In this document: in pieces, positions 1 to 64,000 of the stretch
How positions within the stretch are numbered: position 1 is the first letter of the stretch
How the letters are laid out: every line of letters starts with the position of its first letter
NCBI GenBank assembly: GCA_023381695.1
Contig: JAMCQP010000083.1
Location: 69,165-133,164, forward strand
Source: Bacillota bacterium
GTDB taxonomy: Bacteria; Bacillota; UBA5301; JAMCQP01
Direction of reading: 5' to 3'
Length of the DNA: 64,000 bases
Position numbers and translations under genes: made by a program
Notes under the pieces: model-generated
The model's database searches: none
Told to the model about the DNA's origin: nothing
The model's input: the letters and a program-made list of their open reading frames with translations, nothing else

Positions 1-2
1 TG

Positions 3-563
3 CTGGTGGTGACCGCTGGCCCGGGCCTTCTGGCGATCTTCCACCTGACAACGCAGATGGCCGGCGAAAAACAATATCGTATCCTGGATTTCTGGACGGC
101 CCTGGTGAGGTTTTTCCGGCGGGGGCTGGGGGTTATGGCCGTCTGGGCTTTTCTTTTACTGGTCATCTACTCCAACGTGCTCTTTTACCGGAATTTCTCG
201 TTGAAATGGGTGGCGGCCTTGGCCGGTGGGCTTTGGTTCTATCTTTTGCTCTTCTTTCTTATGATGCAGCCCTACTGGCTCTGGTGGATGACCGCCGGGG
301 GCAAGGGGTTGTGGTGGGCCGCCAGAGCTGCCGCCTGGGAGGTGCTGGCAAACCCGGGGTTTTCCATACTCCAGCTGGTGGTGGTGGCCCTGGTGTTTTT
401 GGCCGTGGGGCGGTGGGTGGCGCTGCTCTTTCTGATCGCCGGGGGCTTTCTGGCTCTCCTGGGGGCCAATATGGCCCGGGAGGTTCCGCTGAGCTACCAT
501 GCCGCCGGTGAGACAACGGTGAAGAAGCAGGACAATTCGGGCAATCCGGACAATCCTGAATGA
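3..563 (+). CDS. DUF624/YesL-like integral membrane protein (5' end missing)
   Basis: The reading frame is already open at the window edge, so the true start lies upstream. The visible part has about four or five hydrophobic segments rich in Trp and Leu and ends in a polar tail (DNSGNPDNPE). The opening 'GPGLLAIFHLTTQMAGEKQYRILDFW' resembles the region after the first helix in DUF624/YesL proteins, where a GPA-type motif and a short 'R.F..F' stretch follow. That match is from memory of the family and is moderate. DUF624 proteins often sit beside sugar ABC transporters, but nothing here tells the function. The next gene, azlC, starts 43 bases downstream, so they may be co-transcribed. Confidence 0.6.
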   Translation: MVVTAGPGLLAIFHLTTQMAGEKQYRILDFWTALVRFFRRGLGVMAVWAFLLLVIYSNVLFYRNFSLKWVAALAGGLWFYLLLFFLMMQPYWLWWMTAGGKGLWWAARAAAWEVLANPGFSILQLVVVALVFLAVGRWVALLFLIAGGFLALLGANMAREVPLSYHAAGETTVKKQDNSGNPDNPE

Positions 564-605
564 AGAGATGCGAAGTACCGGAATGAAGGGATACCAAACA
601 CCGAG

Positions 606-1373
606 ATGAAGGATTTTTTTAAAGGGCTTAACGCCGCGATCCCGATTGCCATAGGCTATCTCCCCATTGCGGTGACTTTCGGCCTTCTGGGGCTCTCCTC
701 CGGCCTTCCCGGCTGGGCGGTGATCGCCATGTCAGTCCTGGTCTACGCCGGCGCCAGCCAGTTCATCGCGGCCAACCTGGTGGCGCTGGGGGCGTCGGTT
801 CCCCAGATCATCCTGACCACCATGGTGGTAAACATCAGGCATCTGTTGATGAGCGCCTCGCTGGCCACCAGGGCGAGGCGGTTTCGGCGGGTGGCGGCCG
901 GCTTGATCGCATTTGGGGTGACCGATGAAACCTTTGTGGTGGCCATGGCCCGTTCCGGTGGAATAAAGGAGGATCCTGCACAACTGCTGGACGCGCGTTT
1001 TCTCCTCGGCCTCAACTTCTTTTCCTACTTCGCCTGGACCGGCGGGACGGCGCTGGGGGTCCTGATGGCGGGGCTGCTTCCGGTTCGCCTGGTTTCGGGT
1101 CTCACGGTGGCGCTCTATGCCATGTTTATCGGCCTCCTGATGCCTCAGGTAAAAGCGGCGCGGGGGGTGGGAATCATCGCGTTGTCGGCCGCGGTGCTCA
1201 ACTACGTCCTGGGATTCTTCCTGCCGGGGTCGTGGCCGATTGTGGCGGCCACCATTGCCGCTTCAAGCATTGGGATGTGGCTTCCGGAGCGCGCGGAAGC
1301 GCCGGAAGGGCCTCCAGCCCTGGAACAGGACGGGGCCGGTATCAAGGGCGTGGAAGAAGGTGACCTTCTGTGA
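606..1373 (+). CDS. azlC: AzlC family branched-chain amino acid exporter, large subunit
   Basis: This 255-aa membrane protein has the AzlC opening 'GLNAAIPIAIGYLPIAVTFGLLGLSSGLPGW' followed by 'YAGASQFIAANLVALGAS' and 'VVNIRHLLMSASL', all typical of the family. AzlC with AzlD exports branched-chain amino acids and related compounds across the inner membrane by a secondary mechanism. The length is normal and about seven or eight membrane segments are visible. The stop codon overlaps the GTG start of azlD by four bases, so the two are translationally coupled. The Shine-Dalgarno before the ATG is weak. The substrate range is inferred only from the family. Confidence 0.9.
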   Translation: MKDFFKGLNAAIPIAIGYLPIAVTFGLLGLSSGLPGWAVIAMSVLVYAGASQFIAANLVALGASVPQIILTTMVVNIRHLLMSASLATRARRFRRVAAGLIAFGVTDETFVVAMARSGGIKEDPAQLLDARFLLGLNFFSYFAWTGGTALGVLMAGLLPVRLVSGLTVALYAMFIGLLMPQVKAARGVGIIALSAAVLNYVLGFFLPGSWPIVAATIAASSIGMWLPERAEAPEGPPALEQDGAGIKGVEEGDLL

Positions 1374-1684
1374 GCAGGTGGGTATGGTTGATCGCCGGAA
1401 TGGCCCTGGTCACCTATCTCCCGCGGATGCTGCCGCTGGTCGGCCTTCAGGCGTCCGCGCTGCCGCCCAGGCTTCGCCGCTGGTTGCAGAATGTGCCATA
1501 CGCCGCCCTGGGGGCGCTGATCTTCCCCGGTATTCTCGCGGTGCAGAAGGGGCATCCTGTGGTGGGAGCGGTGGGCGGTCTTGTAGCGGTGGTCCTGTCG
1601 CTGGCGACCCGCAATATCATTGTGACCGTGCTGGGTTCCATCGGAACGGTCTACGCTGTAAAGGCTTTGCTGCATATCCTGTGA
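1370..1684 (+). CDS. azlD: AzlD family branched-chain amino acid exporter, small subunit
   Basis: A 104-aa protein with three or four hydrophobic segments and the AzlD signature 'VTYLPRMLPL' near the N terminus, then 'YAALGALIFPGIL' and 'ATRNIIVTVLGSIG'. It begins at a GTG that overlaps the azlC stop. AzlD is the small partner of AzlC in the amino-acid exporter. The length fits the family. It probably ends the transcription unit, because the next gene (thiF-like) has its own strong Shine-Dalgarno after an 80-base gap. Confidence 0.9.
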   Translation: MSRWVWLIAGMALVTYLPRMLPLVGLQASALPPRLRRWLQNVPYAALGALIFPGILAVQKGHPVVGAVGGLVAVVLSLATRNIIVTVLGSIGTVYAVKALLHIL

Positions 1685-1764
1685 ACCGCCGCCTGCCAAG
1701 GGGGGCTTCCGCTTCAATGGCGGGGAGCTTCTGCCTCATGGCGGGTTAGAGGAGGAATTTTGAC

Positions 1765-2787
1765 ATGTGGCAGCGATATTCCCGCCAGATCTTCTTTCCG
1801 CCCATTGGCGAGGAGGGGCAGAAACGGATCGGGCGGAGTTCCGTTCTGGTGGTGGGGGCGGGCGCCCTTGGCACGGTGCTGGCCAACAATATGGCCCGGG
1901 CCGGGGTGAGGCGGCTGCGCATCGTGGACCGTGATTTCGTGGAGGAGAGCAACCTGCAACGGCAGATCCTCTATGACGAGGAGGATGCGGCCAGGACCCT
2001 TCCCAAGGCGGTGGCCGCGGTGGAGAAGCTGCGGAAGATCAACTCCGAGGTGGATTATGAGCCCGTGGTGGCCGATGTGAATCCCGGCAATGTGCGGGAA
2101 CTCATGGCGGGAGTTGACCTGGTGCTGGACGGCACCGACAATTTTGAGGTGCGGATGCTTATCAATGACGCCTGCGTGAAACAGGGCGTCCCCTGGATTC
2201 ACGGCGCCTGCGTGGGGAGCCAGGGCCTGTCCTTCAACATTCTTCCGGGGGAAACGCCCTGTTTTCGGTGCATCTATCAGGACCCTCCGCCGCCGGGGGC
2301 CGCGCCGACCTGCGACACGGCGGGGGTTATCGCGCCGATTGTAAATATCATCGCCTCCATCCAGTCCGCAGAGGCCCTGAAGCTCCTGGTGGGCGACCGC
2401 GAGCACCTGAGCCGGGATCTGGCGAGCGTGGATGTCTGGGAGAATAGCTTTGAGCGGGTCGACCTTTCCAATGCCCGGCGCCCGGATTGCCCCGCCTGCG
2501 GGGAGAGGCGGTTCGATTTTCTGGAGGCCAGGACCGGCTGGCTTCTTCTGTCCATGTGCGGGCGCGACTCCATCCAGGTGTCGCCTCCTCCCGGAGGGAA
2601 GGTGGACCTGGTTGAGATTGCCGAGCGCCTTGGCCAGTTGGGGGAGGTGGCCCGCAACCCGTTTTTGCTCAAATTTCGGGCGGACGGCCGTGAAATGGTG
2701 CTTTTCGGGGACGGCCGGGCGGTGATCAAGGGGACCGACGACGAGGCGGTCGCCAGAAGCTTTTATGCCAAGTATGTGGGCATGTAA
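1765..2787 (+). CDS. ThiF/MoeB/HesA family E1-like adenylyltransferase
   Basis: This 340-aa protein is an E1-like enzyme that would adenylate the C-terminal glycine of a ubiquitin-like sulfur carrier (MoaD/ThiS type). The nucleotide-binding loop 'VVGAGALG' lies at about residues 29-36, with the downstream acidic 'IVDRDFVEESNLQRQ' and 'DGTDNFEVR'. Two CxxC pairs, at about 166/169 and 242/245, should bind zinc, and C183 in 'CDTAGV' matches the active-site cysteine region. The last 80 residues extend past the usual MoeB core and are not a rhodanese domain. The start follows AGGAGG by nine bases. larE is 35 bases downstream, so both may serve one sulfur-transfer route. No MoaD/ThiS gene is beside it, so the carrier is unknown. 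Confidence 0.85.
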   Translation: MWQRYSRQIFFPPIGEEGQKRIGRSSVLVVGAGALGTVLANNMARAGVRRLRIVDRDFVEESNLQRQILYDEEDAARTLPKAVAAVEKLRKINSEVDYEPVVADVNPGNVRELMAGVDLVLDGTDNFEVRMLINDACVKQGVPWIHGACVGSQGLSFNILPGETPCFRCIYQDPPPPGAAPTCDTAGVIAPIVNIIASIQSAEALKLLVGDREHLSRDLASVDVWENSFERVDLSNARRPDCPACGERRFDFLEARTGWLLLSMCGRDSIQVSPPPGGKVDLVEIAERLGQLGEVARNPFLLKFRADGREMVLFGDGRAVIKGTDDEAVARSFYAKYVGM

Positions 2788-2822
2788 ATTCTAAATTTGA
2801 AGTCTTTGCAGGGGGAGTAAAG

Positions 2823-3713
2823 ATGGACGAGAATATTGGCTTGAATATCGATTCTACCGGAAACGGCCCGGTAATCGCAGAGGCGGCTGATCCACTGGAA
2901 ACGAAGATGGCGGCCCTGCGCGCCGGACTCCGGGAGATGGGGAGCGTGGTTATTGCCTTTTCGGGAGGGGTGGACAGCACCTTCTTGCTCAAGGTGGCCG
3001 CCGAGGAGCTTGGCGAGCGGGCGCTGGCCGTTACCGCCGCTTCCGAAACTTACCCGTCCGAGGAGCTGGCCGAGGCCAGGGAGCTTGCCGCCCGGTTCGG
3101 GGCCAGACATCTGGTGATCGAGACTTCGGAGCTTGGTATTGCCGGTTTTGCCGAGAACCCGCCGGATCGCTGCTACTACTGCAAGCACGAACTCTTTTCC
3201 AGGCTGGCCGGGGTGGCAAAGGCCAACGGGTGCCGGTTTGTGCTGGACGGGGCCAATGCCGACGATGCTCTGGACTTCCGGCCCGGGCTCAGGGCCGGGC
3301 GTGAACTTGGGGTGCGCAGCCCCTTGCGTGAAGCTGGGCTGGGGAAGGAAGAGATCCGGGAGCTGTCCAGGCGGCTGGACCTTCCCACCTGGGACAAGCC
3401 GTCTTTGGCTTGCCTTTCCTCCCGCTTCCCCTACGGCACGGCCATCACCGCCGAACGGCTCCGGCAGGTGGGGGACGCGGAACGGTTCCTGCGCGGGCTG
3501 GGCTTTCGCGAACTGAGGGTGCGCTATCACCAGGAGGTCGCCAGAATTGAGGTGGCCCGGCGCGACCGGGAGAAGGTGCTGGCCATGGCGGATGCCATTG
3601 TGGCGGAGTTCAAACGACTCGGCTTTACTTACGTCGCCCTGGACCTGCAGGGATACCGGACGGGCAGCATGAACGAGCAATTGCCGGAAAAAGAGCGCCA
3701 CCGCGCAATGTGA
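2823..3713 (+). CDS. larE: LarE family ATP-dependent sacrificial sulfur transferase
   Basis: A 296-aa PP-loop protein. The pyrophosphatase loop 'SGGVDST' is at residues 47-53 and 'CYYCKHELF' at about 117. C197 in 'LACLSSRFPYGT' matches the cysteine that gives up its sulfur in Lactobacillus LarE. The family activates pyridinium dicarboxylic-acid mononucleotide with ATP and inserts sulfur to build the nickel-pincer nucleotide cofactor of lactate racemase-like enzymes. The Shine-Dalgarno GGGGGAG sits just before the ATG. No larB, larC or larA is in the window, so partners are either elsewhere or this copy does another thiolation together with the upstream ThiF-like protein. Confidence 0.87.
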   Translation: MDENIGLNIDSTGNGPVIAEAADPLETKMAALRAGLREMGSVVIAFSGGVDSTFLLKVAAEELGERALAVTAASETYPSEELAEARELAARFGARHLVIETSELGIAGFAENPPDRCYYCKHELFSRLAGVAKANGCRFVLDGANADDALDFRPGLRAGRELGVRSPLREAGLGKEEIRELSRRLDLPTWDKPSLACLSSRFPYGTAITAERLRQVGDAERFLRGLGFRELRVRYHQEVARIEVARRDREKVLAMADAIVAEFKRLGFTYVALDLQGYRTGSMNEQLPEKERHRAM

Positions 3714-3770
3714 CCGAGAAGATCATTGCGCAACGCCAGGAGGATCGTTGCGCCAAAGGGAGTGTGCGTC

Positions 3771-4055
3771 GTGACGGAAAAGATAAGCGTCTATTCACGC
3801 GACAAGATGGATCTCATGCAGCGCCTGAAACGGATCGAAGGCCAGGTGCGGGGGCTCCAGCGGATGATCGGCGAGGATGTGTACTGCGTGGATATCCTGG
3901 TCCAGGTGGCCGCCGTCCGGGCCGCCCTGACCAAGGTGGGGTTGAACCTTCTGGAGAGCCATACCAGGGGATGCGTGGCGCGGGCGGTCAAGGAGGACCG
4001 GGGTGATGAAGCCATCGACGAGGTCATGGAAGTGATCATGAAGTTCATCAAGTAG
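3771..4055 (+). CDS. CsoR/DUF156 family metal-sensing transcriptional regulator
   Basis: This 94-aa all-helical repressor has the CsoR core 'LMQRLKRIEGQVRGLQRMI'. The Cys-His-Cys ligand set of copper sensors is visible: Cys in 'VYCVDILVQ' and His/Cys in 'ESHTRGC'. Such tetramers bind DNA and let go when Cu(I), or in sister groups Ni(II) or persulfides, binds. The track ORF begins 45 bases earlier, but the GTG at 3771 has AAAGGGAG eight bases upstream and gives a normal N terminus. It lies beside larE and thiF and not beside a copper pump, so a nickel- or sulfur-sensing role is possible. A strong terminator follows. Confidence 0.88.
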   Translation: MTEKISVYSRDKMDLMQRLKRIEGQVRGLQRMIGEDVYCVDILVQVAAVRAALTKVGLNLLESHTRGCVARAVKEDRGDEAIDEVMEVIMKFIK

Positions 4056-4109
4056 GCCCGGGAATAAATGGCCGTGAAATGACGCAAGCTAGAACCGGCG
4101 GTTCAGACG

Positions 4110-4135
4110 GAGAGGGTTAGCCCTCTCTTTTTATT
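4110..4135 (+). terminator. Rho-independent terminator after the csoR-like gene
   Basis: GAGAGGG and CCCTCTC form a perfect seven-pair stem around a TTAG loop and are followed directly by TTTTTATT. It closes the thiF-larE-csoR unit 55 bases after the stop. A smaller hairpin (GAACC/GGTTC) lies just upstream. Confidence 0.85.
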
Positions 4136-4211
4136 AGGGCGATCGCCAAAAGATCTGACTGCAGAAGATCTAAAGGAACCTCATGAAAAATTCGAGATAG
4201 GAGAAGAAGAG

Positions 4212-4658
4212 ATGATCCAGTCGGAGATTCTTCCGTTGGTGGTGGCGGCGCTGGCCGGCCTGGCCATGGCTCTCCAGGGCAGCCTGAACACCCTTCTGAA
4301 CAAGACCGTCGGCTTATGGGAAGCCACCTTTATCGTGCACCTCCTGGCGACGGGAACCGTTGCGGCGTTACTCTTCCTGGGCGGGGTCGGGACAGGGGAA
4401 CTGATGCGATTCGGCCGGGCGCCCTGGTTCAGCTTTCTGGGCGGCCCAATCGGGGTGGCCATCACGCTGGGAGTGGTGATCGCCATAAAAAAAGTGGGGA
4501 TGACCTACGCCACCACCTCGATCATCGTGGGGCAGGTTTTGGCCGCGATGGTCATCGATCACTTCGGCTTGTTCGGCGTGGAGAAGCTGGCTTTCAGCGC
4601 CTTCAAGCTGCTCGGCCTGGTCTTTTTGGCTCTGGGAGCCAGGATTTTGCTGAGCTAG
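4212..4658 (+). CDS. DMT family transporter, DUF606/YdcZ type
   Basis: A 148-aa membrane protein with five hydrophobic segments and the DUF606 pattern 'GLAMALQGSLNTLLNKTVG' near the N terminus and 'GGPIGVAITLGVVIAIKKVGMTYATTSIIVGQ' in the middle. The length equals one half of a ten-helix drug/metabolite transporter, so it probably works as a dimer. The ATG follows AGGAGAAGAAG. It lies between a terminator and aspA. The 73-base gap to aspA holds a palindrome, so aspA may be controlled separately. The substrate is not known. Confidence 0.82.
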   Translation: MIQSEILPLVVAALAGLAMALQGSLNTLLNKTVGLWEATFIVHLLATGTVAALLFLGGVGTGELMRFGRAPWFSFLGGPIGVAITLGVVIAIKKVGMTYATTSIIVGQVLAAMVIDHFGLFGVEKLAFSAFKLLGLVFLALGARILLS

Positions 4659-4689
4659 ACGAAGGGTTCTGCTGTCGGATGGCGAAGTA

Positions 4690-4702
4690 TATTGTATACA
4701 TA
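4690..4702 (+). promoter_or_regulatory. Candidate GntR-type operator before aspA
   Basis: A palindrome TGTATACA, extended on the left as ATTGTATACAT, lies about 32 bases before the aspA start. This core resembles sites used by FCD-type GntR regulators. No such regulator gene is near and no clear -35/-10 pair is seen, so the call is tentative. Confidence 0.35.
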
Positions 4703-4731
4703 GTGCAAACCGGGCAGAGGTGGAGTGAAAG

Positions 4732-6144
4732 ATGGGCAGAACTGAAGAGGACCTCATAGGCTGCAAGGAGATCGCCGACGAAGTCTATTACGGCATTCAA
4801 ACCGTGCGCGCGGTGGAGAACTTTCCAATCACCGGCCAGCGGATTCACTCCTCGCTCATCAGGGCTCTGGCCTTGGTCAAAAAGGCGGCCGCGCTGGCCA
4901 ACATGGAGTGCGGCTACTTGAACGCGCGAATCGGCAAGGCCATTGTCCGGGCGGCCGAGGAGATCATCGCCGGGCAGTGGCACGACCAGTTCGTGGTGGA
5001 TCCCATCCAGGGCGGCGCCGGCACCTCCATCAACATGAACGCCAACGAGGTGATTGCCAACCGGGCCATCGAGATCCTGGGGGGCAAGAAGGGCGAGTAC
5101 CTGATCCTTCACCCCAATACCCACGTGAACATGGCGCAGTCCACCAACGACGTCTTTCCCACGGCGGTGCGGATTGCGGCCATCACCCTGCTCAAGGGGG
5201 CGGTGCGGGACGTGGAAGAACTGGCGGACGCCTTGCGCCGAAAGGAGAAGGAGTTTGACCAGGTGGTGAAGATGGGGCGCACCCACCTGCAGCGATGCTT
5301 TCCTATCCGGTTGGGCCAGGAGTTTGGGGCGTACGCCAGGGTGGTGGCGCGGGACGCCAGGCGGCTGGCCCGGACCGAGGAGAGCCTCCTGGTGGTAAAT
5401 ATGGGCGCCACGGCGGTGGGGACCGGGCTCAACGCCGACCCTGCGTACATCAAGGTGGTGGTGGCCCGGCTCCGGGATCTCGCCGGATTTGATCTCCGGG
5501 CGGCGGAGAGCCTGGTGGATGCCACCCAGAACGTGGATCCCCTGGTGGAGGTCTCCAGTACGTTGAAGACCGCCGCCGTGAACCTGACGAAGATGGCCAA
5601 CGACCTGCGGCTGATGGCCTCCGGACCCAGAGCGGGACTGGGGGAGATCTCCTTGCCGCCCATGCAGCCGGGGTCTTCGATCATGCCTGGAAAGGTCAAC
5701 CCGGTGATCGCCGAGGTGGTCAACCAGGCGGCGTTTCAGATCATGGGGAACGACCTCACGGTGACTCTGGCCGCCCAGGCGGGGCAACTGGAGCTCAACG
5801 TCATGGAGCCGGTTTTGGTCCACAACCTCCTGCAATCGCTGGATATCCTGCGCAATGTGACGGTGGTCTTCAAGCATCGCTGCATCGACGGGATCAGGGC
5901 CAATGTGGAACGGTGCCGGGAACTTCTGGACAGGAGCATCGGCGTGGTCACCGCCATCAACCCGCATGTCGGGTACGAGGTGGCGTCCCAGATCGCCAAG
6001 GAGGCGCTGGCCACGGGACGATCCGTGCGTTCCATCGTGCTGGAGCGGGGGCTTTTGACTCCGGAGGAACTGGAGGTGATCCTCTCCCCGCTGGAAATGA
6101 CGGAGCCGGGCATTGCCGGAGCGTCGCTCTTGCGGCGGTCCTGA
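4732..6144 (+). CDS. aspA: Aspartate ammonia-lyase
   Basis: This 470-aa protein belongs to the aspartase/fumarase superfamily, which forms homotetramers in the cytosol. Aspartase converts L-aspartate to fumarate and ammonia. The aspartase-type motifs 'GTSINMNANEVIANRAIEILG' and 'VNMAQSTNDVFPTAVRIA' are visible, and the superfamily signature loop 'GSSIMPGKVNPV' lies at about residue 315. Fumarase class II is the close alternative, but 'GTSINMNANEV' and the opening 'DEVYYGIQTVRAVENF' favour aspartase. The Shine-Dalgarno GAGGTGGAG precedes the ATG and a clear terminator follows. It fits the amino-acid-using character of the window. Confidence 0.92.
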   Translation: MGRTEEDLIGCKEIADEVYYGIQTVRAVENFPITGQRIHSSLIRALALVKKAAALANMECGYLNARIGKAIVRAAEEIIAGQWHDQFVVDPIQGGAGTSINMNANEVIANRAIEILGGKKGEYLILHPNTHVNMAQSTNDVFPTAVRIAAITLLKGAVRDVEELADALRRKEKEFDQVVKMGRTHLQRCFPIRLGQEFGAYARVVARDARRLARTEESLLVVNMGATAVGTGLNADPAYIKVVVARLRDLAGFDLRAAESLVDATQNVDPLVEVSSTLKTAAVNLTKMANDLRLMASGPRAGLGEISLPPMQPGSSIMPGKVNPVIAEVVNQAAFQIMGNDLTVTLAAQAGQLELNVMEPVLVHNLLQSLDILRNVTVVFKHRCIDGIRANVERCRELLDRSIGVVTAINPHVGYEVASQIAKEALATGRSVRSIVLERGLLTPEELEVILSPLEMTEPGIAGASLLRRS

Positions 6145-6496
6145 ACGCAAGGAATGGGAAACTGCCGGTTGTGGCTGTGCTCTGGGGCGGGCGATGCTCT
6201 CCGGGCAGAGCGAAGGACGAGTTTGGCGGGAGGCGGGCCCTGATGGCCAGCCTCCCTCATTTTTTATCAATTGATAGGTTGCCATTAAATACCCGAGCCA
6301 TTTTCTGTAAAGATCTTCTTGTCTTTGCACATCGGAAATGGTAAACTTGTATGAGGTTGGGCGCTCCTGCTGAAGGGAATATCACCGCCTTTTGCGCATC
6401 TCGTCAACCGGGCTGGTTTATGCTCGGTTGCCGGTGTTTATTGGCGCGGCATTCGCCACGGCGTCACTTGTCAAGTTTGCCAAGGAGGGGACCTGC
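6145..6496 (+). other. Gene-free stretch between aspA and maf
   Basis: About 350 bases with no convincing gene. The first part holds the aspA terminator. A perfect twelve-base palindrome TATCAATTGATA follows the terminator T-run at 6265-6276. The remainder probably contains the promoter of the maf-radC-mre unit, but no -35/-10 pair could be placed with confidence. Confidence 0.6.
6228..6265 (+). terminator. Rho-independent terminator of aspA
   Basis: GGGAGGC pairs with GCCTCCC, with an inner GGCC/GGCC stem past a one-base mismatch. The hairpin is followed by TCATTTTTTAT. It lies 84 bases past the aspA stop. Confidence 0.85.
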
Positions 6497-7081
6497 ATGC
6501 CCAAATCCCTGATCCTGGCCTCGGCCAGCCCACGCCGCGAGGAGTTGCTGGCCCTGATCGGGCTCAAATTTACCGTGGAACCAAGCCTGGTCAAGGAGCC
6601 GGCCTTTTCCGGGGAGGAACCCGCCGAATACGCAAAGAAATTGGCCGATCTCAAGGCCGGGGATGTGGCGGATCGCTATCAGGGAAGCTCCAAACTGATT
6701 ATTGGAGCGGATACCATCGTAATCATCGACGGTGAAGTTCTTGGCAAGCCCGCCGATGAACGGGAAGCGGAGTCCATGCTCAAAAAGCTCACCGGCCGGA
6801 CGCATGAGGTGATCACCGGCGTGGCGGTGATTGATGCCGACACCGGGTCTCGGGAGATCGACGCCGGCCGGACGCTGGTGACCTTCCGGGCCATGGCCGA
6901 CGCGGAGATCCGCCGGTACGTCAAAACGGGTGAACCGATGGACAAGGCGGGAGCCTACGGCATCCAGGGGCTGGGCGCCATCAATATCACCAGGATTGAA
7001 GGTTGCTATTTCAATGTTGTCGGCCTGCCGCTGCCCACTTTGGCCGGCCTGCTGAAAAAATTCGGGATAACTCCTTGGTAG
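6497..7081 (+). CDS. maf: Maf family nucleotide pyrophosphatase
   Basis: A 194-aa cytosolic protein opening with 'SLILASASPRREELL', the Maf signature, with 'GADTIV' and 'YGIQGLGA' further on. Maf proteins hydrolyse dTTP/UTP or modified nucleotides to the monophosphate and affect septum formation. The track ORF extends upstream, but the ATG at 6497 has AGGAGGGG at the right distance and gives the family N terminus. It heads the conserved block maf-radC-mreBCD. Confidence 0.93.
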   Translation: MPKSLILASASPRREELLALIGLKFTVEPSLVKEPAFSGEEPAEYAKKLADLKAGDVADRYQGSSKLIIGADTIVIIDGEVLGKPADEREAESMLKKLTGRTHEVITGVAVIDADTGSREIDAGRTLVTFRAMADAEIRRYVKTGEPMDKAGAYGIQGLGAINITRIEGCYFNVVGLPLPTLAGLLKKFGITPW

Positions 7082-7104
7082 AAAAGACAGGGGGAGGATA
7101 GAGT

Positions 7105-7791
7105 TTGGAATACCGCTTGACCATCAAGGATCTTCCAGAGGATGAGCGGCCAAGAGAAAAGTTGAGAGCGCACGGGGTGGAGCAGCTATCCGTCGGCGAG
7201 CTGCTGGCGATTGTCATCGGCAGCGGCACGCCCACGGAGACGGCCGTGGGGCTCGCCGATCGCCTTTTGATAAGCTTTGGCGGGTTGCGCGGGCTGTTGC
7301 AGGCCGGGGCGGCGGAATTGATGGAGATACGCGGTATCGGCCTGGCCAAGGCGGCGCAGATTTGCGCGGCTCTGGAGGTTGGCCGGCGAATCGCGGTTCT
7401 TTCGCCCGAGGTTAGACAGGCCGTCAATACCCCCGCTGATGTGAGCAAGATGCTCATGCCCCAGATGCGCTATATGGATAAAGAGCATTTCCAGGTACTC
7501 TTTTTGAATACCAAGAACCAGCTATTGGGGAAGAAGGTTGTTTCCATAGGCAGTTTGAACGCCAGCATCGTCCACCCGCGGGAATTGTTTCGCGAGTCGA
7601 TCCGGTATGGGTCGGCGGCGGTAATTCTGGCACATAACCACCCAAGCGGGGATCCCACCCCAAGCCAGGAAGATCTTGCTATGACCCGCCGGGTTGCCGA
7701 AGGGGGCAGGCTTTTGGGGATCGAAGTGCTGGATCACGTGATCATTGGTGATAACCGCTTCGTCAGCTTGAAGGAGAGAGGGCTGATGTAG
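7105..7791 (+). CDS. radC: RadC/JAB-domain DNA repair-associated protein
   Basis: This 228-aa protein has an N-terminal helix-hairpin-helix region ('[11 protein letters not shown]', '[20 protein letters not shown]') and a C-terminal JAB/MPN domain with the metal motif '[15 protein letters not shown]', an HxHx(7)D pattern. The family was named for a repair phenotype, later doubted. The JAB fold suggests a zinc hydrolase, but the substrate is not known. The start is TTG, eight bases after GGGGGAGG. Its place between maf and mreB is conserved in Clostridia. Confidence 0.92.
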
Positions 7792-7851
7792 GCGAATAAA
7801 TCAGGTGTGTTTCTGCTTCAGCGAAACAGGGGAAAGGGGTACCACAGAAAA

Positions 7852-8881
7852 ATGTTTTGGGAACGTTTTACCAAAGATATGGGGATCGACCTGGGGACGG
7901 CAAATACCCTGGTCTATCTCAAAAGGGAAAGGCATTGTCCTTCAGGAGCCTTCGGTGGTCGCCATCGATCAGGAAACGCATGAGGTCTTTGCCGTGGGGA
8001 CGGATGCCAAGCGGATGGTGGGGCGCACGCCCGGCAACATCGTGGCCATCCGGCCGATGCGGGACGGGGTGATTGCCGACTTCGACACCACGGAAAAGAT
8101 GCTGCGCCACTTCATCCAGAAGACGCAAAAGCGCAAGAGCATGTTCCGGCCGCGAATCCTGGTCTCCATTCCTTCCGGGGTCACCGAGGTGGAGAAACGG
8201 GCGGTGATGGACGCCACGCTGCAAGCCGGGGCCCGGGATGCCAGGCTGATCGAGGAACCGATGGCGGCGGCCATTGGGGCGGGCCTGCCCATCCAGGAGG
8301 CCACCGGCAGCATGATTGTGGATATCGGCGGCGGCACCACCGAGGTGGCGGTGATCTCCCTGGGCGGGATTGTGGCCAGCCGCTCGATCCGGGTGGCCGG
8401 GGACGAGATGGACGAAGCCATTGTTCAGCATGTGAAACGCACCTACAATCTAATGATTGGCGAGCGGACCGCCGAAGAGATCAAAAAAGAGATCGGGTCC
8501 GCCTACGGCTTTGAAGAAGAGGCTTCCATGGAGGCCCGCGGGCGGGATCTGGTTACCGGGCTTCCCAAGACCATTCGCGTGACCTCCGGCGAGATCCGGG
8601 AGGCGCTGGCGGAACCGGTGATGGCCATCACGGAGGCCGTCCGGTTGACCCTGGAGAAGACCCCGCCGGAACTGGCCGCCGATATCATGGACAAGGGAAT
8701 CGTGATGGCGGGCGGCGGCTCGCTTTTGCGCGGCCTGGACAAGTACCTTCGCCAGGAGACCGGGATGCCCGTCAATCTGGCGGAGGATCCCCTTACCTGC
8801 GTGGCCATGGGAGCCGGGGTTGCCCTCGAGCACTTTGATCTCCTTCAAAGGGTGCTGGTTTCCCCAAGGAGGTTAGGATAA
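7852..8881 (+). pseudogene. mreB: mreB, rod-shape actin homologue, split by a one-base frameshift
   Basis: MreB is the actin-like filament that guides side-wall synthesis with MreCD, RodA and PBP2. The true start is the ATG at 7852: '[23 protein letters not shown]' is a textbook MreB N terminus. After the codon at 7918 the frame breaks. An extra A in AAAAGGGAAAGG at about 7921-7924 shifts the reading, and the rest ('[15 protein letters not shown]...') continues in the frame of track ORF 7805-8881. Removing one A gives a 342-aa protein of normal length with the phosphate-binding motifs '[13 protein letters not shown]' and '[12 protein letters not shown]'. The N-terminal frame as written ends after 43 codons. 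Everything else is intact and the rest of the mre unit is whole, so a read error in an A-run or slippage-corrected expression are likelier than true loss. Confidence 0.8.
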
Positions 8882-8933
8882 CCGGGGGCGCGGCCCCCCG
8901 CAGGGCCAGAAGACGCTAGGAGGCGTGGGAACC

Positions 8934-10007
8934 GTGAGTAGGACGTTTGACAAGAGAAGGGGCCTGATCACCTCAGGTGTCGTGATCTTTCTGTTGATAA
9001 GCCTGGTCGCGGTGACGTCGAGGGATAGACCGCAGGCCACCTGGATCGAGCGCATGGTCCGGGATGCACTGGTGCCTTTGCAGAGCGTTTTGAGCAACAC
9101 TACTTACGGCATAGCCAAGAACCTGGCGATGTTCCGGGAACTGGGGCGCCTGCGCGCGGAAAACCAGGCGTTGCGCGCCGAGGTCTCGCGGCTGCAAACC
9201 GCCAACAGCCACATGGAGGAGTACCGCCGGGAGAACCAGCGCTGGAAGCTGCTTTTAGACTTCCGCGAGGAGTCCATACACAAACTTCTGGCGGCTCAGG
9301 TGGTGGCCAGGGATACCTCCAACTGGTTCAGCACCCTGGTGATCAATAGAGGCGCGACCGACGGCGTCAAAAAAGGGATGCCGGTGATCAGCGACGAAGG
9401 GGTGGTGGGCCAGATTCGCCAGGTTAACCCGCGTTCATCGGTGGTCCTTTTGATTTTGGACTCCAAAAGCGCCGTCGGCGGCCAGATCCAGGAATCAAGG
9501 GATTTTGTCCTGGTGGAGGGCTCCGCCGACCGCCTGGGAAATGGCGAGGTCAAGCCCCTTGGGCCGCATATCAAGCTGCGCAAGGGTGATCATGTGGTTA
9601 CCTCGGGGTTGGGGGAGTTCTTTCCCAAGGGATTGCCCCTTGGGCGTATCGAGCAGGTGACCATGGGGAGATTCGGGCTCTCCGCCAAGGGTACTTTAAC
9701 CCCGGCCGTGAATTTTGCGCGGCTGGAGGAAGTTTTTGTGATCACCAGGGCTTCCGCGCTGCTTGATGAGGGGACCTACCCGGCTTACTCTGGAAACCGT
9801 CAACCGAAGGATCAACCGCGGGGGAAGAGCCTTCCGGGCAAGAAGAGCGCGCCCGCTGCCTCGGGGCAGACCGCTCCGGCCGGCCCAACCCCGCAGGCCA
9901 GCCCAACCCCGCAGGCCGGCCCAACCCCGCAGGCCGGCAACAATCCTCCTGCGGGCCAACAACCGGTGGAACAGCCGGCTCCCGGTAATGGAGGGGGCAA
10001 TAACTAG
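8934..10007 (+). CDS. mreC: Rod-shape determining protein MreC
   Basis: A 357-aa bitopic protein with a short cytosolic start, one membrane helix ('GVVIFLLISLVAVTS'), a coiled coil ('LRAENQALRAEVSRLQTANSHMEEYRREN') and the beta-rich MreC domain ('VVARDTSNWFSTLVINRGATDGVKKGMPV', 'GDHVVTSGLGEFFPKGLPLGRI'). It is extracytoplasmic and scaffolds the elongasome. The GTG at 8934 is preferred because GGAGG lies ten bases before it. The track start at 8925 is too close. The C-terminal 80 residues are Pro/Gln/Ala-rich and hold a tandem hexapeptide, which is not part of the usual fold. Confidence 0.92.
   Translation: MSRTFDKRRGLITSGVVIFLLISLVAVTSRDRPQATWIERMVRDALVPLQSVLSNTTYGIAKNLAMFRELGRLRAENQALRAEVSRLQTANSHMEEYRRENQRWKLLLDFREESIHKLLAAQVVARDTSNWFSTLVINRGATDGVKKGMPVISDEGVVGQIRQVNPRSSVVLLILDSKSAVGGQIQESRDFVLVEGSADRLGNGEVKPLGPHIKLRKGDHVVTSGLGEFFPKGLPLGRIEQVTMGRFGLSAKGTLTPAVNFARLEEVFVITRASALLDEGTYPAYSGNRQPKDQPRGKSLPGKKSAPAASGQTAPAGPTPQASPTPQAGPTPQAGNNPPAGQQPVEQPAPGNGGGNN
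9885..9938 (+). repeat. Three tandem 18-base repeats in the mreC tail
   Basis: Three head-to-tail copies of CCAACCCCGCAGGCCRGC, the first with one base change, encode PTPQA(S/G) units in frame at the C terminus of MreC. The copies are nearly identical at DNA level, so the array is probably young and may vary in number between strains. Confidence 0.9.
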
Positions 10008-10523
10008 ATGCATCTTGTGGTCATCGGGCTGGTATTGTTTATAAGTGTGATACTTCAGGCCACGGTATTGCCGCACCTGCAGATCTTCGGCATCAAGCCG
10101 GATCTGGTCTCGTTGGTGGTGGTGGCCTTCGCTCTTTTTCGCGGCCGGTACCAGGGCGCGGCGGTGGGAATCAGCGGGGGATTGATGATTGACTTCTTAC
10201 GGGGGGACTTTTTGGGACTTTCGGCCTTGTCCAAAGGGATCGTGGGGTTTCTGCTGGGAACCATGGAGGAACGGGTCTTCAACGATGATTTCATTATACC
10301 GGTGGTAACCGCCTTTGCAGGCACTTTGGCCGATCAGTTGCTTTTTTTGATCCTGGGCGACGCTTTTGGGCTGGATTATCCCGTCTGGCCGGGGATCTTT
10401 GCAATTGCCCTCCCAACTGCGCTTTACACCGCGATGCTGATGCCGCTCTTCTATAACAGGCTTTATGGATTGAACCGCCGCCTGATCAAAGTGAGCTGGG
10501 AGGTAAGGCGAAAGCTATTCTAA
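10008..10523 (+). CDS. mreD: Rod-shape determining protein MreD
   Basis: A 171-aa membrane protein with five or six hydrophobic segments and the MreD pattern 'LPHLQIFGIKPDLVSLVVVAFALFRGRYQGA..GISGGLMIDFL'. It begins directly after the mreC stop and precedes mrdA, the usual order. MreD is an integral membrane partner of MreC in the elongation complex. Confidence 0.9.
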   Translation: MHLVVIGLVLFISVILQATVLPHLQIFGIKPDLVSLVVVAFALFRGRYQGAAVGISGGLMIDFLRGDFLGLSALSKGIVGFLLGTMEERVFNDDFIIPVVTAFAGTLADQLLFLILGDAFGLDYPVWPGIFAIALPTALYTAMLMPLFYNRLYGLNRRLIKVSWEVRRKLF

Positions 10524-10535
10524 GGGGTGACCCGG

Positions 10536-12635
10536 ATGACCGCCAGGGAACTGGAGCAGCGGCTGCGATTTTTGTCATACTTTGTGATCGTGGTCTTCAC
10601 GGCGCTCTTTTTCAGGCTGTGGTATCTCCAGATCATGCAGGGCGCGATCTTCGCCGAACGTGCCATGACTAACAGCATGCGCAGGGTGGTCATTACCGCC
10701 CCGCGCGGGATCTTCTACGACCGGAACGGCAAGCGGCTGGTGGACAGCAGGCTGGCCTTTACGGTTTCGGTGATCCCCAGGGAGTTGCCCGGGGATCCGC
10801 GGGAGACCTACCGCAAGCTCGGCCGCATCCTGGGGATGGATCCGCGGGAGATCGAGATGGCGGTCGCCAACCCGAACAACATGCCCTACTACCCCGTCCG
10901 GCTGAAACGGGACGTGGACGCCAGAACGGTCACCCTGGTGGAGGAGAACCGCCTGGATCTCCCGGGGGTAATCGTGGAGGAGCTGCCGGTGCGGGATTAC
11001 CTTTACGGGCATTACGCCGCGCACCTGTTCGGGTATCTGGGCAACATCAGCGAGAAGGAATACAATTATTACAAGGACTACGGCTACCTGGCCTCGGACG
11101 TGATCGGCAAGATGGGGCTGGAGCGCGATTACGAACAGTATCTGCGCGGGGTGGACGGCGGCCAGCAGGTGGAGGTCAACAAGGTCAACCGCCCGATCCG
11201 GGTCCTGGGCGAAGTGGAGCCGATTCCGGGGAACAACCTGGTTCTGACGCTGGACAGCCACATCCAGCAGGTGGCGGAGGAAGCTTTAGACCAACAACTC
11301 ACCTGGATCCGCCAGAATACCGGCTATAAAAATGCCAGGGCCGCCGCGGTGATCGCCTTAAACCCCAAGACCGGCGAAATTTTGGCCATGGCCAGCCGGC
11401 CGGATTTCGACCCCAACCGCTTCGTCGGCGGGGTTCCGGCGGAATACTGGGGGGAACTCTCCAAAGACCCCTTCCATCCTTTTACCAACCGGGTGACCCA
11501 GGCGGCGCTTCCTCCGGGTTCCACGTTCAAGGCGGTAACCGGGATTGCAGCCCTGGAAGAGGGCAAGGCCACCCCCAGCGATTATTTTTATGATCTGAAC
11601 GGGCGTGATCCGGTTTACCCGCAGAAGACCGACTGGGGCCTGGCTGAGGGCATTTTCCACGGCAAGCAGACGATGGTCGAGGGGTTGCAGAACTCCTGCA
11701 ACATCGTCTTTTATGAGCTGGGCCGGAGGGTGGGGATCAACCGGCTGGCGTACTGGGCCAGGGAGTTGGGATTGGGCCAGCCTACGGGCCTCCAGCTTTC
11801 GCCCACCGAACGGTACGGCACCGTCCCGGATGAGGAATGGAAGAGGAAGCATTTCAGCCGCCCCGACGACAAGGTCTGGTATCCCATCGAGACCCTGGAT
11901 GTGGCCATCGGCCAGGGGGCTCTGGAGGTTACCCCGCTTCAGCTGGCCAATTTATACGCCGAGATTGCCAATGGCGGAACGGCTTACCGGCCTTTTGTGG
12001 TAAAGGAGATCGCCTCCAGGGATGGCCGGGTGATCAAGAGGTTCAGGCCGGAGGTTCTCCGGCGGGTGAGATTAAAACCCCAGACCGTGGCCACCATCAA
12101 AGAAGGGCTGACCAAGGTGGTGGGGGAGGGTACCGCCGCTTACGCCTTTCAGGGGTTCCCGATTCCGGTGGCCGGGAAGACCGGCACGGCTGAAATCGCC
12201 CGGGGAGTCCGCGATGTACATGCCTGGTTCGTCGCCTTCGCGCCGGTTGATGACCCGCAGATTGTGGTGGTAACCATGGTGGAGCGGGGCGGCCATGGCG
12301 GCTCTTCGGCGGCCCCCGTGGCGCGCAAGGTGATGGAGGCGTTCTTCGGTCTGGATAAACTGGATAAACCCAAAGAGGTTCCTAAGGAGAAGCAAGTCAA
12401 GAGCCCGCCGGCAAATCCCCCCGCGGACGCGCCCAATCAAACCCAGGCGACGCCGTCCCAGGCGGCTCCCGCCACGCCATCTCCGGCGCCGACCGTGGGA
12501 TCCCCTCCGGCGCCGCCCCAGACGCTCCCGGCAGTTCCTTCCGCGCCCAGCCCCGGAACAAACGCCGGACAGCCTTCCGCTGGCGGAGGGAATAGTTCGA
12601 CAGAGCCAGAAAAGCCCGCGCCCGCCAACCCATAG
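10536..12635 (+). CDS. mrdA: Penicillin-binding protein 2, elongation transpeptidase
   Basis: A 699-aa class B PBP. It has one N-terminal membrane helix, a dimerisation domain ('RGIFYDRNGKRLVDSRLAF', 'GKMGLERDYEQYLRG') and a transpeptidase domain. The active-site triad is visible: SxxK in 'PPGSTFKAVTG', SxN in 'NSCNIVFYELG' and KTG in 'GKTGTAEI'. It cross-links peptidoglycan with RodA during elongation. The ATG at 10536 has GGGG eight bases upstream, better than the GTG at 10527. The last 75 residues are a Pro/Ala/Thr-rich tail past the catalytic domain that would lie outside the membrane. A similar tail occurs in MreC. Confidence 0.93.
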   Translation: MTARELEQRLRFLSYFVIVVFTALFFRLWYLQIMQGAIFAERAMTNSMRRVVITAPRGIFYDRNGKRLVDSRLAFTVSVIPRELPGDPRETYRKLGRILGMDPREIEMAVANPNNMPYYPVRLKRDVDARTVTLVEENRLDLPGVIVEELPVRDYLYGHYAAHLFGYLGNISEKEYNYYKDYGYLASDVIGKMGLERDYEQYLRGVDGGQQVEVNKVNRPIRVLGEVEPIPGNNLVLTLDSHIQQVAEEALDQQLTWIRQNTGYKNARAAAVIALNPKTGEILAMASRPDFDPNRFVGGVPAEYWGELSKDPFHPFTNRVTQAALPPGSTFKAVTGIAALEEGKATPSDYFYDLNGRDPVYPQKTDWGLAEGIFHGKQTMVEGLQNSCNIVFYELGRRVGINRLAYWARELGLGQPTGLQLSPTERYGTVPDEEWKRKHFSRPDDKVWYPIETLDVAIGQGALEVTPLQLANLYAEIANGGTAYRPFVVKEIASRDGRVIKRFRPEVLRRVRLKPQTVATIKEGLTKVVGEGTAAYAFQGFPIPVAGKTGTAEIARGVRDVHAWFVAFAPVDDPQIVVVTMVERGGHGGSSAAPVARKVMEAFFGLDKLDKPKEVPKEKQVKSPPANPPADAPNQTQATPSQAAPATPSPAPTVGSPPAPPQTLPAVPSAPSPGTNAGQPSAGGGNSSTEPEKPAPANP

Positions 12636-12714
12636 GGTAAATTTGGCATTTCACCAGAAGGAATCCACAGTTCCGTGGCGAAGTAAATGAGCAGCATCCG
12701 GGAAGAGGCTGAAT

Positions 12715-13410
12715 ATGGGGGAAGTTGGAATGCCGCGGGAGTTGGTTGTCTTCAAGGGGTCAAGACAAGGCTTGAAGGTGCTGCTTGACCCGGAAGCGGA
12801 GTTTTCTGCGGTGGCGGGTGAACTCCGGCGGAAACTCACCCGCTCGGACGGCTTTTTTGCAGGCGCGTCCGTCAGGATATCGACCGGTGGGCGCGAGTTG
12901 CCGCCGGAACAGATAGGCGAGCTGGCCCGGATCGTGAAAGAAGAGTTTGGGCTGAAACTTTCGGCGATAGAGCAGTTGAACGAGGATCTGGCCTGGGAGC
13001 CCTCCGAAAATGAAGGGCAGGCAAGCGGCGCCGCTTCCCGCCTGGTGGATCAGGGCGGCTTTGACTCCCGGATGATGGATCGGGCCACCTTGATGGTGAA
13101 ACGGACCTTGCGCTCCGGCCAAAGCGTCAGGTACAACGGAAATGTGGTGGTGCTGGGGGATGCCAACCCCGGCTCGGAGATCATCGCCAGCGGTGACATC
13201 ATTGTCATGGGCAGCCTCAGGGGGGTTGCCCACGCAGGCGCGACGGGGGATAGACAGGCAATGGTGGCGGCCTTCCGCCTCTTGCCCACCCAGCTCCGAA
13301 TCGCGCATTTTATCGCCCGGGCTCCCGATGAAAAGCAGCCACTGCCCAATGTCCCGGAGATTGCGCGGATCAAGGACGACCTTGTGGTGGTAGAGGAGTA
13401 CGTATCTTAA
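12715..13410 (+). CDS. minC: Septum site-determining protein MinC
   Basis: A 231-aa FtsZ polymerisation inhibitor. The N-terminal domain ('FKGSRQGLKVLLDPEAEFSAVAGELRRKL') joins through a short linker to the C-terminal beta-helix ('TLRSGQSVRYNGNVVVLGDANPGSEIIASGDIIVMGSLRGVAHAGATGD'), which binds MinD and FtsZ. GGAAGAGG precedes the ATG. An alternative ATG 15 bases on is possible. minD follows 29 bases downstream. Confidence 0.93.
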   Translation: MGEVGMPRELVVFKGSRQGLKVLLDPEAEFSAVAGELRRKLTRSDGFFAGASVRISTGGRELPPEQIGELARIVKEEFGLKLSAIEQLNEDLAWEPSENEGQASGAASRLVDQGGFDSRMMDRATLMVKRTLRSGQSVRYNGNVVVLGDANPGSEIIASGDIIVMGSLRGVAHAGATGDRQAMVAAFRLLPTQLRIAHFIARAPDEKQPLPNVPEIARIKDDLVVVEEYVS

Positions 13411-13439
13411 ATCGGCAGGGCGCAGGGGGAGGAGTTTCC

Positions 13440-14243
13440 ATGGCGGGGAAAGTGATAGTGATTACCTCTGGTAAAGGCGGGGTGGGCAAAACCACAACCA
13501 CCGCCAACCTGGGGACCGGCCTGGCGGCGCTGGGCCGCAAGGTGGCGCTCTTGGACGCGGATATTGGGTTGCGTAACCTTGACGTGGTCATGGGTCTGGA
13601 GAACCGGATCGTTTATGACATCGTGGATGTGGCGGAGGGAAACTGCCGTCTGCGCCAGGCTCTGATCAAGGACAAGAGGTATGAACATCTGTTTTTGCTG
13701 CCCGCGGCGCAGACGCGGGACAAGAACGCGGTGACGCCGGAACAGATGAAGAATATTTGCGATGAGCTCCGGAAAGAATTCGACTACATCCTGATCGATT
13801 CGCCCGCCGGTATTGAACAGGGATTTAAAAATGCGATTGCCGGCGCCGATTCAGCGATCATTGTCACCACCCCGGAGGTTTCCGCGGTGCGGGATGCGGA
13901 CAGGATTATCGGACTTCTGGAAGCGGCTGAGCTACGGGACCCCAAACTGATTTTGAACCGTCTCCGGCCGGATATGGTGAAGAAAGGCGACATGATGGAT
14001 ATCGATGATGTGATCGAGATCCTGGCCATCTCGCTCATCGGGGTGGTGCCGGAGGACGAGAATATCATCATCTTCACCAACCGGGGCGAACCCGTGGTGC
14101 TGGATCAAAACTCGCCGGCGGGACAGGCTTATCGTAACATAGTGCGGCGGCTGGAGGGGGAAGAGGTCCCGTTGATGAGCTTTCAGGGTTCCAGCAGCTT
14201 TCTGTCGCTATTCAAACGCCTGGTGGGAATAGGAGGGCGTTGA
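13440..14243 (+). CDS. minD: Septum site-determining ATPase MinD
   Basis: A 267-aa ParA/MinD ATPase. The deviant Walker A 'GKGGVGKTTTTANLG' is at residues 11-25, with 'LLDADIGLRNLDVVMGLENR' and 'DYILIDSPAGIEQGF'. It dimerises on the membrane with ATP through a C-terminal amphipathic helix, here 'SFLSLFKRLVGIG', and recruits MinC. The Shine-Dalgarno GGGGGAGGAG precedes the ATG. minE follows after one base. Confidence 0.96.
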   Translation: MAGKVIVITSGKGGVGKTTTTANLGTGLAALGRKVALLDADIGLRNLDVVMGLENRIVYDIVDVAEGNCRLRQALIKDKRYEHLFLLPAAQTRDKNAVTPEQMKNICDELRKEFDYILIDSPAGIEQGFKNAIAGADSAIIVTTPEVSAVRDADRIIGLLEAAELRDPKLILNRLRPDMVKKGDMMDIDDVIEILAISLIGVVPEDENIIIFTNRGEPVVLDQNSPAGQAYRNIVRRLEGEEVPLMSFQGSSSFLSLFKRLVGIGGR

Positions 14244-14244
14244 G

Positions 14245-14547
14245 ATGAACGGGGTCAATCTGATGGATCTCCTGTCACAGATCTTTGGCAAGGATCCCGA
14301 GATGAAGAGCAAGGATACCGCCAAAGAACGTCTACGGCTGGTGCTGGTTCATGACCGGACCAGCATCTCTCCCCAACTTCTGGAGACCCTCCGGGAAGAG
14401 TTAATCGCCGGGATCTCCAAATACCTGGAGATCGACGAGGGAGGCCTGGAGGTCAACCTGGACCGCAATGAACGCGCAGTGGCCCTGGTGGCCAGTATCC
14501 CGATCCGGAAGATGAAACGCCCCTTCGACGTTGCCGTCGAACGATGA
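14245..14547 (+). CDS. minE: Cell division topological specificity factor MinE
   Basis: A 100-aa protein with the MinE pattern: the amphipathic start 'VNLMDLLSQIFGK', the contact helix 'SKDTAKERLRLVLVHDRTSISPQLLETLREEL' and a beta domain. MinE stimulates MinD ATPase and drives oscillation. Having MinE as well as MinC and MinD marks an oscillating system, as in many Clostridia, instead of a DivIVA-anchored one. Confidence 0.94.
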   Translation: MNGVNLMDLLSQIFGKDPEMKSKDTAKERLRLVLVHDRTSISPQLLETLREELIAGISKYLEIDEGGLEVNLDRNERAVALVASIPIRKMKRPFDVAVER

Positions 14548-14551
14548 TCAT

Positions 14552-14570
14552 GGTGCCCTTCGGGCACCTT
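14552..14570 (+). other. Strong hairpin between minE and rodA
   Basis: GGTGCCC and GGGCACC form a perfect seven-pair stem around a three-base loop, followed by TTCCTTAT. The T-run is short and broken, so it may be a partial terminator or a processing site and not a full stop. Confidence 0.5.
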
Positions 14571-14620
14571 CCTTATATGTGCGACAATGGATGATCCATG
14601 CAATAAAGGATGCGGTTGCC

Positions 14621-15736
14621 ATGATCGATAAGCGCCTTGTAAAAAATCTGGATCTGCCTTTACTGGGGGTGGTTCTGGGGATCACCGCCTTCGGCATTCT
14701 GGCGGTGTACAGCGCCACCCATGCCTCCATGGTTGAAAACGGCGGCAACCCCTATTATTTTGCCACCAAACAGGCCGTCGGGGCGGCGGTGGGGCTGGTG
14801 GCCATGGCGTTTGTCATCAATTTCGATTACCGGGGCCTGGATAAGTTCACCCCGTACATCTATGTGGGGAATCTGATCCTCCTCGGGGTGACACTGGTGA
14901 TGGGCAAGGTGGTCTCCGGGGCGCAGAGCTGGCTGGCGCTGGGGCCGTTGAGTTCTTTCCAGCCTTCCGAGATCGCCAAGATCGCCATTGTGATCACCCT
15001 GGCCAAGCATCTCGAGGCCAAACGCGATCTCCAGAAGTTGAAAGGACTGGCGTCGCCGTTTGTTCATGTGGGGGTTCCCATGGCGCTGATTCTTTTGCAG
15101 CCAGATCTCGGGACGGCGATGGTCTTTGTGGGGATTCTCTTCGGGATGCTTTTGATCGCCGGGGCCCGACCGAGGCATTTGCTGGGGATCATTTTTCTTT
15201 TTGCGGCGCTCTCTCCCCTGGTCTACTTCTTTGTCTTAAAGGACTACCAGCAGGCCAGGATCATGACCTTTTTCAATCCCTATGCGGATAGCAGGGGCAG
15301 CGGCTATAACGTCATTCAGGCGATGATTGCCGTGGGATCCGGCCGTTTTTTTGGCAAGGGGCTCTTTTCGGGCACCCAGACCCAGTTGAACTTCGTGCCG
15401 GAACATCATACCGACTTCATCTTTTCGGTGGTTGGCGAGGAATTGGGGTTTGTGGGCAGCATCCTCCTTTTAAGCGGCTATTTCTTCATCATCTGGCGGG
15501 GGATCAGGACGGTCTCCCATGCGCGGGAAAATTTTGGAACGCTTCTGGCCACCGGGATCATCTCCATGATGCTCTTTCACATCCTGATCAATATTGGGAT
15601 GAACGTGGGGATCATGCCGGTGACCGGAATTCCGCTGCCGTTTATGAGCTTCGGCAGCAGCTCCCTGGTGACCAATCTGATCGGGATCGGTTTCCTGCTG
15701 AATATCTATATGCGACGGCAAAAGATCTTGTTTTAG
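14621..15736 (+). CDS. rodA: RodA peptidoglycan glycosyltransferase (SEDS family)
   Basis: A 371-aa membrane protein with about ten helices and SEDS motifs: 'YSATHAS', 'QPSEIAKIAIVITLA', 'QPDLGTAMVF', 'AMIAVGSGRFFGKGLFSGTQTQLNFVPEHHTDFIFSVVGEELGF' and 'PLPFMSFGSSSLVTNLIGIG'. RodA polymerises glycan strands from lipid II and pairs with PBP2 (mrdA upstream). The track ORF opens 90 bases earlier, but the ATG at 14621 with AAAGGA ten bases before gives the family start. Confidence 0.94.
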   Translation: MIDKRLVKNLDLPLLGVVLGITAFGILAVYSATHASMVENGGNPYYFATKQAVGAAVGLVAMAFVINFDYRGLDKFTPYIYVGNLILLGVTLVMGKVVSGAQSWLALGPLSSFQPSEIAKIAIVITLAKHLEAKRDLQKLKGLASPFVHVGVPMALILLQPDLGTAMVFVGILFGMLLIAGARPRHLLGIIFLFAALSPLVYFFVLKDYQQARIMTFFNPYADSRGSGYNVIQAMIAVGSGRFFGKGLFSGTQTQLNFVPEHHTDFIFSVVGEELGFVGSILLLSGYFFIIWRGIRTVSHARENFGTLLATGIISMMLFHILINIGMNVGIMPVTGIPLPFMSFGSSSLVTNLIGIGFLLNIYMRRQKILF

Positions 15737-15748
15737 GAGCTAAGCCGT

Positions 15749-16186
15749 ATGGCCCTTGGAATTACTCGCAAAGCGGAATACGCCATTTCGTTGCTGGTAG
15801 ACCTTGCCTTGCACGAGGATGGGTTCACCCTGTCCAGGCAGATTGCCCAGCGGCAACGGATTCCATCCAATCTGTTGCCCCAGATTGCGGCCATTCTCGG
15901 CAAGAAGGGATGGGTGCACGGGATCAGGGGCGCGGGCGGCGGGCTGCGGTTGGCCGTGGATCCGGCCCGGATATCCGTGGAAGATGTGATTCAACTGATC
16001 GAGGGCCCCGTCGCGCTTAATAAATGCCTCGTGGACGAGGGCGGATGTGACAGGCAGCCTGAATGCCCTCTTCATGGCGTTTGGGCGAAAGCGCAATTAC
16101 GGATGCTGGAGGTGCTGGGAGGCACCACCATCCGGGACCTGGTGGACGCCAAGCTGGCCCTTCTGCCAAAAAAAGACCCGGAGTAG
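15749..16186 (+). CDS. Rrf2 family transcriptional regulator, cysteine-containing
   Basis: A 145-aa winged-helix regulator opening 'GITRKAEYAISLLVDLAL', with 'IRGAGGGLRLAVDPARISVEDVIQLIEGP'. Three cysteines in 'CLVDEGGCDRQPEC' match the iron-sulfur-binding loop of IscR/RsrR-type members. It probably senses iron-sulfur or redox status. It has its own terminator and lies twelve bases after rodA. No isc/suf genes are near, so its targets cannot be told here. Confidence 0.88.
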   Translation: MALGITRKAEYAISLLVDLALHEDGFTLSRQIAQRQRIPSNLLPQIAAILGKKGWVHGIRGAGGGLRLAVDPARISVEDVIQLIEGPVALNKCLVDEGGCDRQPECPLHGVWAKAQLRMLEVLGGTTIRDLVDAKLALLPKKDPE

Positions 16187-16203
16187 AAACCAAAGTGGAT
16201 ACA

Positions 16204-16238
16204 AAACTTGCTGGCCAACCGGTCGGCAAGTTTTTTTT
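16204..16238 (+). terminator. Rho-independent terminator after the Rrf2 gene
   Basis: CTTGC/GCAAG with an inner GGCC/GGTC stem and an AACC loop, followed by eight T. It closes the mre-min-rodA-rrf2 block. Confidence 0.9.
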
Positions 16239-16318
16239 ATTGCCCCGAAAGACATAGACTGTCCGCCGGTCCAATAGAATTACGGTGAGCAAACACTTCG
16301 GCACGGGAGGAAAACCCG

Positions 16319-16597
16319 GTGAGATGGGAACGCACCCTGAGAAAGACCTCTTTTTCCATCCTGATCTTTTTGGGCATCAATGCCTTGAGCTCCGTAAATC
16401 TGCCGTCGGCCAGGCTGGTGCGAAACTATGTTTCCTTTGCGCTCACCACAAAGTACGACTATTCCGCCATGCTCAAGCAGGCGCAAAACCTGGGCTCTTT
16501 TTCGGGCAGAGTGAACTGGAAGGACCTCTGGCAACGGATCCGCACCGGACGCAGTCCAAAAACGGAGGAACCGGCGGCCGGTCAACCCGGTGATTAG
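16319..16597 (+). CDS. Short SpoIVFA-like protein lacking the M23 domain
   Basis: A 92-aa protein with a basic start, one membrane helix ('SILIFLGINALSSV') and a short outer part ('YVSFALTTKYDYSAMLKQAQNL'). In many Clostridia the gene directly before the M50 protease is a SpoIVFA-like M23 protein with this kind of N terminus. Here the LytM/M23 part is missing: only 43 bases separate the stop from the protease start, so there is no room for a remnant. The GTG at 16319 has GGGAGG eight bases before it. It may still anchor or inhibit the protease, or be a relic. The SpoIVFA link rests mainly on position. Confidence 0.6.
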   Translation: MRWERTLRKTSFSILIFLGINALSSVNLPSARLVRNYVSFALTTKYDYSAMLKQAQNLGSFSGRVNWKDLWQRIRTGRSPKTEEPAAGQPGD

Positions 16598-16640
16598 GGC
16601 TCCGCGGACAAAAGGGGGATGAGCAAGGGGCGAGGTCGGA

Positions 16641-17522
16641 ATGCGAATCGGCAAGATCTTCGGCGTGAGCATCGTGCTGAATCCCTTCTTTCTGCTGATG
16701 CTCTTCGGTTTCGGTGTTGCCGGACTTTTGCCCCAGGCGCTGATCCTTTTTGGAATTGTGCTGATCCACGAGGCTTCGCACCTGGCGGTTGCGAAGGGTT
16801 ACGGCCTTGCGGTGGCGGAGATCGAGCTCTTGCCGTTCGGCGGGGTGGCCCGGATCGAAGGGATGATCGAATTTGATCCGGCGGTGGAGCGGGCCGTGGC
16901 GCTTGCCGGCCCGCTGACGAACCTGTTTTTGGCCGGAATTTGCCTTATCCTGTTGAGGTACGCGGCATTACCCCGCGAGACCGCGCTCCAGCTCATCCAG
17001 AACAACCTTCTGATGGCCGGATTCAATTGCCTGCCCGCCTTGCCCCTGGACGGCGGCCGGGTCTACCGCGCCCATCTGGCGAAAAGGATCGGATACCGCC
17101 GGGCGACCGAGAGGGCGGCAAGCGTCGGGCAGATCCTGGCGGCGCTGTTTGCGGTTTTCGGCGCCGCCGGCCTTTATCTGGGATACCTGAACCTCACCCT
17201 GATCTTGCTGGCCTTTTTTGTTTTTTACGCGGCAAGGAAGGAGAAGAACCTTGCCGCTTACGCATTTATCCGCTATCTGGCGCAAAAAAAGGAGGAACTG
17301 CGGCGCAGCGGGGTATTGCCCACAGAGCAACTGGTGGCGGCCGCGGATCTCCCGGTCCGCGAGATCGTCAAATATTTCATCCCGAAGCGCTACCACCTCG
17401 TTTTGCTGACAGATCACAATTATGAGATCATCGGCCTGGTAACCGAAATCGAGATAATTAATGCATTATTTGATCGGGGCACGGCCACCACCCTGCGGGA
17501 TTTGACAAGCCATAAACCGTAG
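16641..17522 (+). CDS. M50 family site-2 protease, SpoIVFB type, with C-terminal CBS-like region
   Basis: A 293-aa intramembrane metalloprotease. The zinc motif HEASH is at residues 43-47 within a helix and the third-ligand motif 'LPALPLDGGRVYR' at about 133. Six hydrophobic segments are visible, then a cytosolic tail ('ADLPVREIVKYFIPKRYHLVLLTDHNYEIIGLVTEIEII') that looks like a CBS half-module. In sporulating Bacillota SpoIVFB cuts pro-sigmaK. In non-sporulating relatives the substrate is unknown. The upstream partner gene is shortened. A terminator follows. Confidence 0.9.
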   Translation: MRIGKIFGVSIVLNPFFLLMLFGFGVAGLLPQALILFGIVLIHEASHLAVAKGYGLAVAEIELLPFGGVARIEGMIEFDPAVERAVALAGPLTNLFLAGICLILLRYAALPRETALQLIQNNLLMAGFNCLPALPLDGGRVYRAHLAKRIGYRRATERAASVGQILAALFAVFGAAGLYLGYLNLTLILLAFFVFYAARKEKNLAAYAFIRYLAQKKEELRRSGVLPTEQLVAAADLPVREIVKYFIPKRYHLVLLTDHNYEIIGLVTEIEIINALFDRGTATTLRDLTSHKP

Positions 17523-17524
17523 CT

Positions 17525-17549
17525 GGCTTTGGCCAGGGTTGTTTTTTTA
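17525..17549 (+). terminator. Rho-independent terminator after the M50 protease gene
   Basis: CTGGC/GCCAG, a five-pair stem with a TTTG loop, is followed by GGTTGTTTTTTT. It ends a few bases before the next promoter, whose -35 box lies within the T-run. Confidence 0.75.
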
Positions 17550-17567
17550 AACAAGTAGGGGTATAAT
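17539..17567 (+). promoter_or_regulatory. Sigma-A-type promoter for the radical SAM-rng unit
   Basis: TTGTTT at 17539-17544 and TATAAT at 17562-17567 are spaced by 17 bases. The expected transcript start near 17575 leaves about 44 bases before the GTG at 17619, which supports that start over the track start at 17577. Confidence 0.75.
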
Positions 17568-17618
17568 TAGCAGAAGGTGGCTATAAAGGGGGATTATGTC
17601 CACGGGAGGGCCAATATA

Positions 17619-19559
17619 GTGCGTCATGATCACGATCCGGCTTCGGAAGATTACCGGCAAATCCTTCATGAAATCTTGCCGCAGGTAGAAAAGCCCACCC
17701 GTTATCAGGGAAATGAGCTCAACGCGGTGCATAAAGATCCGGATTCGGTGGAGATCAAGGTGGCCCTGGCTTTCCCGGACCTTTATGAAGTTGGAATGTC
17801 CCACCTCGGGTTAAAGATCCTGTATTACATCATCAACGGGCGAGAGGATGCGCTGGCGGAGCGAGTCTACGCACCCTGGGTGGACATGGAGCGGTTGCTC
17901 CGGGAAAAGGGCGTTCCCTTATTTTCCATGGAGTCGTGGACGCCTCTCAGGGACTTTGAAATTGTGGGCTTCACTCTTCAGTATGAGATGAGCTACACAA
18001 ACATCCTGAACATGCTGGATCTGGCGGGAATCCCGTTGCGTTCCACCGGGCGGGGGGAAGGGGATCCGCTGGTGATCGCCGGCGGGCCGTGCGCTTTTAA
18101 CCCCGAACCCCTGGCGGCGTTTATGGATCTCTTCGTCATCGGCGATGCGGAAGAGGCGATTCACCAGGTCCTTGACACCTGCAAAACCTGGCGCGGCCGG
18201 GGCAGGCGGGCTTTGTTGCGCGCCATGGCGGATATCCCCGGGGTCTATGTCCCCTCCCTTTTTGAAGTGGAATATGATTCCCGCGGGCTGATCCAGGGAT
18301 GGCGCCCCAGGGAGGAGGGCCTGGCTTTTCCAGTCAAGAAGCGGGTGGCGCAGGAGCTTGATCTGGCTCCCTACCCCGATGCCTTTCCTGTTCCATTCAT
18401 GGATATCGTTCATGATCGGGCGATGGTGGAGGTGATGCGCGGTTGCACCAGGGGCTGCCGTTTCTGCCAGGCGGATATCCTCTACCGGCCGGTCCGGGAA
18501 AGACGTCCGGAGACGGTGAAGAAGCTGGTGAAAACCCTTCTGGATCGCACTGGCTACGAGGAGTTGTCCCTGACTTCTTTGAGCAGCAGCGATTACAGCT
18601 GCATCCAGCAGGTGATCGGGGATCTGATGCTCCAGCTGGAGCCCGAAGGGGTGGCGCTGTCCCTGCCGTCACTGCGGGTGGACTCCTTTTCCGTGGGTCT
18701 GGCGGATCAGATCCAGCGGGTGCGCAGGACCAGCCTCACCTTTGCTCCCGAGGCCGGTACGCAGCGGTTGCGGGATGTGATCAACAAGGGGGTCGCCGAG
18801 GAGAATCTGTTCGATACGGTGAGAGCGGTCTTCGGAGCCGGATGGTCCTCGGTGAAGCTTTATTTCATGATCGGCCTCCCCACCGAAACCGAGGCGGATC
18901 TGCAGGGAATTGTGGATCTGGCTTACGCGGCGCTCAGGGAGGGACGTTCCGCCAGACGCCGGGGAATGGGGCTTACCGGGGAGGGAAAACTACAGAACAG
19001 CAAGGATCCCGGCCGGATCTCGGTGACGGTCAGCGCCTCGTCTTTTGTTCCCAAGCCGCACACCCCGTTTCAGTGGGAGCCGCAGGCCCGGCTTGAGACC
19101 TTGCTGGAGCGGCAGGAATTTCTCAAAAAACGCTTGCGGGACCGGGCGATAAGTTTTCAGTGGCATGACGCACCCTTAAGCCAGATGGAGGCGGTTCTTT
19201 CCCGGGGGGATCGCCGGGTGGGTGAAGCCCTGGAGAGGGCCTGGCAGCTGGGATGCCGGTTCGACGGCTGGGCGGATCATTTTCACCATGAACGCTGGTG
19301 GCAGGCTTTTTCCGAAACGGGCCTTTCCATGGATTTTTACGCCCACCGGGAAAGAACATTTGAAGAACGGCTTCCCTGGGAAGTGGTGGATGCGGGTGTC
19401 ACCAGGCAATTCCTCTGGCGGGAAAGAACCAGAGCCCTGGCAGGCGAGCGCACCGCCGATTGCCGGTTCGGGCCGTGCCCCGGCTGCGGGGTTTGCCCGC
19501 GGCTTGGCGTGGATACCCGGCTGGCGGATCCTGATCTTACGGGGCGGGCAGGGGGATGA
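17619..19559 (+). CDS. TIGR03960 family B12-binding-type radical SAM protein
   Basis: A 646-aa protein. The N-terminal part ('ALAFPDLYEVGMSHLGLKILYYIIN') resembles a B12-binding fold and the middle has the radical SAM cluster 'CTRGCRFCQ' (CxxxCxxC) with 'EVMRGCTRGCRFC'. The C-terminal cysteines ('CRFGPCPGCGVC') may bind a second cluster. The family is nearly always next to the TIGR03936 gene and rng, as here. Its reaction is not established; some role in RNA or tRNA maturation is suspected from context only. The GTG at 17619 follows GGGAGG and lies behind a good promoter. Confidence 0.88.
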   Translation: MRHDHDPASEDYRQILHEILPQVEKPTRYQGNELNAVHKDPDSVEIKVALAFPDLYEVGMSHLGLKILYYIINGREDALAERVYAPWVDMERLLREKGVPLFSMESWTPLRDFEIVGFTLQYEMSYTNILNMLDLAGIPLRSTGRGEGDPLVIAGGPCAFNPEPLAAFMDLFVIGDAEEAIHQVLDTCKTWRGRGRRALLRAMADIPGVYVPSLFEVEYDSRGLIQGWRPREEGLAFPVKKRVAQELDLAPYPDAFPVPFMDIVHDRAMVEVMRGCTRGCRFCQADILYRPVRERRPETVKKLVKTLLDRTGYEELSLTSLSSSDYSCIQQVIGDLMLQLEPEGVALSLPSLRVDSFSVGLADQIQRVRRTSLTFAPEAGTQRLRDVINKGVAEENLFDTVRAVFGAGWSSVKLYFMIGLPTETEADLQGIVDLAYAALREGRSARRRGMGLTGEGKLQNSKDPGRISVTVSASSFVPKPHTPFQWEPQARLETLLERQEFLKKRLRDRAISFQWHDAPLSQMEAVLSRGDRRVGEALERAWQLGCRFDGWADHFHHERWWQAFSETGLSMDFYAHRERTFEERLPWEVVDAGVTRQFLWRERTRALAGERTADCRFGPCPGCGVCPRLGVDTRLADPDLTGRAGG

Positions 19560-19562
19560 ACC

Positions 19563-20282
19563 TTGGCGGACGAGATGGCCAGGATCGATGAGATAACCAG
19601 GATCAGGGTAAGATTCAGCAAGGGTGATCCGGTGCGGTTTATCTCCCACCTGGATCTGACCCGGGCCATGGAAAGGGCCGTACGGCGGGCCAAATTGCCT
19701 ATTGCGTTTTCACGGGGCTTTCATCCGATGCCGAAGATTGCCTATGCCTCGGCGTTGCCGGTGGGGACCACCAGCGAAGCGGAGTATGCGGATTTTGAAT
19801 TCAACCGGCCCGTGGAGGCGGAAGAGGTATTGCGGCGGCTGAATTCGGTTTTGCCGGAGGGGATCCGGATCCTGGAAGCCTCACGGGTTCCGGCGGATGC
19901 CGGGGCTTTGATGGCGATGGTTGATCTGGCCGAATACCGGGTGGAGGTGGTTGGATGGCCGGATTTGAGCCGGGACCGGGTGGAAGAAGCCATAGGGAGG
20001 CTTCTGGACCGGCGGGAGATACCGGTGGAACGCCGGGGAAAGAAAGGCGCCAGGGTCATTGATCTGCGGCCGCTGATCAAAGAGATTTCGTGGCAGGGTG
20101 AGGATCATGGCCGCCAGCAAATTACGATGCGGCTCGGGATGGGCAACGCCGGAAATGCCCGTCCGGAGGAGATTCTGGAGTCTTCCGGTTTGCCGTCGGC
20201 CGGGTCCGGCGTGCACCGAATCGGCCTGTTTGTGACCCGGGGGGAGACCTTTCTCTCACCAATGGAGCTTAAAGGTAGATAA
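19563..20282 (+). CDS. TIGR03936 family radical SAM-associated protein (DUF2344)
   Basis: A 239-aa protein with the DUF2344 pattern 'RIRVRFSKGDPVRFISHLDLTRAMERAVRRAKLPIAFSRGFHPMPKI'. In some genomes it is fused to the radical SAM protein encoded just upstream, so they act together. It begins at TTG three bases after the upstream stop. The function is unknown. It contains no cysteine cluster of its own. Confidence 0.88.
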   Translation: MADEMARIDEITRIRVRFSKGDPVRFISHLDLTRAMERAVRRAKLPIAFSRGFHPMPKIAYASALPVGTTSEAEYADFEFNRPVEAEEVLRRLNSVLPEGIRILEASRVPADAGALMAMVDLAEYRVEVVGWPDLSRDRVEEAIGRLLDRREIPVERRGKKGARVIDLRPLIKEISWQGEDHGRQQITMRLGMGNAGNARPEEILESSGLPSAGSGVHRIGLFVTRGETFLSPMELKGR

Positions 20283-20331
20283 AGTTTATCTTTTTTCCGC
20301 GGCCCGCGAAGGGCCAGCGAGGGGGAATACT

Positions 20332-22158
20332 GTGACGAGGGAGATTATCGTTAGCGCCCTGGGCAGCGAAAAAAGGGCTGCCCTGCGCGAAGATGGGCGT
20401 TTGTTCGAGTTATACATTGAACGTGCTCTGGATGAACGGGTGGCGGGGAACATCTACAAGGGCCGGGTGGAGAATGTTTTGCCCGGCATGCAGGCGGCTT
20501 TTGTGAATATCGGGCTGGAGCGGAACGCCTTTCTTTACGTGGACGATGCGCCGGCGCAGATGGGCCGGGGGGGAGCCGCCCGGGAAATAGCCGCCCGGGA
20601 AGAGGTGGATCCGGAGGAGGCGGCCGACTCCGCGGAACTCCATGAGGCGGTGATCGAGGCCACCGGGAAAGCTGACCGGCGCCGCCGCCGGGCGATCAAT
20701 GAGATTCTCCGGGTGGGGCAGGAGATCATCGTCCAGGTCAGCAAGGAAGCGATAGGCACAAAGGGGGCGCGGGTGGTCTCCAATCTGACCATTCCGGGGC
20801 GATATCTGGTACTGATGCCCACGGTCAATTATATCGGCGTCTCACGGCGCATCGAGGACGGCAATGAGAGGGATCGGCTCAAGGGCGTGGCTGCCAGGAT
20901 CAAGCCGAAATCCATGGGGGTGATCGTCCGCACGGTGGCCGAGGGGCAGCCCGAGCGGGATCTGGAACGCGATATGAAGTTTTTGATCAAGGTCTGGGAG
21001 AAGCTCCAGGCCAGAGCCCGCAAGGTCAGGGCGCCGGCGCTGCTCTACCGCGATCACGATCTGATCTACCGGCTGGTGCGGGATTATTTTACGGAGGAGA
21101 TCGACAGGCTGGTGGTGGATTCCCGGCCGGAGTTCGAGAAGATGAGGGATCTGCTGGGATCGCTCTCGCCCGGGTTCAAGGCGCGGGTCGAACACTATAA
21201 TTCGAAGGAGCCGATCTTTGACCATTACGGGATCGAACTGGAGGTTGAAAAGGCCCTCCGGCGCCGGGTTTGGCTGGATTGCGGCGGTTATCTGGTGGTC
21301 GATGAAACGGAGGCGCTGGTCTGCATCGACGTGAACACCGGAAAATTCACCGGCTCGACCAACCTCTCCGACACGGTGTTGCAGACGAACCTGGAGGCCG
21401 CCAGCGAGATTGCCCGCCAGTTGCGGTTGCGCAACATGGCGGGGATCATCATCGTGGATTTTATCGACATGGTCTCCGCGGAGGATCGCGCCAAGGTCCT
21501 GGCGCTTTTGGAGGAGGAGGTTCGGAGGGACAAGGTCAAGACCAATATCGTCGGCTTTACCAGCCTGGGCCTGGTGGAGATTACCAGAAAGAAGGTCAGA
21601 CCGGATCTCGACGAAGTTTTGCAGAAGAGATGTCCCCATTGCGACGGAACCGGCAGAATCCTGTCGGAGGAGACCATTGCCCTCAAGGTGGAGAGGCAGC
21701 TGATCTCCCTGGCGGCCAAGGAGAAGGCCGGGGCGATCCTGGTGAATGTCCACCCGCAGGTGGGCGCGGTCCTGATCGGCACCGGGGGGACCAACCTGCA
21801 CCGGCTTGAACAGTTGACCGAAAAGACGATCTACGTCAAGGGATCGGATCATCTTCCCATGGAGAGCATCAACATCCTCTTCGGGACCAGGGAAGAGGTG
21901 GAGAAGAAGGCTTTGCCGGTTCAGGAGGGCCAGATCCTGTCCGTGACGATTGCCGATACGCATGCCGCCAATCCGCGAAACGGGATTGCGCGGGTGGAAG
22001 GTTATGTGCTGGATATTGAAGGGGCTGGCGAGTTTGTGGGCCAGACTCGCCAGGTGGAGATTGTCAAGGTTTTCAGAACTTATGCCAAGGGCCGGGTAGT
22101 GGATAGGGAGATCCCCGGCGGGCGGCTGGAGGTCGGATACATTCCATCCAAGGGATAA
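20332..22158 (+). CDS. rng: Ribonuclease E/G family endoribonuclease
   Basis: A 608-aa RNase G-type protein. An S1-like domain ('GNIYKGRVENVLPGMQAAFVNIGLERNAFLYVDD') is followed by the catalytic core ('DCGGYLVVDETEALVCIDVNTGKFTG', 'GIIIVDFIDM') and the zinc-link 'CPHCDGTGR' at about residue 435, which holds the dimer pair together. It cuts single-stranded AU-rich RNA and matures rRNA. It is longer than E. coli RNase G, partly through an acidic/arginine insert in the S1 part. The start is GTG after GAGGGGGAA. Confidence 0.92.
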   Translation: MTREIIVSALGSEKRAALREDGRLFELYIERALDERVAGNIYKGRVENVLPGMQAAFVNIGLERNAFLYVDDAPAQMGRGGAAREIAAREEVDPEEAADSAELHEAVIEATGKADRRRRRAINEILRVGQEIIVQVSKEAIGTKGARVVSNLTIPGRYLVLMPTVNYIGVSRRIEDGNERDRLKGVAARIKPKSMGVIVRTVAEGQPERDLERDMKFLIKVWEKLQARARKVRAPALLYRDHDLIYRLVRDYFTEEIDRLVVDSRPEFEKMRDLLGSLSPGFKARVEHYNSKEPIFDHYGIELEVEKALRRRVWLDCGGYLVVDETEALVCIDVNTGKFTGSTNLSDTVLQTNLEAASEIARQLRLRNMAGIIIVDFIDMVSAEDRAKVLALLEEEVRRDKVKTNIVGFTSLGLVEITRKKVRPDLDEVLQKRCPHCDGTGRILSEETIALKVERQLISLAAKEKAGAILVNVHPQVGAVLIGTGGTNLHRLEQLTEKTIYVKGSDHLPMESINILFGTREEVEKKALPVQEGQILSVTIADTHAANPRNGIARVEGYVLDIEGAGEFVGQTRQVEIVKVFRTYAKGRVVDREIPGGRLEVGYIPSKG

Positions 22159-22177
22159 AGTAAGGAAGGTGCCCGAA

Positions 22178-23044
22178 ATGAGCTTTAACAACAGGGCAAA
22201 AGACCTGATCCAGCAGATGCTGGAGATGATGGGCGAACTTGCCGCATCCTATGAAGAGGTGTGGAACCTGGCGATCACGGATGAGCAGACCGGCCTGGCA
22301 AATCGCCGCCTTTTTGAGCAAAGGCTTCAGGAAGAGATTCAAAGGGCGGAACGTTACAATCGGGGATTAACATTGGTGATGCTGGACATTGACGACTTCA
22401 AGCGGTATAACGACACGTACGGCCATCTGGCCGGCGACAGGATGCTGGCTCAAATCGCCTCCGTCCTCAAGGAAAATGTTCGCTCCATTGACCTGGCCGC
22501 CAGGTACGGGGGCGAAGAGTTCGCGCTGATCCTGCCCGAGACGGATCAGCATGGGGCGTTCACCATCATGGAACGGGTGAGGCAGCTGGTGGAGAGTTCA
22601 CCTGTCGTGGATGTCACGGTGAGCGCGGGAATCGCCACCTACCCCCGGGACGGCGTGGCCAGGGAGGAACTGATTCTCAGCGCCGACAAAGCCCTTTACC
22701 AGGCCAAGGCCGCCGGCAAGAACCGGGTTGCCGTGTTGCCGGGCGGGAACGCGCCGTTGCCGGTTCCGGCCCCGAAGCCGGCCGGGGAGCCGTCCAACAA
22801 ACGGGTGGATGTCGGCTTCGATGTGGATCACGGTACGCCGCGTTCTTTCTGGCTGGGAGGAGAGGTCTATTCCATCTCCCACATCTACGCCAGGTTGGCC
22901 CTGGGGCCGGGGCGGGCCAGGTATGTGGTCAGGACCGGCAAGGGTGACTTTGTCCTGCTCCAGGCGGGAAAGAAATGGGTCCTGGAGCGGAAGGCGGAGA
23001 CGGCCCGGGGCGGCGGGAATGTTGACAGGGCCGGCGCCATGTGA
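22178..23044 (+). CDS. GGDEF diguanylate cyclase with I-site and unknown C-terminal domain
   Basis: A 288-aa protein. After a 25-residue helix comes a GGDEF domain ('DEQTGLANRRLFEQRL', 'LDIDDFKRYNDTYGHLAGD') with an active-site GGEEF and the inhibitory RxxD site ('RSIDLAARYGGEEF'), so it should make c-di-GMP and be product-inhibited. A Pro-rich linker leads to a C-terminal part of about 80 residues ('LGGEVYSISHIYARLALGPGRARYVVRTGKGDFVL') that I do not recognise. The ATG at 22178 has AGGAAGG upstream and is better than the GTG at 22169. No membrane segment is present. The rplU promoter overlaps its 3' end. Confidence 0.88.
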   Translation: MSFNNRAKDLIQQMLEMMGELAASYEEVWNLAITDEQTGLANRRLFEQRLQEEIQRAERYNRGLTLVMLDIDDFKRYNDTYGHLAGDRMLAQIASVLKENVRSIDLAARYGGEEFALILPETDQHGAFTIMERVRQLVESSPVVDVTVSAGIATYPRDGVAREELILSADKALYQAKAAGKNRVAVLPGGNAPLPVPAPKPAGEPSNKRVDVGFDVDHGTPRSFWLGGEVYSISHIYARLALGPGRARYVVRTGKGDFVLLQAGKKWVLERKAETARGGGNVDRAGAM

Positions 23045-23050
23045 TAAAAT
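23022..23050 (+). promoter_or_regulatory. Strong sigma-A-type promoter for rplU-prp-rpmA
   Basis: TTGACA at 23022-23027 and TAAAAT at 23045-23050 are 17 bases apart, near consensus. It lies across the end of the GGDEF gene, with a leader of about 30 bases before the rplU Shine-Dalgarno. Confidence 0.85.
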
Positions 23051-23086
23051 CAAAAAGTGTTTGTTGGCAGAGGAGGTGGAGTTATC

Positions 23087-23398
23087 GTGTACGCGGTGGT
23101 AGAGACAGGCGGCAAGCAGTACCGGGTCGCCGAGGGGGACATCATCACCGTCGAAAAGCTGGATGGTGAGGTGGGAAATAACGTCGAACTCGGCAAGGTC
23201 TTGTTGGTGGCCAAAGACGGGCAAGTCCAGGTTGGCAAGCCTTTGGTGGAAGGCGCAAAGGTGGTTGCCAGGGTTTTGCGCCATGATAAGGCCAAGAAGA
23301 TTCTGGTCTTTCACTACAAGGCCAAAAAGAATATTCGGAAGCGTTATGGTCATCGCCAGCCGTTCACCCGGCTTCAGGTGGAAAAGATCGAGGCCTGA
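23087..23398 (+). CDS. rplU: 50S ribosomal protein L21
   Basis: A 103-aa protein, '[24 protein letters not shown]', ending '[19 protein letters not shown]', typical L21. The GTG at 23087 follows AGGAGGTGG at normal distance. The track start ten codons earlier includes the ribosome binding site and is wrong. First gene of the L21-Prp-L27 operon. Confidence 0.97.
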
Positions 23399-23403
23399 TA
23401 CCG

Positions 23404-23736
23404 ATGACCAGGGTGATGGTGGAACGGGAAAGCGGCGGCAAGATCGTTGCCTTTTCCGTGGAGGGCCACGCTGGTTTTGCAAAGCATGGTAGCGATATCG
23501 TCTGTGCCGCGGTTTCGGTGCTTGCCCAGACGGCGGTGCTGGGCCTGACCCAGGTGCTGGGAGCGGCCGCTGCGGTGCGACAGGAGGACGGCTTGCTGGC
23601 GTGCCGCCTGCCGGCGGAGATGAAGCCGGAGGACAGGCGGGGGGCGGATCTGATCCTGGAGACGATGCTGGCGGGCTTGAAGGATATCAGCGGGCAATAC
23701 CCACGGCATGTGGTCTTGTTGGAGAGTCACGAATAG
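23404..23736 (+). CDS. prp: Ribosomal-processing cysteine protease Prp
   Basis: A 110-aa protein with the catalytic pair H22 ('VEGHAGFAKHGSDIVCAAVSVL') and C34. Prp removes the N-terminal extension of L27 in Bacillota. Its place between rplU and rpmA is conserved. The cut site in the neighbouring L27 (LQLFAHKKG) is present, so the pair should be functional. Confidence 0.94.
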   Translation: MTRVMVERESGGKIVAFSVEGHAGFAKHGSDIVCAAVSVLAQTAVLGLTQVLGAAAAVRQEDGLLACRLPAEMKPEDRRGADLILETMLAGLKDISGQYPRHVVLLESHE

Positions 23737-23792
23737 TTCCCCATGAGAGAGACTTTTCACGGGGAACGAGTTAAGAAAGCGAGGTGGACGGA

Positions 23793-24092
23793 ATGTTCCG
23801 GATCGACCTTCAATTATTTGCTCATAAGAAGGGGGTCGGCAGTTCCCGCAACGGCCGCGACAGCCAGGCCCAGCGGCTTGGCCTCAAAAGGCACGACGGG
23901 CAGTTTGTGACGGCTGGCAGCATCCTGGTGCGCCAGCGGGGGACCAGGTTTCGCCCCGGCGCCAATGTCGGCCTCGGGAAGGACGACACGCTCTTTGCCA
24001 TGATTGACGGGTATGTGAGTTACGAGAGGAAGGGCAAGGAAGCCAAGCAGGTAAGTGTAAATTCCCGGAAGGAAGAGGCGGTTACCGCCTGA
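23793..24092 (+). CDS. rpmA: 50S ribosomal protein L27 with Prp-cleaved N-terminal extension
   Basis: A 99-aa protein opening '[30 protein letters not shown]'. The first nine residues are the extension cut by Prp after Phe9, exposing the tail that reaches the peptidyl transferase centre. The ATG at 23793 follows GAGGTG and matches the family start. The track GTG at 23784 is too early. No obg follows, unlike in most Bacillota; the dsr operon begins instead. Confidence 0.96.
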
Positions 24093-24139
24093 CAAGGGTC
24101 CCGTGGAAAGGTTGTTCTCGCGAAGATTTGAAATGCATC

Positions 24140-24168
24140 TTGCATCACCGCGGGGTTTTTGTTATAAT
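24140..24168 (+). promoter_or_regulatory. Sigma-A-type promoter of the dsr operon
   Basis: TTGCAT at 24140-24145 and TATAAT at 24163-24168 are separated by 17 bases. The start site should fall near 24175, giving a leader of about 160 bases before the first gene. Confidence 0.78.
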
Positions 24169-24226
24169 CATCTTGAGATGTAATATTGTTCCAGTTAAGG
24201 GGAAAGGCAACCTGTAAAGGTCGGAT

Positions 24227-24247
24227 TTCCATACCATTCCATACCAT
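24227..24247 (+). repeat. Two 10-base-spaced direct repeats in the dsr leader
   Basis: TTCCATACCAT occurs twice with a ten-base period, one helical turn apart. It lies downstream of the predicted start site, so it could be a regulator site or part of a leader RNA structure. Confidence 0.55.
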
Positions 24248-24251
24248 AGGT

Positions 24252-24316
24252 GGGATTTGTTTGTATCCCGGAGGCGTTCAGCCCGGAGGTATCTCCTGGC
24301 AGGGCGCCTTTTCTTA
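24252..24316 (+). promoter_or_regulatory. Leader RNA hairpins with attenuator-like end before the dsr genes
   Basis: A first hairpin pairs GGGAT (24252) with ATCCC (24265). A second, larger one pairs GGC, GCCC and GGAG (24273-24288) with CTCC, GGGC and GCC (24293-24308), with side bulges, and runs into TTTTCTTATT. The second looks like an intrinsic terminator placed 20-30 bases before the first start codon. It does not match any riboswitch class I can recall. Confidence 0.45.
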
Positions 24317-24337
24317 TTGTCCGGGGGGGGCACCGGC

Positions 24338-24853
24338 ATGAACCTGGCGGATCTTCTAACAAAAAAACAGGCGGTAATCCTGGAGAGATGGTTCCAGTGG
24401 TTTCTGGAGACGTATCCCGCGGAAACAGCCAGGTTTATGCGCGAGGAGAAGAACCGGTTTGCCAATCCGGTGGGATCTTCCGTCTACCAGGGAATAGAGG
24501 GCCTGTGCCAGGAACTCCTTCAGGGGATGGAACTGGACAGGGTGTATCCCCTCCTCGATCCCATCGTCAGGATCAGGGCTGTCCAGGATTTCCCCCCCTC
24601 CCGGGCGGTCGCTTTTATCTTTGCCTTGAAGAAAGTGATCTTCGAGGAACTGGAGAGTGAAATCCGGGGTGGCCAGATCTCCGTGGAAGAGTTGTTGGAG
24701 TTGGAGTCCAGGATAGATAATCTGGCGCTCCTCTCCTTTGACATCTACACGCAATGCCGGGAGAAGGTTTCCCAGATCAGAGTTGAGGAGATAAAAAGAA
24801 GGTCAGAGAGGCTTTTGCAAAGGGCAAATCTGGTTGTCGATCCGTCGGAGTAG
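24338..24853 (+). CDS. RsbRD_N domain protein at the head of the dsr operon
   Basis: A 171-aa all-helical protein: 'LADLLTKKQAVILERWFQWFLETYPAETARFMREEKNRFANPVG' and 'LDPIVRIRAVQDFPPSRAVAFIFALKKVIFEEL'. This pattern matches the N-terminal domain of RsbR-type proteins (RsbRD_N), a globin-like helical sensor fold, but with no STAS domain. Single-domain forms of this kind are known before dsrMKJOP in sulfate reducers. The role is unknown; sensing or assembly are possible. The ATG at 24338 follows a run of eight G. The track start 27 codons earlier lies inside the leader hairpin. dsrM begins 33 bases later. Confidence 0.8.
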   Translation: MNLADLLTKKQAVILERWFQWFLETYPAETARFMREEKNRFANPVGSSVYQGIEGLCQELLQGMELDRVYPLLDPIVRIRAVQDFPPSRAVAFIFALKKVIFEELESEIRGGQISVEELLELESRIDNLALLSFDIYTQCREKVSQIRVEEIKRRSERLLQRANLVVDPSE

Positions 24854-24885
24854 AAATCGCGGCAAAAGATGTGGAGGGATGAGGC

Positions 24886-25818
24886 TTGTCCTTCTTTTTC
24901 GGGGTGGTTGTACCTTACGCGGCTCTGATTACGTTCTTCGCCGGCCTGGTCTATCGCGTGGTGAAGTGGGCGCGCGCTCCCGTGCCGTTTCGCATCCCCA
25001 CGACCTGTGGCCAGCAGAAGTCTTTGCCGTGGATCAAGGCCAGTAAATTTGACAATCCTTCCAGCACAGCTGGTGTGGTGGGAAGGATCGCTCTGGAAGC
25101 GCTTCTTTTCCGTTCCCTGTTCAGGAACACCAGGGCCGAGAAGGTCTCTTGGCAAGGAGGCCCGAAACTGGCCTATCGCTGGGAAAAATGGCTCTGGCTG
25201 GCGGCGTTGTCCTTTCACTGGTCCTTCCTGATCATCTTCCTCAGGCATCTGCGCTTTTTCACCGCGCCCGTGCCTTCTCTGATCCGCCTGATTGACGGCG
25301 TCGACGGGTTTTTGCGGGTCGGGGCGCAGGGGCTCTTTATTACGGATGTCTTGATCCTGGTGGCCGTCACCTACCTTTTCCTGAGAAGAGTGGTTCTGCC
25401 TCAAGTGCGGTACATATCCCTTCCCTCCGACTACTTTCCGCCCTTGTTGATCCTTTCTCTGGCCCTTTCCGGGGTTCTGATGCGGTATTTCTTCAGGGTG
25501 GATGTGACCGCCGTTAAAGAGCTGGCCATGGGACTGGTTACCTTCCATCCAAAGGTGCCGGAGGGGATCGGCGTTCTCTTTTATATCCATTTGTTTCTCG
25601 TCGGCAGCCTGTTTGCCTGCTTTCCTTTCAGCAAGCTGGTGCACATGGCGGGGATCTTCCTTACCCCGACCAGAAACCTGCCCAACGACAGCCGGGCTAA
25701 CCGGCATATCGATCCCTGGGATTACCCGGTGAAGATCCATCCGTATGAGATGTACGAGCAGGAATTCGGCAAGAAGATGGCGGAAGCCGGATTGCCCGTC
25801 GAAAAGAGGTGGATGTAG
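24886..25818 (+). CDS. dsrM: DsrM, membrane cytochrome b subunit of DsrMKJOP
   Basis: A 310-aa NarI-like membrane protein with about six hydrophobic segments and several membrane histidines ('SFHWSFLIIFLRHLRFF', 'FYIHLFLVG', 'KLVHMAG') suited to two b hemes. It opens 'FFFGVVVPYAALITFFAGLVYRVVKWARAPVPFRIPTTCGQQ', the DsrM pattern. It would take electrons from menaquinol and pass them to DsrK on the cytosolic side. The start is TTG, eight bases after GGAGG. It nearly overlaps dsrK. A shorter paralogue lies eight kilobases downstream. Confidence 0.93.
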   Translation: MSFFFGVVVPYAALITFFAGLVYRVVKWARAPVPFRIPTTCGQQKSLPWIKASKFDNPSSTAGVVGRIALEALLFRSLFRNTRAEKVSWQGGPKLAYRWEKWLWLAALSFHWSFLIIFLRHLRFFTAPVPSLIRLIDGVDGFLRVGAQGLFITDVLILVAVTYLFLRRVVLPQVRYISLPSDYFPPLLILSLALSGVLMRYFFRVDVTAVKELAMGLVTFHPKVPEGIGVLFYIHLFLVGSLFACFPFSKLVHMAGIFLTPTRNLPNDSRANRHIDPWDYPVKIHPYEMYEQEFGKKMAEAGLPVEKRWM

Positions 25819-25820
25819 GG

Positions 25821-27437
25821 ATGGCGTCGCTTCCGAAACCGGATGAACTGGCGGGAATCAATTACAACCCCCCGCGCACCGGGTGGAGGGATACGCCTGT
25901 GGAGTTCAGGCGGGGCACCTATTGCTATGGCGCCAAGCCCAAAAACCTGGAAGCCGTCGGGCTTCCCAACCCCAGGGACTGGTCGCCGGAAGATCAGGAC
26001 TGGAAGCTGCCGGAAAACTGGAAGGAGATCATCCTGGAAGGGCTCAGAGAACGTCTGGGCAGGTTTCGTTCGTTGCAGATCTTTATGGATGCCTGTGTGC
26101 GTTGTGGGGCCTGCGCCGACAAATGCCACTTCTTCATCGGGTCGGGAGACCCCAGAAATATGCCCGTTCTGCGGGCCGAGCTTCTCAGGTCGGTATATCG
26201 CCGGGATTTCACCACCGCGGGAAAGATCTTCGGCAAGCTGGCCGGGGCACGGGATCTCACGGAGGAAGTGCTGAAGGAGTGGTACTACTACTTCTTTCAA
26301 TGCACCGAATGCCGCCGCTGTTCGGTCTTCTGCCCATTCGGCATCGATACGGCGGAGATCACGATCCTCGCCAGGGAGCTGCTCAACCTGGTGGGTTGCA
26401 ATATCGACTGGATCGCCGCTCCCGTGGCCAATTGCTACCGGACGGGGAACCACCTCGGCATCCAGCCCCACGCTTTCAAGGACATGATCGATTTTTGCAC
26501 GGAAGACATTGAGAAGGTGACCGGCGTTAAAGTCGAGCCCACCTTCAACCGGAAGGGCGCCGAAGTCCTTTTTATCACCCCTTCCGGGGATGTCTTCGCG
26601 GATCCGGGCACCTACACCCTGATGGGATACCTGATGCTCTTTCACGAGATCGGACTGGACTACACTTTCAGCACCTACGCCTCCGACGGTGGAAACTTCG
26701 GCCTCTTCACCTCCCATGAGATGATGAAAAGGCTCAACGCCAAGATGTACGCCGAGGCCGGAAGGCTGGGGGTAAAATGGATCCTGGGTGGCGAGTGCGG
26801 CCATATGTGGCGGGTTATTCACCAGTACATGGGCACCATGAACGGTCCCGCGGATTTCCTGGAGGAGCCGGTTTCCCCGATCACCGGCACCAGGTTCGAG
26901 CACGCCCGATCCACGAAGATGATCCATATCGCGGAGTTTACGGCGGATCTGATCCGGCACAACAAAGTGAAGCTGGACCCCGGCCGGAACAATCACCTGA
27001 AAGTCACCTTTCACGACCCCCGCAACACCTCCAGAGCCATGGGGCTCTTCGAAGAGCCGCGGTATGTCCTGCGTAGTGTCTGTAATCACTTTCGCGAGAT
27101 GCCGGAGAATACCATCCGGGAGCAGACATTCTGCTGCGGCAGCGGGGCCGGCCTGAACACGGACGAATACCTGGAGATGAGGTTGCGTGGGGGCTTTCCC
27201 AGGGCCAACGCGGTCAGGTACGTTCACGAGAAGTACGGGGTGAACACGGTGGCCTGTGTTTGCGCGATTGACAGGGCCGTGCTGCCTACCCTGATGGACT
27301 ACTGGGTTCCCGGGGTAGGGGTCGCCGGTTTGCACGAACTGGTGGGAAACGCCCTGGTGATGCAAGGAGAAAACGATCGGACGACGGATCTGCGCGGCAA
27401 CCCCTTGCACGGAAGGGAGGAAGGGGAGGATGTATAA
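25821..27437 (+). CDS. dsrK: DsrK, HdrD-like iron-sulfur subunit of DsrMKJOP
   Basis: A 538-aa cytosolic protein related to heterodisulfide reductase HdrD. Two ferredoxin-type clusters are visible, 'CVRCGACADKCHF' and 'CTECRRCSVFCPFGID'. The C-terminal region has 'FCCGSGAGLNTDEY' and 'VACVCAIDRA', where the special active cluster sits. DsrK is thought to reduce the trisulfide of DsrC. The first position of the CCG motif reads 'HDPRN', with Arg where the second copy downstream (dsrK2) has Cys in 'HDSC', and the last pair is CVC and not CxxC. The ATG at 25821 follows GAGGTGG and is preferred over the GTG at 25809. Confidence 0.93.
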   Translation: MASLPKPDELAGINYNPPRTGWRDTPVEFRRGTYCYGAKPKNLEAVGLPNPRDWSPEDQDWKLPENWKEIILEGLRERLGRFRSLQIFMDACVRCGACADKCHFFIGSGDPRNMPVLRAELLRSVYRRDFTTAGKIFGKLAGARDLTEEVLKEWYYYFFQCTECRRCSVFCPFGIDTAEITILARELLNLVGCNIDWIAAPVANCYRTGNHLGIQPHAFKDMIDFCTEDIEKVTGVKVEPTFNRKGAEVLFITPSGDVFADPGTYTLMGYLMLFHEIGLDYTFSTYASDGGNFGLFTSHEMMKRLNAKMYAEAGRLGVKWILGGECGHMWRVIHQYMGTMNGPADFLEEPVSPITGTRFEHARSTKMIHIAEFTADLIRHNKVKLDPGRNNHLKVTFHDPRNTSRAMGLFEEPRYVLRSVCNHFREMPENTIREQTFCCGSGAGLNTDEYLEMRLRGGFPRANAVRYVHEKYGVNTVACVCAIDRAVLPTLMDYWVPGVGVAGLHELVGNALVMQGENDRTTDLRGNPLHGREEGEDV

Positions 27438-27828
27438 CGCGCGCCCCGTAATCATCGGCCTGGCCGTCTTCATCGGGTTGACGACTTTCCCGATCTGGCG
27501 TGCCCTGGAAAAAGCCGCGCCCGCGCCGGAGCCAGAGCTTGACACGCCGGCCATCCAGCAAATGCCGGAAAAGTTGTGCGTGGAGGCCACGCCGACCATG
27601 CGGGCCCGCCATATGCAACTTCTCGGCGACTGGCGCGCCGGAGTTGTCAGGGACGGCCGCACCGTCTATGCCGGCCAGGCCGGAAAGAAGTATGAGATGA
27701 GCCTTCAGAAGACTTGCCTGAAATGCCATGCGAACAAGGACAAGTTTTGCGATCAATGCCATGACTATGCGGGAGTGCAGCCGGACTGCTGGACCTGCCA
27801 CATTGCTCCGGGGGAGAATAAGCCATGA
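27430..27828 (+). CDS. dsrJ: DsrJ, membrane-anchored triheme cytochrome c
   Basis: A 132-aa protein with an uncleaved N-terminal helix and three CxxCH heme sites at about 96 (CLKCH), 107 (CDQCH) and 120 (CWTCH). C50 in 'KLCVEATPTMRARHM' matches the conserved cysteine that is an axial heme ligand in Allochromatium DsrJ. It faces outward in the DsrMKJOP complex; its partner is not known. It overlaps the end of dsrK by eight bases and dsrO by four. A c-type cytochrome of this kind is unusual for Gram-positive dsr clusters, which typically carry only dsrMK. Confidence 0.95.
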   Translation: MYNARPVIIGLAVFIGLTTFPIWRALEKAAPAPEPELDTPAIQQMPEKLCVEATPTMRARHMQLLGDWRAGVVRDGRTVYAGQAGKKYEMSLQKTCLKCHANKDKFCDQCHDYAGVQPDCWTCHIAPGENKP

Positions 27829-28604
27829 AGATCAGCAGGAGAAGCTTTTTGAAGATGGGTGGAACTTTCGCCCTGGGGTTCACAGCCCTGCCGGGGTTGA
27901 AGGCGTTTGCGGCAAGCGGCCTGCTTAAGGCTTCGCCGGATCCGAAAGCCCTGGCGGGCAAAAAATGGGCCATGGCCATCAATATGAAGGTCTGCCGGGA
28001 GAAGGGGCCGGAAGGCTGCAAAGAGTGTGTCGTCGCCTGCCACCAGGTGCACAACGTGCCCGACATCGGCAACCCCAAGGAAGAGGTCAAGTGGATCTGG
28101 AAGGAGCCTTTTGCCAACGCATTTCCAGGGCAGGAACACGAGTACCTGGAGGAGACGGTGAAAGGCCAGCCTTTTCTCGTCCTCTGCAACCATTGCGACA
28201 ACCCCCCCTGCGTGAGGGTGTGCCCGACGCAGGCGACGTTTAAGCGCAAAGACGGGATCGTCGTGATGGACGACCACCGGTGCATCGGCTGCCGGTTCTG
28301 CATGGCCGCCTGCCCGTTCGGGGCAAGGAGCTTTAATTTCCGGGATCCCCGGCCCTATATCCCGAAGTTGAACCGGGAGTTTCCCACCAGGGAGAAAGGG
28401 GTCGTGGAAAAGTGCAATTTCTGCGTGGAAAGGCTCGCCGCCGGCCTGTCACCGGCGTGCGTGGAAGCGTGCCGCCACGGGGCGCTGGTCTTCGGCGACC
28501 TTGAGGATCCCAATGCGGGGATACGGGACGTGCTGAGCTCACGTTTCACGATCCGGCGCAAACCCGAACTTGGGACCCGGCCCAAGGTTTATTATGTGGT
28601 GTGA
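27825..28604 (+). CDS. dsrO: DsrO, Tat-exported four-cluster ferredoxin subunit
   Basis: A 259-aa protein with a twin-arginine signal ('RRSFLKMGG', then a hydrophobic stretch and 'AFA'). Four iron-sulfur sets follow: 'CKECVVACHQVH', 'CDNPPCVRVCP', 'CIGCRFCMAACPFGARSF' and 'CNFCVERLAAG..CVEAC'. It is the outer-face electron carrier that pairs with DsrP. The length matches the family. The gene overlaps both neighbours, so dsrJOP are tightly coupled. Confidence 0.95.
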   Translation: MKISRRSFLKMGGTFALGFTALPGLKAFAASGLLKASPDPKALAGKKWAMAINMKVCREKGPEGCKECVVACHQVHNVPDIGNPKEEVKWIWKEPFANAFPGQEHEYLEETVKGQPFLVLCNHCDNPPCVRVCPTQATFKRKDGIVVMDDHRCIGCRFCMAACPFGARSFNFRDPRPYIPKLNREFPTREKGVVEKCNFCVERLAAGLSPACVEACRHGALVFGDLEDPNAGIRDVLSSRFTIRRKPELGTRPKVYYVV

Positions 28605-28627
28605 GAAGCTCTGCGGGAGGGGTTGTG

Positions 28628-29821
28628 GTGCTTAAAAGGGCTCTCGGCGGAAGCCAGAGATACTGGAGCTGGATGTTTTTCCTGTTGGCGCTGGTGGGCA
28701 CAGGGCTTGCCTGCTATATCCGGCAGCTTGATCGGGGCCTGGCCATCACCGGCATGAGCCGGGACGTTTCCTGGGGCCTCTATATCGGCCAGTTCACCTT
28801 CCTGGTGGGGGTGGCCGCCTCGGCGGTGATGGTGGTTTTGCCGTATTACGTGCACCATGTCAAGGAGTTTGGCGGAATTACCATCTTTGGCGAGTTTCTG
28901 GCCGTGGCCGCGGTGCTCATGTCCTTGCTCTTCGTCATCGTGGACCTCGGCAAGCCCATGCGCCTCCTGAACCTCCTGCTCTATCCGACGCCCGGCTCGA
29001 TCATGTTCTGGGACATGATCGTCCTGACCGGATATCTCCTGCTGAATATCGTGATCGGATGGAACGTGCTTGAATCGGAACGTGAAGCGGTGCCGCCCCC
29101 GAAGTGGGTCAAACCGCTGATCTATCTTTCCGTTCCCTGGGCGGTCAGCATCCACACGGTCACGGCTTTTCTGTACGCCGGTCTCCCGGGCAGGCCGTAC
29201 TGGCTCACCGCCATCATGGCCGCCAGGTTTCTGGCCTCGGCGTTTGCTGCCGGCCCGGCGCTGCTCATCCTTTTGGGCCTGATCATCAGGAGGTCCAGCA
29301 ACTTTGCGCCAGGCGGGGACGTGATCCAGAAGCTCGCCAGAATTGTTGCCTACGCGATGATCATCAGCGTCTTCTTCGTGGGTCTGGAATTCTTCACCGC
29401 TTTCTACAGCCAGGTGCCCGGGCACATGCAGAGTCTTGAGTACCTCTTCGCCGGCCTGGACGGGCACCGGAACCTGGTTCCTTTCATGTGGATCTCTGCG
29501 GTGCTGGCGGTTACGGCGCTCGTCCTCCTGATCAATCCCGCCACGCGCGAGAACGAAAGGACCCTCCAGATAGCTTGCGCGGCCGTGTTCATCTCCCTGT
29601 GGCTTGAAAAGGGGCTCGGCCTGGTGGTGGGCGGTTTCATTCCCAGCGCGGTGGAAAGGGTGACCGACTATGCGCCGACCGTGCCCGAGCTGTTGATCGC
29701 CCTGGGAATCTGGGCTGCCGGTGGACTGTTGCTCACGATCCTTTACAAGATCGCCGTTTCCGTCAAGGAGGAAGAGCCCGGAATGGTGGAACTGGCGCAA
29801 AAACGAAGGGAAGTGGTGTAG
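28628..29821 (+). CDS. dsrP: DsrP, NrfD-type quinol-interacting membrane subunit
   Basis: A 397-aa protein with about ten membrane helices, starting 'LKRALGGSQRYWSWMFFLLALVGTGLACYIRQLDRGLAITGMSRDVSWGLYIGQFTFLVG', a clear NrfD/DsrP pattern. It exchanges electrons between the menaquinone pool and DsrO. The GTG at 28628 has GGGAGGGG just upstream. The track GTG at 28601 overlaps dsrO and lacks a good site. Its TAG stop overlaps the GTG of the ferredoxin gene. Confidence 0.93.
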   Translation: MLKRALGGSQRYWSWMFFLLALVGTGLACYIRQLDRGLAITGMSRDVSWGLYIGQFTFLVGVAASAVMVVLPYYVHHVKEFGGITIFGEFLAVAAVLMSLLFVIVDLGKPMRLLNLLLYPTPGSIMFWDMIVLTGYLLLNIVIGWNVLESEREAVPPPKWVKPLIYLSVPWAVSIHTVTAFLYAGLPGRPYWLTAIMAARFLASAFAAGPALLILLGLIIRRSSNFAPGGDVIQKLARIVAYAMIISVFFVGLEFFTAFYSQVPGHMQSLEYLFAGLDGHRNLVPFMWISAVLAVTALVLLINPATRENERTLQIACAAVFISLWLEKGLGLVVGGFIPSAVERVTDYAPTVPELLIALGIWAAGGLLLTILYKIAVSVKEEEPGMVELAQKRREVV

Positions 29822-30012
29822 TGTACCTGGTCGAGGTGAACCGTGAACTTTGCAGCGGTTGCGGGGAGTGCGTCGGCGCCTGCCCGGCGAAGCTCCTGGC
29901 TCTGGACGGCGAGAAGAAGAGTTTTGTGCAGGGAGATCCGGCGGAGTGCCTGGGATGTGAAAGCTGTACCATTCTCTGCACCAGGGGCGCCGTCAAGGTG
30001 ACCGAGTATTGA
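29821..30012 (+). CDS. Two-cluster [4Fe-4S] ferredoxin between dsrP and dsrA
   Basis: A 63-aa ferredoxin with two full CxxCxxCxxxC sets ('CSGCGECVGACP' and 'CLGCESCTILC'). It has no signal peptide and is cytosolic. It is coupled to dsrP by a one-base overlap, so it probably belongs to the Dsr electron route, perhaps as a donor to DsrAB. A ferredoxin gene is common in dsr clusters, but its partner has not been shown here. Confidence 0.88.
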   Translation: MYLVEVNRELCSGCGECVGACPAKLLALDGEKKSFVQGDPAECLGCESCTILCTRGAVKVTEY

Positions 30013-30019
30013 CCGGGGT

Positions 30020-30070
30020 GAAAAAGGAGGTGAGGTGGCCACCGGCTCATACAGGAGCCAGTAATCGAGT
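30020..30070 (+). other. Hairpins and possible nine-residue leader peptide before dsrA
   Basis: The 85-base gap holds AAAAAGGAGGTGAG followed by a GTG frame for 'MATGSYRSQ', then stop. GGTGGCCACC and GGCTC/GAGCC can fold within it. The small frame may only be chance; the hairpins could mark RNA processing between the dsrMKJOP part and dsrAB. Confidence 0.3.
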
Positions 30071-30097
30071 TGAATCTTTACCGGAGGTGAGTAGGTT

Positions 30098-31303
30098 ATG
30101 GCAATCAACAAGCACGAGATGCCGGACTCGGAGACCCCACGTCTTGACGAATTGGAAAAGGGTCCCTGGCCAAGCTTTGTCACCGAGATGCGGGAGGCTG
30201 CCGGGAAGAAACCGGCGGCCAGGGATCTGATGCGGCAACTGGAAAAATCGTATGGCGAGAAGGTTGGCCACTGGAAGCACGGCGGGATTGTGGGCGTTAA
30301 AGGATACGGGGGAGGGGTTATTGGCCGTTATTCGGATAGCCCCGAGGAGTTTCCCGGTGTTCGGGAATTTCATACTTTGCGTGTAAACCAGCCCAGCGGG
30401 TGGTTTTATACCAGCAAGGCCCTCCGGCAGCTCTGCGATGTCTGGGACAAGCACGGCTCCGGCCTTACCAACTTCCACGGGTCCACCGGGGACGTCATCC
30501 TTTTGGGCGCTCCCACGGGGAACCTCCAGGCTTGCTTTGATGATTTGAGCGACATCGGCTTCGACCTGGGCGGGTCGGGCGGGGACCTGCGTACGCCGAG
30601 CGCCTGCGTGGGCCCGGCGCGGTGCGAATTTGCCAACTTTGACACGCTGGACGCCTGCCAGAAGGTTACCATGGCCTTCCAGGATGAACTTCACCGCCCG
30701 CAGTGGCCGTACAAGTTCAAGGTCAAGATTTCGGGCTGCCCCAACGACTGCGTGGCCGCCCAGGCGCGGGCCGATTTCTCCCTGATTGGCACCTGGCGGG
30801 ATACCCTGCGCATTGACCAGGAGGCGGTGAAAGCTTACGCCGCCCAGGGGATGGACATCCGCGGGGAGGTCTGCGACCACTGCCCCACCAGGGCCCTGTC
30901 CTGGGATGACGCCCAAAAGCAGCTCAATCTGGTGGCGGAGGACTGCGTCCGGTGCATGCATTGCATCAACAAGATGCCCAGGGCCATCCGGCCGGGGGTG
31001 CAAAAGGGAGCCACGGTGCTCATCGGCGGCAAAGCCACCATCTTGCGGTCGGCCTTTCTTTCCTGGGTGCTGGTTCCCTTTATAAAGGTCGAGCCGCCGT
31101 ACACGGAATTGCTTGACCTGTTGCGGCGCATCACCGACTGGTGGGCGGATAACGCCAAGAGCAGGGAGCGGATCGGCGAACTCATCTACCGCGTCGGCAT
31201 GCGCACCTTCCTGGATGGCGTGGGCCTGCCGGCGGTGCCCCAGATGGTGAAGGAACCGCGGGCCAACCCGTATATCTTCTGGCGTTCCGAGGAGGTGAAA
31301 TAG
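30098..31303 (+). CDS. dsrA: Dissimilatory sulfite reductase alpha subunit
   Basis: A 401-aa protein. The siroheme/[4Fe-4S] cysteines appear as 'CVGPARC' (Cx5C) and 'SGCPNDC' (Cx3C). The inserted ferredoxin domain has 'CDHCPTRAL' and '[18 protein letters not shown]'. '[10 protein letters not shown]' and the nearby '[18 protein letters not shown]' are typical DsrA. With DsrB it makes the alpha2beta2 enzyme that reduces sulfite six electrons deep, handing sulfur to DsrC. GGAGGTGAG precedes the ATG. dsrB follows after one base. Confidence 0.96.
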
Positions 31304-31304
31304 C

Positions 31305-32363
31305 ATGCCCAAATTGGACTTCGGACCCCCTGACTTTCATGCCATGCTTCCCCCCGTCATCAAGCGCAACTACGGGCAATGGCGCTATCACGAAATCTTG
31401 AAACCGGGCTTGCTCAAACATGTGGCCGAAAGCGGTGAAGCTTTGTTTACCGTGCGCGCGGGCACGCCGCGGTTGCTGAACACCGATTCGGTGAGGCGCA
31501 TCGCCGATCTGGCCGACAAGTACTGCGACGGCTACGTACGCTTCACCAGCCGGCATAACCTGGAGTTTCTCATAAGCGACGAGTCCAGGGTGGAGCCGTT
31601 GCTGGCGGAGCTGAAGAAGTTCAACATCCCGGTGGGCGGCACCGGCAACTCCATGAGCAGCATCGTGCACACCCAGGGCTGGATCCACTGCCACACCCCG
31701 GCCACGGACGCTTCCGGCGTGGTGAAGGCGGTCATGGATGAACTCTTTCAACACTATACCCACATGGACCTGCCGGCCAAGCTGAAGGTGGCCATGGCCT
31801 GCTGCCTGAACATGTGCGGCGCCGTGCACTGCTCGGATATCGCCATACTGGGGGTGCATCGCACGCCGCCAAAGGTGGACCATGAGGCTCTGGCCAGGGG
31901 TTGCGAGGTGCCCACGGTGGTTGCCAGTTGTCCCACGGCGGCCCTCCGGCCGAATCCCAGGCTGAAGAGCGTGGACGTGGTGGAGGAACGCTGCATGTAC
32001 TGCGGCAACTGTTTCACCATGTGCCCGGCCATGAAGATCATGGACGGAGAGCACGACGGCATCTCCATCTGGGTGGGCGGCAAGGTGGGCAACGCCCGCA
32101 CGGCGCCCATGTTCTCCAAGCTGGCGATCCCCTTCCTGCCCAATAACCCGCCGCGCTGGCCGGAGGTGGTGGACGCGGTCAAAAACATCGTCGACGTCTG
32201 GGCCGCCCATGCCATAAAGGGCGAGCGCGTAGGGGAATGGATCAACCGGGTGGGCTGGGAACGGTTCTTTGAACTGACCGGCTTGCCGTTTACGGATAAG
32301 CATGTGGACGACTTCATCTTCTCTGTTCCCTCCTTCCGTTCCAGCACCCAGTTCAAGTGGTAG
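31305..32363 (+). CDS. dsrB: Dissimilatory sulfite reductase beta subunit
   Basis: A 352-aa protein with the catalytic siroheme cysteines in 'CCLNMCGAVHCSDIAI', the DsrB signature 'HTQGWIHCHTPATDASGVVKAVMDEL' and a ferredoxin insert 'ERCMYCGNCFTMCPAMKI'. DsrB carries the active siroheme site. The length is normal. A long hairpin and not dsrD follows. The reductive or oxidative type cannot be settled by eye, but the clostridial setting, full-length ferredoxin inserts and absence of dsrEFH favour the reductive direction. Confidence 0.96.
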   Translation: MPKLDFGPPDFHAMLPPVIKRNYGQWRYHEILKPGLLKHVAESGEALFTVRAGTPRLLNTDSVRRIADLADKYCDGYVRFTSRHNLEFLISDESRVEPLLAELKKFNIPVGGTGNSMSSIVHTQGWIHCHTPATDASGVVKAVMDELFQHYTHMDLPAKLKVAMACCLNMCGAVHCSDIAILGVHRTPPKVDHEALARGCEVPTVVASCPTAALRPNPRLKSVDVVEERCMYCGNCFTMCPAMKIMDGEHDGISIWVGGKVGNARTAPMFSKLAIPFLPNNPPRWPEVVDAVKNIVDVWAAHAIKGERVGEWINRVGWERFFELTGLPFTDKHVDDFIFSVPSFRSSTQFKW

Positions 32364-32382
32364 GGCAAAAGAGCGGCGTTTT

Positions 32383-32429
32383 TCCCGGGGATCTGCGGTC
32401 CGGCGGATGGGAACCACAGATCTCCGGGA
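32383..32429 (+). other. Long hairpin between dsrB and dsrC
   Basis: TCCCGGGGATCTGCGGT pairs with ACCACAGATCTCCGGGA: sixteen of seventeen positions pair, including one G-T, around a 13-base loop. No T-run follows, so it is not a normal terminator. It occupies the gap where dsrD is often found. A role in RNA processing or in protecting the dsrAB or dsrC message is likely. Confidence 0.8.
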
Positions 32430-32485
32430 TAACGGGAATGGAGCAAGGCGGGCTCAGGTACGATCTAAACGGAGGTGCTTCTGCG

Positions 32486-32803
32486 ATGTCTGAAATTAAT
32501 CTGGCCGGAGTTGCCGTGCAAATTGACGAGGACGGTTTCATTCAGGACACCGGCAAATGGAATGAGGCCGTGGCCAAGGCCCTGGCGGAAACGGAGGGGA
32601 TCACCGGATTATCCGAGGACCACTGGAAGATCATCAACTACCTGCGAAAATACTACCTGGAATTCGGGATTGCCCCGATGATCAGGAAACTCTGCAAGGA
32701 AACAGGCTATGACCTCAAGACCATCTATGAGTTGTTCCCGTCCGGACCGGCCAAGGGCGCCTGCAAGATCGCCGGTTTGCCCAAACCCACCGGGTGCGTC
32801 TAG
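32486..32803 (+). CDS. dsrC: DsrC, sulfur-carrying substrate protein of sulfite reduction
   Basis: A 105-aa protein ending 'GACKIAGLPKPTGCV' with both redox cysteines of true DsrC, C93 and the penultimate C104; TusE-type relatives have only the latter. DsrC takes the sulfur made by DsrAB as a trisulfide, which DsrK then reduces. The ATG at 32486 follows GGAGGTG at eight bases. The upstream part of the track ORF is the hairpin region. It is directly followed by the second dsrM-dsrK pair, suggesting that pair works on DsrC. Confidence 0.96.
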   Translation: MSEINLAGVAVQIDEDGFIQDTGKWNEAVAKALAETEGITGLSEDHWKIINYLRKYYLEFGIAPMIRKLCKETGYDLKTIYELFPSGPAKGACKIAGLPKPTGCV

Positions 32804-32826
32804 TATTGCGGCAGGGAGGGAGAAAG

Positions 32827-33489
32827 TTGGGACTGTGGTTTGTCATCGGAGGCATACTTCCCTATCTGGCACTTCTGGTGGGCGTGGGCGGCCTGATCAG
32901 CCGCATTTTGCGCTGGGCGCGCGCGCCGCAACACCTGCACTGGGAGCTCTTTCCCTACCCGTCCACCCCGGCGGGGCAGACGGGGGAACTCCTGGCGGAG
33001 GTCTTCACGCTCCGGAGTCTGTACAGCTACAACCTGCGGTTCTGGCTGCCATCTCTTACCATGCACTATGGAATCTATCTGGTGATCCTGTGGATGGGGC
33101 TATCCGCGCTGGGGGTGAGGGATACCGCCGTCGCGGGGGCGGCGGGAGGCGTGCTGGCGGTGGCGGGCGCCGCGGCCCTGGTGGTGATTCGTGCCGCCCG
33201 CAGGGAAACCCGGCAAATCACTGCTCCCGTGGAGTACCTGAATCTGGCCCTGGTCATGGCCATCGGCCTTTCCGGGTTGATTACCGGCTGGTTCCTTCAA
33301 CCGGAAGCTTTCCGGCGGTATGTGATCGGCCTGGCAAGCTTTTCTCCCGTGTTGCCGGCGGCGGAACAACTGGCGCCCATCCTGTTCCTGGAGGTGTTTC
33401 TGCTCTATCTTCCCTTCAGCCGGATGGCCCATTTTGCCGCCAAGTACTTTACCTATCACAAGGTGAAATGGGGGGAGATGGCCAGGTGA
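32827..33489 (+). CDS. Second, shorter DsrM-like cytochrome b subunit
   Basis: A 220-aa membrane protein with five or six hydrophobic segments, opening 'WFVIGGILPYLALLVGVGGLISRILRWARAPQHLHWELFPYP'. Histidines in 'TMHYGIYL' and 'RMAHFAAKYF' could bind heme. It resembles dsrM but is 90 residues shorter, near the size of HdrE/NarI-type subunits and of the DsrM found in two-gene dsrMK clusters of Gram-positive sulfate reducers. The TTG at 32827 has GGGAGGGAG upstream; the track start overlaps dsrC. Its stop overlaps the start of the paired dsrK-like gene. Confidence 0.88.
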   Translation: MGLWFVIGGILPYLALLVGVGGLISRILRWARAPQHLHWELFPYPSTPAGQTGELLAEVFTLRSLYSYNLRFWLPSLTMHYGIYLVILWMGLSALGVRDTAVAGAAGGVLAVAGAAALVVIRAARRETRQITAPVEYLNLALVMAIGLSGLITGWFLQPEAFRRYVIGLASFSPVLPAAEQLAPILFLEVFLLYLPFSRMAHFAAKYFTYHKVKWGEMAR

Positions 33490-35012
33490 GAAAGGTTTTT
33501 GACGATTACCGCGCTCTCTCCGATCAGGCGATCCAGGCCAGGTCCCCCCGGCGGGCGGCTTTTCTGGAGGCCATGGGGAAATCCCTGCGGTCCGGGGAAA
33601 ACCGGGCTTTCTGGCTGCCTTACGTGCTTTCCCTGGACATGTGCATGAAATGCGGGACCTGTGCCGAGGTTTGCCCACTGTATCTTTCCAGCGGGCGGAA
33701 CGCGCTGTACCACCCGGTTTACCGCTCCGACATGCTGCGCAAGGTCTACCGGCGGTACTTCACGCTGTCCGGGAAGCTTTTCCCCAAGGTGGTCGGGGCG
33801 GAGGATCTTACCGAGGAAAAGCTGGACGCCATGGCGGAGAACTTTTACCGGTGCACGGTGTGCCGCCGCTGCGCCTATGTGTGCCCGGTGGCCATTGATA
33901 ACGGCCTCCTGGCCCGGGAGGGAAGGAAGATCTTTGATGCCATCGGCATTGCACCTGATGAGCTGAAGGAGAAGGGCACCAGGTTGCAGCTGGAGGCGGG
34001 GAACGCCACCGGGGTAAAGACGCCGGCCTTTCGCGACATGGTGGAATTTATGGAAGAAGATCTTCAGGACACCCGGGGATACCAGGTGCAGATCCCCGTG
34101 GATAAAAAGGGCGCCGAGTATCTGGTGATGCATAATACCGGCGATTACCCGGCGTTTTCGGAAACCGTCATGGGGGCCGCGGAGATCTTTCAGGCCGCGG
34201 GCGCGGACTGGACCGTAAACTCCCCCGACACGGGGATTAACGATGTAGTCAACTACGGGGTCTTTTTCAGCGATACGGAGTTTGAAAAGGTGGCCCGGGC
34301 CCAGGTAAGGACAGTCCGGGAGCTGGGGGCAAGGGTCCTGGTGATCGGGGAGTGCGGACATGCCTTTGAGGCCATGAAATACCTCATCCAGAGGTTGATC
34401 CCTGCCGAGGAACGCCCCTTTGAGGTCAAGAGCATCCTGGAGGTCTATGATGAGTGGATCCGGGAAGGCCGAATCGAGCTCGACCCGGCCAAAAACCCCG
34501 AGCCGGTGGTCTATCACGATTCCTGCAAGGCGGGGCGCCTGGGAGGGTTGTACGAAGAGCCTCGGCGGATCTTGAAGAGCGCCTGTCTGGACCTCCGGGA
34601 GATGACGCCCAACCGGGAGCTGAGCTACTGCTGCGGCGGCGGCAGTGGGTTTGCCATCATGAGCAAGGGGGACTTCCTGAAGTTTCGCATGGAGACCTAC
34701 GGCAAGATCAAGGAAGAGCAGATCAGGCAGACGGGCGCCGGGGTGGTCGCCCTGGCCTGTTCCAACTGCAAGGGGCAGTTCCGCGATATCATCAATTATT
34801 ATCACCTGCCGGTGCGCATCGCCGGGATCAGCGAGCTGGTGGCCAATGCCCTGGTACGGGGGAGGGATAGGCGCAGTGAAGGGATTACGTTTGCCCAGGC
34901 TGGTGGTGGGAGCGCCGCACGGGAAGTCCGGGAAGACCACGATCACCGTGGGGTTGTTGCAAGCCCTGCGCGGGAGGGGGATCCCCGTCCAGGCTTTCAA
35001 GAAAGGGCCTGA
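33486..35012 (+). CDS. Second DsrK/HdrD-like iron-sulfur subunit, with a 137-base overlap into dsrN
   Basis: A 508-aa frame. Ferredoxin clusters 'CMKCGTCAEVCPLY' and 'CTVCRRCAYVCPVAID' are followed by a complete CCG set: 'YHDSCKAGR', 'SYCCGGGSG' and 'LACSNCKGQ'. This is fuller than in dsrK upstream. It starts at GTG inside the stop of the dsrM-like gene. The family part ends near 'ISELVANALVRG', at about 34860. The last 50 residues ('DRRSEGITFAQ...') lie over the start of dsrN in another frame and look unlike protein of this family. One extra G in the G-run near 34857-34861 would give a TAG at 34868. The earlier part of track ORF 32709-35012 is not coding. Confidence 0.87.
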   Translation: MRKVFDDYRALSDQAIQARSPRRAAFLEAMGKSLRSGENRAFWLPYVLSLDMCMKCGTCAEVCPLYLSSGRNALYHPVYRSDMLRKVYRRYFTLSGKLFPKVVGAEDLTEEKLDAMAENFYRCTVCRRCAYVCPVAIDNGLLAREGRKIFDAIGIAPDELKEKGTRLQLEAGNATGVKTPAFRDMVEFMEEDLQDTRGYQVQIPVDKKGAEYLVMHNTGDYPAFSETVMGAAEIFQAAGADWTVNSPDTGINDVVNYGVFFSDTEFEKVARAQVRTVRELGARVLVIGECGHAFEAMKYLIQRLIPAEERPFEVKSILEVYDEWIREGRIELDPAKNPEPVVYHDSCKAGRLGGLYEEPRRILKSACLDLREMTPNRELSYCCGGGSGFAIMSKGDFLKFRMETYGKIKEEQIRQTGAGVVALACSNCKGQFRDIINYYHLPVRIAGISELVANALVRGRDRRSEGITFAQAGGGSAAREVREDHDHRGVVASPAREGDPRPGFQERA

Positions 35013-36297
35013 CTATATCGACCCGTCCTGGCTCGAGCAGGCCAGTCTCCGGCCCTGCCATAACCTGGACTCTTTTCTGATGACGCCGCAATCCATTATC
35101 GGCTCGGTGGCACGGCACGCCAGGGGCATGGATCTGGCCCTGGTGGAAGGAAACATGGGCCTCTACGATGGTGCCGACCTGGAGGGCAGCGGCAGCACGG
35201 CCGAACTGGCCAGGATTATTCAGGCTCCGGTACTTCTGGTGGTGGACGCCACCAGGATCACCCGCAGCGTGGCGGCGGTGGTCATGGGCTTCCAGGTCTT
35301 CGACCCCGGCTTACACATCGGGGGCGTGATCCTGAACCGGGTGGCCCGTCCGCGGCACGAGGAGATGCTCCGGCAAAGCATCGAGAAATATTGCGGCATC
35401 CCGGTGCTGGGGGCGGTTCCCCGTTGCCCGGAGATGGTATTGCCCGACCGTCACCTGGGATTGTTGCCGCCCCAGGAGTGGGAGAGCGGCAGGGAATGGG
35501 TGGAAGGTGTGGGGCGGGTGATCTCCAGCCACGTGGATCTGGACGCTCTTTGGCGGCTGGCGGCCAGCGCCGCTCCTCTGGCGGTGCCGGAGGAGGGAGG
35601 GCCGCATCCAGCCGCTGCCCGGGAACATGTGGTCATCGGAGTATTCCGCGACCGGGCCTTCCACTTTTACTACCCGGAGAACCTCGAAGCTCTGGAACAT
35701 GCCGGCGCCCGCCTGGTGTTCATCGACTCCCTGGCGGACAAGGAACTGCCCCCCGTGGATGGGCTGTACATCGGTGGGGGATTTCCCGAGGTGATGGCCG
35801 CCGGGCTGGAGGCCAACGTTTCCTTGCGGCGGAGGGTACGGCGGGCGGCGGAATCTGGTCTTCCCGTCTACGCTGAATGTGGTGGGTTGATGTATCTGGG
35901 GCGCACCGTGGCCTGGCAAGGCAAGCAGTACAAGATGGCCGGAGCGCTGCCTCTGGATGTCGTCATGGAAGCCGGACCACAAGGCCACGGATACGTGGCG
36001 GCGGAGGTCGTTGAACCGAATCCCTTCTGGGCTCCCGGCCAGGTGGTGCGCGGCCACGAGTTTCATCACTCCCTGGTCCAGGGGCTGGATGAAACCAGGG
36101 TGAAACTCGCGTTGCGCATCATGCGGGGGCATGGACTCGATGGGCAAAGCGACGGGATCACCTATAAGAATGTGTTTGCCTCCTATCTTCACGTGCACGC
36201 CCTGGGAGAACCTTCGTGGGCGGAGGCGTTTGTCAGGGCGGCTTCCGAGGTAAAGGAGGTGAGTGAGGGAAAAAGCATGGCAAGGATGGAGGGTTAA
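34876..36297 (+). CDS. dsrN: DsrN, cobyrinate a,c-diamide synthase-like glutamine amidotransferase
   Basis: A 473-aa CbiA-type enzyme. The N-terminal P-loop is 'GAPHGKSGKTTITVGL', followed by 'KKGPDYIDPSWL'. The C-terminal class I amidotransferase domain has the nucleophile in 'PVYAECGGLMYLG' and a His/Glu region near 'GHEFHHS'. CbiA amidates cobyrinate. Next to dsrAB the family is called DsrN and is held to amidate siroheme to the siroheme amide of DsrAB. No other cobalamin genes are near, which favours DsrN. The GTG at 34876 follows GGGGGAGGG at eight bases. Confidence 0.9.
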   Translation: MKGLRLPRLVVGAPHGKSGKTTITVGLLQALRGRGIPVQAFKKGPDYIDPSWLEQASLRPCHNLDSFLMTPQSIIGSVARHARGMDLALVEGNMGLYDGADLEGSGSTAELARIIQAPVLLVVDATRITRSVAAVVMGFQVFDPGLHIGGVILNRVARPRHEEMLRQSIEKYCGIPVLGAVPRCPEMVLPDRHLGLLPPQEWESGREWVEGVGRVISSHVDLDALWRLAASAAPLAVPEEGGPHPAAAREHVVIGVFRDRAFHFYYPENLEALEHAGARLVFIDSLADKELPPVDGLYIGGGFPEVMAAGLEANVSLRRRVRRAAESGLPVYAECGGLMYLGRTVAWQGKQYKMAGALPLDVVMEAGPQGHGYVAAEVVEPNPFWAPGQVVRGHEFHHSLVQGLDETRVKLALRIMRGHGLDGQSDGITYKNVFASYLHVHALGEPSWAEAFVRAASEVKEVSEGKSMARMEG

Positions 36298-36337
36298 CCG
36301 CAGGCCAATTGAGCCAAAACCAAAAGGAGGGCTAAAC

Positions 36338-37678
36338 GTGAGTCAAACTAGCGTACAACCATCTGTAGCCCAGCCGGTCAAAAAGCGCAGCTGGCTCCTG
36401 ACCAGCGAGGACTGGTGGGCGGTTTACCTGGGACTGTTTCTATTAGTCTTAGCCTACGTCGCCTTTTCGCTCCAAGCGCCTCTGGACCTGATAAAAGGAG
36501 CGGTGCCGCAGGAATGGCCTCAGAACCCCTTGTTGCCCGGGTTGGCCAGCCATATCGGGAACTATGTCTTCGTTTACTTGTTGTTGCTGGTGTTGACCTC
36601 GATCGGGGTGCGGACGATGGGGGGCAAGTTGAGCCATTACATCGCCGGGTTCACCCTCCTGTTCATCGGGGGGCTGCTGATCCTGATCCTGGGGAGCCAG
36701 CAGACGATCAAGAAGTATGGGATGGAGTATCCTTTCTGGTCGCTGATCATCGGGTTGATCATCGGCAACCTGGGGAAGATGCCGGCCTGGTTCAAGGTAT
36801 CGGCGGGCCGCACCGAGTTCTACATCAAGATGGGCATTATCCTCCTGGGGGCCAACCTGCCGTTCACGGTCATCGTCACCGGCGGCGCGTGGGGGTTCCT
36901 GGAAGCGCTGATCATCGTGGCGGTTGGTTTCACGGTGGCGTTCGTGATCGCCAGGAGGCTTGGTTTTGACAACAAGTTTGCGGCGGTGCTGGGCGCCGGC
37001 GCATCGGTCTGCGGCGTGTCGGCCGCCATCGCCGTGGGCAGCAGCGTCAAGGCGAAGGAAAAAGATGTGGGTTACGTGATCTCCCTGGTGGTCCTCTACG
37101 CCCTGGTGCTGATCTTCCTGCTTCCCATTCTGGGCCGTGCCCTCGGCCTGAATCCGGTGGTTACCGGCGCCTGGATCGGCGGGTCGGAACTGGCGGATGC
37201 GGCGGGGTTGGCCGCGGCGGCCATGGTCGGCGAAAAGGCGGTGCAGGTCTTCTCCCTGGTGAAGCTGAACCGCGACGTGATGATTGCCTTCCTGGCCTTC
37301 ATCTTTGCCACGGTGTCCATCACCCGGTGGGAGAGAGGAGAGGGCGGAAAACGGCCCGGCGCCGTGGTGATCTGGGAGCGTTTCCCCAAGTTCGTCATTG
37401 CCTTCGTGCTCGCCTCCATCTTCGCCACCTACCTGGTGGTGCAGTTTACCAAGCCGGTGGTCGACGCGCACATCATCGGGGTGATGAACGCCCTGCGCAC
37501 CTGGTTGTTTACCATCACTTTCCTGTGCATCGGGCTGAACACCAAGATCACCGACGTTCGCGCCATGGGCAGCAAACCCATTATCGCCTTTACCACCGTG
37601 GTGGTGGTGAACGTGATCGTGGGCTTTATTCTGGCCAACCTGTTCTTCGGCGGGATCATCGCCTCGCCGTTGAAGTAG
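36338..37678 (+). CDS. YeiH family (UPF0324) putative sulfur-oxyanion transporter
   Basis: A 446-aa protein with ten or more membrane segments and the family core 'FYIKMGIILLGANLPFT', 'GAGASVCGVSAAIAVG' and 'LCIGLNTKITDVRAMGSKPIIAF'. The family (Cons_hypoth698) is often labelled putative sulfate exporter from its link to sulfonate-degrading genes. Here it is coupled to dsrN by a 40-base gap, so export or uptake of sulfite, sulfide or sulfate for the Dsr route is a fair inference, not shown. The GTG at 36338 with AGGAGGG six bases before is preferred over the track start, which overlaps dsrN. Confidence 0.87.
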   Translation: MSQTSVQPSVAQPVKKRSWLLTSEDWWAVYLGLFLLVLAYVAFSLQAPLDLIKGAVPQEWPQNPLLPGLASHIGNYVFVYLLLLVLTSIGVRTMGGKLSHYIAGFTLLFIGGLLILILGSQQTIKKYGMEYPFWSLIIGLIIGNLGKMPAWFKVSAGRTEFYIKMGIILLGANLPFTVIVTGGAWGFLEALIIVAVGFTVAFVIARRLGFDNKFAAVLGAGASVCGVSAAIAVGSSVKAKEKDVGYVISLVVLYALVLIFLLPILGRALGLNPVVTGAWIGGSELADAAGLAAAAMVGEKAVQVFSLVKLNRDVMIAFLAFIFATVSITRWERGEGGKRPGAVVIWERFPKFVIAFVLASIFATYLVVQFTKPVVDAHIIGVMNALRTWLFTITFLCIGLNTKITDVRAMGSKPIIAFTTVVVVNVIVGFILANLFFGGIIASPLK

Positions 37679-37701
37679 ACTCCTGCTCTTCACATGCGTA
37701 C

Positions 37702-37737
37702 GGCCGCCCGCCACGTGCTTTTGCCGCGCGGGCGGCC
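37702..37737 (+). other. GC-only hairpin after the YeiH-type gene
   Basis: GGCCGCCCG and CGGGCGGCC form nine pairs around an 18-base loop. The following ACATTTG is a poor T-run. It may partly end the dsr transcript before the hydrolase gene. Confidence 0.45.
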
Positions 37738-37820
37738 ACATTTGACAGGAGGTCGAGGCGCCGCGGAGCCCATGGAGGGGCGGGAGCGGTGCATTTTTTC
37801 CGCTTTGGGGGTGGCGAAGG

Positions 37821-38663
37821 TTGCGGGATGTGCGCATCGCCGTTGTCCAGATGCAGGCAAGGGCCGGAATGACCCGGAAAAATTTGGATAAGATAGAACA
37901 TTTCACCCAGGAAGCCAGGCAGAAGAAAGTCGATCTAATTTGCTTTCCTGAACTGTGCATTCACGGATACGACATGAACAAAGCCTTAAGCGGCGCTGAG
38001 CCTATTGAGCCCATTCCCGGGGAAAGCGCGCTGGCCGTGAGCGAGATGGCCCGCAGGGCCGGGATGGTTGTTCTGGCGGGCATGGCGGAAAAGGCGGACC
38101 AGGGCAACCCCTTTATTACCCAACTGGTTGCGTTTCCGGACGGAACCCTGCAAAAGTACCGTAAAACTCACCTGGGCCGGTATGAACAACCCTATTTTGC
38201 CGCCGGAGATGAGTTCCCCTTCTTTATTACCGATCAAGCCAGGTTCGGGATTCAAATCTGCTGGGAGTCGCATTTCCCGGAAGTAACCACGATCCTCGCA
38301 CTGAAAGGCGGTGAAATCATTTTTGCGCCCCATGCTTCACCGTCTGCTGCCACAGACAGAAGAGATCTGTGGATAAAATACCTGTGCGCCCGAGCATATG
38401 ACAACACGGTGTTCGTGGCGGCCTGCAACCTGTTTGGGGACAATGGAACCTCGCAGGACTTCGGCGGCGGTGCCATGGTGATTGATCCGAAAGGCAATAT
38501 CCTTGCGGAGGCCTTTAACGGTAAAGAAGAGATGCTGGTGGTGGACCTGGATTCCCGGCTCATCAATACGATCCGCTGCCAGGAAGGAAGGTCCATGCGC
38601 GACACCTTCTACCTGAGAGCCAGAAGACCCGAACTGTATGGAGACTTATGGCAACTCCGCTAG
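37821..38663 (+). CDS. Carbon-nitrogen hydrolase (nitrilase superfamily)
   Basis: A 280-aa cytosolic enzyme with the nitrilase triad: Glu in 'ICFPELCIHGY', Lys in 'KYRKTHLG' and Cys in 'QICWESHFPE'. A second Glu in the last motif fits the family. The class covers amidases, carbamoylputrescine-type hydrolases and nitrilases, and I cannot assign a substrate. The start is TTG 37821 or GTG 37830; both give the family opening 'RIAVVQMQ'. It is separated from the YeiH-type gene by a hairpin and may or may not belong to the dsr unit. The next gene is on the other strand. Confidence 0.88.
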   Translation: MRDVRIAVVQMQARAGMTRKNLDKIEHFTQEARQKKVDLICFPELCIHGYDMNKALSGAEPIEPIPGESALAVSEMARRAGMVVLAGMAEKADQGNPFITQLVAFPDGTLQKYRKTHLGRYEQPYFAAGDEFPFFITDQARFGIQICWESHFPEVTTILALKGGEIIFAPHASPSAATDRRDLWIKYLCARAYDNTVFVAACNLFGDNGTSQDFGGGAMVIDPKGNILAEAFNGKEEMLVVDLDSRLINTIRCQEGRSMRDTFYLRARRPELYGDLWQLR

Positions 38664-38789
38664 ATGTTTCCGATCACCATATTATTGGGTGCGCGATGTA
38701 ACCTTTGACGAGATCGTTCCCAAGTTCGTACCGGAGCGGGTCCACGGACCTTGGCCACCTTGCGGAATCTGGCAATCAGCTTGTTTCGC

Positions 38790-39719
38790 TTAATATCTCG
38801 AATCCAGCGCGTCCCGGAGCCCGTCGCCCAGGAAGTTGTAAGCCAAGACGACCAGGGTGACTCCCATTCCCGGGAGAACTGCCAACATGGGAGCCGTCCA
38901 GACATACTGTTGCGCATTTTGGAGCATGTTCCCCCAACTTGGCGTGGGAGGCTGAATGCCGAGACCAAGGTAACTGATGGCGCTCTCCGTCAGGATGGAC
39001 CAGGCGATACCCAGGGTGGCCGAAACGATGACCGAGGGGTACGTCTGGGGCAGGATATGCCGAACGAGGGTCCTAAACGGTGACGCACCCGTGGCCACCG
39101 AGGCTTCGACAAACTCGTAAGCCTTCCACTTGAGGGTTTCGCCGTACACCACCCGGGCCACCTGCATCCAGGAGGAAAAGCCGATCACCAGTACCACCAT
39201 GAGTGGGCTTTTGCCCAGGACGGTGAGGGCTACCAGGACAAAAAAGAGGTTCGGAATGGCCATCATAGCGTCGGTCAGGCGCATCAAGAGGACATCGGTC
39301 ACGCCCCCGAAAAAGGCGGCGCTGGTGCCAATGATGACGCCAAGGATGACCGAGAAAGCCATGGAGGCGAACCCTACGGCCAACGTTACCCGCCCGCCGT
39401 AAAGCATCCGGCTCAACTCGTCCCGGCCGAGATCATCGACACCCAGTGGGTGGGTCAAACTCCAGCCGGACAGGGCAACGGCGGGGTTCATGCTCTCCGG
39501 CGGAACCCTCCAAAACAGTGGACCGGCGAAGACGATGAGGTGGAGCAGGATCAGGAAACAGAGCGACACAAAAGCCAGTTTATTCTTACCCAGCCTAGCC
39601 AATACTCCGCGTCGGGTGGAACCACCTGGAATTGGCCCGTAACCTTCTCCACCTGGCCTAACGATTTCGAGTTGCCCTTCGCTCAGCACCTCGAAGGCGG
39701 TTTCGATTGACTGTGTCAT
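38790..39719 (-). CDS. Peptide ABC transporter permease, OppC/DppC type
   Basis: A 309-aa membrane protein with an N-terminal OppC_N segment ('LARLGKNKLAFVSLCFLILLHLIVFAGPLF') and a binding-protein-dependent transport domain ('HPLGVDDLGRDELSRMLYGGRVTLAVGFAS'). The EAA loop is in 'EFVEASVATGASPFRTLVRHILPQ'. It pairs with the OppB-type protein encoded just upstream. It is the last gene of the leftward unit. No ATPase gene follows it. Confidence 0.92.
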   Translation of the reverse strand: MTQSIETAFEVLSEGQLEIVRPGGEGYGPIPGGSTRRGVLARLGKNKLAFVSLCFLILLHLIVFAGPLFWRVPPESMNPAVALSGWSLTHPLGVDDLGRDELSRMLYGGRVTLAVGFASMAFSVILGVIIGTSAAFFGGVTDVLLMRLTDAMMAIPNLFFVLVALTVLGKSPLMVVLVIGFSSWMQVARVVYGETLKWKAYEFVEASVATGASPFRTLVRHILPQTYPSVIVSATLGIAWSILTESAISYLGLGIQPPTPSWGNMLQNAQQYVWTAPMLAVLPGMGVTLVVLAYNFLGDGLRDALDSRY

Positions 39720-39730
39720 ACTGCCCTCCC

Positions 39731-40714
39731 TCAGGTCATCCGGATCCGGGGATCGATCCGGGAGTAGACCACATCAACCAAGAGGTTAGTCAAGACGACG
39801 ATGATGGTCACTACCACGGTCACGCCCATCGCCAGCGGATAGTCGCGTCCGTTGGCGGATTCTACCACCAGTTGGCCCATTCCCGGCCAGCCAAAGACCG
39901 CTTCGGTGATCACGGCTCCTCCCATCAGTCGGGGGACCATCACGCCGATCATCGAGACTACCGGGATCAAAGCGTTGCGCAGTGCATGCCGGTAAATAAC
40001 TCCCAATCCGGAAACCCCTTTGGCCCGGGCCGTGCGTACGAAGTCTTGAAAGATCACCTCGAGCATGGCCGAACGTGTGAAACGCACGATGTTGGGCAAG
40101 GTGGTGGTCGACAGGACCAAAACGGGCATGATCAGATGAGAAACCCGGTCCGCCAGGTCGAAACCGTTACCTCCGGCTGCTATCCCGGATGAAGGCAGCC
40201 AATGGAGGTTGACAGAAAACAGGAGGATCAGCATGATCCCCAGCCAAAACGCCGGCACTGAGAGGCCTACCACGCTTAAGAATCCGGCCGCGTAATCCAG
40301 AAGGCTGTTGCGGTGCACAGCCGAGACGACGCCAAGGACAATTCCGGCGGTCACGGAAACGATCATCGTGCAAAGGGTGAGAAGTGCCGTGAAGGGGAAC
40401 CGCTCGGCGATCCGCTTGACGACCGGCTGACTGGTCGCAAGGGAAGTGCCCAGGTTCCCGGTAACGGCCCCGGCCAACCATTGGACATATCTGACGGCCA
40501 CCGGCTTGTCTAACCCCATCCGGGCCAAAATAGCCTCCCGTTCGGCTTGAGTGGCTTCTATTCTCATCACCGCGGACGGGCCACCCGGGGCCAGGTTGAC
40601 TAGAAAGAAAGTAATTAACGTGACGATCAGGATAACGATCAGGCTCTGGGCCAGCCGTTGGACGACGAAGCGAAGAATAGCTACCCCCTCCTTTGCGATG
40701 GTTTCAGGATACAT
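39731..40714 (-). CDS. Peptide ABC transporter permease, OppB/DppB type
   Basis: A 327-aa frame with six membrane segments and the OppB pattern 'VQRLAQSLIVILIVTLITFFLVNLAPGGP', with an EAA loop in 'DFVRTARAKGVSGLGVIYRHALRNALIPV'. The track start (ATG 40714) begins two bases after the oppA-like stop. A perfect AAAGGAGG lies inside the frame and points, at eight bases, to an ATT codon at 40678, whose product 'LRFVVQRLAQSL' matches the usual OppB start. AUU initiation is rare, so the start stays open. Confidence 0.9.
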   Translation of the reverse strand: MYPETIAKEGVAILRFVVQRLAQSLIVILIVTLITFFLVNLAPGGPSAVMRIEATQAEREAILARMGLDKPVAVRYVQWLAGAVTGNLGTSLATSQPVVKRIAERFPFTALLTLCTMIVSVTAGIVLGVVSAVHRNSLLDYAAGFLSVVGLSVPAFWLGIMLILLFSVNLHWLPSSGIAAGGNGFDLADRVSHLIMPVLVLSTTTLPNIVRFTRSAMLEVIFQDFVRTARAKGVSGLGVIYRHALRNALIPVVSMIGVMVPRLMGGAVITEAVFGWPGMGQLVVESANGRDYPLAMGVTVVVTIIVVLTNLLVDVVYSRIDPRIRMT

Positions 40715-40716
40715 CC

Positions 40717-42387
40717 TTATTGCTTAATCCACCATTCGTTCACGTAGTGGAGCGCATCCCGGAGACCGAGATCAGGCACACCGCGCAAGTTATTGTTTCG
40801 CACCTGAAGCTCCTGCGGATACCAGAGGAAGACATAAGGCAAGGTGTTCGACATGTATTTCTGCAAATCGTCATAGACCTGCTTGCGCTTGGCCGGCTCA
40901 GAGGTGGACTGGCCCAGTTCCAGGAGCTTGTCCAGTTGCGGATCCTTGAAATCCGGAATGTTGTTGCCGGTCTTGACCGTAGAAGAATGGAAGTAGGGCA
41001 AGACGTCGGGATCGTTTGGATAAGTCCACCAGTTGATGGTGGCATCGTAATCCCGCTTGATAATATCCTTTTGAATCAGCGCGTTCCACTCCATGGAATT
41101 GAGCTGTACGTTCATGCCAATCGCCTTGAGGTACTGCTGGGCCATCTGGCCCACTGCCTCAAGGTTGCCCTTTTTGGCGATGTCCAGGACGAACTGGAAT
41201 GGGTTCCCATCCTTTTCGACGATCCCATCACCGGTGGTATCTTTCCAGCCGGCTTGTGCCAGGAGATCTTTGGCCTTCTGGACGTTATACTTGTATTTGA
41301 TCACATCAGGGTTGTAGTAAGCCTTGAGCGCTGGCGAGATGGGCCCGTTGGCCACGGTGGCGTAACCTCTGTCGATGGTGTTGATCATGGTCTGTCGGTC
41401 CAAAGCGTAAGCCATGGCCTGCCGGACCTTAACGTCGTTGAAGAGGGGGTTGGTCTGGTGCAATGCTAGCCAGTAAAACTGGGTCAGGCTCACCGGATAA
41501 ACAGTGACATTTTTGGCACCTTTGACTCGGTCGACGGCAGCCTTGTTATCGAGGATCATGATGCTCAGGTCGTTACTCAGGGCCTGGGCGATCTGGCTGT
41601 TGGGATCGGCCACCACTTTGAACACCAGGCGGTCAAGATAAGGAGCGCCGCCGAAGTAGTCGGGGTTGGCCACAAGTTCGACGCTTTGCCCTGATGTGTA
41701 CTTGCCGATCTTGAATGGGCCGGTTCCGACCGGGGTTTCCTTGTTGAACGAGGTCAACGTCCAGGGATCTTTGCCCTCGAAGATGTGCTTCGGCAAGATC
41801 CCAGCGTTATAGGCGAGATAAGCCGGCAGAGCGGCGAATGGCCGCTTCAGGCGGAAAACCACCCTCTGCGGGCCGGTAACCTCAACCTTGTCCACCGCTT
41901 TGAAGTATGACGAACCGTTGGCGCCCAGTTCCTTCCTCAGGACGATCTCGTTGAAAGTGTAAGCCACGTCATCGGCGGTGAAAGGTTTACCGTCATGCCA
42001 GGTCACGCCGCTCCTCAACTGGAATGTCCAGGAAAGCCCGTCTTTGGACGTCTCCCAACTGGTGGCCAGATCTGGCGCCGGGGCCAGATTCTTACCCGGT
42101 TTGGTCAAGCCGTCGAAAAGGACGCGATTGATGAGCAACGATTCGATGTAGGAGTTGGGATGCCATGGGTTGAGGGTTGGGTCGGCCACGATGGGAATGG
42201 TTACCGTGCCACCCTTCCGGTGGCCAGATCCGATTCCCGTCTTCACGTCGGCAGGAGCGGTTCCCTTCTGGACGCCCCTGCCGTAACCGACCGCCACCAG
42301 GCTCAAAATGAGGAGGGCGATGACCATGGCTACGGTGCTGCTCCTCCAACCAAAACTTTTCAAGTTACCAGAAGCCAAGCTTTTCAT
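40717..42387 (-). CDS. Peptide ABC transporter substrate-binding protein (SBP family 5)
   Basis: A 556-aa secreted protein with an N-terminal signal or anchor helix ('VAMVIALLILSLVAVGYG') and the family 5 pattern 'LLINRVLFDGLTKPGKNLAPAPDLATSWETSKDGLSWTFQLRSGVTWHDGKPFTADDVAYTF'. No lipobox cysteine is seen, so it may stay tethered by the helix. It binds peptides or similar solutes for the two permeases downstream. AAGGAGGAAG precedes the ATG. The dipeptidase gene lies just upstream in the same direction. Confidence 0.92.
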   Translation of the reverse strand: MKSLASGNLKSFGWRSSTVAMVIALLILSLVAVGYGRGVQKGTAPADVKTGIGSGHRKGGTVTIPIVADPTLNPWHPNSYIESLLINRVLFDGLTKPGKNLAPAPDLATSWETSKDGLSWTFQLRSGVTWHDGKPFTADDVAYTFNEIVLRKELGANGSSYFKAVDKVEVTGPQRVVFRLKRPFAALPAYLAYNAGILPKHIFEGKDPWTLTSFNKETPVGTGPFKIGKYTSGQSVELVANPDYFGGAPYLDRLVFKVVADPNSQIAQALSNDLSIMILDNKAAVDRVKGAKNVTVYPVSLTQFYWLALHQTNPLFNDVKVRQAMAYALDRQTMINTIDRGYATVANGPISPALKAYYNPDVIKYKYNVQKAKDLLAQAGWKDTTGDGIVEKDGNPFQFVLDIAKKGNLEAVGQMAQQYLKAIGMNVQLNSMEWNALIQKDIIKRDYDATINWWTYPNDPDVLPYFHSSTVKTGNNIPDFKDPQLDKLLELGQSTSEPAKRKQVYDDLQKYMSNTLPYVFLWYPQELQVRNNNLRGVPDLGLRDALHYVNEWWIKQ

Positions 42388-42447
42388 GAGTGATCTTCCT
42401 CCTTGATTAGGCGGCTTGAGTTTCTTTATCAGGTCATGGCCCTTTAC

Positions 42448-43653
42448 TTACCGGGCCCAGGTCTCTTTGAGCACGCGCAGGACGTTCAGTCCCAAGACTT
42501 TGGCGATGTCCTCGCGGCTATAGCCGTGCTTGACCAGCCAGCGGATCACGTTGGGGAATACTTCGGCCGGGTTCTCCAGGCCTTTCACGTACTCAACCTC
42601 CTCGAATTGCTCGCCCTTATGGGTCTCGGAGATGGAAAGCTGGCTAGCGAAAGCATGGTGCAGCCCCACGTGATCGCCGAAAAGGGTGTCGGGCCCGAAG
42701 GCCGCGTGATCGATGCCGACCAGATTGGCCACGTATTCAAAGTGCTCCATGAAAGACTCGATGGAATGTTCCTTATGTTTCTGGGTCAAAGTGGTGTGCG
42801 GCGCGGCCTCAATGCCGATCACGCCGCCCTTTTCGGCGCAGGCCTTGAGTACCCAGTCCGGTTTCATCCGGTTAGTGTTCCAAAGGGCCTGCGCACCGGA
42901 ATGAGTAATAAAGACCGGTTTTTCGCTGACTTCGATGGTGTCGTGGGTGGTCTGATCGCCGCAGTGGGCGGTGTCGATGGTCATCCCTAGCTTGTTCATT
43001 CGGCGGACCACTTGTTGGCCGAATTTGGTCAGGCCCCCGTCTTTGGCCTCGCGCAGGCCGGAGCCCAGGGCGTTGGACTCCGAATAGGTGATGCCCATGC
43101 ACCGGATCCCCAGGCCATAAAGGACGTCGACCCGGTCGATTTCGTTTTCGATGGCAGTTGCGGCTTCCAGGGTGGCCACCAGCGCGACCTTGCCTTCTTT
43201 CTTTGCTCTCAGCAGGTCGTCAAAGGTCTCCGCCCGGTAGATCATTTCCTGGTGGGCAAAATCTGAAAACCGGATGCCGATATCGTGGATGATATCGGTC
43301 CATTTCCACCCTGCCCGAGAGGTGATCATGGCCGTCCCGTCCATGAAGTTTTCGAAAATGATATCGATGCCCGAAACGCTGAGCCCTTCATACCCGGTCC
43401 AGTTGCGCCCGTGGCGTTGATAGTCGAAGATTTGGGTCACGTCTTCGGGAGTGACAAACAGGTGATCATGCAGGGAAATCACGATGTTTTCTTCGAGCAA
43501 TCGCTGGGCTTCCTCTTCCTGCTCCGGAGTCACAGGAACGATGTAGGGCTCCACCCGCCCAATCTCTTTGGCCAGTTTAAATGGTTTGTAGTCGGCTCCG
43601 GGTTCCAGGTATTGGAATGAGTTATATCCATCATAGGTTTTTTTCTGACGCAT
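42448..43653 (-). CDS. Membrane dipeptidase family (M19) hydrolase
   Basis: A 401-aa zinc dipeptidase-like protein. The first metal motif is 'SLHDHLF' (HxD), the bridging Glu is in 'ATLEAATAIEN', and His residues appear in 'TIDTAHCGDQTT' and 'VFITHSGAQAL', with Asp in 'GIDHAAFGPD'. M19 enzymes split dipeptides, including some with D-residues. No signal peptide is present, so it is probably cytosolic. The ATG at 43653 follows AAGGAGG at a good distance; the track start is seven codons earlier. It heads the set dipeptidase-oppA-oppB-oppC. Confidence 0.9.
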   Translation of the reverse strand: MRQKKTYDGYNSFQYLEPGADYKPFKLAKEIGRVEPYIVPVTPEQEEEAQRLLEENIVISLHDHLFVTPEDVTQIFDYQRHGRNWTGYEGLSVSGIDIIFENFMDGTAMITSRAGWKWTDIIHDIGIRFSDFAHQEMIYRAETFDDLLRAKKEGKVALVATLEAATAIENEIDRVDVLYGLGIRCMGITYSESNALGSGLREAKDGGLTKFGQQVVRRMNKLGMTIDTAHCGDQTTHDTIEVSEKPVFITHSGAQALWNTNRMKPDWVLKACAEKGGVIGIEAAPHTTLTQKHKEHSIESFMEHFEYVANLVGIDHAAFGPDTLFGDHVGLHHAFASQLSISETHKGEQFEEVEYVKGLENPAEVFPNVIRWLVKHGYSREDIAKVLGLNVLRVLKETWAR

Positions 43654-43757
43654 TGATGCAGCCTCCTTGTTCAAATCACGTTTGGATTTATAATCAGGTT
43701 CGCCCGGAATTCAGCAGATCCCACCTGGATCAGCTCCCGGGGCTGGGTGTTCTTTCA

Positions 43758-44246
43758 TCACGATGCTCCTTTGGCCTGGGCTTCTTCCTCAACCGGCAGC
43801 CCCCAGTCATAGGACTGCTTCAAGAGCCGAAGAAGTAAAGAAGTGCGAGTTTCCAAAATCCCCTGTACCTTGGGCAATTCATCCAGCAGGAATCGCGACA
43901 GCTCTTCGTTATTGGCCCAGTAACCTTCGATGACCAGGTCATTGTCCCCGGTGGTTAAGGCTGCGTAACGCACCTCCTTTAGCCGGCAAACCGCCTCAGC
44001 CACCTCGAGCACCCGACCCCGGTCCACTTTGAGGCCGATAATGGCCGGGCTGTTGAAGCCAATGGCTTGCGGATTGGCCACCGCTGCCACCTTGATAATC
44101 CCTTCGCCGAATAATCGGGCCAGTTTCCGCCGGACCGTTCCCTCCGTCACCCCGATGGCCTGGGCGATGTCGACGATGGACATCCGGCCATCTTTCTGGA
44201 GCAGGAGCAGGATCTGTCGTTCATGCTTGTCCAGTGATACTGCCAT
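43758..44246 (-). CDS. Lrp/AsnC family transcriptional regulator
   Basis: A 162-aa protein with an N-terminal helix-turn-helix ('LDKHERQILLLLQKDGRMSIVDIAQAIGVTEGTVRRKLARL') and a C-terminal RAM ligand-binding domain. It should sense amino acids. The ATG at 44246 follows AAGGGGGGG; the track ORF adds 59 residues of no family likeness. It lies within the peptide-use genes in the same direction and probably controls them. Confidence 0.9.
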   Translation of the reverse strand: MAVSLDKHERQILLLLQKDGRMSIVDIAQAIGVTEGTVRRKLARLFGEGIIKVAAVANPQAIGFNSPAIIGLKVDRGRVLEVAEAVCRLKEVRYAALTTGDNDLVIEGYWANNEELSRFLLDELPKVQGILETRTSLLLRLLKQSYDWGLPVEEEAQAKGAS

Positions 44247-44328
44247 TTTGATACCCCCCCTTTTTATGACCCGTTGGCTTCCAGCACAGGCCTTATGCCA
44301 CGGTCCTTGGCAGCCCCAGTAACCGACA

Positions 44329-45171
44329 CTACAGGCCGTTTTCAGACAGGAACTTGCGCACCTCCGCTTCCCAAAGCTCCATTTCCTCGATCTGGGGCGA
44401 ATGGCCGCTGTTTTCGAAGACAACCAGCCTGGCCTTGGGATAAAGACAGGCCATCTCCTCGGCTGCCTTAAGCGGAATGATCCAATCGTGACGGCCGTGG
44501 GTGATCAGCACCGGCACCTTAATTTCGTGGAGCCTCGGTTTCAGGTCGAAATTGGGCAGGTTGTAGCTGAAAGCATAATTGTGGGTGGCGTGGTGCCACC
44601 GGATGGTCTTCAATCGCTCAACATCTTTGACCGGATCCCAGTTGACGTTATATAGCGGCTGGATCTCCGCATAGCAGTCGCGCATGTCCTCATCCGAGAG
44701 ACACTTGCCGTCCATGATCCTCCGGAACCTGGCATAATCCAGCTTGCCCTTCACCCGCGGGCTGGCCAGGGCGTTGGCCTCGGCCTCCTTGGCGTGGGTG
44801 TGATCCGCGGCGGTATCGCGCAGCATTACGGCCACGACGTTCTTGGGATAGGCTAGCTCATACTCCTGGCTGAGGTAACCACCGTACGAGCCGCCGGCGA
44901 CGATGACCTTGCCCAGATTCAGGCGCCGGCGCAAGGCCTCTGCGTCCTCCACCCACTGTCTATGGGTGAACGGGGGATTGAGCCCCGACTGGCCGCTGCC
45001 CCGCTGATCCTGGACGATCACCCGGTACTTGTCGGCCAAGCGGCCCCAGGAAGCCTTGGGCTCCTGGTGGCTACCCATGCCGGGAGCACCGTGAAAGCAC
45101 AGGATGGCCTGCCGGTTCCCGGTTCCCAATTCCTCGTAGTATAACTGGTTGCCATTTATTCCCACAAACAT
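44329..45171 (-). CDS. Alpha/beta hydrolase, proline iminopeptidase-like (S33)
   Basis: A 280-aa protein with the oxyanion-hole motif 'HGAPGMG', 'QDQRGSGQS' and the nucleophile elbow 'GGSYGG'. The acid is in 'GRHDWIIP' and the base in 'NSGHSPQ'. S33 peptidases remove N-terminal proline from short peptides. The setting among peptidases supports that, but other small esters or amides are possible. CGGAGG precedes the ATG. Confidence 0.88.
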   Translation of the reverse strand: MFVGINGNQLYYEELGTGNRQAILCFHGAPGMGSHQEPKASWGRLADKYRVIVQDQRGSGQSGLNPPFTHRQWVEDAEALRRRLNLGKVIVAGGSYGGYLSQEYELAYPKNVVAVMLRDTAADHTHAKEAEANALASPRVKGKLDYARFRRIMDGKCLSDEDMRDCYAEIQPLYNVNWDPVKDVERLKTIRWHHATHNYAFSYNLPNFDLKPRLHEIKVPVLITHGRHDWIIPLKAAEEMACLYPKARLVVFENSGHSPQIEEMELWEAEVRKFLSENGL

Positions 45172-45237
45172 TGGCGATCCCTCCGAGGTTCAACATCATG
45201 AGAGTTGATCCGGCCGGGCCGGCTCCCTCATGGCAAA

Positions 45238-46650
45238 TCAGCGTGAAGCGTTTTGACCAGCTGCCGCGGCAATCCTGGGATAGTTGTCCAGGAATTGGAC
45301 CATGGATTTTTCGAAGTCCAGAAGGCCTTGCACCGTGCAGTATTCGTCGCTGGAATGCTGGCGGGAACCATGTCCCAACCCTCCGGAGATGTAAGGAATG
45401 CCCAGGACCCGCTCGAAGATCCAATAGGGAGCGGAACCGGGATTCAGAGGCTGGACCTGGACCCGGCGGCCGAGCTGCTGGTACGTCTGCAACATGGCCT
45501 GGACCACCGGTTCCTCGATGGAAACCTTGGACCAGTGATACTTATTCAGCACTTTCATCTCAACATCGGAGAAACCGTGGTCATCCAGGTGCTTGCGGAT
45601 GGCTGCCACCACTGCGTCCGGCTCCATCCGGGGGACAAGCCGGACGTCCATCTTGGTCGAGGCCTGGTGCGGCACCAGCGTCTTGGTCTCCGGTCCGGTG
45701 TAACCGCCCCAGATGCCGTCGATGTTCAGCGTTGGCTGGGAAAAAAGCTTCTCCCAGACGGCCACGCCTTGGCCAGGCCACTTTAACCGCTTGACGTCGT
45801 AAGCATCCAGAAAATCCCGCTCGTTATAGAGATCAGCGCAGTCGGCCATGGCCTGGCGATCCGATTTGGACAGATCAATGGCGCCATCGGCCAGGCCCTG
45901 AACCAGGATCCGGTCGCCGGGTCCGACCATGGTCGCGAGCGCCTGCACCAACCGCCAGACCGGGTTGTGAACCCACCCGGCGAAACAACCATGAATGCCC
46001 CGCGAACGCGGCCCGCCCCACTCTCCGCCTCGGGCCGTGAGTTCGAAGTAGAGTAGACCTTTGGTGCCCAACCACATAAAGGTTTGCAACCCTTCATCCT
46101 GCGCGAAAAACGGGAAGATGGCCGCCTCGGCGCCTGCGAACAGATGCTTGTGGGTCGGCACGAATTCGTTGAAGTGTCGCGAACCCATCTCTTCCTCGCC
46201 CTCGACGATAAAGATCAGGTTGACCGGCAGTTTGCCCCGCACCGCCTTGTAAGCCTTGAGGGCCCGGAAAAAGGCAGCGGTGGGGCCTTTAGTGTTGACG
46301 GCGCCGCGGGCGACGATGCTCGACCCGTATTTTGGCAGGTCCACGATCTCGGCCGCGAACGGGTCCACCGACCAGCCCGGTTCATCGGCGGGCATAACGT
46401 CGTACATGCTATAGTAGAGTAAAGTTCGATCGGCGCCTTCATCCAACCGGCCGTAGACCAGCGGGTGCCCCGGGGTGGGGATGATCTGGGCCGCTCCGCC
46501 CAGGTCGGCGATCATGGAACGGACCAGTTCCGCCGTCTCGGCGATCCCCTGGCTGGTGTAACTGATCGACGGCTGGCGCAAGAAGGTTCGCACCGCCTCC
46601 AGATCAGCCGAGAAGTTCTTTTCGAGATAACTGAACACATCGTCCATCAT
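45238..46650 (-). CDS. M20 family peptidase-like protein with altered metal ligands
   Basis: A 470-aa M20/ArgE-type protein. The catalytic Glu pair ('VEGEEEMGS') and the late His ('QHSSDEY') are kept. The first metal motif, normally HxD in 'GHYDV', reads 'YSMYDVMP' with Met near residue 82. The bridging Asp site, normally 'RGAxDDKG', reads 'RGAVNTKG' with Asn near 119. It may use a different metal arrangement, belong to a diverged subgroup, or be non-catalytic. The ATG at 46650 follows AGGTGG. It sits between the M24 and S33 genes. Confidence 0.85.
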   Translation of the reverse strand: MMDDVFSYLEKNFSADLEAVRTFLRQPSISYTSQGIAETAELVRSMIADLGGAAQIIPTPGHPLVYGRLDEGADRTLLYYSMYDVMPADEPGWSVDPFAAEIVDLPKYGSSIVARGAVNTKGPTAAFFRALKAYKAVRGKLPVNLIFIVEGEEEMGSRHFNEFVPTHKHLFAGAEAAIFPFFAQDEGLQTFMWLGTKGLLYFELTARGGEWGGPRSRGIHGCFAGWVHNPVWRLVQALATMVGPGDRILVQGLADGAIDLSKSDRQAMADCADLYNERDFLDAYDVKRLKWPGQGVAVWEKLFSQPTLNIDGIWGGYTGPETKTLVPHQASTKMDVRLVPRMEPDAVVAAIRKHLDDHGFSDVEMKVLNKYHWSKVSIEEPVVQAMLQTYQQLGRRVQVQPLNPGSAPYWIFERVLGIPYISGGLGHGSRQHSSDEYCTVQGLLDFEKSMVQFLDNYPRIAAAAGQNASR

Positions 46651-46719
46651 GTTTACAACCACCTTGTGATCTGGCGGTTGCCGTCCCGCCGGGAGGTAGC
46701 GCCATGATCTAAAAATCGT

Positions 46720-47883
46720 CTATATTGGGATTGTCACCGATGCCAGGTCGCGAGGGAACCTGGTCAGGCGTTCCGAACCGGCGGCGGTGATCAGGACCGT
46801 GTCCGAAATCCGATAACCGCCCTGGTTCGGGACGTAAATGCCTGGTTCGCTGGAAACCACCATCCCCGGCCTGAGCACCGTGGCGTCACCATCCTCGATC
46901 CACGGTGGTTCGTGGTTTTGGATCCCGATGCCGTGCCCCTGGCGGTGCTTGATGTACTTCCCCAGACCGGCTTCCCGGATACTGCTCAGGCATTTCTTAT
47001 TGACGTCGCAGCAGAGGGCTCCGGGCACCAGGGCCTGGGTGCCGATCTCCTGGGCTGCTCTGGCGGCCTCATACCGCTTGCGCTGCTCCGGGGTTGGCTC
47101 GCCGAGAATGAAGGTCCGTTCGCTTTCGGCGAAATAGCCCCCAACGGCGCAACCGACGCTCAGGATCAGGTTCTCGTCGGGAGCGACGCGCCGGGGGGAG
47201 GGGAGCCCGTGGGGAAAAGCCGAGCGTGGCCCGGAACACACCAGGGCGCCGGCCAACATGGACACAACCACCACCGGGTTCAGTTCAGCCTGCATCTTGC
47301 GGATTACGCCGCTGGCCATGGCCTGCTCGATCTCAATTTCCGAGGGACGCCCACCTGAACGGATCAGGCGCAGGCCTTCCTCCAGCATCCAATCCGAATA
47401 AAAGGCAGCTTTGCGGTGTAGCTCGATCTCCTCGGGGTCTTTGACCAGCCGCAAGTTGGCGATGATGTCGCCGGCCTCAACCCACGCAACTCCGGGCATG
47501 GCTTCGCCCAAACGCTGGTGGGCACTCACGCCAAGGCTTCCCTCAAAACCCAGGCGGGCGGCGCTGAACCCCTGGGCGGCCAGACGTTCTCCCATCCACT
47601 GGATTGGGTGGATGACGCCCGGAAACTCAAAGTAGACCTCGACCTCGGGAGCCCAGGCTCCCTCGTGGACGTACTCTTCCTCCAACTTGGGCACGAACAG
47701 GATCGGGTTACCTTTCTGGGGAACGTAGAGCCCCACTGGCCGTTCCGTGGGGGTGTGGAAGAACCCGACCAAATAGTAGATCTGGTGGTGATTCAGGATC
47801 AAGAGACCATCCAGCTCCCGGCGGGCTAGAGTTTCCTGGGCCGCCGCCACCTTGCGCCTGTAAAAGGCTTCACCCAAACGCAT
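46720..47883 (-). CDS. M24 family Xaa-Pro peptidase-like protein with altered metal ligands
   Basis: A 387-aa protein with a creatinase-type N domain and a pita-bread C domain. The His motif 'HRQGHGIGIQNHEPP' and first Glu 'SSEPGIYV' are kept. The two Asp ligands, usually in 'DxGA..GYxSDxTRT', read 'LSVGCAVGGYFAESERT' with Ser and Glu, and the last Glu ('RIEDTV') reads 'RISDTV'. M24 subgroups with such changes exist. Hydrolysis of Xaa-Pro peptides is therefore only a family-level guess. AAGGTG precedes the ATG. Confidence 0.85.
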   Translation of the reverse strand: MRLGEAFYRRKVAAAQETLARRELDGLLILNHHQIYYLVGFFHTPTERPVGLYVPQKGNPILFVPKLEEEYVHEGAWAPEVEVYFEFPGVIHPIQWMGERLAAQGFSAARLGFEGSLGVSAHQRLGEAMPGVAWVEAGDIIANLRLVKDPEEIELHRKAAFYSDWMLEEGLRLIRSGGRPSEIEIEQAMASGVIRKMQAELNPVVVVSMLAGALVCSGPRSAFPHGLPSPRRVAPDENLILSVGCAVGGYFAESERTFILGEPTPEQRKRYEAARAAQEIGTQALVPGALCCDVNKKCLSSIREAGLGKYIKHRQGHGIGIQNHEPPWIEDGDATVLRPGMVVSSEPGIYVPNQGGYRISDTVLITAAGSERLTRFPRDLASVTIPI

Positions 47884-47899
47884 TTCATGATCACCTTCT

Positions 47900-48832
47900 T
47901 CACCGGCGTTTCAGCCGCGGGTTCACGATCTCGTTCAGAGCCGTACCCACGAACGTCACCGAGATCACCAGGAGAAAAATCGCCAGACTCGGGAAGAACG
48001 CCCACCACCAGGCGGTGACAAAAGCACCGTTTCGCTGGGCGTTCTGAAGGATGCGGCCCCATGACCATTGGAGCGGGTCCCCCAGGCCCAGGAAGCTGAG
48101 GCCGGCCTCAGATAGCACGGCCCGCGAGATAGTAAGAAAAGCGTTGACTACCAGAGTCGGCACCGCGTTAGGCAACAGGTGGCGCCAGAGAATGTGGGCG
48201 TTACTGCTTCCCATGGCCACTGCCGCCTCAACGAAGGGTTGTTCGACCGTGGCCAGAGTGACGCCTCGCACCACGCGGGCAATCTGCGGCCAGGAGAAGA
48301 TCCCGATCACGATGGCCACGTTGAACAACGTCGACCCCATCACCGCTGCCATCAGGATCATGAGAGGCAATACCGGCAGACTGAGAAAGATGTCGGTCAG
48401 GCCCGTGAGTATTGCATCAATCCGGCCCTTGTAGAAGGCGCCAGCCAGGCCGATGGGTACGCCAATGCCAAGCGCCAGGCCAGTGGCCAGGATACCGACG
48501 TACATGGTGACCCGGGAGCCCCAGACTACCTCGGCAAAGAGATCCAGGCCGAGGTCATCGGTACCAAACCAATGCTTTCCCGTCGGCGGGTTGACCAGTT
48601 CATCCGGCTGACCATAGCCCCTGGGAAAAGAGGTGATCGCGGGTGCCAGAATCGCCACGACGATGAAACTCAGGAGGATGACCAGGCCGAACATCGCCAG
48701 GGGATTTCTGCGGAACTGGCGCCAGTTCTTGGACCACTGCGAAACTGGGGGAGAAACCGCGGTGGCGCGAAGATCGGCGGTGCCACTCGGGTGCCAATCA
48801 TGGGGGATGGGTGCCGGAAAGTTGTTGGCCAT
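47900..48832 (-). CDS. Peptide ABC transporter permease, DppC type (second set)
   Basis: A 310-aa permease with the OppC_N segment ('FRRNPLAMFGLVILLSFIVVAILAPAI'), the motif 'HWFGTDDLGLDLFAEVVWGSRVTMYVG' and the EAA loop 'PFVEAAVAMGSSNAHILWRHLLPN'. It belongs to the second transporter set of this island, after dppB. The M24 gene follows in the same direction after 16 bases. Confidence 0.92.
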   Translation of the reverse strand: MANNFPAPIPHDWHPSGTADLRATAVSPPVSQWSKNWRQFRRNPLAMFGLVILLSFIVVAILAPAITSFPRGYGQPDELVNPPTGKHWFGTDDLGLDLFAEVVWGSRVTMYVGILATGLALGIGVPIGLAGAFYKGRIDAILTGLTDIFLSLPVLPLMILMAAVMGSTLFNVAIVIGIFSWPQIARVVRGVTLATVEQPFVEAAVAMGSSNAHILWRHLLPNAVPTLVVNAFLTISRAVLSEAGLSFLGLGDPLQWSWGRILQNAQRNGAFVTAWWWAFFPSLAIFLLVISVTFVGTALNEIVNPRLKRR

Positions 48833-48845
48833 TTCGGTTAACCTC

Positions 48846-49802
48846 TCACTCGTAACGAATTCTCGGATCCAGGAGCCCGTAAAACAGGTCGATCACGATG
48901 TTGGCGGTGATAACGGTTGTCGCCAGGAGGATGAAGGCCCCTTGAAGGACTGGATAGTCAAGCTGAAGCACTGAATCGTAAATCAAACGGCCAAGCCCCG
49001 GGTAAGCATAAACCGTTTCGGTGAGAACAGCACCACCCACCAGGTAACCGAGCTGCAGGCCCATCATCGTGATCGTGGGCAGGAAAGCGTTTTTCAGCGC
49101 GTGCTTATAGATGACCACTTTTCCCGTCAGCCCTTTCGAGCGAGCGGTCCGTATGAAGTCCTCCTGCAGGACATCGAGCATGCTGGTGCGCAAGAACAGC
49201 ACATATTGGGCCAGTTGGGTCAGAACCAGGGTGGCCACTGGCAAAACCAGGTGTTCCACCACACTGGCCACCATCTCCCATCCCCCGACATCGATCTCCT
49301 TGGCGCCGCCGATCGGGAAGAGATTCCACTTATATCCGAAGAAATAGAGCATGGTAATGGCCAGCCAGGGGATGAAAACCGAATTGCCAAAGACGGCGAA
49401 AGCGTTGATTGTCCGGTCAACCAGGCTTCCACGCCGCACCGCGGAAATTACCCCGAGCGGGATACCCAGCATGATGGTAATGAGGAAAGCACTACCCGTT
49501 AGCATCAGCGTCCAGGGCAGCCGTTCCATGACGATCCGGCTGATCGGCTGTAGCGATCTGAAGGAGATGCCGAGATTGCCAGTCGCCAGTTGCTTGAGGT
49601 AGAGCAAATACTGCACCGCGAGCGGCTTGTCCAGGCCAAAGTCTTTGAGTATGCTCTCCCGCAGTTCCTGGGTCATGTGCGGATCGGCCATGACATCGGC
49701 CGGATTCCCCGGCATGAGGCGCAAGATCAAAAACGTCAATGTTACTGATATTAGAACAGTCACGAAGCCGCGTCCGATGCGTTTCACGAGATATCTTGAC
49801 AT
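48846..49802 (-). CDS. Peptide ABC transporter permease, DppB type (second set)
   Basis: A 318-aa six-helix permease opening 'MSRYLVKRIGRGFVTVLISVTLTFLILRLMPGNPAD' with EAA loop 'DFIRTARSKGLTGKVVIYKHALKNAFLP'. The ATG at 49802 follows GGAGGA; the track start 17 codons earlier lies in an intercistronic hairpin. The pair DppB-DppC with the binding protein upstream makes a set that lacks its ATPases here. Confidence 0.92.
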   Translation of the reverse strand: MSRYLVKRIGRGFVTVLISVTLTFLILRLMPGNPADVMADPHMTQELRESILKDFGLDKPLAVQYLLYLKQLATGNLGISFRSLQPISRIVMERLPWTLMLTGSAFLITIMLGIPLGVISAVRRGSLVDRTINAFAVFGNSVFIPWLAITMLYFFGYKWNLFPIGGAKEIDVGGWEMVASVVEHLVLPVATLVLTQLAQYVLFLRTSMLDVLQEDFIRTARSKGLTGKVVIYKHALKNAFLPTITMMGLQLGYLVGGAVLTETVYAYPGLGRLIYDSVLQLDYPVLQGAFILLATTVITANIVIDLFYGLLDPRIRYE

Positions 49803-49823
49803 AAAAATCCTCCGTCCGGGAAA

Positions 49824-49856
49824 CCGTTGGGGATGCCAGCCTGACACCCCCAACGG
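49824..49856 (-). other. Hairpin between the second binding-protein gene and its permease
   Basis: In the minus transcript CCGTTGGGGGTG pairs with CATCCCCAACGG over twelve positions, one of them G-U, around a nine-base loop. There is no T-run. It probably protects the upstream binding-protein message and lets it be made in excess over the permeases. Confidence 0.7.
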
Positions 49857-49867
49857 CCTTTCATCAG

Positions 49868-51523
49868 CTATCTCTTAACCCGGTAGACGCCGACCAGCGA
49901 TTGCGGGTCGACAAAGCCGCGCAGATCGCTTGGGAATATCTTCCAACCAGCCCACTTGTCCGACATGGCCAGATTGTAAGTCTCAACCCACAGGGTGATG
50001 ACTGGAATCTGGTCGTGAAGGTATTCCTGGAGAGCGAATAGCTTCTTCTTCATGGTTTTGCTGTCCATGGCTCCCTGGGCTTCCTTGATCATGGCGTCCA
50101 GCTTGGGATCATTGATGCCGCTGTAGTTAATCCCGCCCTTCTGCCAGTTATCCGAGAGGAACAGGAGGCCGAGGTAATCGGCCGGTTCGTCCATGACCCC
50201 CCACTTGCCGGCGTAGATGTCGAAGTCAAGCGCCTTGGCCCTGGCCAGGTAGGTGTTGCGCTCCATCCCCTGGAGATCGATCTTGACGCCGATCTTGGCC
50301 AGGTCGTCAGCAATCATCTTCACGGCCTTGGCCATCGGGTCGAAACCCTGGTCGTAGATCAGGGTAAACTCCAGTTTGCCGTTGGGGCCAACCCGTACAC
50401 CGCCCTGATCCTTGTAACCGGCTTTCTCAAGTTGTTTCCTGGCCGCTTCAAGATTGAAGGCATAGTCCTTGACGTTTGGGTTGTAGCAACCGCCTAATAC
50501 CGGTGAGACCGGAGTGGGGATGTCCAAGCTGTTGCCCCGAAGCACGATGTTCTTGATCGCTTCCTTGTTGACCGCCTGGGCGATGGCCTGGCGGACTGCT
50601 TTATTGGCCAGCGCTTTGGCGTTCGGGCGCTGGAAATTGAAGGTAAGGTGGCCGTAACCCAGGGACGCGGTCCGGCCAATCTTGATGCCGGGGGTGGCTT
50701 TCAGGTCGGCCACCGAGGCCGGCGGAATTGGATTGGCGATGGCGTCGATGTCGCCTTTCTTTAGCGCCAGGATCATGGTGTTCATATCCGGGTAGACACG
50801 AAACTGGATCTTATCGACGTAAGGCTTCTTATCCGGAGCCATCCAGGTCTTGCCCTGGGGTTCGAGTTCCCAGTACTGGCCTTTCTCGTACCTGGTCAGC
50901 TTGAAAGGACCGGCGCCGACCGGCTGATCATTGGTGAACTTCTTGTTTTCACCCACGGTCGACCAGATATGGGCTGGAACGACCTTGAGCCAGTAACCGA
51001 CAGTGGTCGCAAACACAGCGCTGGGTTTCTTCAGGTTGAAGGTAACGGTGGTGGCGTCCGGGGTATCAATGGAAACCGCGTCCTTCAACAGCGACGCGTT
51101 ATAGCCAATGGTTTCCTTCAGCGTCACTTCAGCCGTATACTTGACATCGGCCGAGGTAACCGGCTTGCCATCGTCCCACTTCATGTCGTCGCGGAGTTTG
51201 TAGGTAACGCTCCTGCCGTCGGGGCTGGTCTTCCACTCTTTAGCCAGATAACCGACCTTCTCGCCCTTCTCGTTGAAAGTGAGGAGACTCGGGTAGATCA
51301 GGTCGAGAATCCAGGAGGTGGTAATGCTGTTGGAGACCAGGACGTTCAGGGTGTCGGGATCGGTCATGGTGCCGATTTTGAGGGTGCCGCCGAACTTTGA
51401 GGTGGGCTCGTTGGAGTTCTGGCTCGAAGGCCTTTTTCCAGCACCATAAGCGGTCAGGGCCAGCGAGGCAATGAGTAGCAGGGCCGTCACCAGGACCAGA
51501 ATTCGACTCTTTTTGACAAGCAT
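49868..51523 (-). CDS. Peptide ABC transporter substrate-binding protein (second set)
   Basis: A 551-aa family 5 binding protein with a signal peptide ('ILVLVTALLLIASLALTAYGAG') and 'FGGTLKIGTMTDPDTLNVLVSNSITTSWILDLIYPSLLTFN', 'GYLAKEWKTSPDGRSVTYKLRDDMKWDDGKPVTSADV'. No lipobox Cys is evident. It is the first gene of a long leftward run through dppBC, M24, M20, S33, Lrp, M19 and oppABC. AAGGAGG precedes the ATG. Confidence 0.92.
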   Translation of the reverse strand: MLVKKSRILVLVTALLLIASLALTAYGAGKRPSSQNSNEPTSKFGGTLKIGTMTDPDTLNVLVSNSITTSWILDLIYPSLLTFNEKGEKVGYLAKEWKTSPDGRSVTYKLRDDMKWDDGKPVTSADVKYTAEVTLKETIGYNASLLKDAVSIDTPDATTVTFNLKKPSAVFATTVGYWLKVVPAHIWSTVGENKKFTNDQPVGAGPFKLTRYEKGQYWELEPQGKTWMAPDKKPYVDKIQFRVYPDMNTMILALKKGDIDAIANPIPPASVADLKATPGIKIGRTASLGYGHLTFNFQRPNAKALANKAVRQAIAQAVNKEAIKNIVLRGNSLDIPTPVSPVLGGCYNPNVKDYAFNLEAARKQLEKAGYKDQGGVRVGPNGKLEFTLIYDQGFDPMAKAVKMIADDLAKIGVKIDLQGMERNTYLARAKALDFDIYAGKWGVMDEPADYLGLLFLSDNWQKGGINYSGINDPKLDAMIKEAQGAMDSKTMKKKLFALQEYLHDQIPVITLWVETYNLAMSDKWAGWKIFPSDLRGFVDPQSLVGVYRVKR

Positions 51524-51883
51524 TGCTTTTTTCCTCCTTACATTGCGTTTGCTAAAATTGCGTTTGTTGAAGCCGGTGTCAGAAAATGCTTATACCCCAT
51601 ACCAAGCCATTTGTGTCATTCCAACACAGTATCTCTTTGAGGCTCGATTACGAAAAAGCGATAAGAACATATTCACCGTTTACGACAAAATACCTGCTTA
51701 TTATTGATGAAAATAGAAGATTTTTTACCGATATATAGTACCTTTTCGTTTTTAGCATGGGGCCGCTATTTAAACCACGCAGGCTAGAAGAAAAGGACAG
51801 CCAGCTTTCGCCAATTAATTTTGGCGGTTGCTGGCTGTCCTTTTCTTGTTGAGATTCTTTTTTCCGTGCCGTCCTCACCTGGT
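51524..51883 (-). other. Gene-free stretch before the second binding-protein gene
   Basis: About 360 bases, richer in A/T than its surroundings. It holds the chemoreceptor terminator at its far end and must hold the promoter for the leftward peptide unit, but I could not place a -35/-10 pair with confidence. The ten-base word ATTGCGTTTG occurs twice, 15 bases apart, at 51542 and 51557. Confidence 0.6.
51791..51844 (-). terminator. Long bidirectional-type terminator after the chemoreceptor gene
   Basis: AAAAGGACAGCCAGC pairs with GCTGGCTGTCCTTTT over 15 bases, with an inner CGCCAA/TTGGCG stem and a TTAATT loop. On the minus strand it lies 40 bases after the receptor stop and ends in TTTTCTTC. 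The plus strand also ends in TTTTCTTG, so it could block both directions. Confidence 0.9.
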
Positions 51884-53572
51884 TTATAGTTTAAAAATGC
51901 TGGCCGCCTTTTGAAGATCTTGTGCCGTTTCCGCCAGTGATTCGGCTGATGCGGCAATCTCTTGAATCACGGCGTTCTGTTCTTCGGAACTGGCAGATAC
52001 CTCCTGCGCCCCTGCAGCAGTCTCCTCGGTAATAGAAGCAATCGATTCCACCGATCGCACAGTTTTTTCACTTCCGGCCGCCAACTCCTGCGCCGCCCTG
52101 GAAACCTCCTGGATCTGGCGGACCATGGCTTCCACCGCAGACATAATCCCGTTAAAGGCTATCCCTGCGGCATTGGCAATATCCATACCGGTCGCCACTT
52201 CTTTTGAACCGGCTTGCATAGAATGAACCGCAAGGGTGGTTGTGCTTTGTATCTCCTTGATCAGATTTGCGATCTGCTCCGCGGCTTGCCGGGATTGCTC
52301 CGCGAGTTTACGGACTTCTTCAGCGACTACCGCAAAACCTCGGCCCTGCTCACCAGCCCTGGCGGCTTCAATGGCGGCATTTAACGCCAAGAGATTGGTC
52401 TGGTCGGCTATTCCGGTAATGACATCCACAATTTCTCCAATCCGGCCGGACTGTTCTCCCAATCCCTGGACCACGGTCGCCGATTCTTCGGTGACTTTTT
52501 CGATCGTCGACATCTGTTCGATAGCCTTCTGTACCGAATCCTTTCCAGTTTCAGCTGTCCTTGTCGCCTCGGTGGAACTTGCCACCATACTTTGCGCACT
52601 GGCGGAAACCTGTCGAATGGCGCTGGACATCTGTTCGGCCACCGTACCGGCGGTTTCCGCCGCTCTGGCCTGTTCGTCGGTGCCTTTCGCAAGCTGCTGG
52701 ATGGTATCGGCAACCTGCTGGGTGGCTTTCCCGGCCTCGTTGGCGGAGGTGGCCAGCTCTTCGCTGGAAGTGGCCACTTCTTCGGCCGTGTCCTGGACTT
52801 GTTTGATCAGCCTTTTAAGATTTCCAACCATTTCAGAGAAAGCCCTGGCAGCATCCCCGACTTCGTCTGAAGATCTGAGCCTGACCTCCTTGGAGAGATC
52901 GCCGCCGGCGACCGCTTGCATGTGTCCAACCAACTGGCGAATGGGCCGGGTGATCATCCTGGTTAGAACAAGACCAGCGATAATCCCGGCAATCACTGCC
53001 AGAAGTGCGCCAACGATCATCGCTTGCTGCCCGGCGTTAATGTCCGCAAGCACTCGGGACCCGCTTTCGTTGATCTGTTTTTCTTTCCGGGCAACAACTG
53101 CCGCGATCTGCTGCCGATATTTGGTGATCGCCGGTTGCAACTCTTCGTCAAGCACTTTACGTGCTGCCGGTTCGTCGTTGGCGGCTAAGTGGCTGATAAC
53201 AAGCTCTGCAGTTTCACCGAAAGCCTCCTCGATCTTACGAAGGTCCCTGACCATTTCTTTTTCTTCTGCAGTCTGCATATATCCCATCAACTTATCCGTC
53301 TCAGCTAAAGCCTTGCTGAGATCTTCCTTGATCTGATCAGTGTAATTGCCATCTTTCGTAATAATCAGCGCGCGGATTCTGTCGAGAACGCTCATCATGC
53401 TGACGTTGCTCTCCAGGGCATATTTTACGCCGGAATAATCAAAGTTGACCACTTCATTTGCCTGATCTGCGATACCTTTAAACATTTGAAAGATAAAGGT
53501 GATCATCATCCCCATCAGGAGCAAAACGATCAGATAGCCGGAGAAGATTTTAGTGCCGATGCGAAGTTTCAC
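51884..53572 (-). CDS. Methyl-accepting chemotaxis protein
   Basis: A 562-aa transmembrane receptor. A first membrane helix ('[21 protein letters not shown]') is followed by a helical sensor domain of four-helix-bundle type, a second helix ('[18 protein letters not shown]'), a HAMP region ('[28 protein letters not shown]') and a long signalling coiled coil with the hairpin tip '[43 protein letters not shown]'. It controls CheA. It starts at GTG after AAAGGAG. Lying between two solute-uptake groups, it may report peptides or amino acids. Confidence 0.95.
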
Positions 53573-53830
53573 GCCGATACTGGCTCCTTTCTTAGTTTGA
53601 TTTAGCTGCTATTTTTATGGTAAAGTTATCGTCTGGCCGGCTCGATACAATAGCAGGATCCTACTTTACCTCAAAGTTTTCGGTCCCGTTAAAACGCAAG
53701 TTAAGACTTTTTATAGCTCTTCCATTTTACATGGTCCGAAGGCATTTAAACCTCATGGTAGCACACAAAAATTTTAAATGATTTTGCCAACTATTAGCAG
53801 GAAATCCAGTTATTTCTGTGGAATAAAATG

Positions 53831-53843
53831 TCTACAATGTAGA
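53831..53843 (+). promoter_or_regulatory. Perfect palindrome before the IclR gene, candidate self-operator
   Basis: TCTACA-A-TGTAGA is a perfect 6-1-6 palindrome just upstream of the GAGGTG site of the IclR-type gene and just after a TAAAAT box at 53824. Such a place fits auto-repression. IclR proteins commonly bind short palindromes of this kind. Confidence 0.55.
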
Positions 53844-53856
53844 TGAGGTGTCCATC

Positions 53857-54657
53857 ATGCGGACATATGGCGGTTATTCATCCATGCTGGAGAAGGGCCT
53901 GGCCATTATCGAGTTGCTGGCAGAAGCAAAACAACCTCTAAAAATCACGGAATTGGCGGAAAAGCTTTCCATACCGAGGCCAACCATTTATCGTTTGATT
54001 GGTTCGCTGGAAACTCACAGTTATGTTCGCCGCGTGGGAGAGAGGCCCCAATACTTTCTTTCGTTGAGGTTCTTGCAACTGGGGGAAATAGTTCGGAATT
54101 CTTTGGAGCTGCGGAAACTGGCTTATCCTTATATGGAGCGGCTTAGAGACGAAGTGGAGCTGGCGGTTCATCTGGTTGTCCGGGACGGCAACGAAGCAGT
54201 TTATGTGGAGAAAGTAGAGTCCAGGCGGCCGGTAAGGTTGTTCACTCAGGTGGGACGCCGGGTTCCCCTCCATGTCACAGCTTGTCCACGGGTGTTGCTT
54301 GCCTTTTGCAGCGAGGAGGAAATAAAAAAATATCTTTCTGTTGCAAAAATGGTTAAGTTTACCGCTACTACTGTCGCTGATTCAGAAACTCTCTGGGCGC
54401 GAATACACGAAATACGGTCAAAAGGCTACAGCATGGCTTATGGCGAGCTTGAACCTGAAACGGCGGCCGTGGCGGTACCTGTCAGGAATCACCGGGAGGA
54501 GGTGGTGGCTGCTCTGAGTTTAGCCGGACCCGAGTGGCATTTTAAGGCCGAGGAACTTGGCAATCTGGTGGCACAGCTTCAAAAGTATGCATTAAACATC
54601 TCGCGGGAATTTGGTTATGTAGAGGCTACAAATTTTCCTAGGGAGGGGAGATTATGA
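53857..54657 (+). CDS. IclR family transcriptional regulator
   Basis: A 266-aa protein with an N-terminal winged helix ('MLEKGLAIIELLAEAKQPLKITELAEKLSIPRPTIYRLIGSLETHSYVRR') and a C-terminal GAF-like ligand domain ('VHLVVRDGNEAVYVEKVESRRPVRLFTQVGRRVPLHVTACPRVLLAF'). The ATG at 53857 follows GAGGTG; the track GTG at 53848 is inside that site. Its stop overlaps the start of the binding-protein gene, so it is co-transcribed with the amino-acid transporter and probably controls the operon. Confidence 0.92.
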   Translation: MRTYGGYSSMLEKGLAIIELLAEAKQPLKITELAEKLSIPRPTIYRLIGSLETHSYVRRVGERPQYFLSLRFLQLGEIVRNSLELRKLAYPYMERLRDEVELAVHLVVRDGNEAVYVEKVESRRPVRLFTQVGRRVPLHVTACPRVLLAFCSEEEIKKYLSVAKMVKFTATTVADSETLWARIHEIRSKGYSMAYGELEPETAAVAVPVRNHREEVVAALSLAGPEWHFKAEELGNLVAQLQKYALNISREFGYVEATNFPREGRL

Positions 54658-55817
54658 TGGTTCGTGACAAAAAACTGTTGTCAACCATGGTGATTTCGAT
54701 GCTGGTTTTCGGGGTTTTATCCTTGCCTGGTTACACGCGGTCATTGAACGAAAAGGTCTTGAAAATAGGTGTGGTGGGGCCTGAGTCTGGAGGCTCGGCC
54801 CAGCTTGGGCAGGCCCAGCACAAGGCGGTCCAGATGGCTGTTGAGGAGATCAACGCCTCCAAGGGAGCGGGAGATTGGAAATTAGAAGCCTATTTTGAGG
54901 ATGACGAAGGCAACCCTACCAAGTCAGCGAACGCCACCAACAAGCTCCTGCAAAAATCCGAGGTAAATGTAATAATTGGCGCCATCAACAGTTCGTGTAC
55001 TCTGGCAGATATGGTTTATACCGAGCGGGCGGGAATCCCCCAGATTACGGCTGGCTCCACGGGCGCAGACATCACCGGGCAGGGAAAGAAATGGATCTTC
55101 CGCACCGCAGTTAACGATGAATTTCAGGCCAACGCTCTTGTGAAATATGCCGTAAATGTATTAGGTATTAAAAAAGTGGCAACTCTGACCGCGGCTGATG
55201 ACTACGGGCAGAGTGGTGCCAAACTGTTGAAGGCCGCCGCTGATAAGTACGGCCTTGAATTGGTGGCCACTCTAACCTACAATAACGGCGACAAGGATTT
55301 CAAGCCTCAGCTTCTGACCATCAAGGATAAAGGAGCCAAGGGGATCTTCCTTTGGGGGCTTTACACGGAGGCGGCGCTGATTGCCAGGCAAGCCCAGCAA
55401 CTCGGGGTTAATTCCCAGCTCTTTGGCGCCTCTGGTATGGCCGCCATGAAACTGATGGAACTCGGGGAACAAGCTGTGGAGGGAATGGTTCTCACCCAGT
55501 CCTTCCTTCCCAACTCCTGGGATCCTAAAGTAAAAGACTTTGTCACCAAATACAGGCAGAAATATAACGAGGATCCTATCCCTCATGCCGCCCAGGCCTA
55601 TGATACGGTATACATTCTCGCCGATGCTATCAAGCGGAGCAAGTCCATGGCGCCGGCCAAGCTGAGAGAGGCTATTTCCAAAACCAGCTGGCTGCAACTG
55701 GTTACAGGCAGCCCCAGGTTTAACGGCAGAGGCGACGATGTGGGAAAACGGCTTCTGATTACGAAGATCCAGGACGGAAAGTTTGTTTTTATTAAAGCGG
55801 TAACCGCCGGGGAATAA
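54654..55817 (+). CDS. Branched-chain-type amino acid ABC transporter binding protein
   Basis: A 387-aa type 1 periplasmic-binding-fold protein with a signal peptide ('LLSTMVISMLVFGVLSLPGYTRS') and the LivJ pattern 'LKIGVVGPESGGSAQLGQAQHKAVQMAVEEINASKG', 'NVIIGAINSSCTLA' and 'RTAVNDEFQANALVKYA'. It delivers a solute to the LivHMGF parts encoded next. The solute could be branched-chain amino acids, threonine or an amide; the downstream threonine genes suggest threonine. The start overlaps the iclR stop after GGGAGGGG. Confidence 0.9.
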   Translation: MMVRDKKLLSTMVISMLVFGVLSLPGYTRSLNEKVLKIGVVGPESGGSAQLGQAQHKAVQMAVEEINASKGAGDWKLEAYFEDDEGNPTKSANATNKLLQKSEVNVIIGAINSSCTLADMVYTERAGIPQITAGSTGADITGQGKKWIFRTAVNDEFQANALVKYAVNVLGIKKVATLTAADDYGQSGAKLLKAAADKYGLELVATLTYNNGDKDFKPQLLTIKDKGAKGIFLWGLYTEAALIARQAQQLGVNSQLFGASGMAAMKLMELGEQAVEGMVLTQSFLPNSWDPKVKDFVTKYRQKYNEDPIPHAAQAYDTVYILADAIKRSKSMAPAKLREAISKTSWLQLVTGSPRFNGRGDDVGKRLLITKIQDGKFVFIKAVTAGE

Positions 55818-55848
55818 GCCGGCTTGTCTTAAGTCCTGCTGACCCTGT

Positions 55849-55867
55849 CTGCCGGCGGGGCCGGCAG
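55849..55867 (+). other. Hairpin between the binding-protein gene and livH
   Basis: CTGCCGGC and GCCGGCAG form eight perfect pairs around a GGG loop without a T-run. It resembles the hairpin after the other binding-protein gene and may protect the upstream message. Confidence 0.65.
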
Positions 55868-55895
55868 GACCTCAATAACTCGAGGAGGGGACCCA

Positions 55896-56765
55896 ATGCA
55901 ATACTTCCTCAACGGCCTTCCCATTGGGGCAATTTATGCCCTGGTGGCCTTAGGGTACAGCCTGATCTACGCTTCGGCCGGAGTTTTAAACTGGTCGCAG
56001 GGCGACATGGTCATGCTGGGAGCCTACATTGGCTACCTGCTTTACCGGCTGTTAGGCATTAACTTTGTCGTTTCGCTGGGAGTCTCCATGGTCGCAGTGG
56101 CCCTGATCGGCATGCTGGTGGAGCGTTCGGTCTTACGCCCCCTACGCAAAAGACAAGCTCCAGCCATAAACATGGTAATCGCTACCTTGGGAGTGGCCAT
56201 CATTTCTCGCAATATTGCTCTGGTGATCTGGGGGCCGGACGCGCAGGCGTTTCCATCGCCTGTGGGGTCAAGCTCTGTCCAGATGGGCAGCCTCAGCATT
56301 ATCCCGCAGGACATCTTGATCGTGAGTGTGGGTCTTGCGGTGATGCTCTTTTTGCAGTATTTTTTGGGTTACACGCGGGAAGGGAAAGCCCTGAGGGCTG
56401 TTGCTCAGGATCGCGCGGCGGCCATCCTCATGGGTGTCGACGTCAAAAACTCTGACGCCCTTGCGTTTGCGGTCAGTTCCATGATGGGAGCGGCTGCGGG
56501 GATCCTTATTGCTCCGGTGTTTTTTGTCACTTTTAACATGGGGAGCGGTATAGGGTTGAAGGGTTTCGTGGCCGCGGTTGTAGGGGGCCTCGGCAACATT
56601 CCGGGGGCGATCGCCGGCGGATTTTTCCTGGGCCTTACTGAATCAATGGCGGGAGGCAAGATCAGTTCTGGTTACCGGGATGTCATAGCGTTTGTTCTTT
56701 TAATCCTTGTCTTGTGGCTGAAACCCTCAGGCCTGTTTTCCCGGCGGATCCATCAAAAAGTTTAG
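55896..56765 (+). CDS. livH: Branched-chain-type amino acid ABC transporter permease LivH
   Basis: A 289-aa permease with about eight membrane segments, opening 'QYFLNGLPIGAIYALVALGYSLIYASAGVLNWSQGDMVMLGAYIGYL', the LivH signature. The EAA-like loop 'GKALRAVAQDRAAAILMGVDVKNSDALAFAVSSMMGAAAG' contacts LivG/LivF. GAGGAGGGG precedes the ATG. Confidence 0.93.
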   Translation: MQYFLNGLPIGAIYALVALGYSLIYASAGVLNWSQGDMVMLGAYIGYLLYRLLGINFVVSLGVSMVAVALIGMLVERSVLRPLRKRQAPAINMVIATLGVAIISRNIALVIWGPDAQAFPSPVGSSSVQMGSLSIIPQDILIVSVGLAVMLFLQYFLGYTREGKALRAVAQDRAAAILMGVDVKNSDALAFAVSSMMGAAAGILIAPVFFVTFNMGSGIGLKGFVAAVVGGLGNIPGAIAGGFFLGLTESMAGGKISSGYRDVIAFVLLILVLWLKPSGLFSRRIHQKV

Positions 56766-56773
56766 GATCGACC

Positions 56774-57805
56774 ATGCTGATAGGAATAGGAAGTGATCTT
56801 CAGGTGAAACCTGGAAAGTCGAGATCCGCCTGGATTGGGTTTGCGCTGGCCGCTCTGGCGGTCATGGTATCATGGGTGATCCAGAGCAGTTATTATTTAC
56901 ACATCGCAAACCTGATTGGAATTTATTCGCTCATCGTGATAGGGTTAAATCTTCTTTCCGGATATACCGGGCAGGTATCCATGGGCCATGCTGGATTTTT
57001 TGCCATTGGCAGCTACGTCTCGGCGCTCTTAACCATGAAACTCCAGATTCCTTTCTGGTTATCCATTGGGGCAGCGGCGCTCGTCGCTTCTTTTAGCGGC
57101 ATGGTCATAGGAATTCCGGCCATGAAATTATCGGGGCCTTATCTGGTGATGGCGACAGTCGGGTTCGGTGAAATAATCAGGCTGGTTCTGGTCAACTGGA
57201 CACCTGTCACCAGGGGAGCCGCGGGGCTTACTGGAATTCCGCTGCCCTCCTTTCTGGGGATTCAGGTTACCTCGGAAAGAGACTTCTTTTACCTGATATA
57301 TGCTCTCGTCCTGGTCGGTACGATTGCGGCGTTGCGGTTATCCCGCTCAAAGGTGGGGCGGACTTTTGTGGCCATCCGGGAAGATGAGCTGGCGGCTGAG
57401 GCCATGGGCGTCCCGGTGAACTCATATAAGGTGGTGGCTTTCGTGGTGAGCGCGGCGTATGCCGGGATAGCCGGAGCTCTTTACGGGTCGTTCGCCGGGG
57501 TGGCCAGCCCCGACAACTTCACCTTTGAGGATTCGGTGGGATTTTTATCGATGTCCGTGATTGGCGGGAACAGGACCATTTATGGAGCACTTTTAGGTTC
57601 CTTCGTTCTCACCGTCCTTTCTGAAGCTTTGCGAGTATTTCAGACGTACCGGCTCATTATTTATGGAATCATTCTAATTTTAACGGTGATATTTGTGCCC
57701 CAAGGGCTCTCTGGTCTGGCAAGGCAGGGTTTTGTGGTGTTTTACAGGAGAAAAACCCGGGCGGCCTCGACCAAAGCGAGCCTCAAAGAGGTGAAAAATC
57801 GGTGA
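56774..57805 (+). CDS. livM: Branched-chain-type amino acid ABC transporter permease LivM
   Basis: A 343-aa permease with 'LIGIYSLIVIGLNLLSGYTGQVSMGHAGFFAIGSYVSALL' and the coupling loop 'GRTFVAIREDELAAEAMGVPVNSYKVVAFVVSAAYAGIAGAL', both typical of LivM. The ATG at 56774 comes eight bases after the livH stop; the track start overlaps livH. The gene ends in a basic tail and overlaps livG by four bases. Confidence 0.92.
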   Translation: MLIGIGSDLQVKPGKSRSAWIGFALAALAVMVSWVIQSSYYLHIANLIGIYSLIVIGLNLLSGYTGQVSMGHAGFFAIGSYVSALLTMKLQIPFWLSIGAAALVASFSGMVIGIPAMKLSGPYLVMATVGFGEIIRLVLVNWTPVTRGAAGLTGIPLPSFLGIQVTSERDFFYLIYALVLVGTIAALRLSRSKVGRTFVAIREDELAAEAMGVPVNSYKVVAFVVSAAYAGIAGALYGSFAGVASPDNFTFEDSVGFLSMSVIGGNRTIYGALLGSFVLTVLSEALRVFQTYRLIIYGIILILTVIFVPQGLSGLARQGFVVFYRRKTRAASTKASLKEVKNR

Positions 57806-58587
57806 ACCCAGAGAAAGTCATTCTTCAACTGCGGGATATTTCCAAAAGATTTGGAGGCCTGCAAGCCCTGGATAACGTGGATTTATCGGTAATTCATGGG
57901 AAAATCCACGGCATCATCGGGCCTAATGGTGCTGGAAAGACCACGCTTTTTAACGTCATCACCGGCCTTGTTAAGCCAGACCGCGGGGAAATCCGGTTTG
58001 AAGGGAAAACCCTGCCGTACTCTGCTCCTCACCGGCTGGTCCCGTTAGGTATTTGCCGGACCTTCCAAAATATAAGAGTCTTTAAAGAGATGACCGTGGA
58101 AGACAATGTGCTGATCGGCCAGCATGTACACACGCCTACTCCCGTCCTGTCCATTCTTGCCGGGCGCAAGCATGCGAGAGAGTGGGAAAGGAAAGCGCGG
58201 GAAGTGGCCGCCCATGCTCTGCAAATGATGGGGCTTGAATCAAAGTCGCATGAACTGGCAAAAAACCTTCCTTATGGCCAGCAAAAACTCGTCGAGTTTG
58301 CGCGCGCCCTGGCGGCTCAACCAAAAGTGGTTTTGCTTGATGAACCGGCGGCGGGCCTCAATCCGGCCGAAAAGAGCAATTTGCTGAAGATCATGGCGAC
58401 TTTGCGCGAAAAGGGTTATACGATTATCTTTATCGAGCACGATATGAAACTGGTCATGAATATCTGCGACACCATCTCCGTATTGGACCACGGAAAAAAG
58501 ATCGCGGAAGGGGAGCCGAAAAACGTACGCAATCATCCGGACGTCATCAAGGCGTATCTTGGGAAGGGAGGCGCCTTGCGTGCTTGA
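57802..58587 (+). CDS. livG: Branched-chain-type amino acid ABC transporter ATPase LivG
   Basis: A 261-aa ABC ATPase: Walker A 'GPNGAGKTT', Q-loop near 'CRTFQNIRVFKEM', signature 'LPYGQQK', Walker B 'VVLLDEPAAGLNP', switch His in 'FIEHDM'. 'GRKHAREWERKAREVA' is the LivG-type insert. It begins at GTG over the livM stop. Confidence 0.94.
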   Translation: MNPEKVILQLRDISKRFGGLQALDNVDLSVIHGKIHGIIGPNGAGKTTLFNVITGLVKPDRGEIRFEGKTLPYSAPHRLVPLGICRTFQNIRVFKEMTVEDNVLIGQHVHTPTPVLSILAGRKHAREWERKAREVAAHALQMMGLESKSHELAKNLPYGQQKLVEFARALAAQPKVVLLDEPAAGLNPAEKSNLLKIMATLREKGYTIIFIEHDMKLVMNICDTISVLDHGKKIAEGEPKNVRNHPDVIKAYLGKGGALRA

Positions 58588-59284
58588 ACTGGTGGAGGTT
58601 GTGGCGCGTTATGGAGAGACTGAGGTTTTACATGGCATTTCCTTTACCGTCCCGCCCGGGAGGATAACCACCCTGATCGGAGCAAACGGCGCCGGTAAAA
58701 CCACGATCTTGCGCTGTATTACCGGCCTTCTCGCCGTGTCCCGTGGGAAGATCATGTGGAAAGGAAAAGACCTCACGGTAATGCCCTCCAAAGAGATTGT
58801 CCGTTCCGGAGTAACCATGGTGCCGGAAGGACGGCATGTGTTTCCCCGCATGACCGTGCGGGAAAACCTCGAGATGGGGGCGTATCTCCGCCGTGATAAA
58901 ATGGGTATCGAACAAGATTTCGAGTGGGCGCTTTCGCTTTTTCCCGCGCTGAAATCCAGGCTCAAGCAAACGGCCGGAACCCTTTCCGGAGGAGAGCAGC
59001 AGATGCTTGCCATGGGGAGGGCGCTCATGGCCGCTCCGGAGCTTCTCCTTTTGGATGAACCTTCCATGGGTCTTTCGCCCTTGCTTGTGGAGGAAGTCTT
59101 TTCGGTAATCGAGCGCATCCGTGAGATGGGAAAGACCATCCTCCTGGTAGAGCAGAATGCGGTGATGTCGTTGAGCATTGCAGACCAGGCCTATGTCCTG
59201 GAGTTGGGTGCCGTGGTCTTGTCAGGAACGGGCGAGAGTTTGTTGCATAATCCGGAGGTTGAGGCAGCTTATCTGGGCGTCTGA
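58580..59284 (+). CDS. livF: Branched-chain-type amino acid ABC transporter ATPase LivF
   Basis: A 234-aa ABC ATPase: Walker A 'GANGAGKTT', signature 'LSGGEQQM', Walker B 'LLLLDEPSMGLSP', switch region 'LLVEQNA'. The GTG at 58580 with GGGAGG nine bases before is preferred; the track start adds seven codons. It overlaps the livG stop and completes the transporter, in contrast to the two peptide sets which lack ATPases. Confidence 0.94.
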   Translation: MLELVEVVARYGETEVLHGISFTVPPGRITTLIGANGAGKTTILRCITGLLAVSRGKIMWKGKDLTVMPSKEIVRSGVTMVPEGRHVFPRMTVRENLEMGAYLRRDKMGIEQDFEWALSLFPALKSRLKQTAGTLSGGEQQMLAMGRALMAAPELLLLDEPSMGLSPLLVEEVFSVIERIREMGKTILLVEQNAVMSLSIADQAYVLELGAVVLSGTGESLLHNPEVEAAYLGV

Positions 59285-60102
59285 TGATGGGGATGTTTTC
59301 TATAAATGAATTATGGCAAAAGGGTGGAGATAGCTTGGCGGGAGTATGGCTTCAGAATATGACCTGGGAAGAATTCAAGGAACGTATTCAAGAGACGAAG
59401 GTGGTGCTGGTGGTGGTTGGCAGCACCGAGCAACACGGGGCCCATCTGCCCCTGGGAACGGATACCATGGTAGCGATGGCTCTGGCGGAAGATGCTTCCG
59501 CTAAAACGGGGGCGGTTATTGCGCCGCCTTTGTGGTTTGGATGGAGCCCGCATCACATGGCATTGCCTGGTACTGTGACAATCCGGCCAGAGGTGCTTAT
59601 TGAACTCCTTTACGACGTTCTGCAATCTTTGGCTGAACATGGATGCCGGAACTTTATAATAATCAATGGCCACAGAATCGTGAACATTCCCTGGATGCAG
59701 CTAGCCGCTGAGCGTGCTCAGCGTATTTTACAGGTGCGCGTCAACATCTTCGATCCGGCTTATATGTCCAAAGAGATCGTGGATAAGCTGGAATTCGGGC
59801 CGGTGGGTCATGCCGAGGAAATTGAGTCCTCGCATATGTGGTACTGCTTCCCTCAGCTGTACCATGAAGATAAAACACTGAATTGCCCCCCGGAGAGCAT
59901 CGAATTGTATCATGTTGACCCCCGCGCCGCCGGGGATACCCTGTGTTATGTGCCATCCACCAAAGAGCGCATGCGGGAATCGGTGGAAGTATCCAGAGGC
60001 ACGTCCGGGTCTCCGGTCCGATCTTCCAGGGAAAAAGGGAAGCTCTATCACGAGCATCTGGTTAAGAGGCTTACTCAAGTTATTCAAAGGTTTCAGGCAT
60101 GA
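59284..60102 (+). CDS. Creatininase/MftE family metal-dependent hydrolase
   Basis: A 272-aa protein with the first metal motif 'GSTEQHGAHLPLGTDT' (Glu, His, Asp) and 'VGHAEEIESSH' further on. The usual 'NGHGGN' motif reads 'NGHRIVN': the metal His is kept but the glycines are not. The family splits cyclic amides or small peptide extensions. The start is either ATG 59284, overlapping livF, or TTG 59335, which has GGGTGGAG just upstream and gives a more usual N terminus. Its place between the transporter and threonine genes suggests it processes the imported solute. Confidence 0.85.
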   Translation: MMGMFSINELWQKGGDSLAGVWLQNMTWEEFKERIQETKVVLVVVGSTEQHGAHLPLGTDTMVAMALAEDASAKTGAVIAPPLWFGWSPHHMALPGTVTIRPEVLIELLYDVLQSLAEHGCRNFIIINGHRIVNIPWMQLAAERAQRILQVRVNIFDPAYMSKEIVDKLEFGPVGHAEEIESSHMWYCFPQLYHEDKTLNCPPESIELYHVDPRAAGDTLCYVPSTKERMRESVEVSRGTSGSPVRSSREKGKLYHEHLVKRLTQVIQRFQA

Positions 60103-60116
60103 GCAGGAGGATCTAA

Positions 60117-61157
60117 ATGAAAGCCATTTTAAAAGCTGAATCGGCTCCCGGTGCATTTCTCAGCGAGGTTGCAGTTCCGAAGCCTGGTCCGACAGATGTC
60201 CTGGTGAAAATAAAAGCAACCTCAATATGTGGTACGGATCACCACATCTACATCTGGAATGAATGGGCGCAGAGGCGGATCAAGCCTCCCAAAATCATGG
60301 GGCATGAGTTTGCCGGGGAAGTCGTGGAAGTGGGCTCGGCGGTTAGATCTGCGAAGGTGGGAGACTATGTATCGGCGGAGAGTCATATAGTATGTGGGCA
60401 CTGTCCTCAGTGCCTAATGGGCGAAAAACCCGTGTGCCAGAATACAAGAATTCTTGGAGTGGATACCGATGGGTGTTTCGCCGAATACGCCGTCGTGCCG
60501 GAAGACAATCTGTGGCACAATGATTCGAGCATCCCAGCGGATATCGCTTCCATTCAAGAACCGCTGGGAAATGCGATTCATACGGTTCTGGCCGGGGAAC
60601 CCAAGGGGAAAACCATGGCCATCTTTGGCTGCGGGCCGATAGGTTTGATGGCGATAGGAGTGGCCAAGGCCGCCGGAGCTTCCTTCGTTGCCGCCGTCGA
60701 TGTCAACGAATACAGGCTGGATATCGCCGAAAAAATGAACGCCGATCTGGCAATCAATAGCAAAGACCGGGATCCCCTGGAAATGATCCTGGATTACACT
60801 CATGGTGTAGGGATGGATGCGGTTTTAGAGATGTCCGGAGCCCCTGCCGTATATGGTCAAATGTTCAAGGCGGTCAGAGCGGGGGGCAGGGTCACCCTTC
60901 TGGGGCTTCCCGCGAAACCTGTGCCGGTGAACTTTTCCGATGACGTGGTAATGAAAGGTGTTACCATCCAGGGTATTACAGGAAGGAAAGTATGGGATAC
61001 CTGGTTGACGGGAAGGGAACTCCTTACCTCAGGAGCTCTTGACCTCAGTCCCGTGATCACCCATCACTTGGATTTAGAGGAGTATAAGCTGGGGATGGAT
61101 CTGATGACATCGGGGAATTCCGGAAAGATTATTCTTTATCCAGGGGGGGCCAGGTAA
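60117..61157 (+). CDS. tdh: L-threonine 3-dehydrogenase
   Basis: A 346-aa zinc alcohol dehydrogenase-type enzyme. Catalytic zinc ligands C38 ('[15 protein letters not shown]') and H63/E64 ('[10 protein letters not shown]') and four structural cysteines (93, 96, 99, 107 in '[15 protein letters not shown]') are present, plus the NAD fold '[13 protein letters not shown]'. '[13 protein letters not shown]' is close to E. coli Tdh. It oxidises threonine to 2-amino-3-ketobutyrate for kbl next door. The stop shares bases with the kbl start. Confidence 0.94.
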
Positions 61158-62380
61158 TGGCGAAGATTGATTTCTTGGCGAAAGAACTTGATCTTTTACG
61201 GGAACAGGGTCTTTTCAACACCATCCGGACCATAGACGGCCCACAGGGTGCGTGGTTTGTAGCCGACGGAAAAAGAGTCTTGAACCTTTGCTCCAACAAC
61301 TATTTGGGTTTCGCCAATAGCCCGTTGCTCAAAAAAGCTGCAAAACAGGCCATAAATAAATATGGCGTGGGTTCTGGAGCGGTAAGGACCATAGCGGGAA
61401 CCCAGACCATCCACCTGGAACTGGAGAAAAAGCTGGCCGAGTTTAAGCATGCGCCCGCCAGCATAGTCCTGCAGGGAGGGTTTAACGCCAATTTGGCGGT
61501 CATCCCCACGATTACCGGGGAAGGGGACCTGATTTTCTCGGACGAATTAAACCATGCCAGCATTATCGATGGTTGCAGGTTGTCCAAAGCCAGGGTTGTC
61601 AGATACCTTCATAATAATGCGGAAGATCTCCGGAAAAAGATTAAAGAAGAAATGAAAGATGCCCGGCGGATGTTGATCGTGACTGATGGCGTGTTCAGCA
61701 TGAACGGCGATATAGCTCCTCTGCCAGACCTCGTGGAAGTGGCTGACGAATTCGGAGCCATGGTGATGGTGGATGATGCCCATGGCGAAGGAGTTCTGGG
61801 TGAGGGGGGAAGAGGCATCGTGAATCATTTTGGGCTTGAGGGCAAAGTGGAGATCGAAGTCGGCACGCTTTCAAAAGCTTTCGGAGTTGTGGGCGGCTAT
61901 GTTACCGGTCCTCAAGTACTCATCGATTACCTGAAACAGCGTGGACGCCCCTTCCTTTTCAGCACCGGCCTTTCTCCGGCGGATGCTGCCGCGGCCGTTG
62001 CTGCCGTGGATGTCTTGCTCCAAGGAGACAAACTGGTAAAGAAATTGTGGGCTAACGCTGAGTATTTCCGGGGGGGGCTGAAAGCCGCGGGATTTGCCAC
62101 AGGTGAAAGCCAAACGCCCATCATTCCGGTAATTTTGGGAGATGAGAAACTGGCTTCCGAATTCTCAAAGACCTTGTTTGCCGGGAGAATTTTTGCCCAG
62201 TCCATAGCTTACCCCACGGTTGAAAGGGGCAAAGCACGCATTCGCTGCATGATCTCCGCGGTTCACGAGAAAAAAGATCTGGATTTCGCCCTGGAAAAGT
62301 TCACTGAAGCCGGGAAACGGCTGGGGGTCCTGACGGCCGAGCGGTCTTCAGTCAACTCGGGAAATCGTCAAAATATTTGA
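61157..62380 (+). CDS. kbl: Glycine C-acetyltransferase (2-amino-3-ketobutyrate CoA ligase)
   Basis: A 407-aa PLP enzyme of the alpha-oxoamine synthase family. PLP Lys240 is in 'VGTLSKAFG', the Asp/His pair in '[16 protein letters not shown]', and '[11 protein letters not shown]' and '[17 protein letters not shown]' are typical. With Tdh it splits threonine to glycine and acetyl-CoA. Other family members make KAPA or aminolevulinate, but pairing with tdh settles the call. It begins at ATG overlapping the tdh stop. Confidence 0.94.
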
Positions 62381-62465
62381 AGAGAATTCATTACATTTCA
62401 AGATCCGGCCAATAGTTCATAGGCAGGAAAATACTCATAAACGGCGAAATATCTTATCAAAGTCT

Positions 62466-62481
62466 ATGCGAACGTTTGCAT
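62466..62481 (+). promoter_or_regulatory. LacI/PurR-type operator before the maltose-type binding protein gene
   Basis: ATGCGAACGTTTGCAT is a near-perfect 16-base palindrome, with one pair off, built on the AACGTT core used by LacI-family sugar regulators. It lies about 47 bases before the start. No LacI-type gene is in the window. Confidence 0.65.
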
Positions 62482-62527
62482 TGCCGGGCAGTCCATGATT
62501 TCCAAAGAAGAAAGGAGCAGCATCAAG

Positions 62528-63733
62528 ATGAAAAAGGCGATTGTTTTGTTTCTAGCTCTCTCTTTGCTGGTTGTTGCGGCCGCGCTGCCGGCGGCTGCTT
62601 CCCAGGCGGGCAAACTCCTGATCTGGGCGGACGCCGTGCGCACGCCGGTGTTAAAGACGGCGGCGGAATCTTTCACCAGGGAGTACAAGATTCCGGTGGA
62701 CATCGTGGAGGTTCCGTTTGGAGACATTCGCGGGAAGCTGGCCACGGCCGGGCCCGCCGGCGAGGGTCCGGACATTGTCGTGGGACCCCACGACTGGCTG
62801 GGTGAGCTGGTGGCCAACGGGCTTATCGCGCCCATCGATCTGGGTTCCGAAAAGTCGAAGTTCGTCCCGGTGACCGTGGAGGCGTTCACCTACAACAACA
62901 AGCTCTATGGGCTGCCGTACGCCATGGAAGCGATTGCGCTCATCTACAACAAGAAGATGGTTCCCACCCCGCCAAAGACGTTCGAAGAGCTCATCGCCAT
63001 GGCCAGGAAGTTGACGGATAAGAAACAGGGTACTTACGGGTACATGCTGCCGGGCGCGGATGCTTACCATTCCTATCCCATCATCAGCGCGTTTGGCGGT
63101 TATATCTTCGGGCGGGACGCCGGCGGCAACTTTAACCCGAAGGATGTCGGCCTCGACAGCCCGGGCGCGGTAAAGGGCGCCCGGTTCATCGAGAGGCTGA
63201 TCAAGGAGGGCGTACAACCCAGGGGCGCGGACTACAACACCATGGCCAACCTGTTCAAGGAAGGCAAGCTTGGCATGATGATCACCGGCCCCTGGGAGAT
63301 CGCCAACGCCAGGGCGGCCAGGATCAACTACGGCGTGGCCAGGATCCCGGCCATCGAAGGCAAGAAGCCCCGGCCGTTCGTCGGCGTGCAGGGCTTCATG
63401 GTCAGCGCGCACAGCAAGAATGTGGTGCTGGCCAACGAATTCCTGAAGGGCTTTGTGGCGACGAAAGACGTCATGCTGGCGCTCTACAAGCAAGATCCGC
63501 GCATTCCCGCCTACAAGCCGGCGCTGGAGGCCGTGGACGACAACCCCGACCTCAAGGCATTTGCGGCCAGCGCTTCGGACGGGCAGCCCATGCCGAGCAT
63601 TCCGGAGATGAGCGCGGTCTGGGGCGCCTACAACGACAAGCTGAGCCTGATTCTCAACGGCGAGCAGACCCCGGACAAGGCGATGAAGGATCTGGCGGCA
63701 CAGGTCCGCAAGGCGATTGAGGGCAAGAAATAA
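62528..63733 (+). CDS. Maltose/maltodextrin-type ABC transporter substrate-binding protein
   Basis: A 401-aa family 1 binding protein with a signal peptide ('AIVLFLALSLLVVAAALPAAA') and MalE-like stretches: 'LLIWADAVRTPVLKTAAESFTREYKIPVDIVEVPFGDIRGKLATAGPAGEGPDIVVGPHDWLGELVANGLIAPIDL', 'TYNNKLYGLPYAMEAIALIYNKKMV' and 'GMMITGPWEIANARAARINYGVARIPAIEG'. The ATG at 62528 follows AGGAG; the track start is eleven codons early. malF follows, and a LacI-type operator precedes it. Confidence 0.9.
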   Translation: MKKAIVLFLALSLLVVAAALPAAASQAGKLLIWADAVRTPVLKTAAESFTREYKIPVDIVEVPFGDIRGKLATAGPAGEGPDIVVGPHDWLGELVANGLIAPIDLGSEKSKFVPVTVEAFTYNNKLYGLPYAMEAIALIYNKKMVPTPPKTFEELIAMARKLTDKKQGTYGYMLPGADAYHSYPIISAFGGYIFGRDAGGNFNPKDVGLDSPGAVKGARFIERLIKEGVQPRGADYNTMANLFKEGKLGMMITGPWEIANARAARINYGVARIPAIEGKKPRPFVGVQGFMVSAHSKNVVLANEFLKGFVATKDVMLALYKQDPRIPAYKPALEAVDDNPDLKAFAASASDGQPMPSIPEMSAVWGAYNDKLSLILNGEQTPDKAMKDLAAQVRKAIEGKK

Positions 63734-63760
63734 TCGCCCGTAAGTCAGGAGGTGAAGGGG

Positions 63761-63775
63761 GGCCGATCCCCGGCC
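63761..63775 (+). other. Small hairpin between the binding-protein gene and malF
   Basis: GGCCG and CGGCC pair around an ATCCC loop. It is the third hairpin in the window at a binding-protein/permease border, though the weakest. Confidence 0.4.
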
Positions 63776-63836
63776 GCGGTCATTCAAGGCGATAGTCCAG
63801 GCATGGCGTCAACGGCTCCCGGCGGCCCCTCTCTGG

Positions 63837-64000
63837 ATGTTCAGGTTTTCCGGACTACTCTTGAAAATAGCGGCGCTGGGGGTTTTTGACGCTCTGGCCG
63901 TCTGGGCGGCGGCCGGCCTCCTGGCCTGGCATAACTACGGGCTGGCCGCGGCCCTTTTGATCGGCGCCGCTCTTATAAATTACGCCGTCTTCAACCCCAA
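63837..64000 (+). CDS. malF: Maltose-type ABC transporter permease MalF (3' end beyond window)
   Basis: The frame from ATG 63837 reads 'MFRFSGLLLKIAALGVFDALAVWAAAGLLAWHNYGLAAALLIGAALINYAVFNP' and runs off the window. Two membrane helices and a short turn match the start of MalF, which is longer at the N terminus than MalG. No good Shine-Dalgarno precedes this ATG, while AGGAGGTGA at 63748 faces only an out-of-frame GTG, so the true start is uncertain. It was too short for the ORF track. Confidence 0.7.
   Translation, partial: MFRFSGLLLKIAALGVFDALAVWAAAGLLAWHNYGLAAALLIGAALINYAVFNP

Follow-up and report, generated by a model that had tools for sequence, protein, structure and literature searches.

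Bacillota are known to control transcription through 5' leaders in which a promoter and a short leader are followed by an intrinsic terminator ahead of the first gene. T-box leaders (RF00230) carry in addition a specifier stem and the T-box sequence, and the ANTAR-target motif consists of two hairpins, the hexaloops of which carry A1 and G4. To our knowledge, the regulation of dsr operons outside Desulfovibrio is poorly known. Full-text literature searches brought up no account of attenuation at dsr genes and no relevant paper tying dsr to riboswitches or RsbRD, and no mention of RsbRD_N with dsrM or sulfite reductase was found in the literature searched. Here we describe a genuine-looking terminator in the dsr leader of an uncultured Bacillota-like bacterium. 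The analysis covered a stretch of 64,000 nucleotides (64 kb), which we call the window, and all features given below are on the + strand. If transcription of dsr has to pass through a terminator, that terminator would offer a simple point at which to control sulfite respiration.

The dsr locus and its promoter-like sequence

The dsr operon lies downstream of the rplU-prp-rpmA operon, the last gene of which is rpmA (ribosomal protein L27, 23784-24092; Pfam PF01016, 2.2e-36). Its first gene (24338-24853) encodes a 171-aa protein with an RsbRD_N domain (PF14361, 4.3e-20) and has the same start methionine in close homologues. Based on Pfam and on homology with dsr loci, it is followed by dsrM (24886-25818) and then by dsrK, J, O, P, A, B and C, reaching 32803, so that the gene order is RsbRD_N protein, then dsrMKJOP-AB-C. 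In the region 32794-37678 we assigned by eye, from the translations, a second DsrM/DsrK-like pair after dsrC, past which there are a CbiA-like gene, perhaps DsrN (34846-36297), and a gene for a YeiH-like membrane protein (36263-37678). An eight-G run (24323-24330) is present in the ribosome-binding region of rsbRD, which lacks the AAGGG-type ribosome-binding site seen in several relatives; the window has one other G8 run and no C8. The G8 run could slip and thereby give variable rsbRD translation.

Searching 399 genomes of the phylum, we found DsrM relatives in 51. We also fetched 80 RsbRD loci (L055-L134) from Bacillota, Nitrospirota and Desulfobacterota-like genomes, and in nearly all of them the RsbRD_N gene was located upstream of dsrM or dsrK. 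As the association is found nearly everywhere across these loci, we consider it old. The gene immediately 5' of the RsbRD_N gene was often dsrC.

Between rpmA and rsbRD, TTGCAT (24140-24145) is followed after a 17-nt spacer by TATAAT (24163-24168), which the first-pass annotation had called a good promoter. The boxes, their spacing and their coordinates were correct, but the strength of the -35 box was overstated; it matches TTGACA at only 3/6 positions and falls under the promoter-scan threshold, and because of this weak -35 the stock promoter scan omits 24140-24168. The strength of the promoter is instead predicted to reside in the extended -10 TGTTATAAT (24160-24168); across both strands of the 64 kb, TGNTATAAT is found only there. 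Placing the start about 7 nt past the -10 box, we infer a 5' leader of the dsr transcript at 24175-24337. A sigma-54-type start inside the terminator (TGGCAG...TTTTC) was also considered and rejected by eye, as it is without the -12 GC.

The terminator and the pairing of the leader

The leader contains an intrinsic terminator at 24270-24318, with the stem at 24270-24311 and a U-rich tail at 24309-24318 (TTTTCTTATT). It had a folding energy of -26.6 kcal/mol (z -4.1 versus dinucleotide shuffles, matched by 0.2% of the shuffles), and in a transcript ending at 24316 its equilibrium pairing probability exceeded 0.98. Taking both strands of the 64 kb together, only four sites had a terminator of this kind; another of these, at 16233, comes after a stop codon and simply marks the end of a gene. 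The bulged hairpin and U-tract previously noticed just upstream of the first gene were confirmed by these values, and there is good support for an attenuator-like terminator located between the dsr operon and the promoter-like sequence. The gap to the first gene is 19 nt, and no promoter-like sequence was seen between the terminator and the rsbRD start. For this reason dsr transcription probably crosses the terminator, as judged from position. Since it sits between the promoter-like sequence, identified by sequence match, and the first codon, as an attenuator does, the terminator is probably an attenuator in position, either regulated or merely leaky.

The remainder of the leader was less remarkable than the term structured leader, used in the earlier description, would suggest. 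The term holds for the terminator only, as the leader without it (24175-24262) folded no better than shuffles (z -0.1). A 5' hairpin at 24201-24230, in which GGAAA and UUUCC enclose GGCA and CGGA below an ACCU-GUAA-AGGU tip, was an early stable structure in growing-transcript folding, and was followed by a longer-range 5' fold and then by the terminator. This hairpin is marginal (z -2.4, 2.6% of shuffles), the segment having been picked after looking. A small hairpin, GGGAU/AUCCC (24252-24269), was read from the sequence next to the terminator and is absent from the minimum-energy fold.

We found a candidate antiterminator, the 5' arm of which (24199-24226) had been missed in the first-pass annotation. 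It pairs with 24291-24315 at -27.4 kcal/mol, which equals the energy of the terminator. Because this alternative pairing overlaps the 5' hairpin, the usual mutually exclusive states would be expected. Against chance, the pairing had p values of 0.004 in shuffles, 0.042 in genomic 88-mers and 0.020 in GC-matched ones. Since 4.2% of genomic 88-mers (2.0% at similar G+C) match it, versus 0.4% of shuffles, we rate the antiterminator as only suggestive. The 5' arm did not occur elsewhere in the window's genome. At equilibrium the antiterminator made up less than 0.1% of the ensemble and the terminator more than 98%, and the default state would thus be termination.

On balance we lean slightly towards the leader being a transcription-attenuation site of ordinary anatomy. 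From the terminator, its location between the promoter-like sequence and the gene, and the possible alternative pairing, we infer a transcription start, read-through and any regulation as follows. RNA polymerase would start at the extended -10 promoter, some 160 nt before the first gene of the operon, make a short leader and then meet the strong intrinsic terminator, which would also end transcripts arriving from the rplU-prp-rpmA operon. Only polymerases reading through it would transcribe rsbRD-dsrMKJOP-AB-C. Termination would be the default outcome, and read-through would either be a fixed fraction or be raised when the arm 24199-24226 captures the 3' strand of the terminator.

Attenuation is favoured by a terminator far stronger than chance with a complete U-tract, by its placement between the only TGNTATAAT of the window and the start codon, and by an alternative pairing of equal energy that overlaps the 5' hairpin. 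Terminator attenuation is also widely used in this genome, which has 13 T-box matches. Against attenuation speak the marginal standing of the antiterminator relative to genomic sequence and its small equilibrium share, a 5' domain without excess structure, and the failure to find a homologous leader among 51 searched sources or 150 relatives.

Conservation of the leader and other explanations

A further point against attenuation is that terminator-like hairpins trailing rpmA are common in the class, so that the terminator may serve the upstream operon alone. It is possible, though clearly less probable than attenuation, that the terminator does no more than close the rplU-prp-rpmA (L21-L27) operon, that the leader holds no sensor and that dsr is expressed by leaky read-through or from an unrecognised promoter. 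In three of four class relatives, as in the window, a terminator-like hairpin separates rpmA from the gene that follows, in the relatives at 11-116 nt and in two cases with a good U-tract: at +16..+56 past rpmA in L158 (-21.1), at +11..+50 in L160 (-18.5) and at +94..+116 in L159 (-22.8, poor U-tract). The gene obgE comes soon after rpmA in three relatives, directly in two, and no second strong terminator is present between rpmA and dsr in the window. In the window's genome obgE is on another contig (G000:C49:7536-8000) and rpmA is followed by the dsr operon instead, indicating that the locus was rearranged. However, the window's terminator is 179 nt past rpmA, farther than in any relative (11-94 nt in L158, L159 and L160), and has an extended -10 promoter ahead of it and dsr, rather than obgE, after it. 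It also has no obvious resemblance to the relatives' hairpins. The terminator can serve attenuation and the operon end together, and the probabilities that we give to the readings overlap, as these are not fully exclusive.

Much less probable is an orphan riboswitch or protein-responsive RNA, in which the 5' domain (24196-24270) would bind a ligand or protein and toggle between terminator and antiterminator. Such a switch would be in line with the 5' hairpin and the alternative pairing, with the costly operon downstream and with two nested repeat pairs, for which AGGUSGGA could form another pairing with UCCAUACC. Rfam, searched across the window at the gathering threshold and across the leader at E 10, gave nothing relevant, bar a chance snoRNA match, in agreement with the initial remark that the leader fits no riboswitch family. 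The structure of the 5' domain was not beyond chance, and no homologous leader was found at the other dsr loci searched or at other genes.

The window's class has seven genomes, none of the others being of the same family, and a dsrA match was found in one of the six others (G001), where the upstream gene differs from that of the window. A covariance model of 24196-24270 searched against 150 related genomes and 51 sources found only itself, plus chance-level matches. When the leader was compared by BLAST with 61 genomes, those of the better hits that we inspected were inside coding sequence or shared short words only, and the second hit in the own genome was, by eye, the antisense of the aprA start. 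Unlike the RsbRD_N-dsr gene association, the leader is, as far as sequence comparison indicates, not conserved among the genomes searched. It had been proposed that unconserved hairpins in relatives would refute a regulatory leader. They were absent from all related dsr operons found, none of which is from the same family, and this goes only half way towards refutation.

As no such conservation was seen, as the putative sensor part was no more structured than expected by chance and as the antiterminator is only marginal, the proposed ligand- or protein-responsive regulation is not well supported. We regard it as unlikely that a lineage-specific orphan RNA senses a sulfur signal (e.g. sulfite, sulfide or sirohaem) and antiterminates dsr via 24199-24226 and 24291-24315. 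Antitermination at dsr, if true, would be a new mechanism for the sulfite-respiration pathway.

The two ten-base-phased repeats reported earlier are present at 24227-24246 as perfect tandem copies of TTCCATACCA, the sole perfect tandem 10-mer in the 64 kb. They are bracketed by a pair AGGT(C/G)GGATTT that had escaped notice, with AGGTCGGATTT at 24218-24228 and AGGTGGGATTT at 24248-24258 on either side of the CCATACC repeats. As 10-bp direct repeats face one side of the helix, the tandem might be a DNA operator bound by a repressor or response regulator, with transcription being blocked from about +53, but we find this improbable, even more so than the orphan RNA. Perfect 10-bp phasing is unusual by chance in a leader (5e-5 of shuffled leaders); recent slippage duplication, however, accounts for the repeat equally well, and a search of the entire genome that allowed up to 3 mismatches found TTCCATACCA in tandem just once. 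The locus may still have a dedicated one-site regulator.

A degenerate T-box is hardly credible: the sequence around the terminator is similar to the terminator end of a valS T-box-like leader (AGGGCGCCTTTTCTyATTG), with a BLAST match to L002, which reads as such a leader, but the dsr leader has no T-box match and is too short for a stem I with specifier, and the antiterminator motifs of the genome's own, classical T-boxes look nothing alike.

The ANTAR-target motif was not recognised when the leader was read by eye, since the 5' hairpin, taken as a hexaloop, gives UGUAAA and the loop of the second hairpin is 8 nt. Reading the sequence in the same way, we saw no proper short ORF with a ribosome-binding site and its own stop that would suit leader-peptide attenuation. 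The leader reading frames are limited to ATG-TAA at 24178 and to TTG at 24257, which is in frame with rsbRD and stop-free.

The structural observation in the first-pass annotation was largely right, and its regulatory reading stays a proposal. The element has the look of an ordinary attenuator, or of an operon-end signal, that is specific to its lineage, and it is not a demonstrated new RNA switch.

Comparison with other dsr leaders and known attenuators

Other dsr leaders have elements of their own. In Desulfosporosinus-type leaders (L045, L046, L094, L100, L106, L109 and L126) a near-invariant 16-bp hairpin, GGTCGGTGTTGGATGG...CCATTC(A/G)(A/G)CATCGACT, followed by a T-rich stretch, is located about 60-150 nt 5' of rsbRD. 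Its few stem changes are all one-sided, with pairing kept in every case, and Rfam gave no match on the three loci of this type that were searched. This hairpin is a conserved dsr leader element unrelated to that of the window. A 9-nt word, AAAGGTCGG, common to the window and Desulfosporosinus dsr leaders was judged to be at chance level. Moorella-type dsr operons (L056, L065, L070, L073, L155 and L156) share GCAGGA(A/T)TTTT...ATAGCGAA, then TTTATAAAT or similar, upstream of rsbRD or of a ferredoxin gene. This motif, which was not seen in the window's leader, resembles a sigma-H type promoter.

Among the scanned rsbRD upstream regions, only L056 (Clostridia MAG DJKA97_NP-J24_bin.48) had a comparably strong terminator right before rsbRD. 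As in the window, a hairpin (-28.1 kcal/mol) with a U-tract is present, 27 nt before the rsbRD start; unlike that of the window, it is between a ferredoxin gene and rsbRD, and no sequence similarity was found between the two.

With T-box leaders (RF00230) the window shares a similar G+C-rich end of the terminator stem and the U-tract, whereas the specifier stem, the T-box sequence and a covariance-model match are absent. In contrast to the 5'-leader intrinsic-terminator attenuators of the Bacillota, no sensor, ligand, leader peptide or site for an RNA-binding protein was recognised in the window, and no conservation was seen among the genomes searched. What it does share with those attenuators is a promoter, a short leader and a strong terminator before the first gene, and likewise a possible alternative antiterminator pairing.

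Follow-up and report, generated by a model that had tools for sequence, protein, structure and literature searches.

Gene content of the locus

We analyzed a 64,000-nucleotide stretch of DNA (the window) from the genome of a Bacillota bacterium (G000), which is 3.76 Mb in 122 contigs, 89.6% complete and, in our comparison set, the sole genome of its order and one of seven of its class. The genes between positions 24338 and 37678 are as follows.

24338-24853, + strand: RsbRD_N-domain gene (PF14361, 4.3e-20); adjoins dsrMKJOP in nearly all relatives examined
24886-25818, + strand: dsrM (M1), DsrMKJOP type (NF038037, 508.9 bits; four NarI-like heme histidines)
25809-27437, + strand: dsrK (K1), DsrMKJOP clade (NF045796, 741.9 bits; tree; cysteine columns)
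27430-27828, + strand: dsrJ (NF038038, 165.1 bits; three CxxCH motifs)
27825-28604, + strand: dsrO (NF045797, 318.1 bits)
28601-29821, + strand: dsrP (NF045798, 483.7 bits)
29821-30012, + strand: small 4Fe-4S dicluster ferredoxin, fdxD-like (PF12838, 1.1e-9); adjoins dsrA in most relatives
30098-31303, + strand: dsrA (73-74% identity to class and phylum relatives)
31305-32363, + strand: dsrB (sequence and gene maps)
32486-32803, + strand: dsrC (PF04358, 5.6e-38; both C-terminal cysteines present, GACKIAGLPKPTGCV)
32827-33489, + strand: dsrM2 (M2), NarI-family cytochrome b without His66/His187 equivalents; an earlier GTG start is possible at 32794
33486-35012, + strand: dsrK2 (K2), type A; similar to its family up to about 34868, then a 44-48 aa extension
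34846-36297, + strand: dsrN, CobB/CbiA-type glutamine amidotransferase (PF07685, 5.2e-38; PF01656, 4.3e-19); the true start is perhaps GTG 34876
36263-37678, + strand: YeiH-family (PF03601) putative sulfur-anion transporter; homologs with 70-71% identity lie beside type A M2K2 in two genomes

The gene order claimed in an earlier note on this DNA, from dsrM-K-J-O-P through the ferredoxin and dsrA-B-C to dsrM2-K2 and dsrN, was borne out, with the RsbRD and YeiH genes at its two ends. The gene set was present as claimed, with minor corrections to its boundaries: 24338-24853 is the RsbRD_N gene, so dsrM starts at 24886, and dsrN ends at 36297, as 36263-37678 belongs to the transporter. The five subunits of a full DsrMKJOP complex, which the note had also named, are contiguous (24886-29821) and all score above the NCBIfam equivalog cut-offs. 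The separate second pair that it described is recognizably DsrM/DsrK-like (32827-35012) and falls below those cut-offs, K2 with 329.6 of 400 bits and M2 with 58 of 300 bits. Most neighbors overlap or touch, in agreement with the close spacing noted earlier; the widest spaces measure about 122 bp, between dsrB and dsrC, and 85 bp, between the ferredoxin gene and dsrA. This arrangement is far beyond chance, and the gene spacing suggests that the dsr cluster is carried on one transcript. Scanning for promoters and terminators gave nothing usable, only two promoter-like matches, both on the minus strand and fewer than in shuffled sequences. dsrA and dsrAB are single copy in the assembly.

The dsrK2 frame has no stop at the point where its relatives end and continues for 44-48 extra codons (34868-35012), so that it shares about 167 bp with the beginning of dsrN, read in a different frame. 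Past the dsr cluster, the minus strand at 38790-53572 holds oligopeptide-type ABC transporter genes, M19/M20/M24 peptidases and a chemotaxis receptor, a set that suggests the use of peptides.

The ATP sulfurylase gene (sat) was present in G000, and no AprA above the curated cut-off was found in this roughly 90% complete genome, the best match scoring 450.5 bits against 641.75; because of this, sulfate reduction is only one possibility here, sulfite or thiosulfate reduction being as likely. An AprA-like protein (450 bits) lies at a contig end (L143:10353-12170, on G000:C18). It is perhaps assimilatory, and the small protein encoded before it is one that we take to resemble the YezD family.

DsrK lineages and the occurrence of double sets

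To place K1 and K2 we built a tree of 79 proteins, DsrK and its relatives; the positions of three long-branch rows (L119, L017 and L130) in it are unsure. K1 fell in a clade of 34 DsrMKJOP-type proteins and K2 in a clade of 18 proteins that we call type A, each with full (100%) bootstrap support (100/99 for type A). The results show that neither pair arose by recent duplication of the other and that, as had been claimed, two different DsrMK types are encoded together. They are old, separate lineages, and their cofactor ligands differ too. Type A comprises genomes of families f18, f37, f42 and f112 plus two Archaeoglobus; f18 includes a Thermanaeromonas MAG (G165 in our phylum sample) and, we infer, Moorella. 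K2 shares 72-76% identity with the type A DsrK of Moorella/Thermanaeromonas-type clusters and 59% with the type A protein of Archaeoglobus JdFR-32/UBA234. The sister of type A is group D (DsrK of about 540 aa), to which Syntrophomonas zehnderi and one copy of D. ruminis belong. Searching by sequence for solved DsrK structures returned none with K1 and only a distant iron-sulfur reductase with K2.

We considered whether the second pair is the classic clostridial dsrMK. This identification was rejected because the DsrK that adjoins dsrC in D. ruminis (genome G204 in the sample) lies in group F1, apart from K2 and joining the DsrMKJOP side, the latter with weak support (88/47); the second pair is instead of the Moorellaceae/Archaeoglobus type. 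The classic pair of Desulfotomaculum ruminis (Desru_3734-3736, PMC3569383) resembles that of the window in adjoining dsrC without JOP, but it differs in its clade and in a DsrM that has all four heme histidines.

Next, we analyzed how common the double set is. The phylum sample held 399 genomes, 54 of them with dsrA. DsrK proteins were scored with profiles of two superclades and assigned by bit-score classes, superclade I being the DsrMKJOP type plus F1 and superclade II (the second clade) being A, D or F2; labels of genomes whose loci were not fetched thus reflect scores and not the tree, and the D-type call in G122 reflects a gene split over two contigs. Superclade I DsrK was present in all 54 dsrA genomes (35 DsrMKJOP-type, 19 F1), and superclade II DsrK in 46, namely in 35/35 genomes with DsrMKJOP vs. 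11/19 with F1 (Fisher p 7e-5, uncorrected for relatedness; the co-occurrence is confounded by shared ancestry). Counted by family, the second-clade protein accompanied DsrMKJOP in 11/11 and F1 in 5/10. The premise that Gram-positive members typically carry dsrMK only did not hold, given that 35 of the 54 dsrA genomes had a DsrMKJOP-type DsrK and every one of these a second-clade DsrK as well. The double set is thus no rarity and no novelty; in the sampled phylum, pairing is the rule.

In 20 genomes one contig carries both K1 and K2, at most 20 kb apart in 14 of them; the 7.7 kb of the window is the third shortest distance. Mixed dsr clusters were many among the fetched loci and their module order varies freely, for example M2-K2-fd-A-B-C-RsbRD-K1-J-O-P-M1-N in G084, M2-K2 followed about 4 kb on by YeiH-fd-A-B-C-RsbRD-M1-K1-J-O-P-N in G115, and fd-A-B-C-RsbRD-M1-K1-J-O-P-M(D)-K(D) in G079. 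A member of the same class, G001 (L101/L102), has the order fd-dsrA-B-M-K-C-M-K-N and so again a double DsrMK set, here an F1 pair and an F2 pair; the F2 protein scores higher with HmcF/TmcB than with DsrK.

As to whether the same double arrangement was already known, which the note had named as an outcome against its idea, it has largely been described (PMC6372793, PMC3949148, PMC6018796). The Desulfosporosinus MAG SbF1 carries DsrMKJOP together with fdxD and dsrM2K2 (PMC6372793) and thus resembles the window in having a Firmicutes dsr set with DsrMKJOP, a ferredoxin gene and a second DsrMK. Genomes of family f8, probably relatives of Desulfosporosinus and Desulfitobacterium, differ from the window in that their second pair is of the D type (DsrK of about 540 aa, only His66 missing in DsrM). 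In A. fulgidus, DsrMKJOP (AF0499-0503) and DsrMK(K) (AF0543-0545) are both constitutively expressed (PMC3949148); AF0543-0545 would be type A. Archaeoglobus JdFR-32/UBA234 resembles the window in carrying DsrMKJOP and a second DsrMK within about 10 kb, but it is archaeal and its dsrC and dsrAB lie on the other strand. Paralogs of dsrMK upstream of dsrAB are 'not uncommon' (PMC6018796), and some Deltaproteobacteria carry both DsrMK and DsrMKJOP, according to a large comparative study (PMC10504309).

The clusters closest in content are those of the Moorella/Thermanaeromonas type, which like the window combine DsrMKJOP with a type A DsrMK beside dsrC, dsrN and YeiH; type A M2K2 also lies beside dsrAB in Moorellaceae-type genomes. 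Unlike in the window, a distance of 11-50 kb separates the two sets, or they lie on separate contigs. Six Moorellaceae-type loci (L076, L082, L083, L093, L096 and L097) continue past type A M2K2-dsrC with a DsrC-like gene and another, distant dsrAB, and this early-branching dsrAB is absent from G000. Moorella-type genomes also encode another DsrK/HdrD-like protein elsewhere (G213:C9, G371:C1, G019:C1, G261:C1, G102:C1, G308:C30 and G237:C1); it has 411-473 aa and scores about 506-527 bits against the profile of superclade II.

Heme histidines and cluster cysteines

The DsrM profile was aligned to E. coli NarI (1q16 chain C), and residue positions were read directly from this alignment. Four DsrM histidines map onto NarI His56, His66, His187 and His205. 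In NarI, the distal heme, close to the quinol site, has His66 and His187 as its ligands, and the proximal heme has His56 and His205; PDB entry 1y5l is the NarI H66Y mutant. M1 has all four histidines (residues 111, 121, 235 and 253 of the open frame), as do 33 of the 34 DsrMKJOP-type DsrM and the F1-type partners; rows labelled 'F2' in this count stand for four F1 partners and for two relatives from the class that have no dsrA. In type A DsrM, that of the window included, the His56 and His205 positions were kept and His66 and His187 were absent in 17/17 readable rows, and one truncated copy showed the same pattern at its readable positions. D-type DsrM lacked His66 alone (13/13). Five 'upstream membrane proteins' that had first been picked as J-type DsrM were discarded, as they belong to another family that the DsrM profile does not retrieve.

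M2 shares family (PF02665) and fold with the two-heme NarI/HdrE-type cytochromes b, but its distal heme ligands are absent. We modelled M2 from four sequences (mean pLDDT 75.8). The model shows five long helices, and NarI chains were the best matches to its fold, with a weak E of about 0.02. The ligand pattern suggests that type A DsrM probably holds one heme b, the distal heme being lost, and that the distal quinol site may be lost with it. The apparent heme loss in the second version in turn points to a different energy yield. DsrM heme histidines have been described as highly conserved (PMC10504309), and the type A pattern departs from that statement. Full-text searching of part of the literature returned no report of a one-heme DsrM, and an earlier description is possible.

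K2 carries the five cysteines of an HdrB/HdrD-type CCG site (C-CC-CxxC), and DsrMKJOP-type DsrK has Asp in place of the last of them. At a different position of the CCG site, Cys425 of K1 (ORF numbering) reads Arg, the codon being CGC at 27021-27023 and the residue the fourth of the motif HDPRN. Cysteine occupies this position in the 33 other DsrMKJOP-type rows and in all A, D and F rows. The alignment shows that the change is private to this assembly, and we rejected it as a general trait of DsrMKJOP-type DsrK. The residue next to it is changed from Ser to Pro, again only here and in a column that is otherwise invariant, and conservation elsewhere in the operon looks normal; the Arg codon is possibly a base or assembly error. 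If K1 has truly lost a cluster cysteine, the 'coupled' DsrMKJOP route would be altered in this organism.

Possible readings of the two DsrMK complexes

Our preferred reading, to which we give a probability of roughly 45%, is that the cluster encodes two parallel menaquinol-DsrC oxidoreductases, DsrMKJOP probably being energy-coupled and DsrM2K2 probably electroneutral. This reading draws on the gene content, the two DsrK clades and their co-occurrence in the sample, the missing histidines of type A DsrM, and the constitutive expression of both sets in A. fulgidus. The full DsrABC sulfite-reduction system would be served by two distinct membrane complexes. DsrMKJOP would couple menaquinol, or periplasmic electrons entering via DsrJ, to the reduction of DsrC trisulfide with charge separation. 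For DsrM2K2 we infer one heme, the side of the quinol, electroneutrality and the division of labor: it would exchange electrons between menaquinol and DsrC via one heme located at the cytoplasmic face of the membrane and, because of that location, would conserve no energy. With both routes acting on the same DsrC pool, the cell could trade energy yield against driving force, or reduce DsrC when DsrMKJOP is limiting. The substrate of K2 might differ, as K2 scores below the NCBIfam DsrK cut-off. The broader proposal that the second DsrMK is a separate functional class of DsrC oxidoreductase, with a DsrM lacking the distal heme, and is needed wherever DsrMKJOP is used, is tentative and in our view rather doubtful.

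A merger of operon types is possible because DsrAB and the two DsrK modules have different nearest relatives. DsrAB groups with G001 and the Thermanaeromonas group, MKJOP has a loose affinity to family f37, and K2 falls with genomes of f37 and f42, these module placements being moderately supported; module order, moreover, is free to vary between genomes. That a DsrMKJOP module joined a Moorellaceae-type fd-dsrABC-dsrM2K2-dsrN module, leaving two largely redundant reductases, nevertheless seems unlikely to us, since neither the retention of a second-clade DsrK in every DsrMKJOP genome nor the consistent loss of the same heme ligand fits redundancy.

DsrM2K2 and the neighboring ferredoxin could instead donate electrons to the siroheme of DsrAB, leaving DsrMKJOP alone to reduce the DsrC trisulfide. 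This would agree with the ferredoxin gene directly upstream of dsrA in most clusters, with the gene order of the Thermanaeromonas MAG and two related genomes, where type A M2K2 immediately follows dsrAB, and with DsrMKJOP never occurring without a second-clade DsrK in the sample. We consider it rather unlikely, however, because K2 carries the full CCG thiol/disulfide site, needless for a plain electron donor, and because eight genomes with a simple DsrMK and dsrA have no second-clade DsrK. Less probable still is that DsrM2K2 is mainly oxidative, or acts on another DsrC-like protein or small disulfide, for instance with the Moorella-type DsrC-like protein and early-branching DsrAB; the Moorellaceae-type order described above would suit such a role, but the window genome keeps M2K2 with one dsrAB and one dsrC in the cluster. 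A recent duplication of dsrMK within this genome, which two copies in one cluster might suggest, is refuted by the DsrK tree, K1 and K2 being only 36% identical and each closer to proteins of other genomes than to one another.

What the locus adds is mainly one more lineage, itself sparsely sampled, to a pairing already known. The readings bear on how the reduction of DsrC trisulfide conserves energy and on the donors that feed it. If the broader proposal is true, such sulfite reducers would operate two DsrC reductases side by side, one energy-coupled and the other uncoupled, and if the second DsrMK is a one-heme, uncoupled enzyme that accompanies DsrMKJOP throughout this phylum, models in which DsrMK is a truncated DsrMKJOP would be wrong for these organisms.
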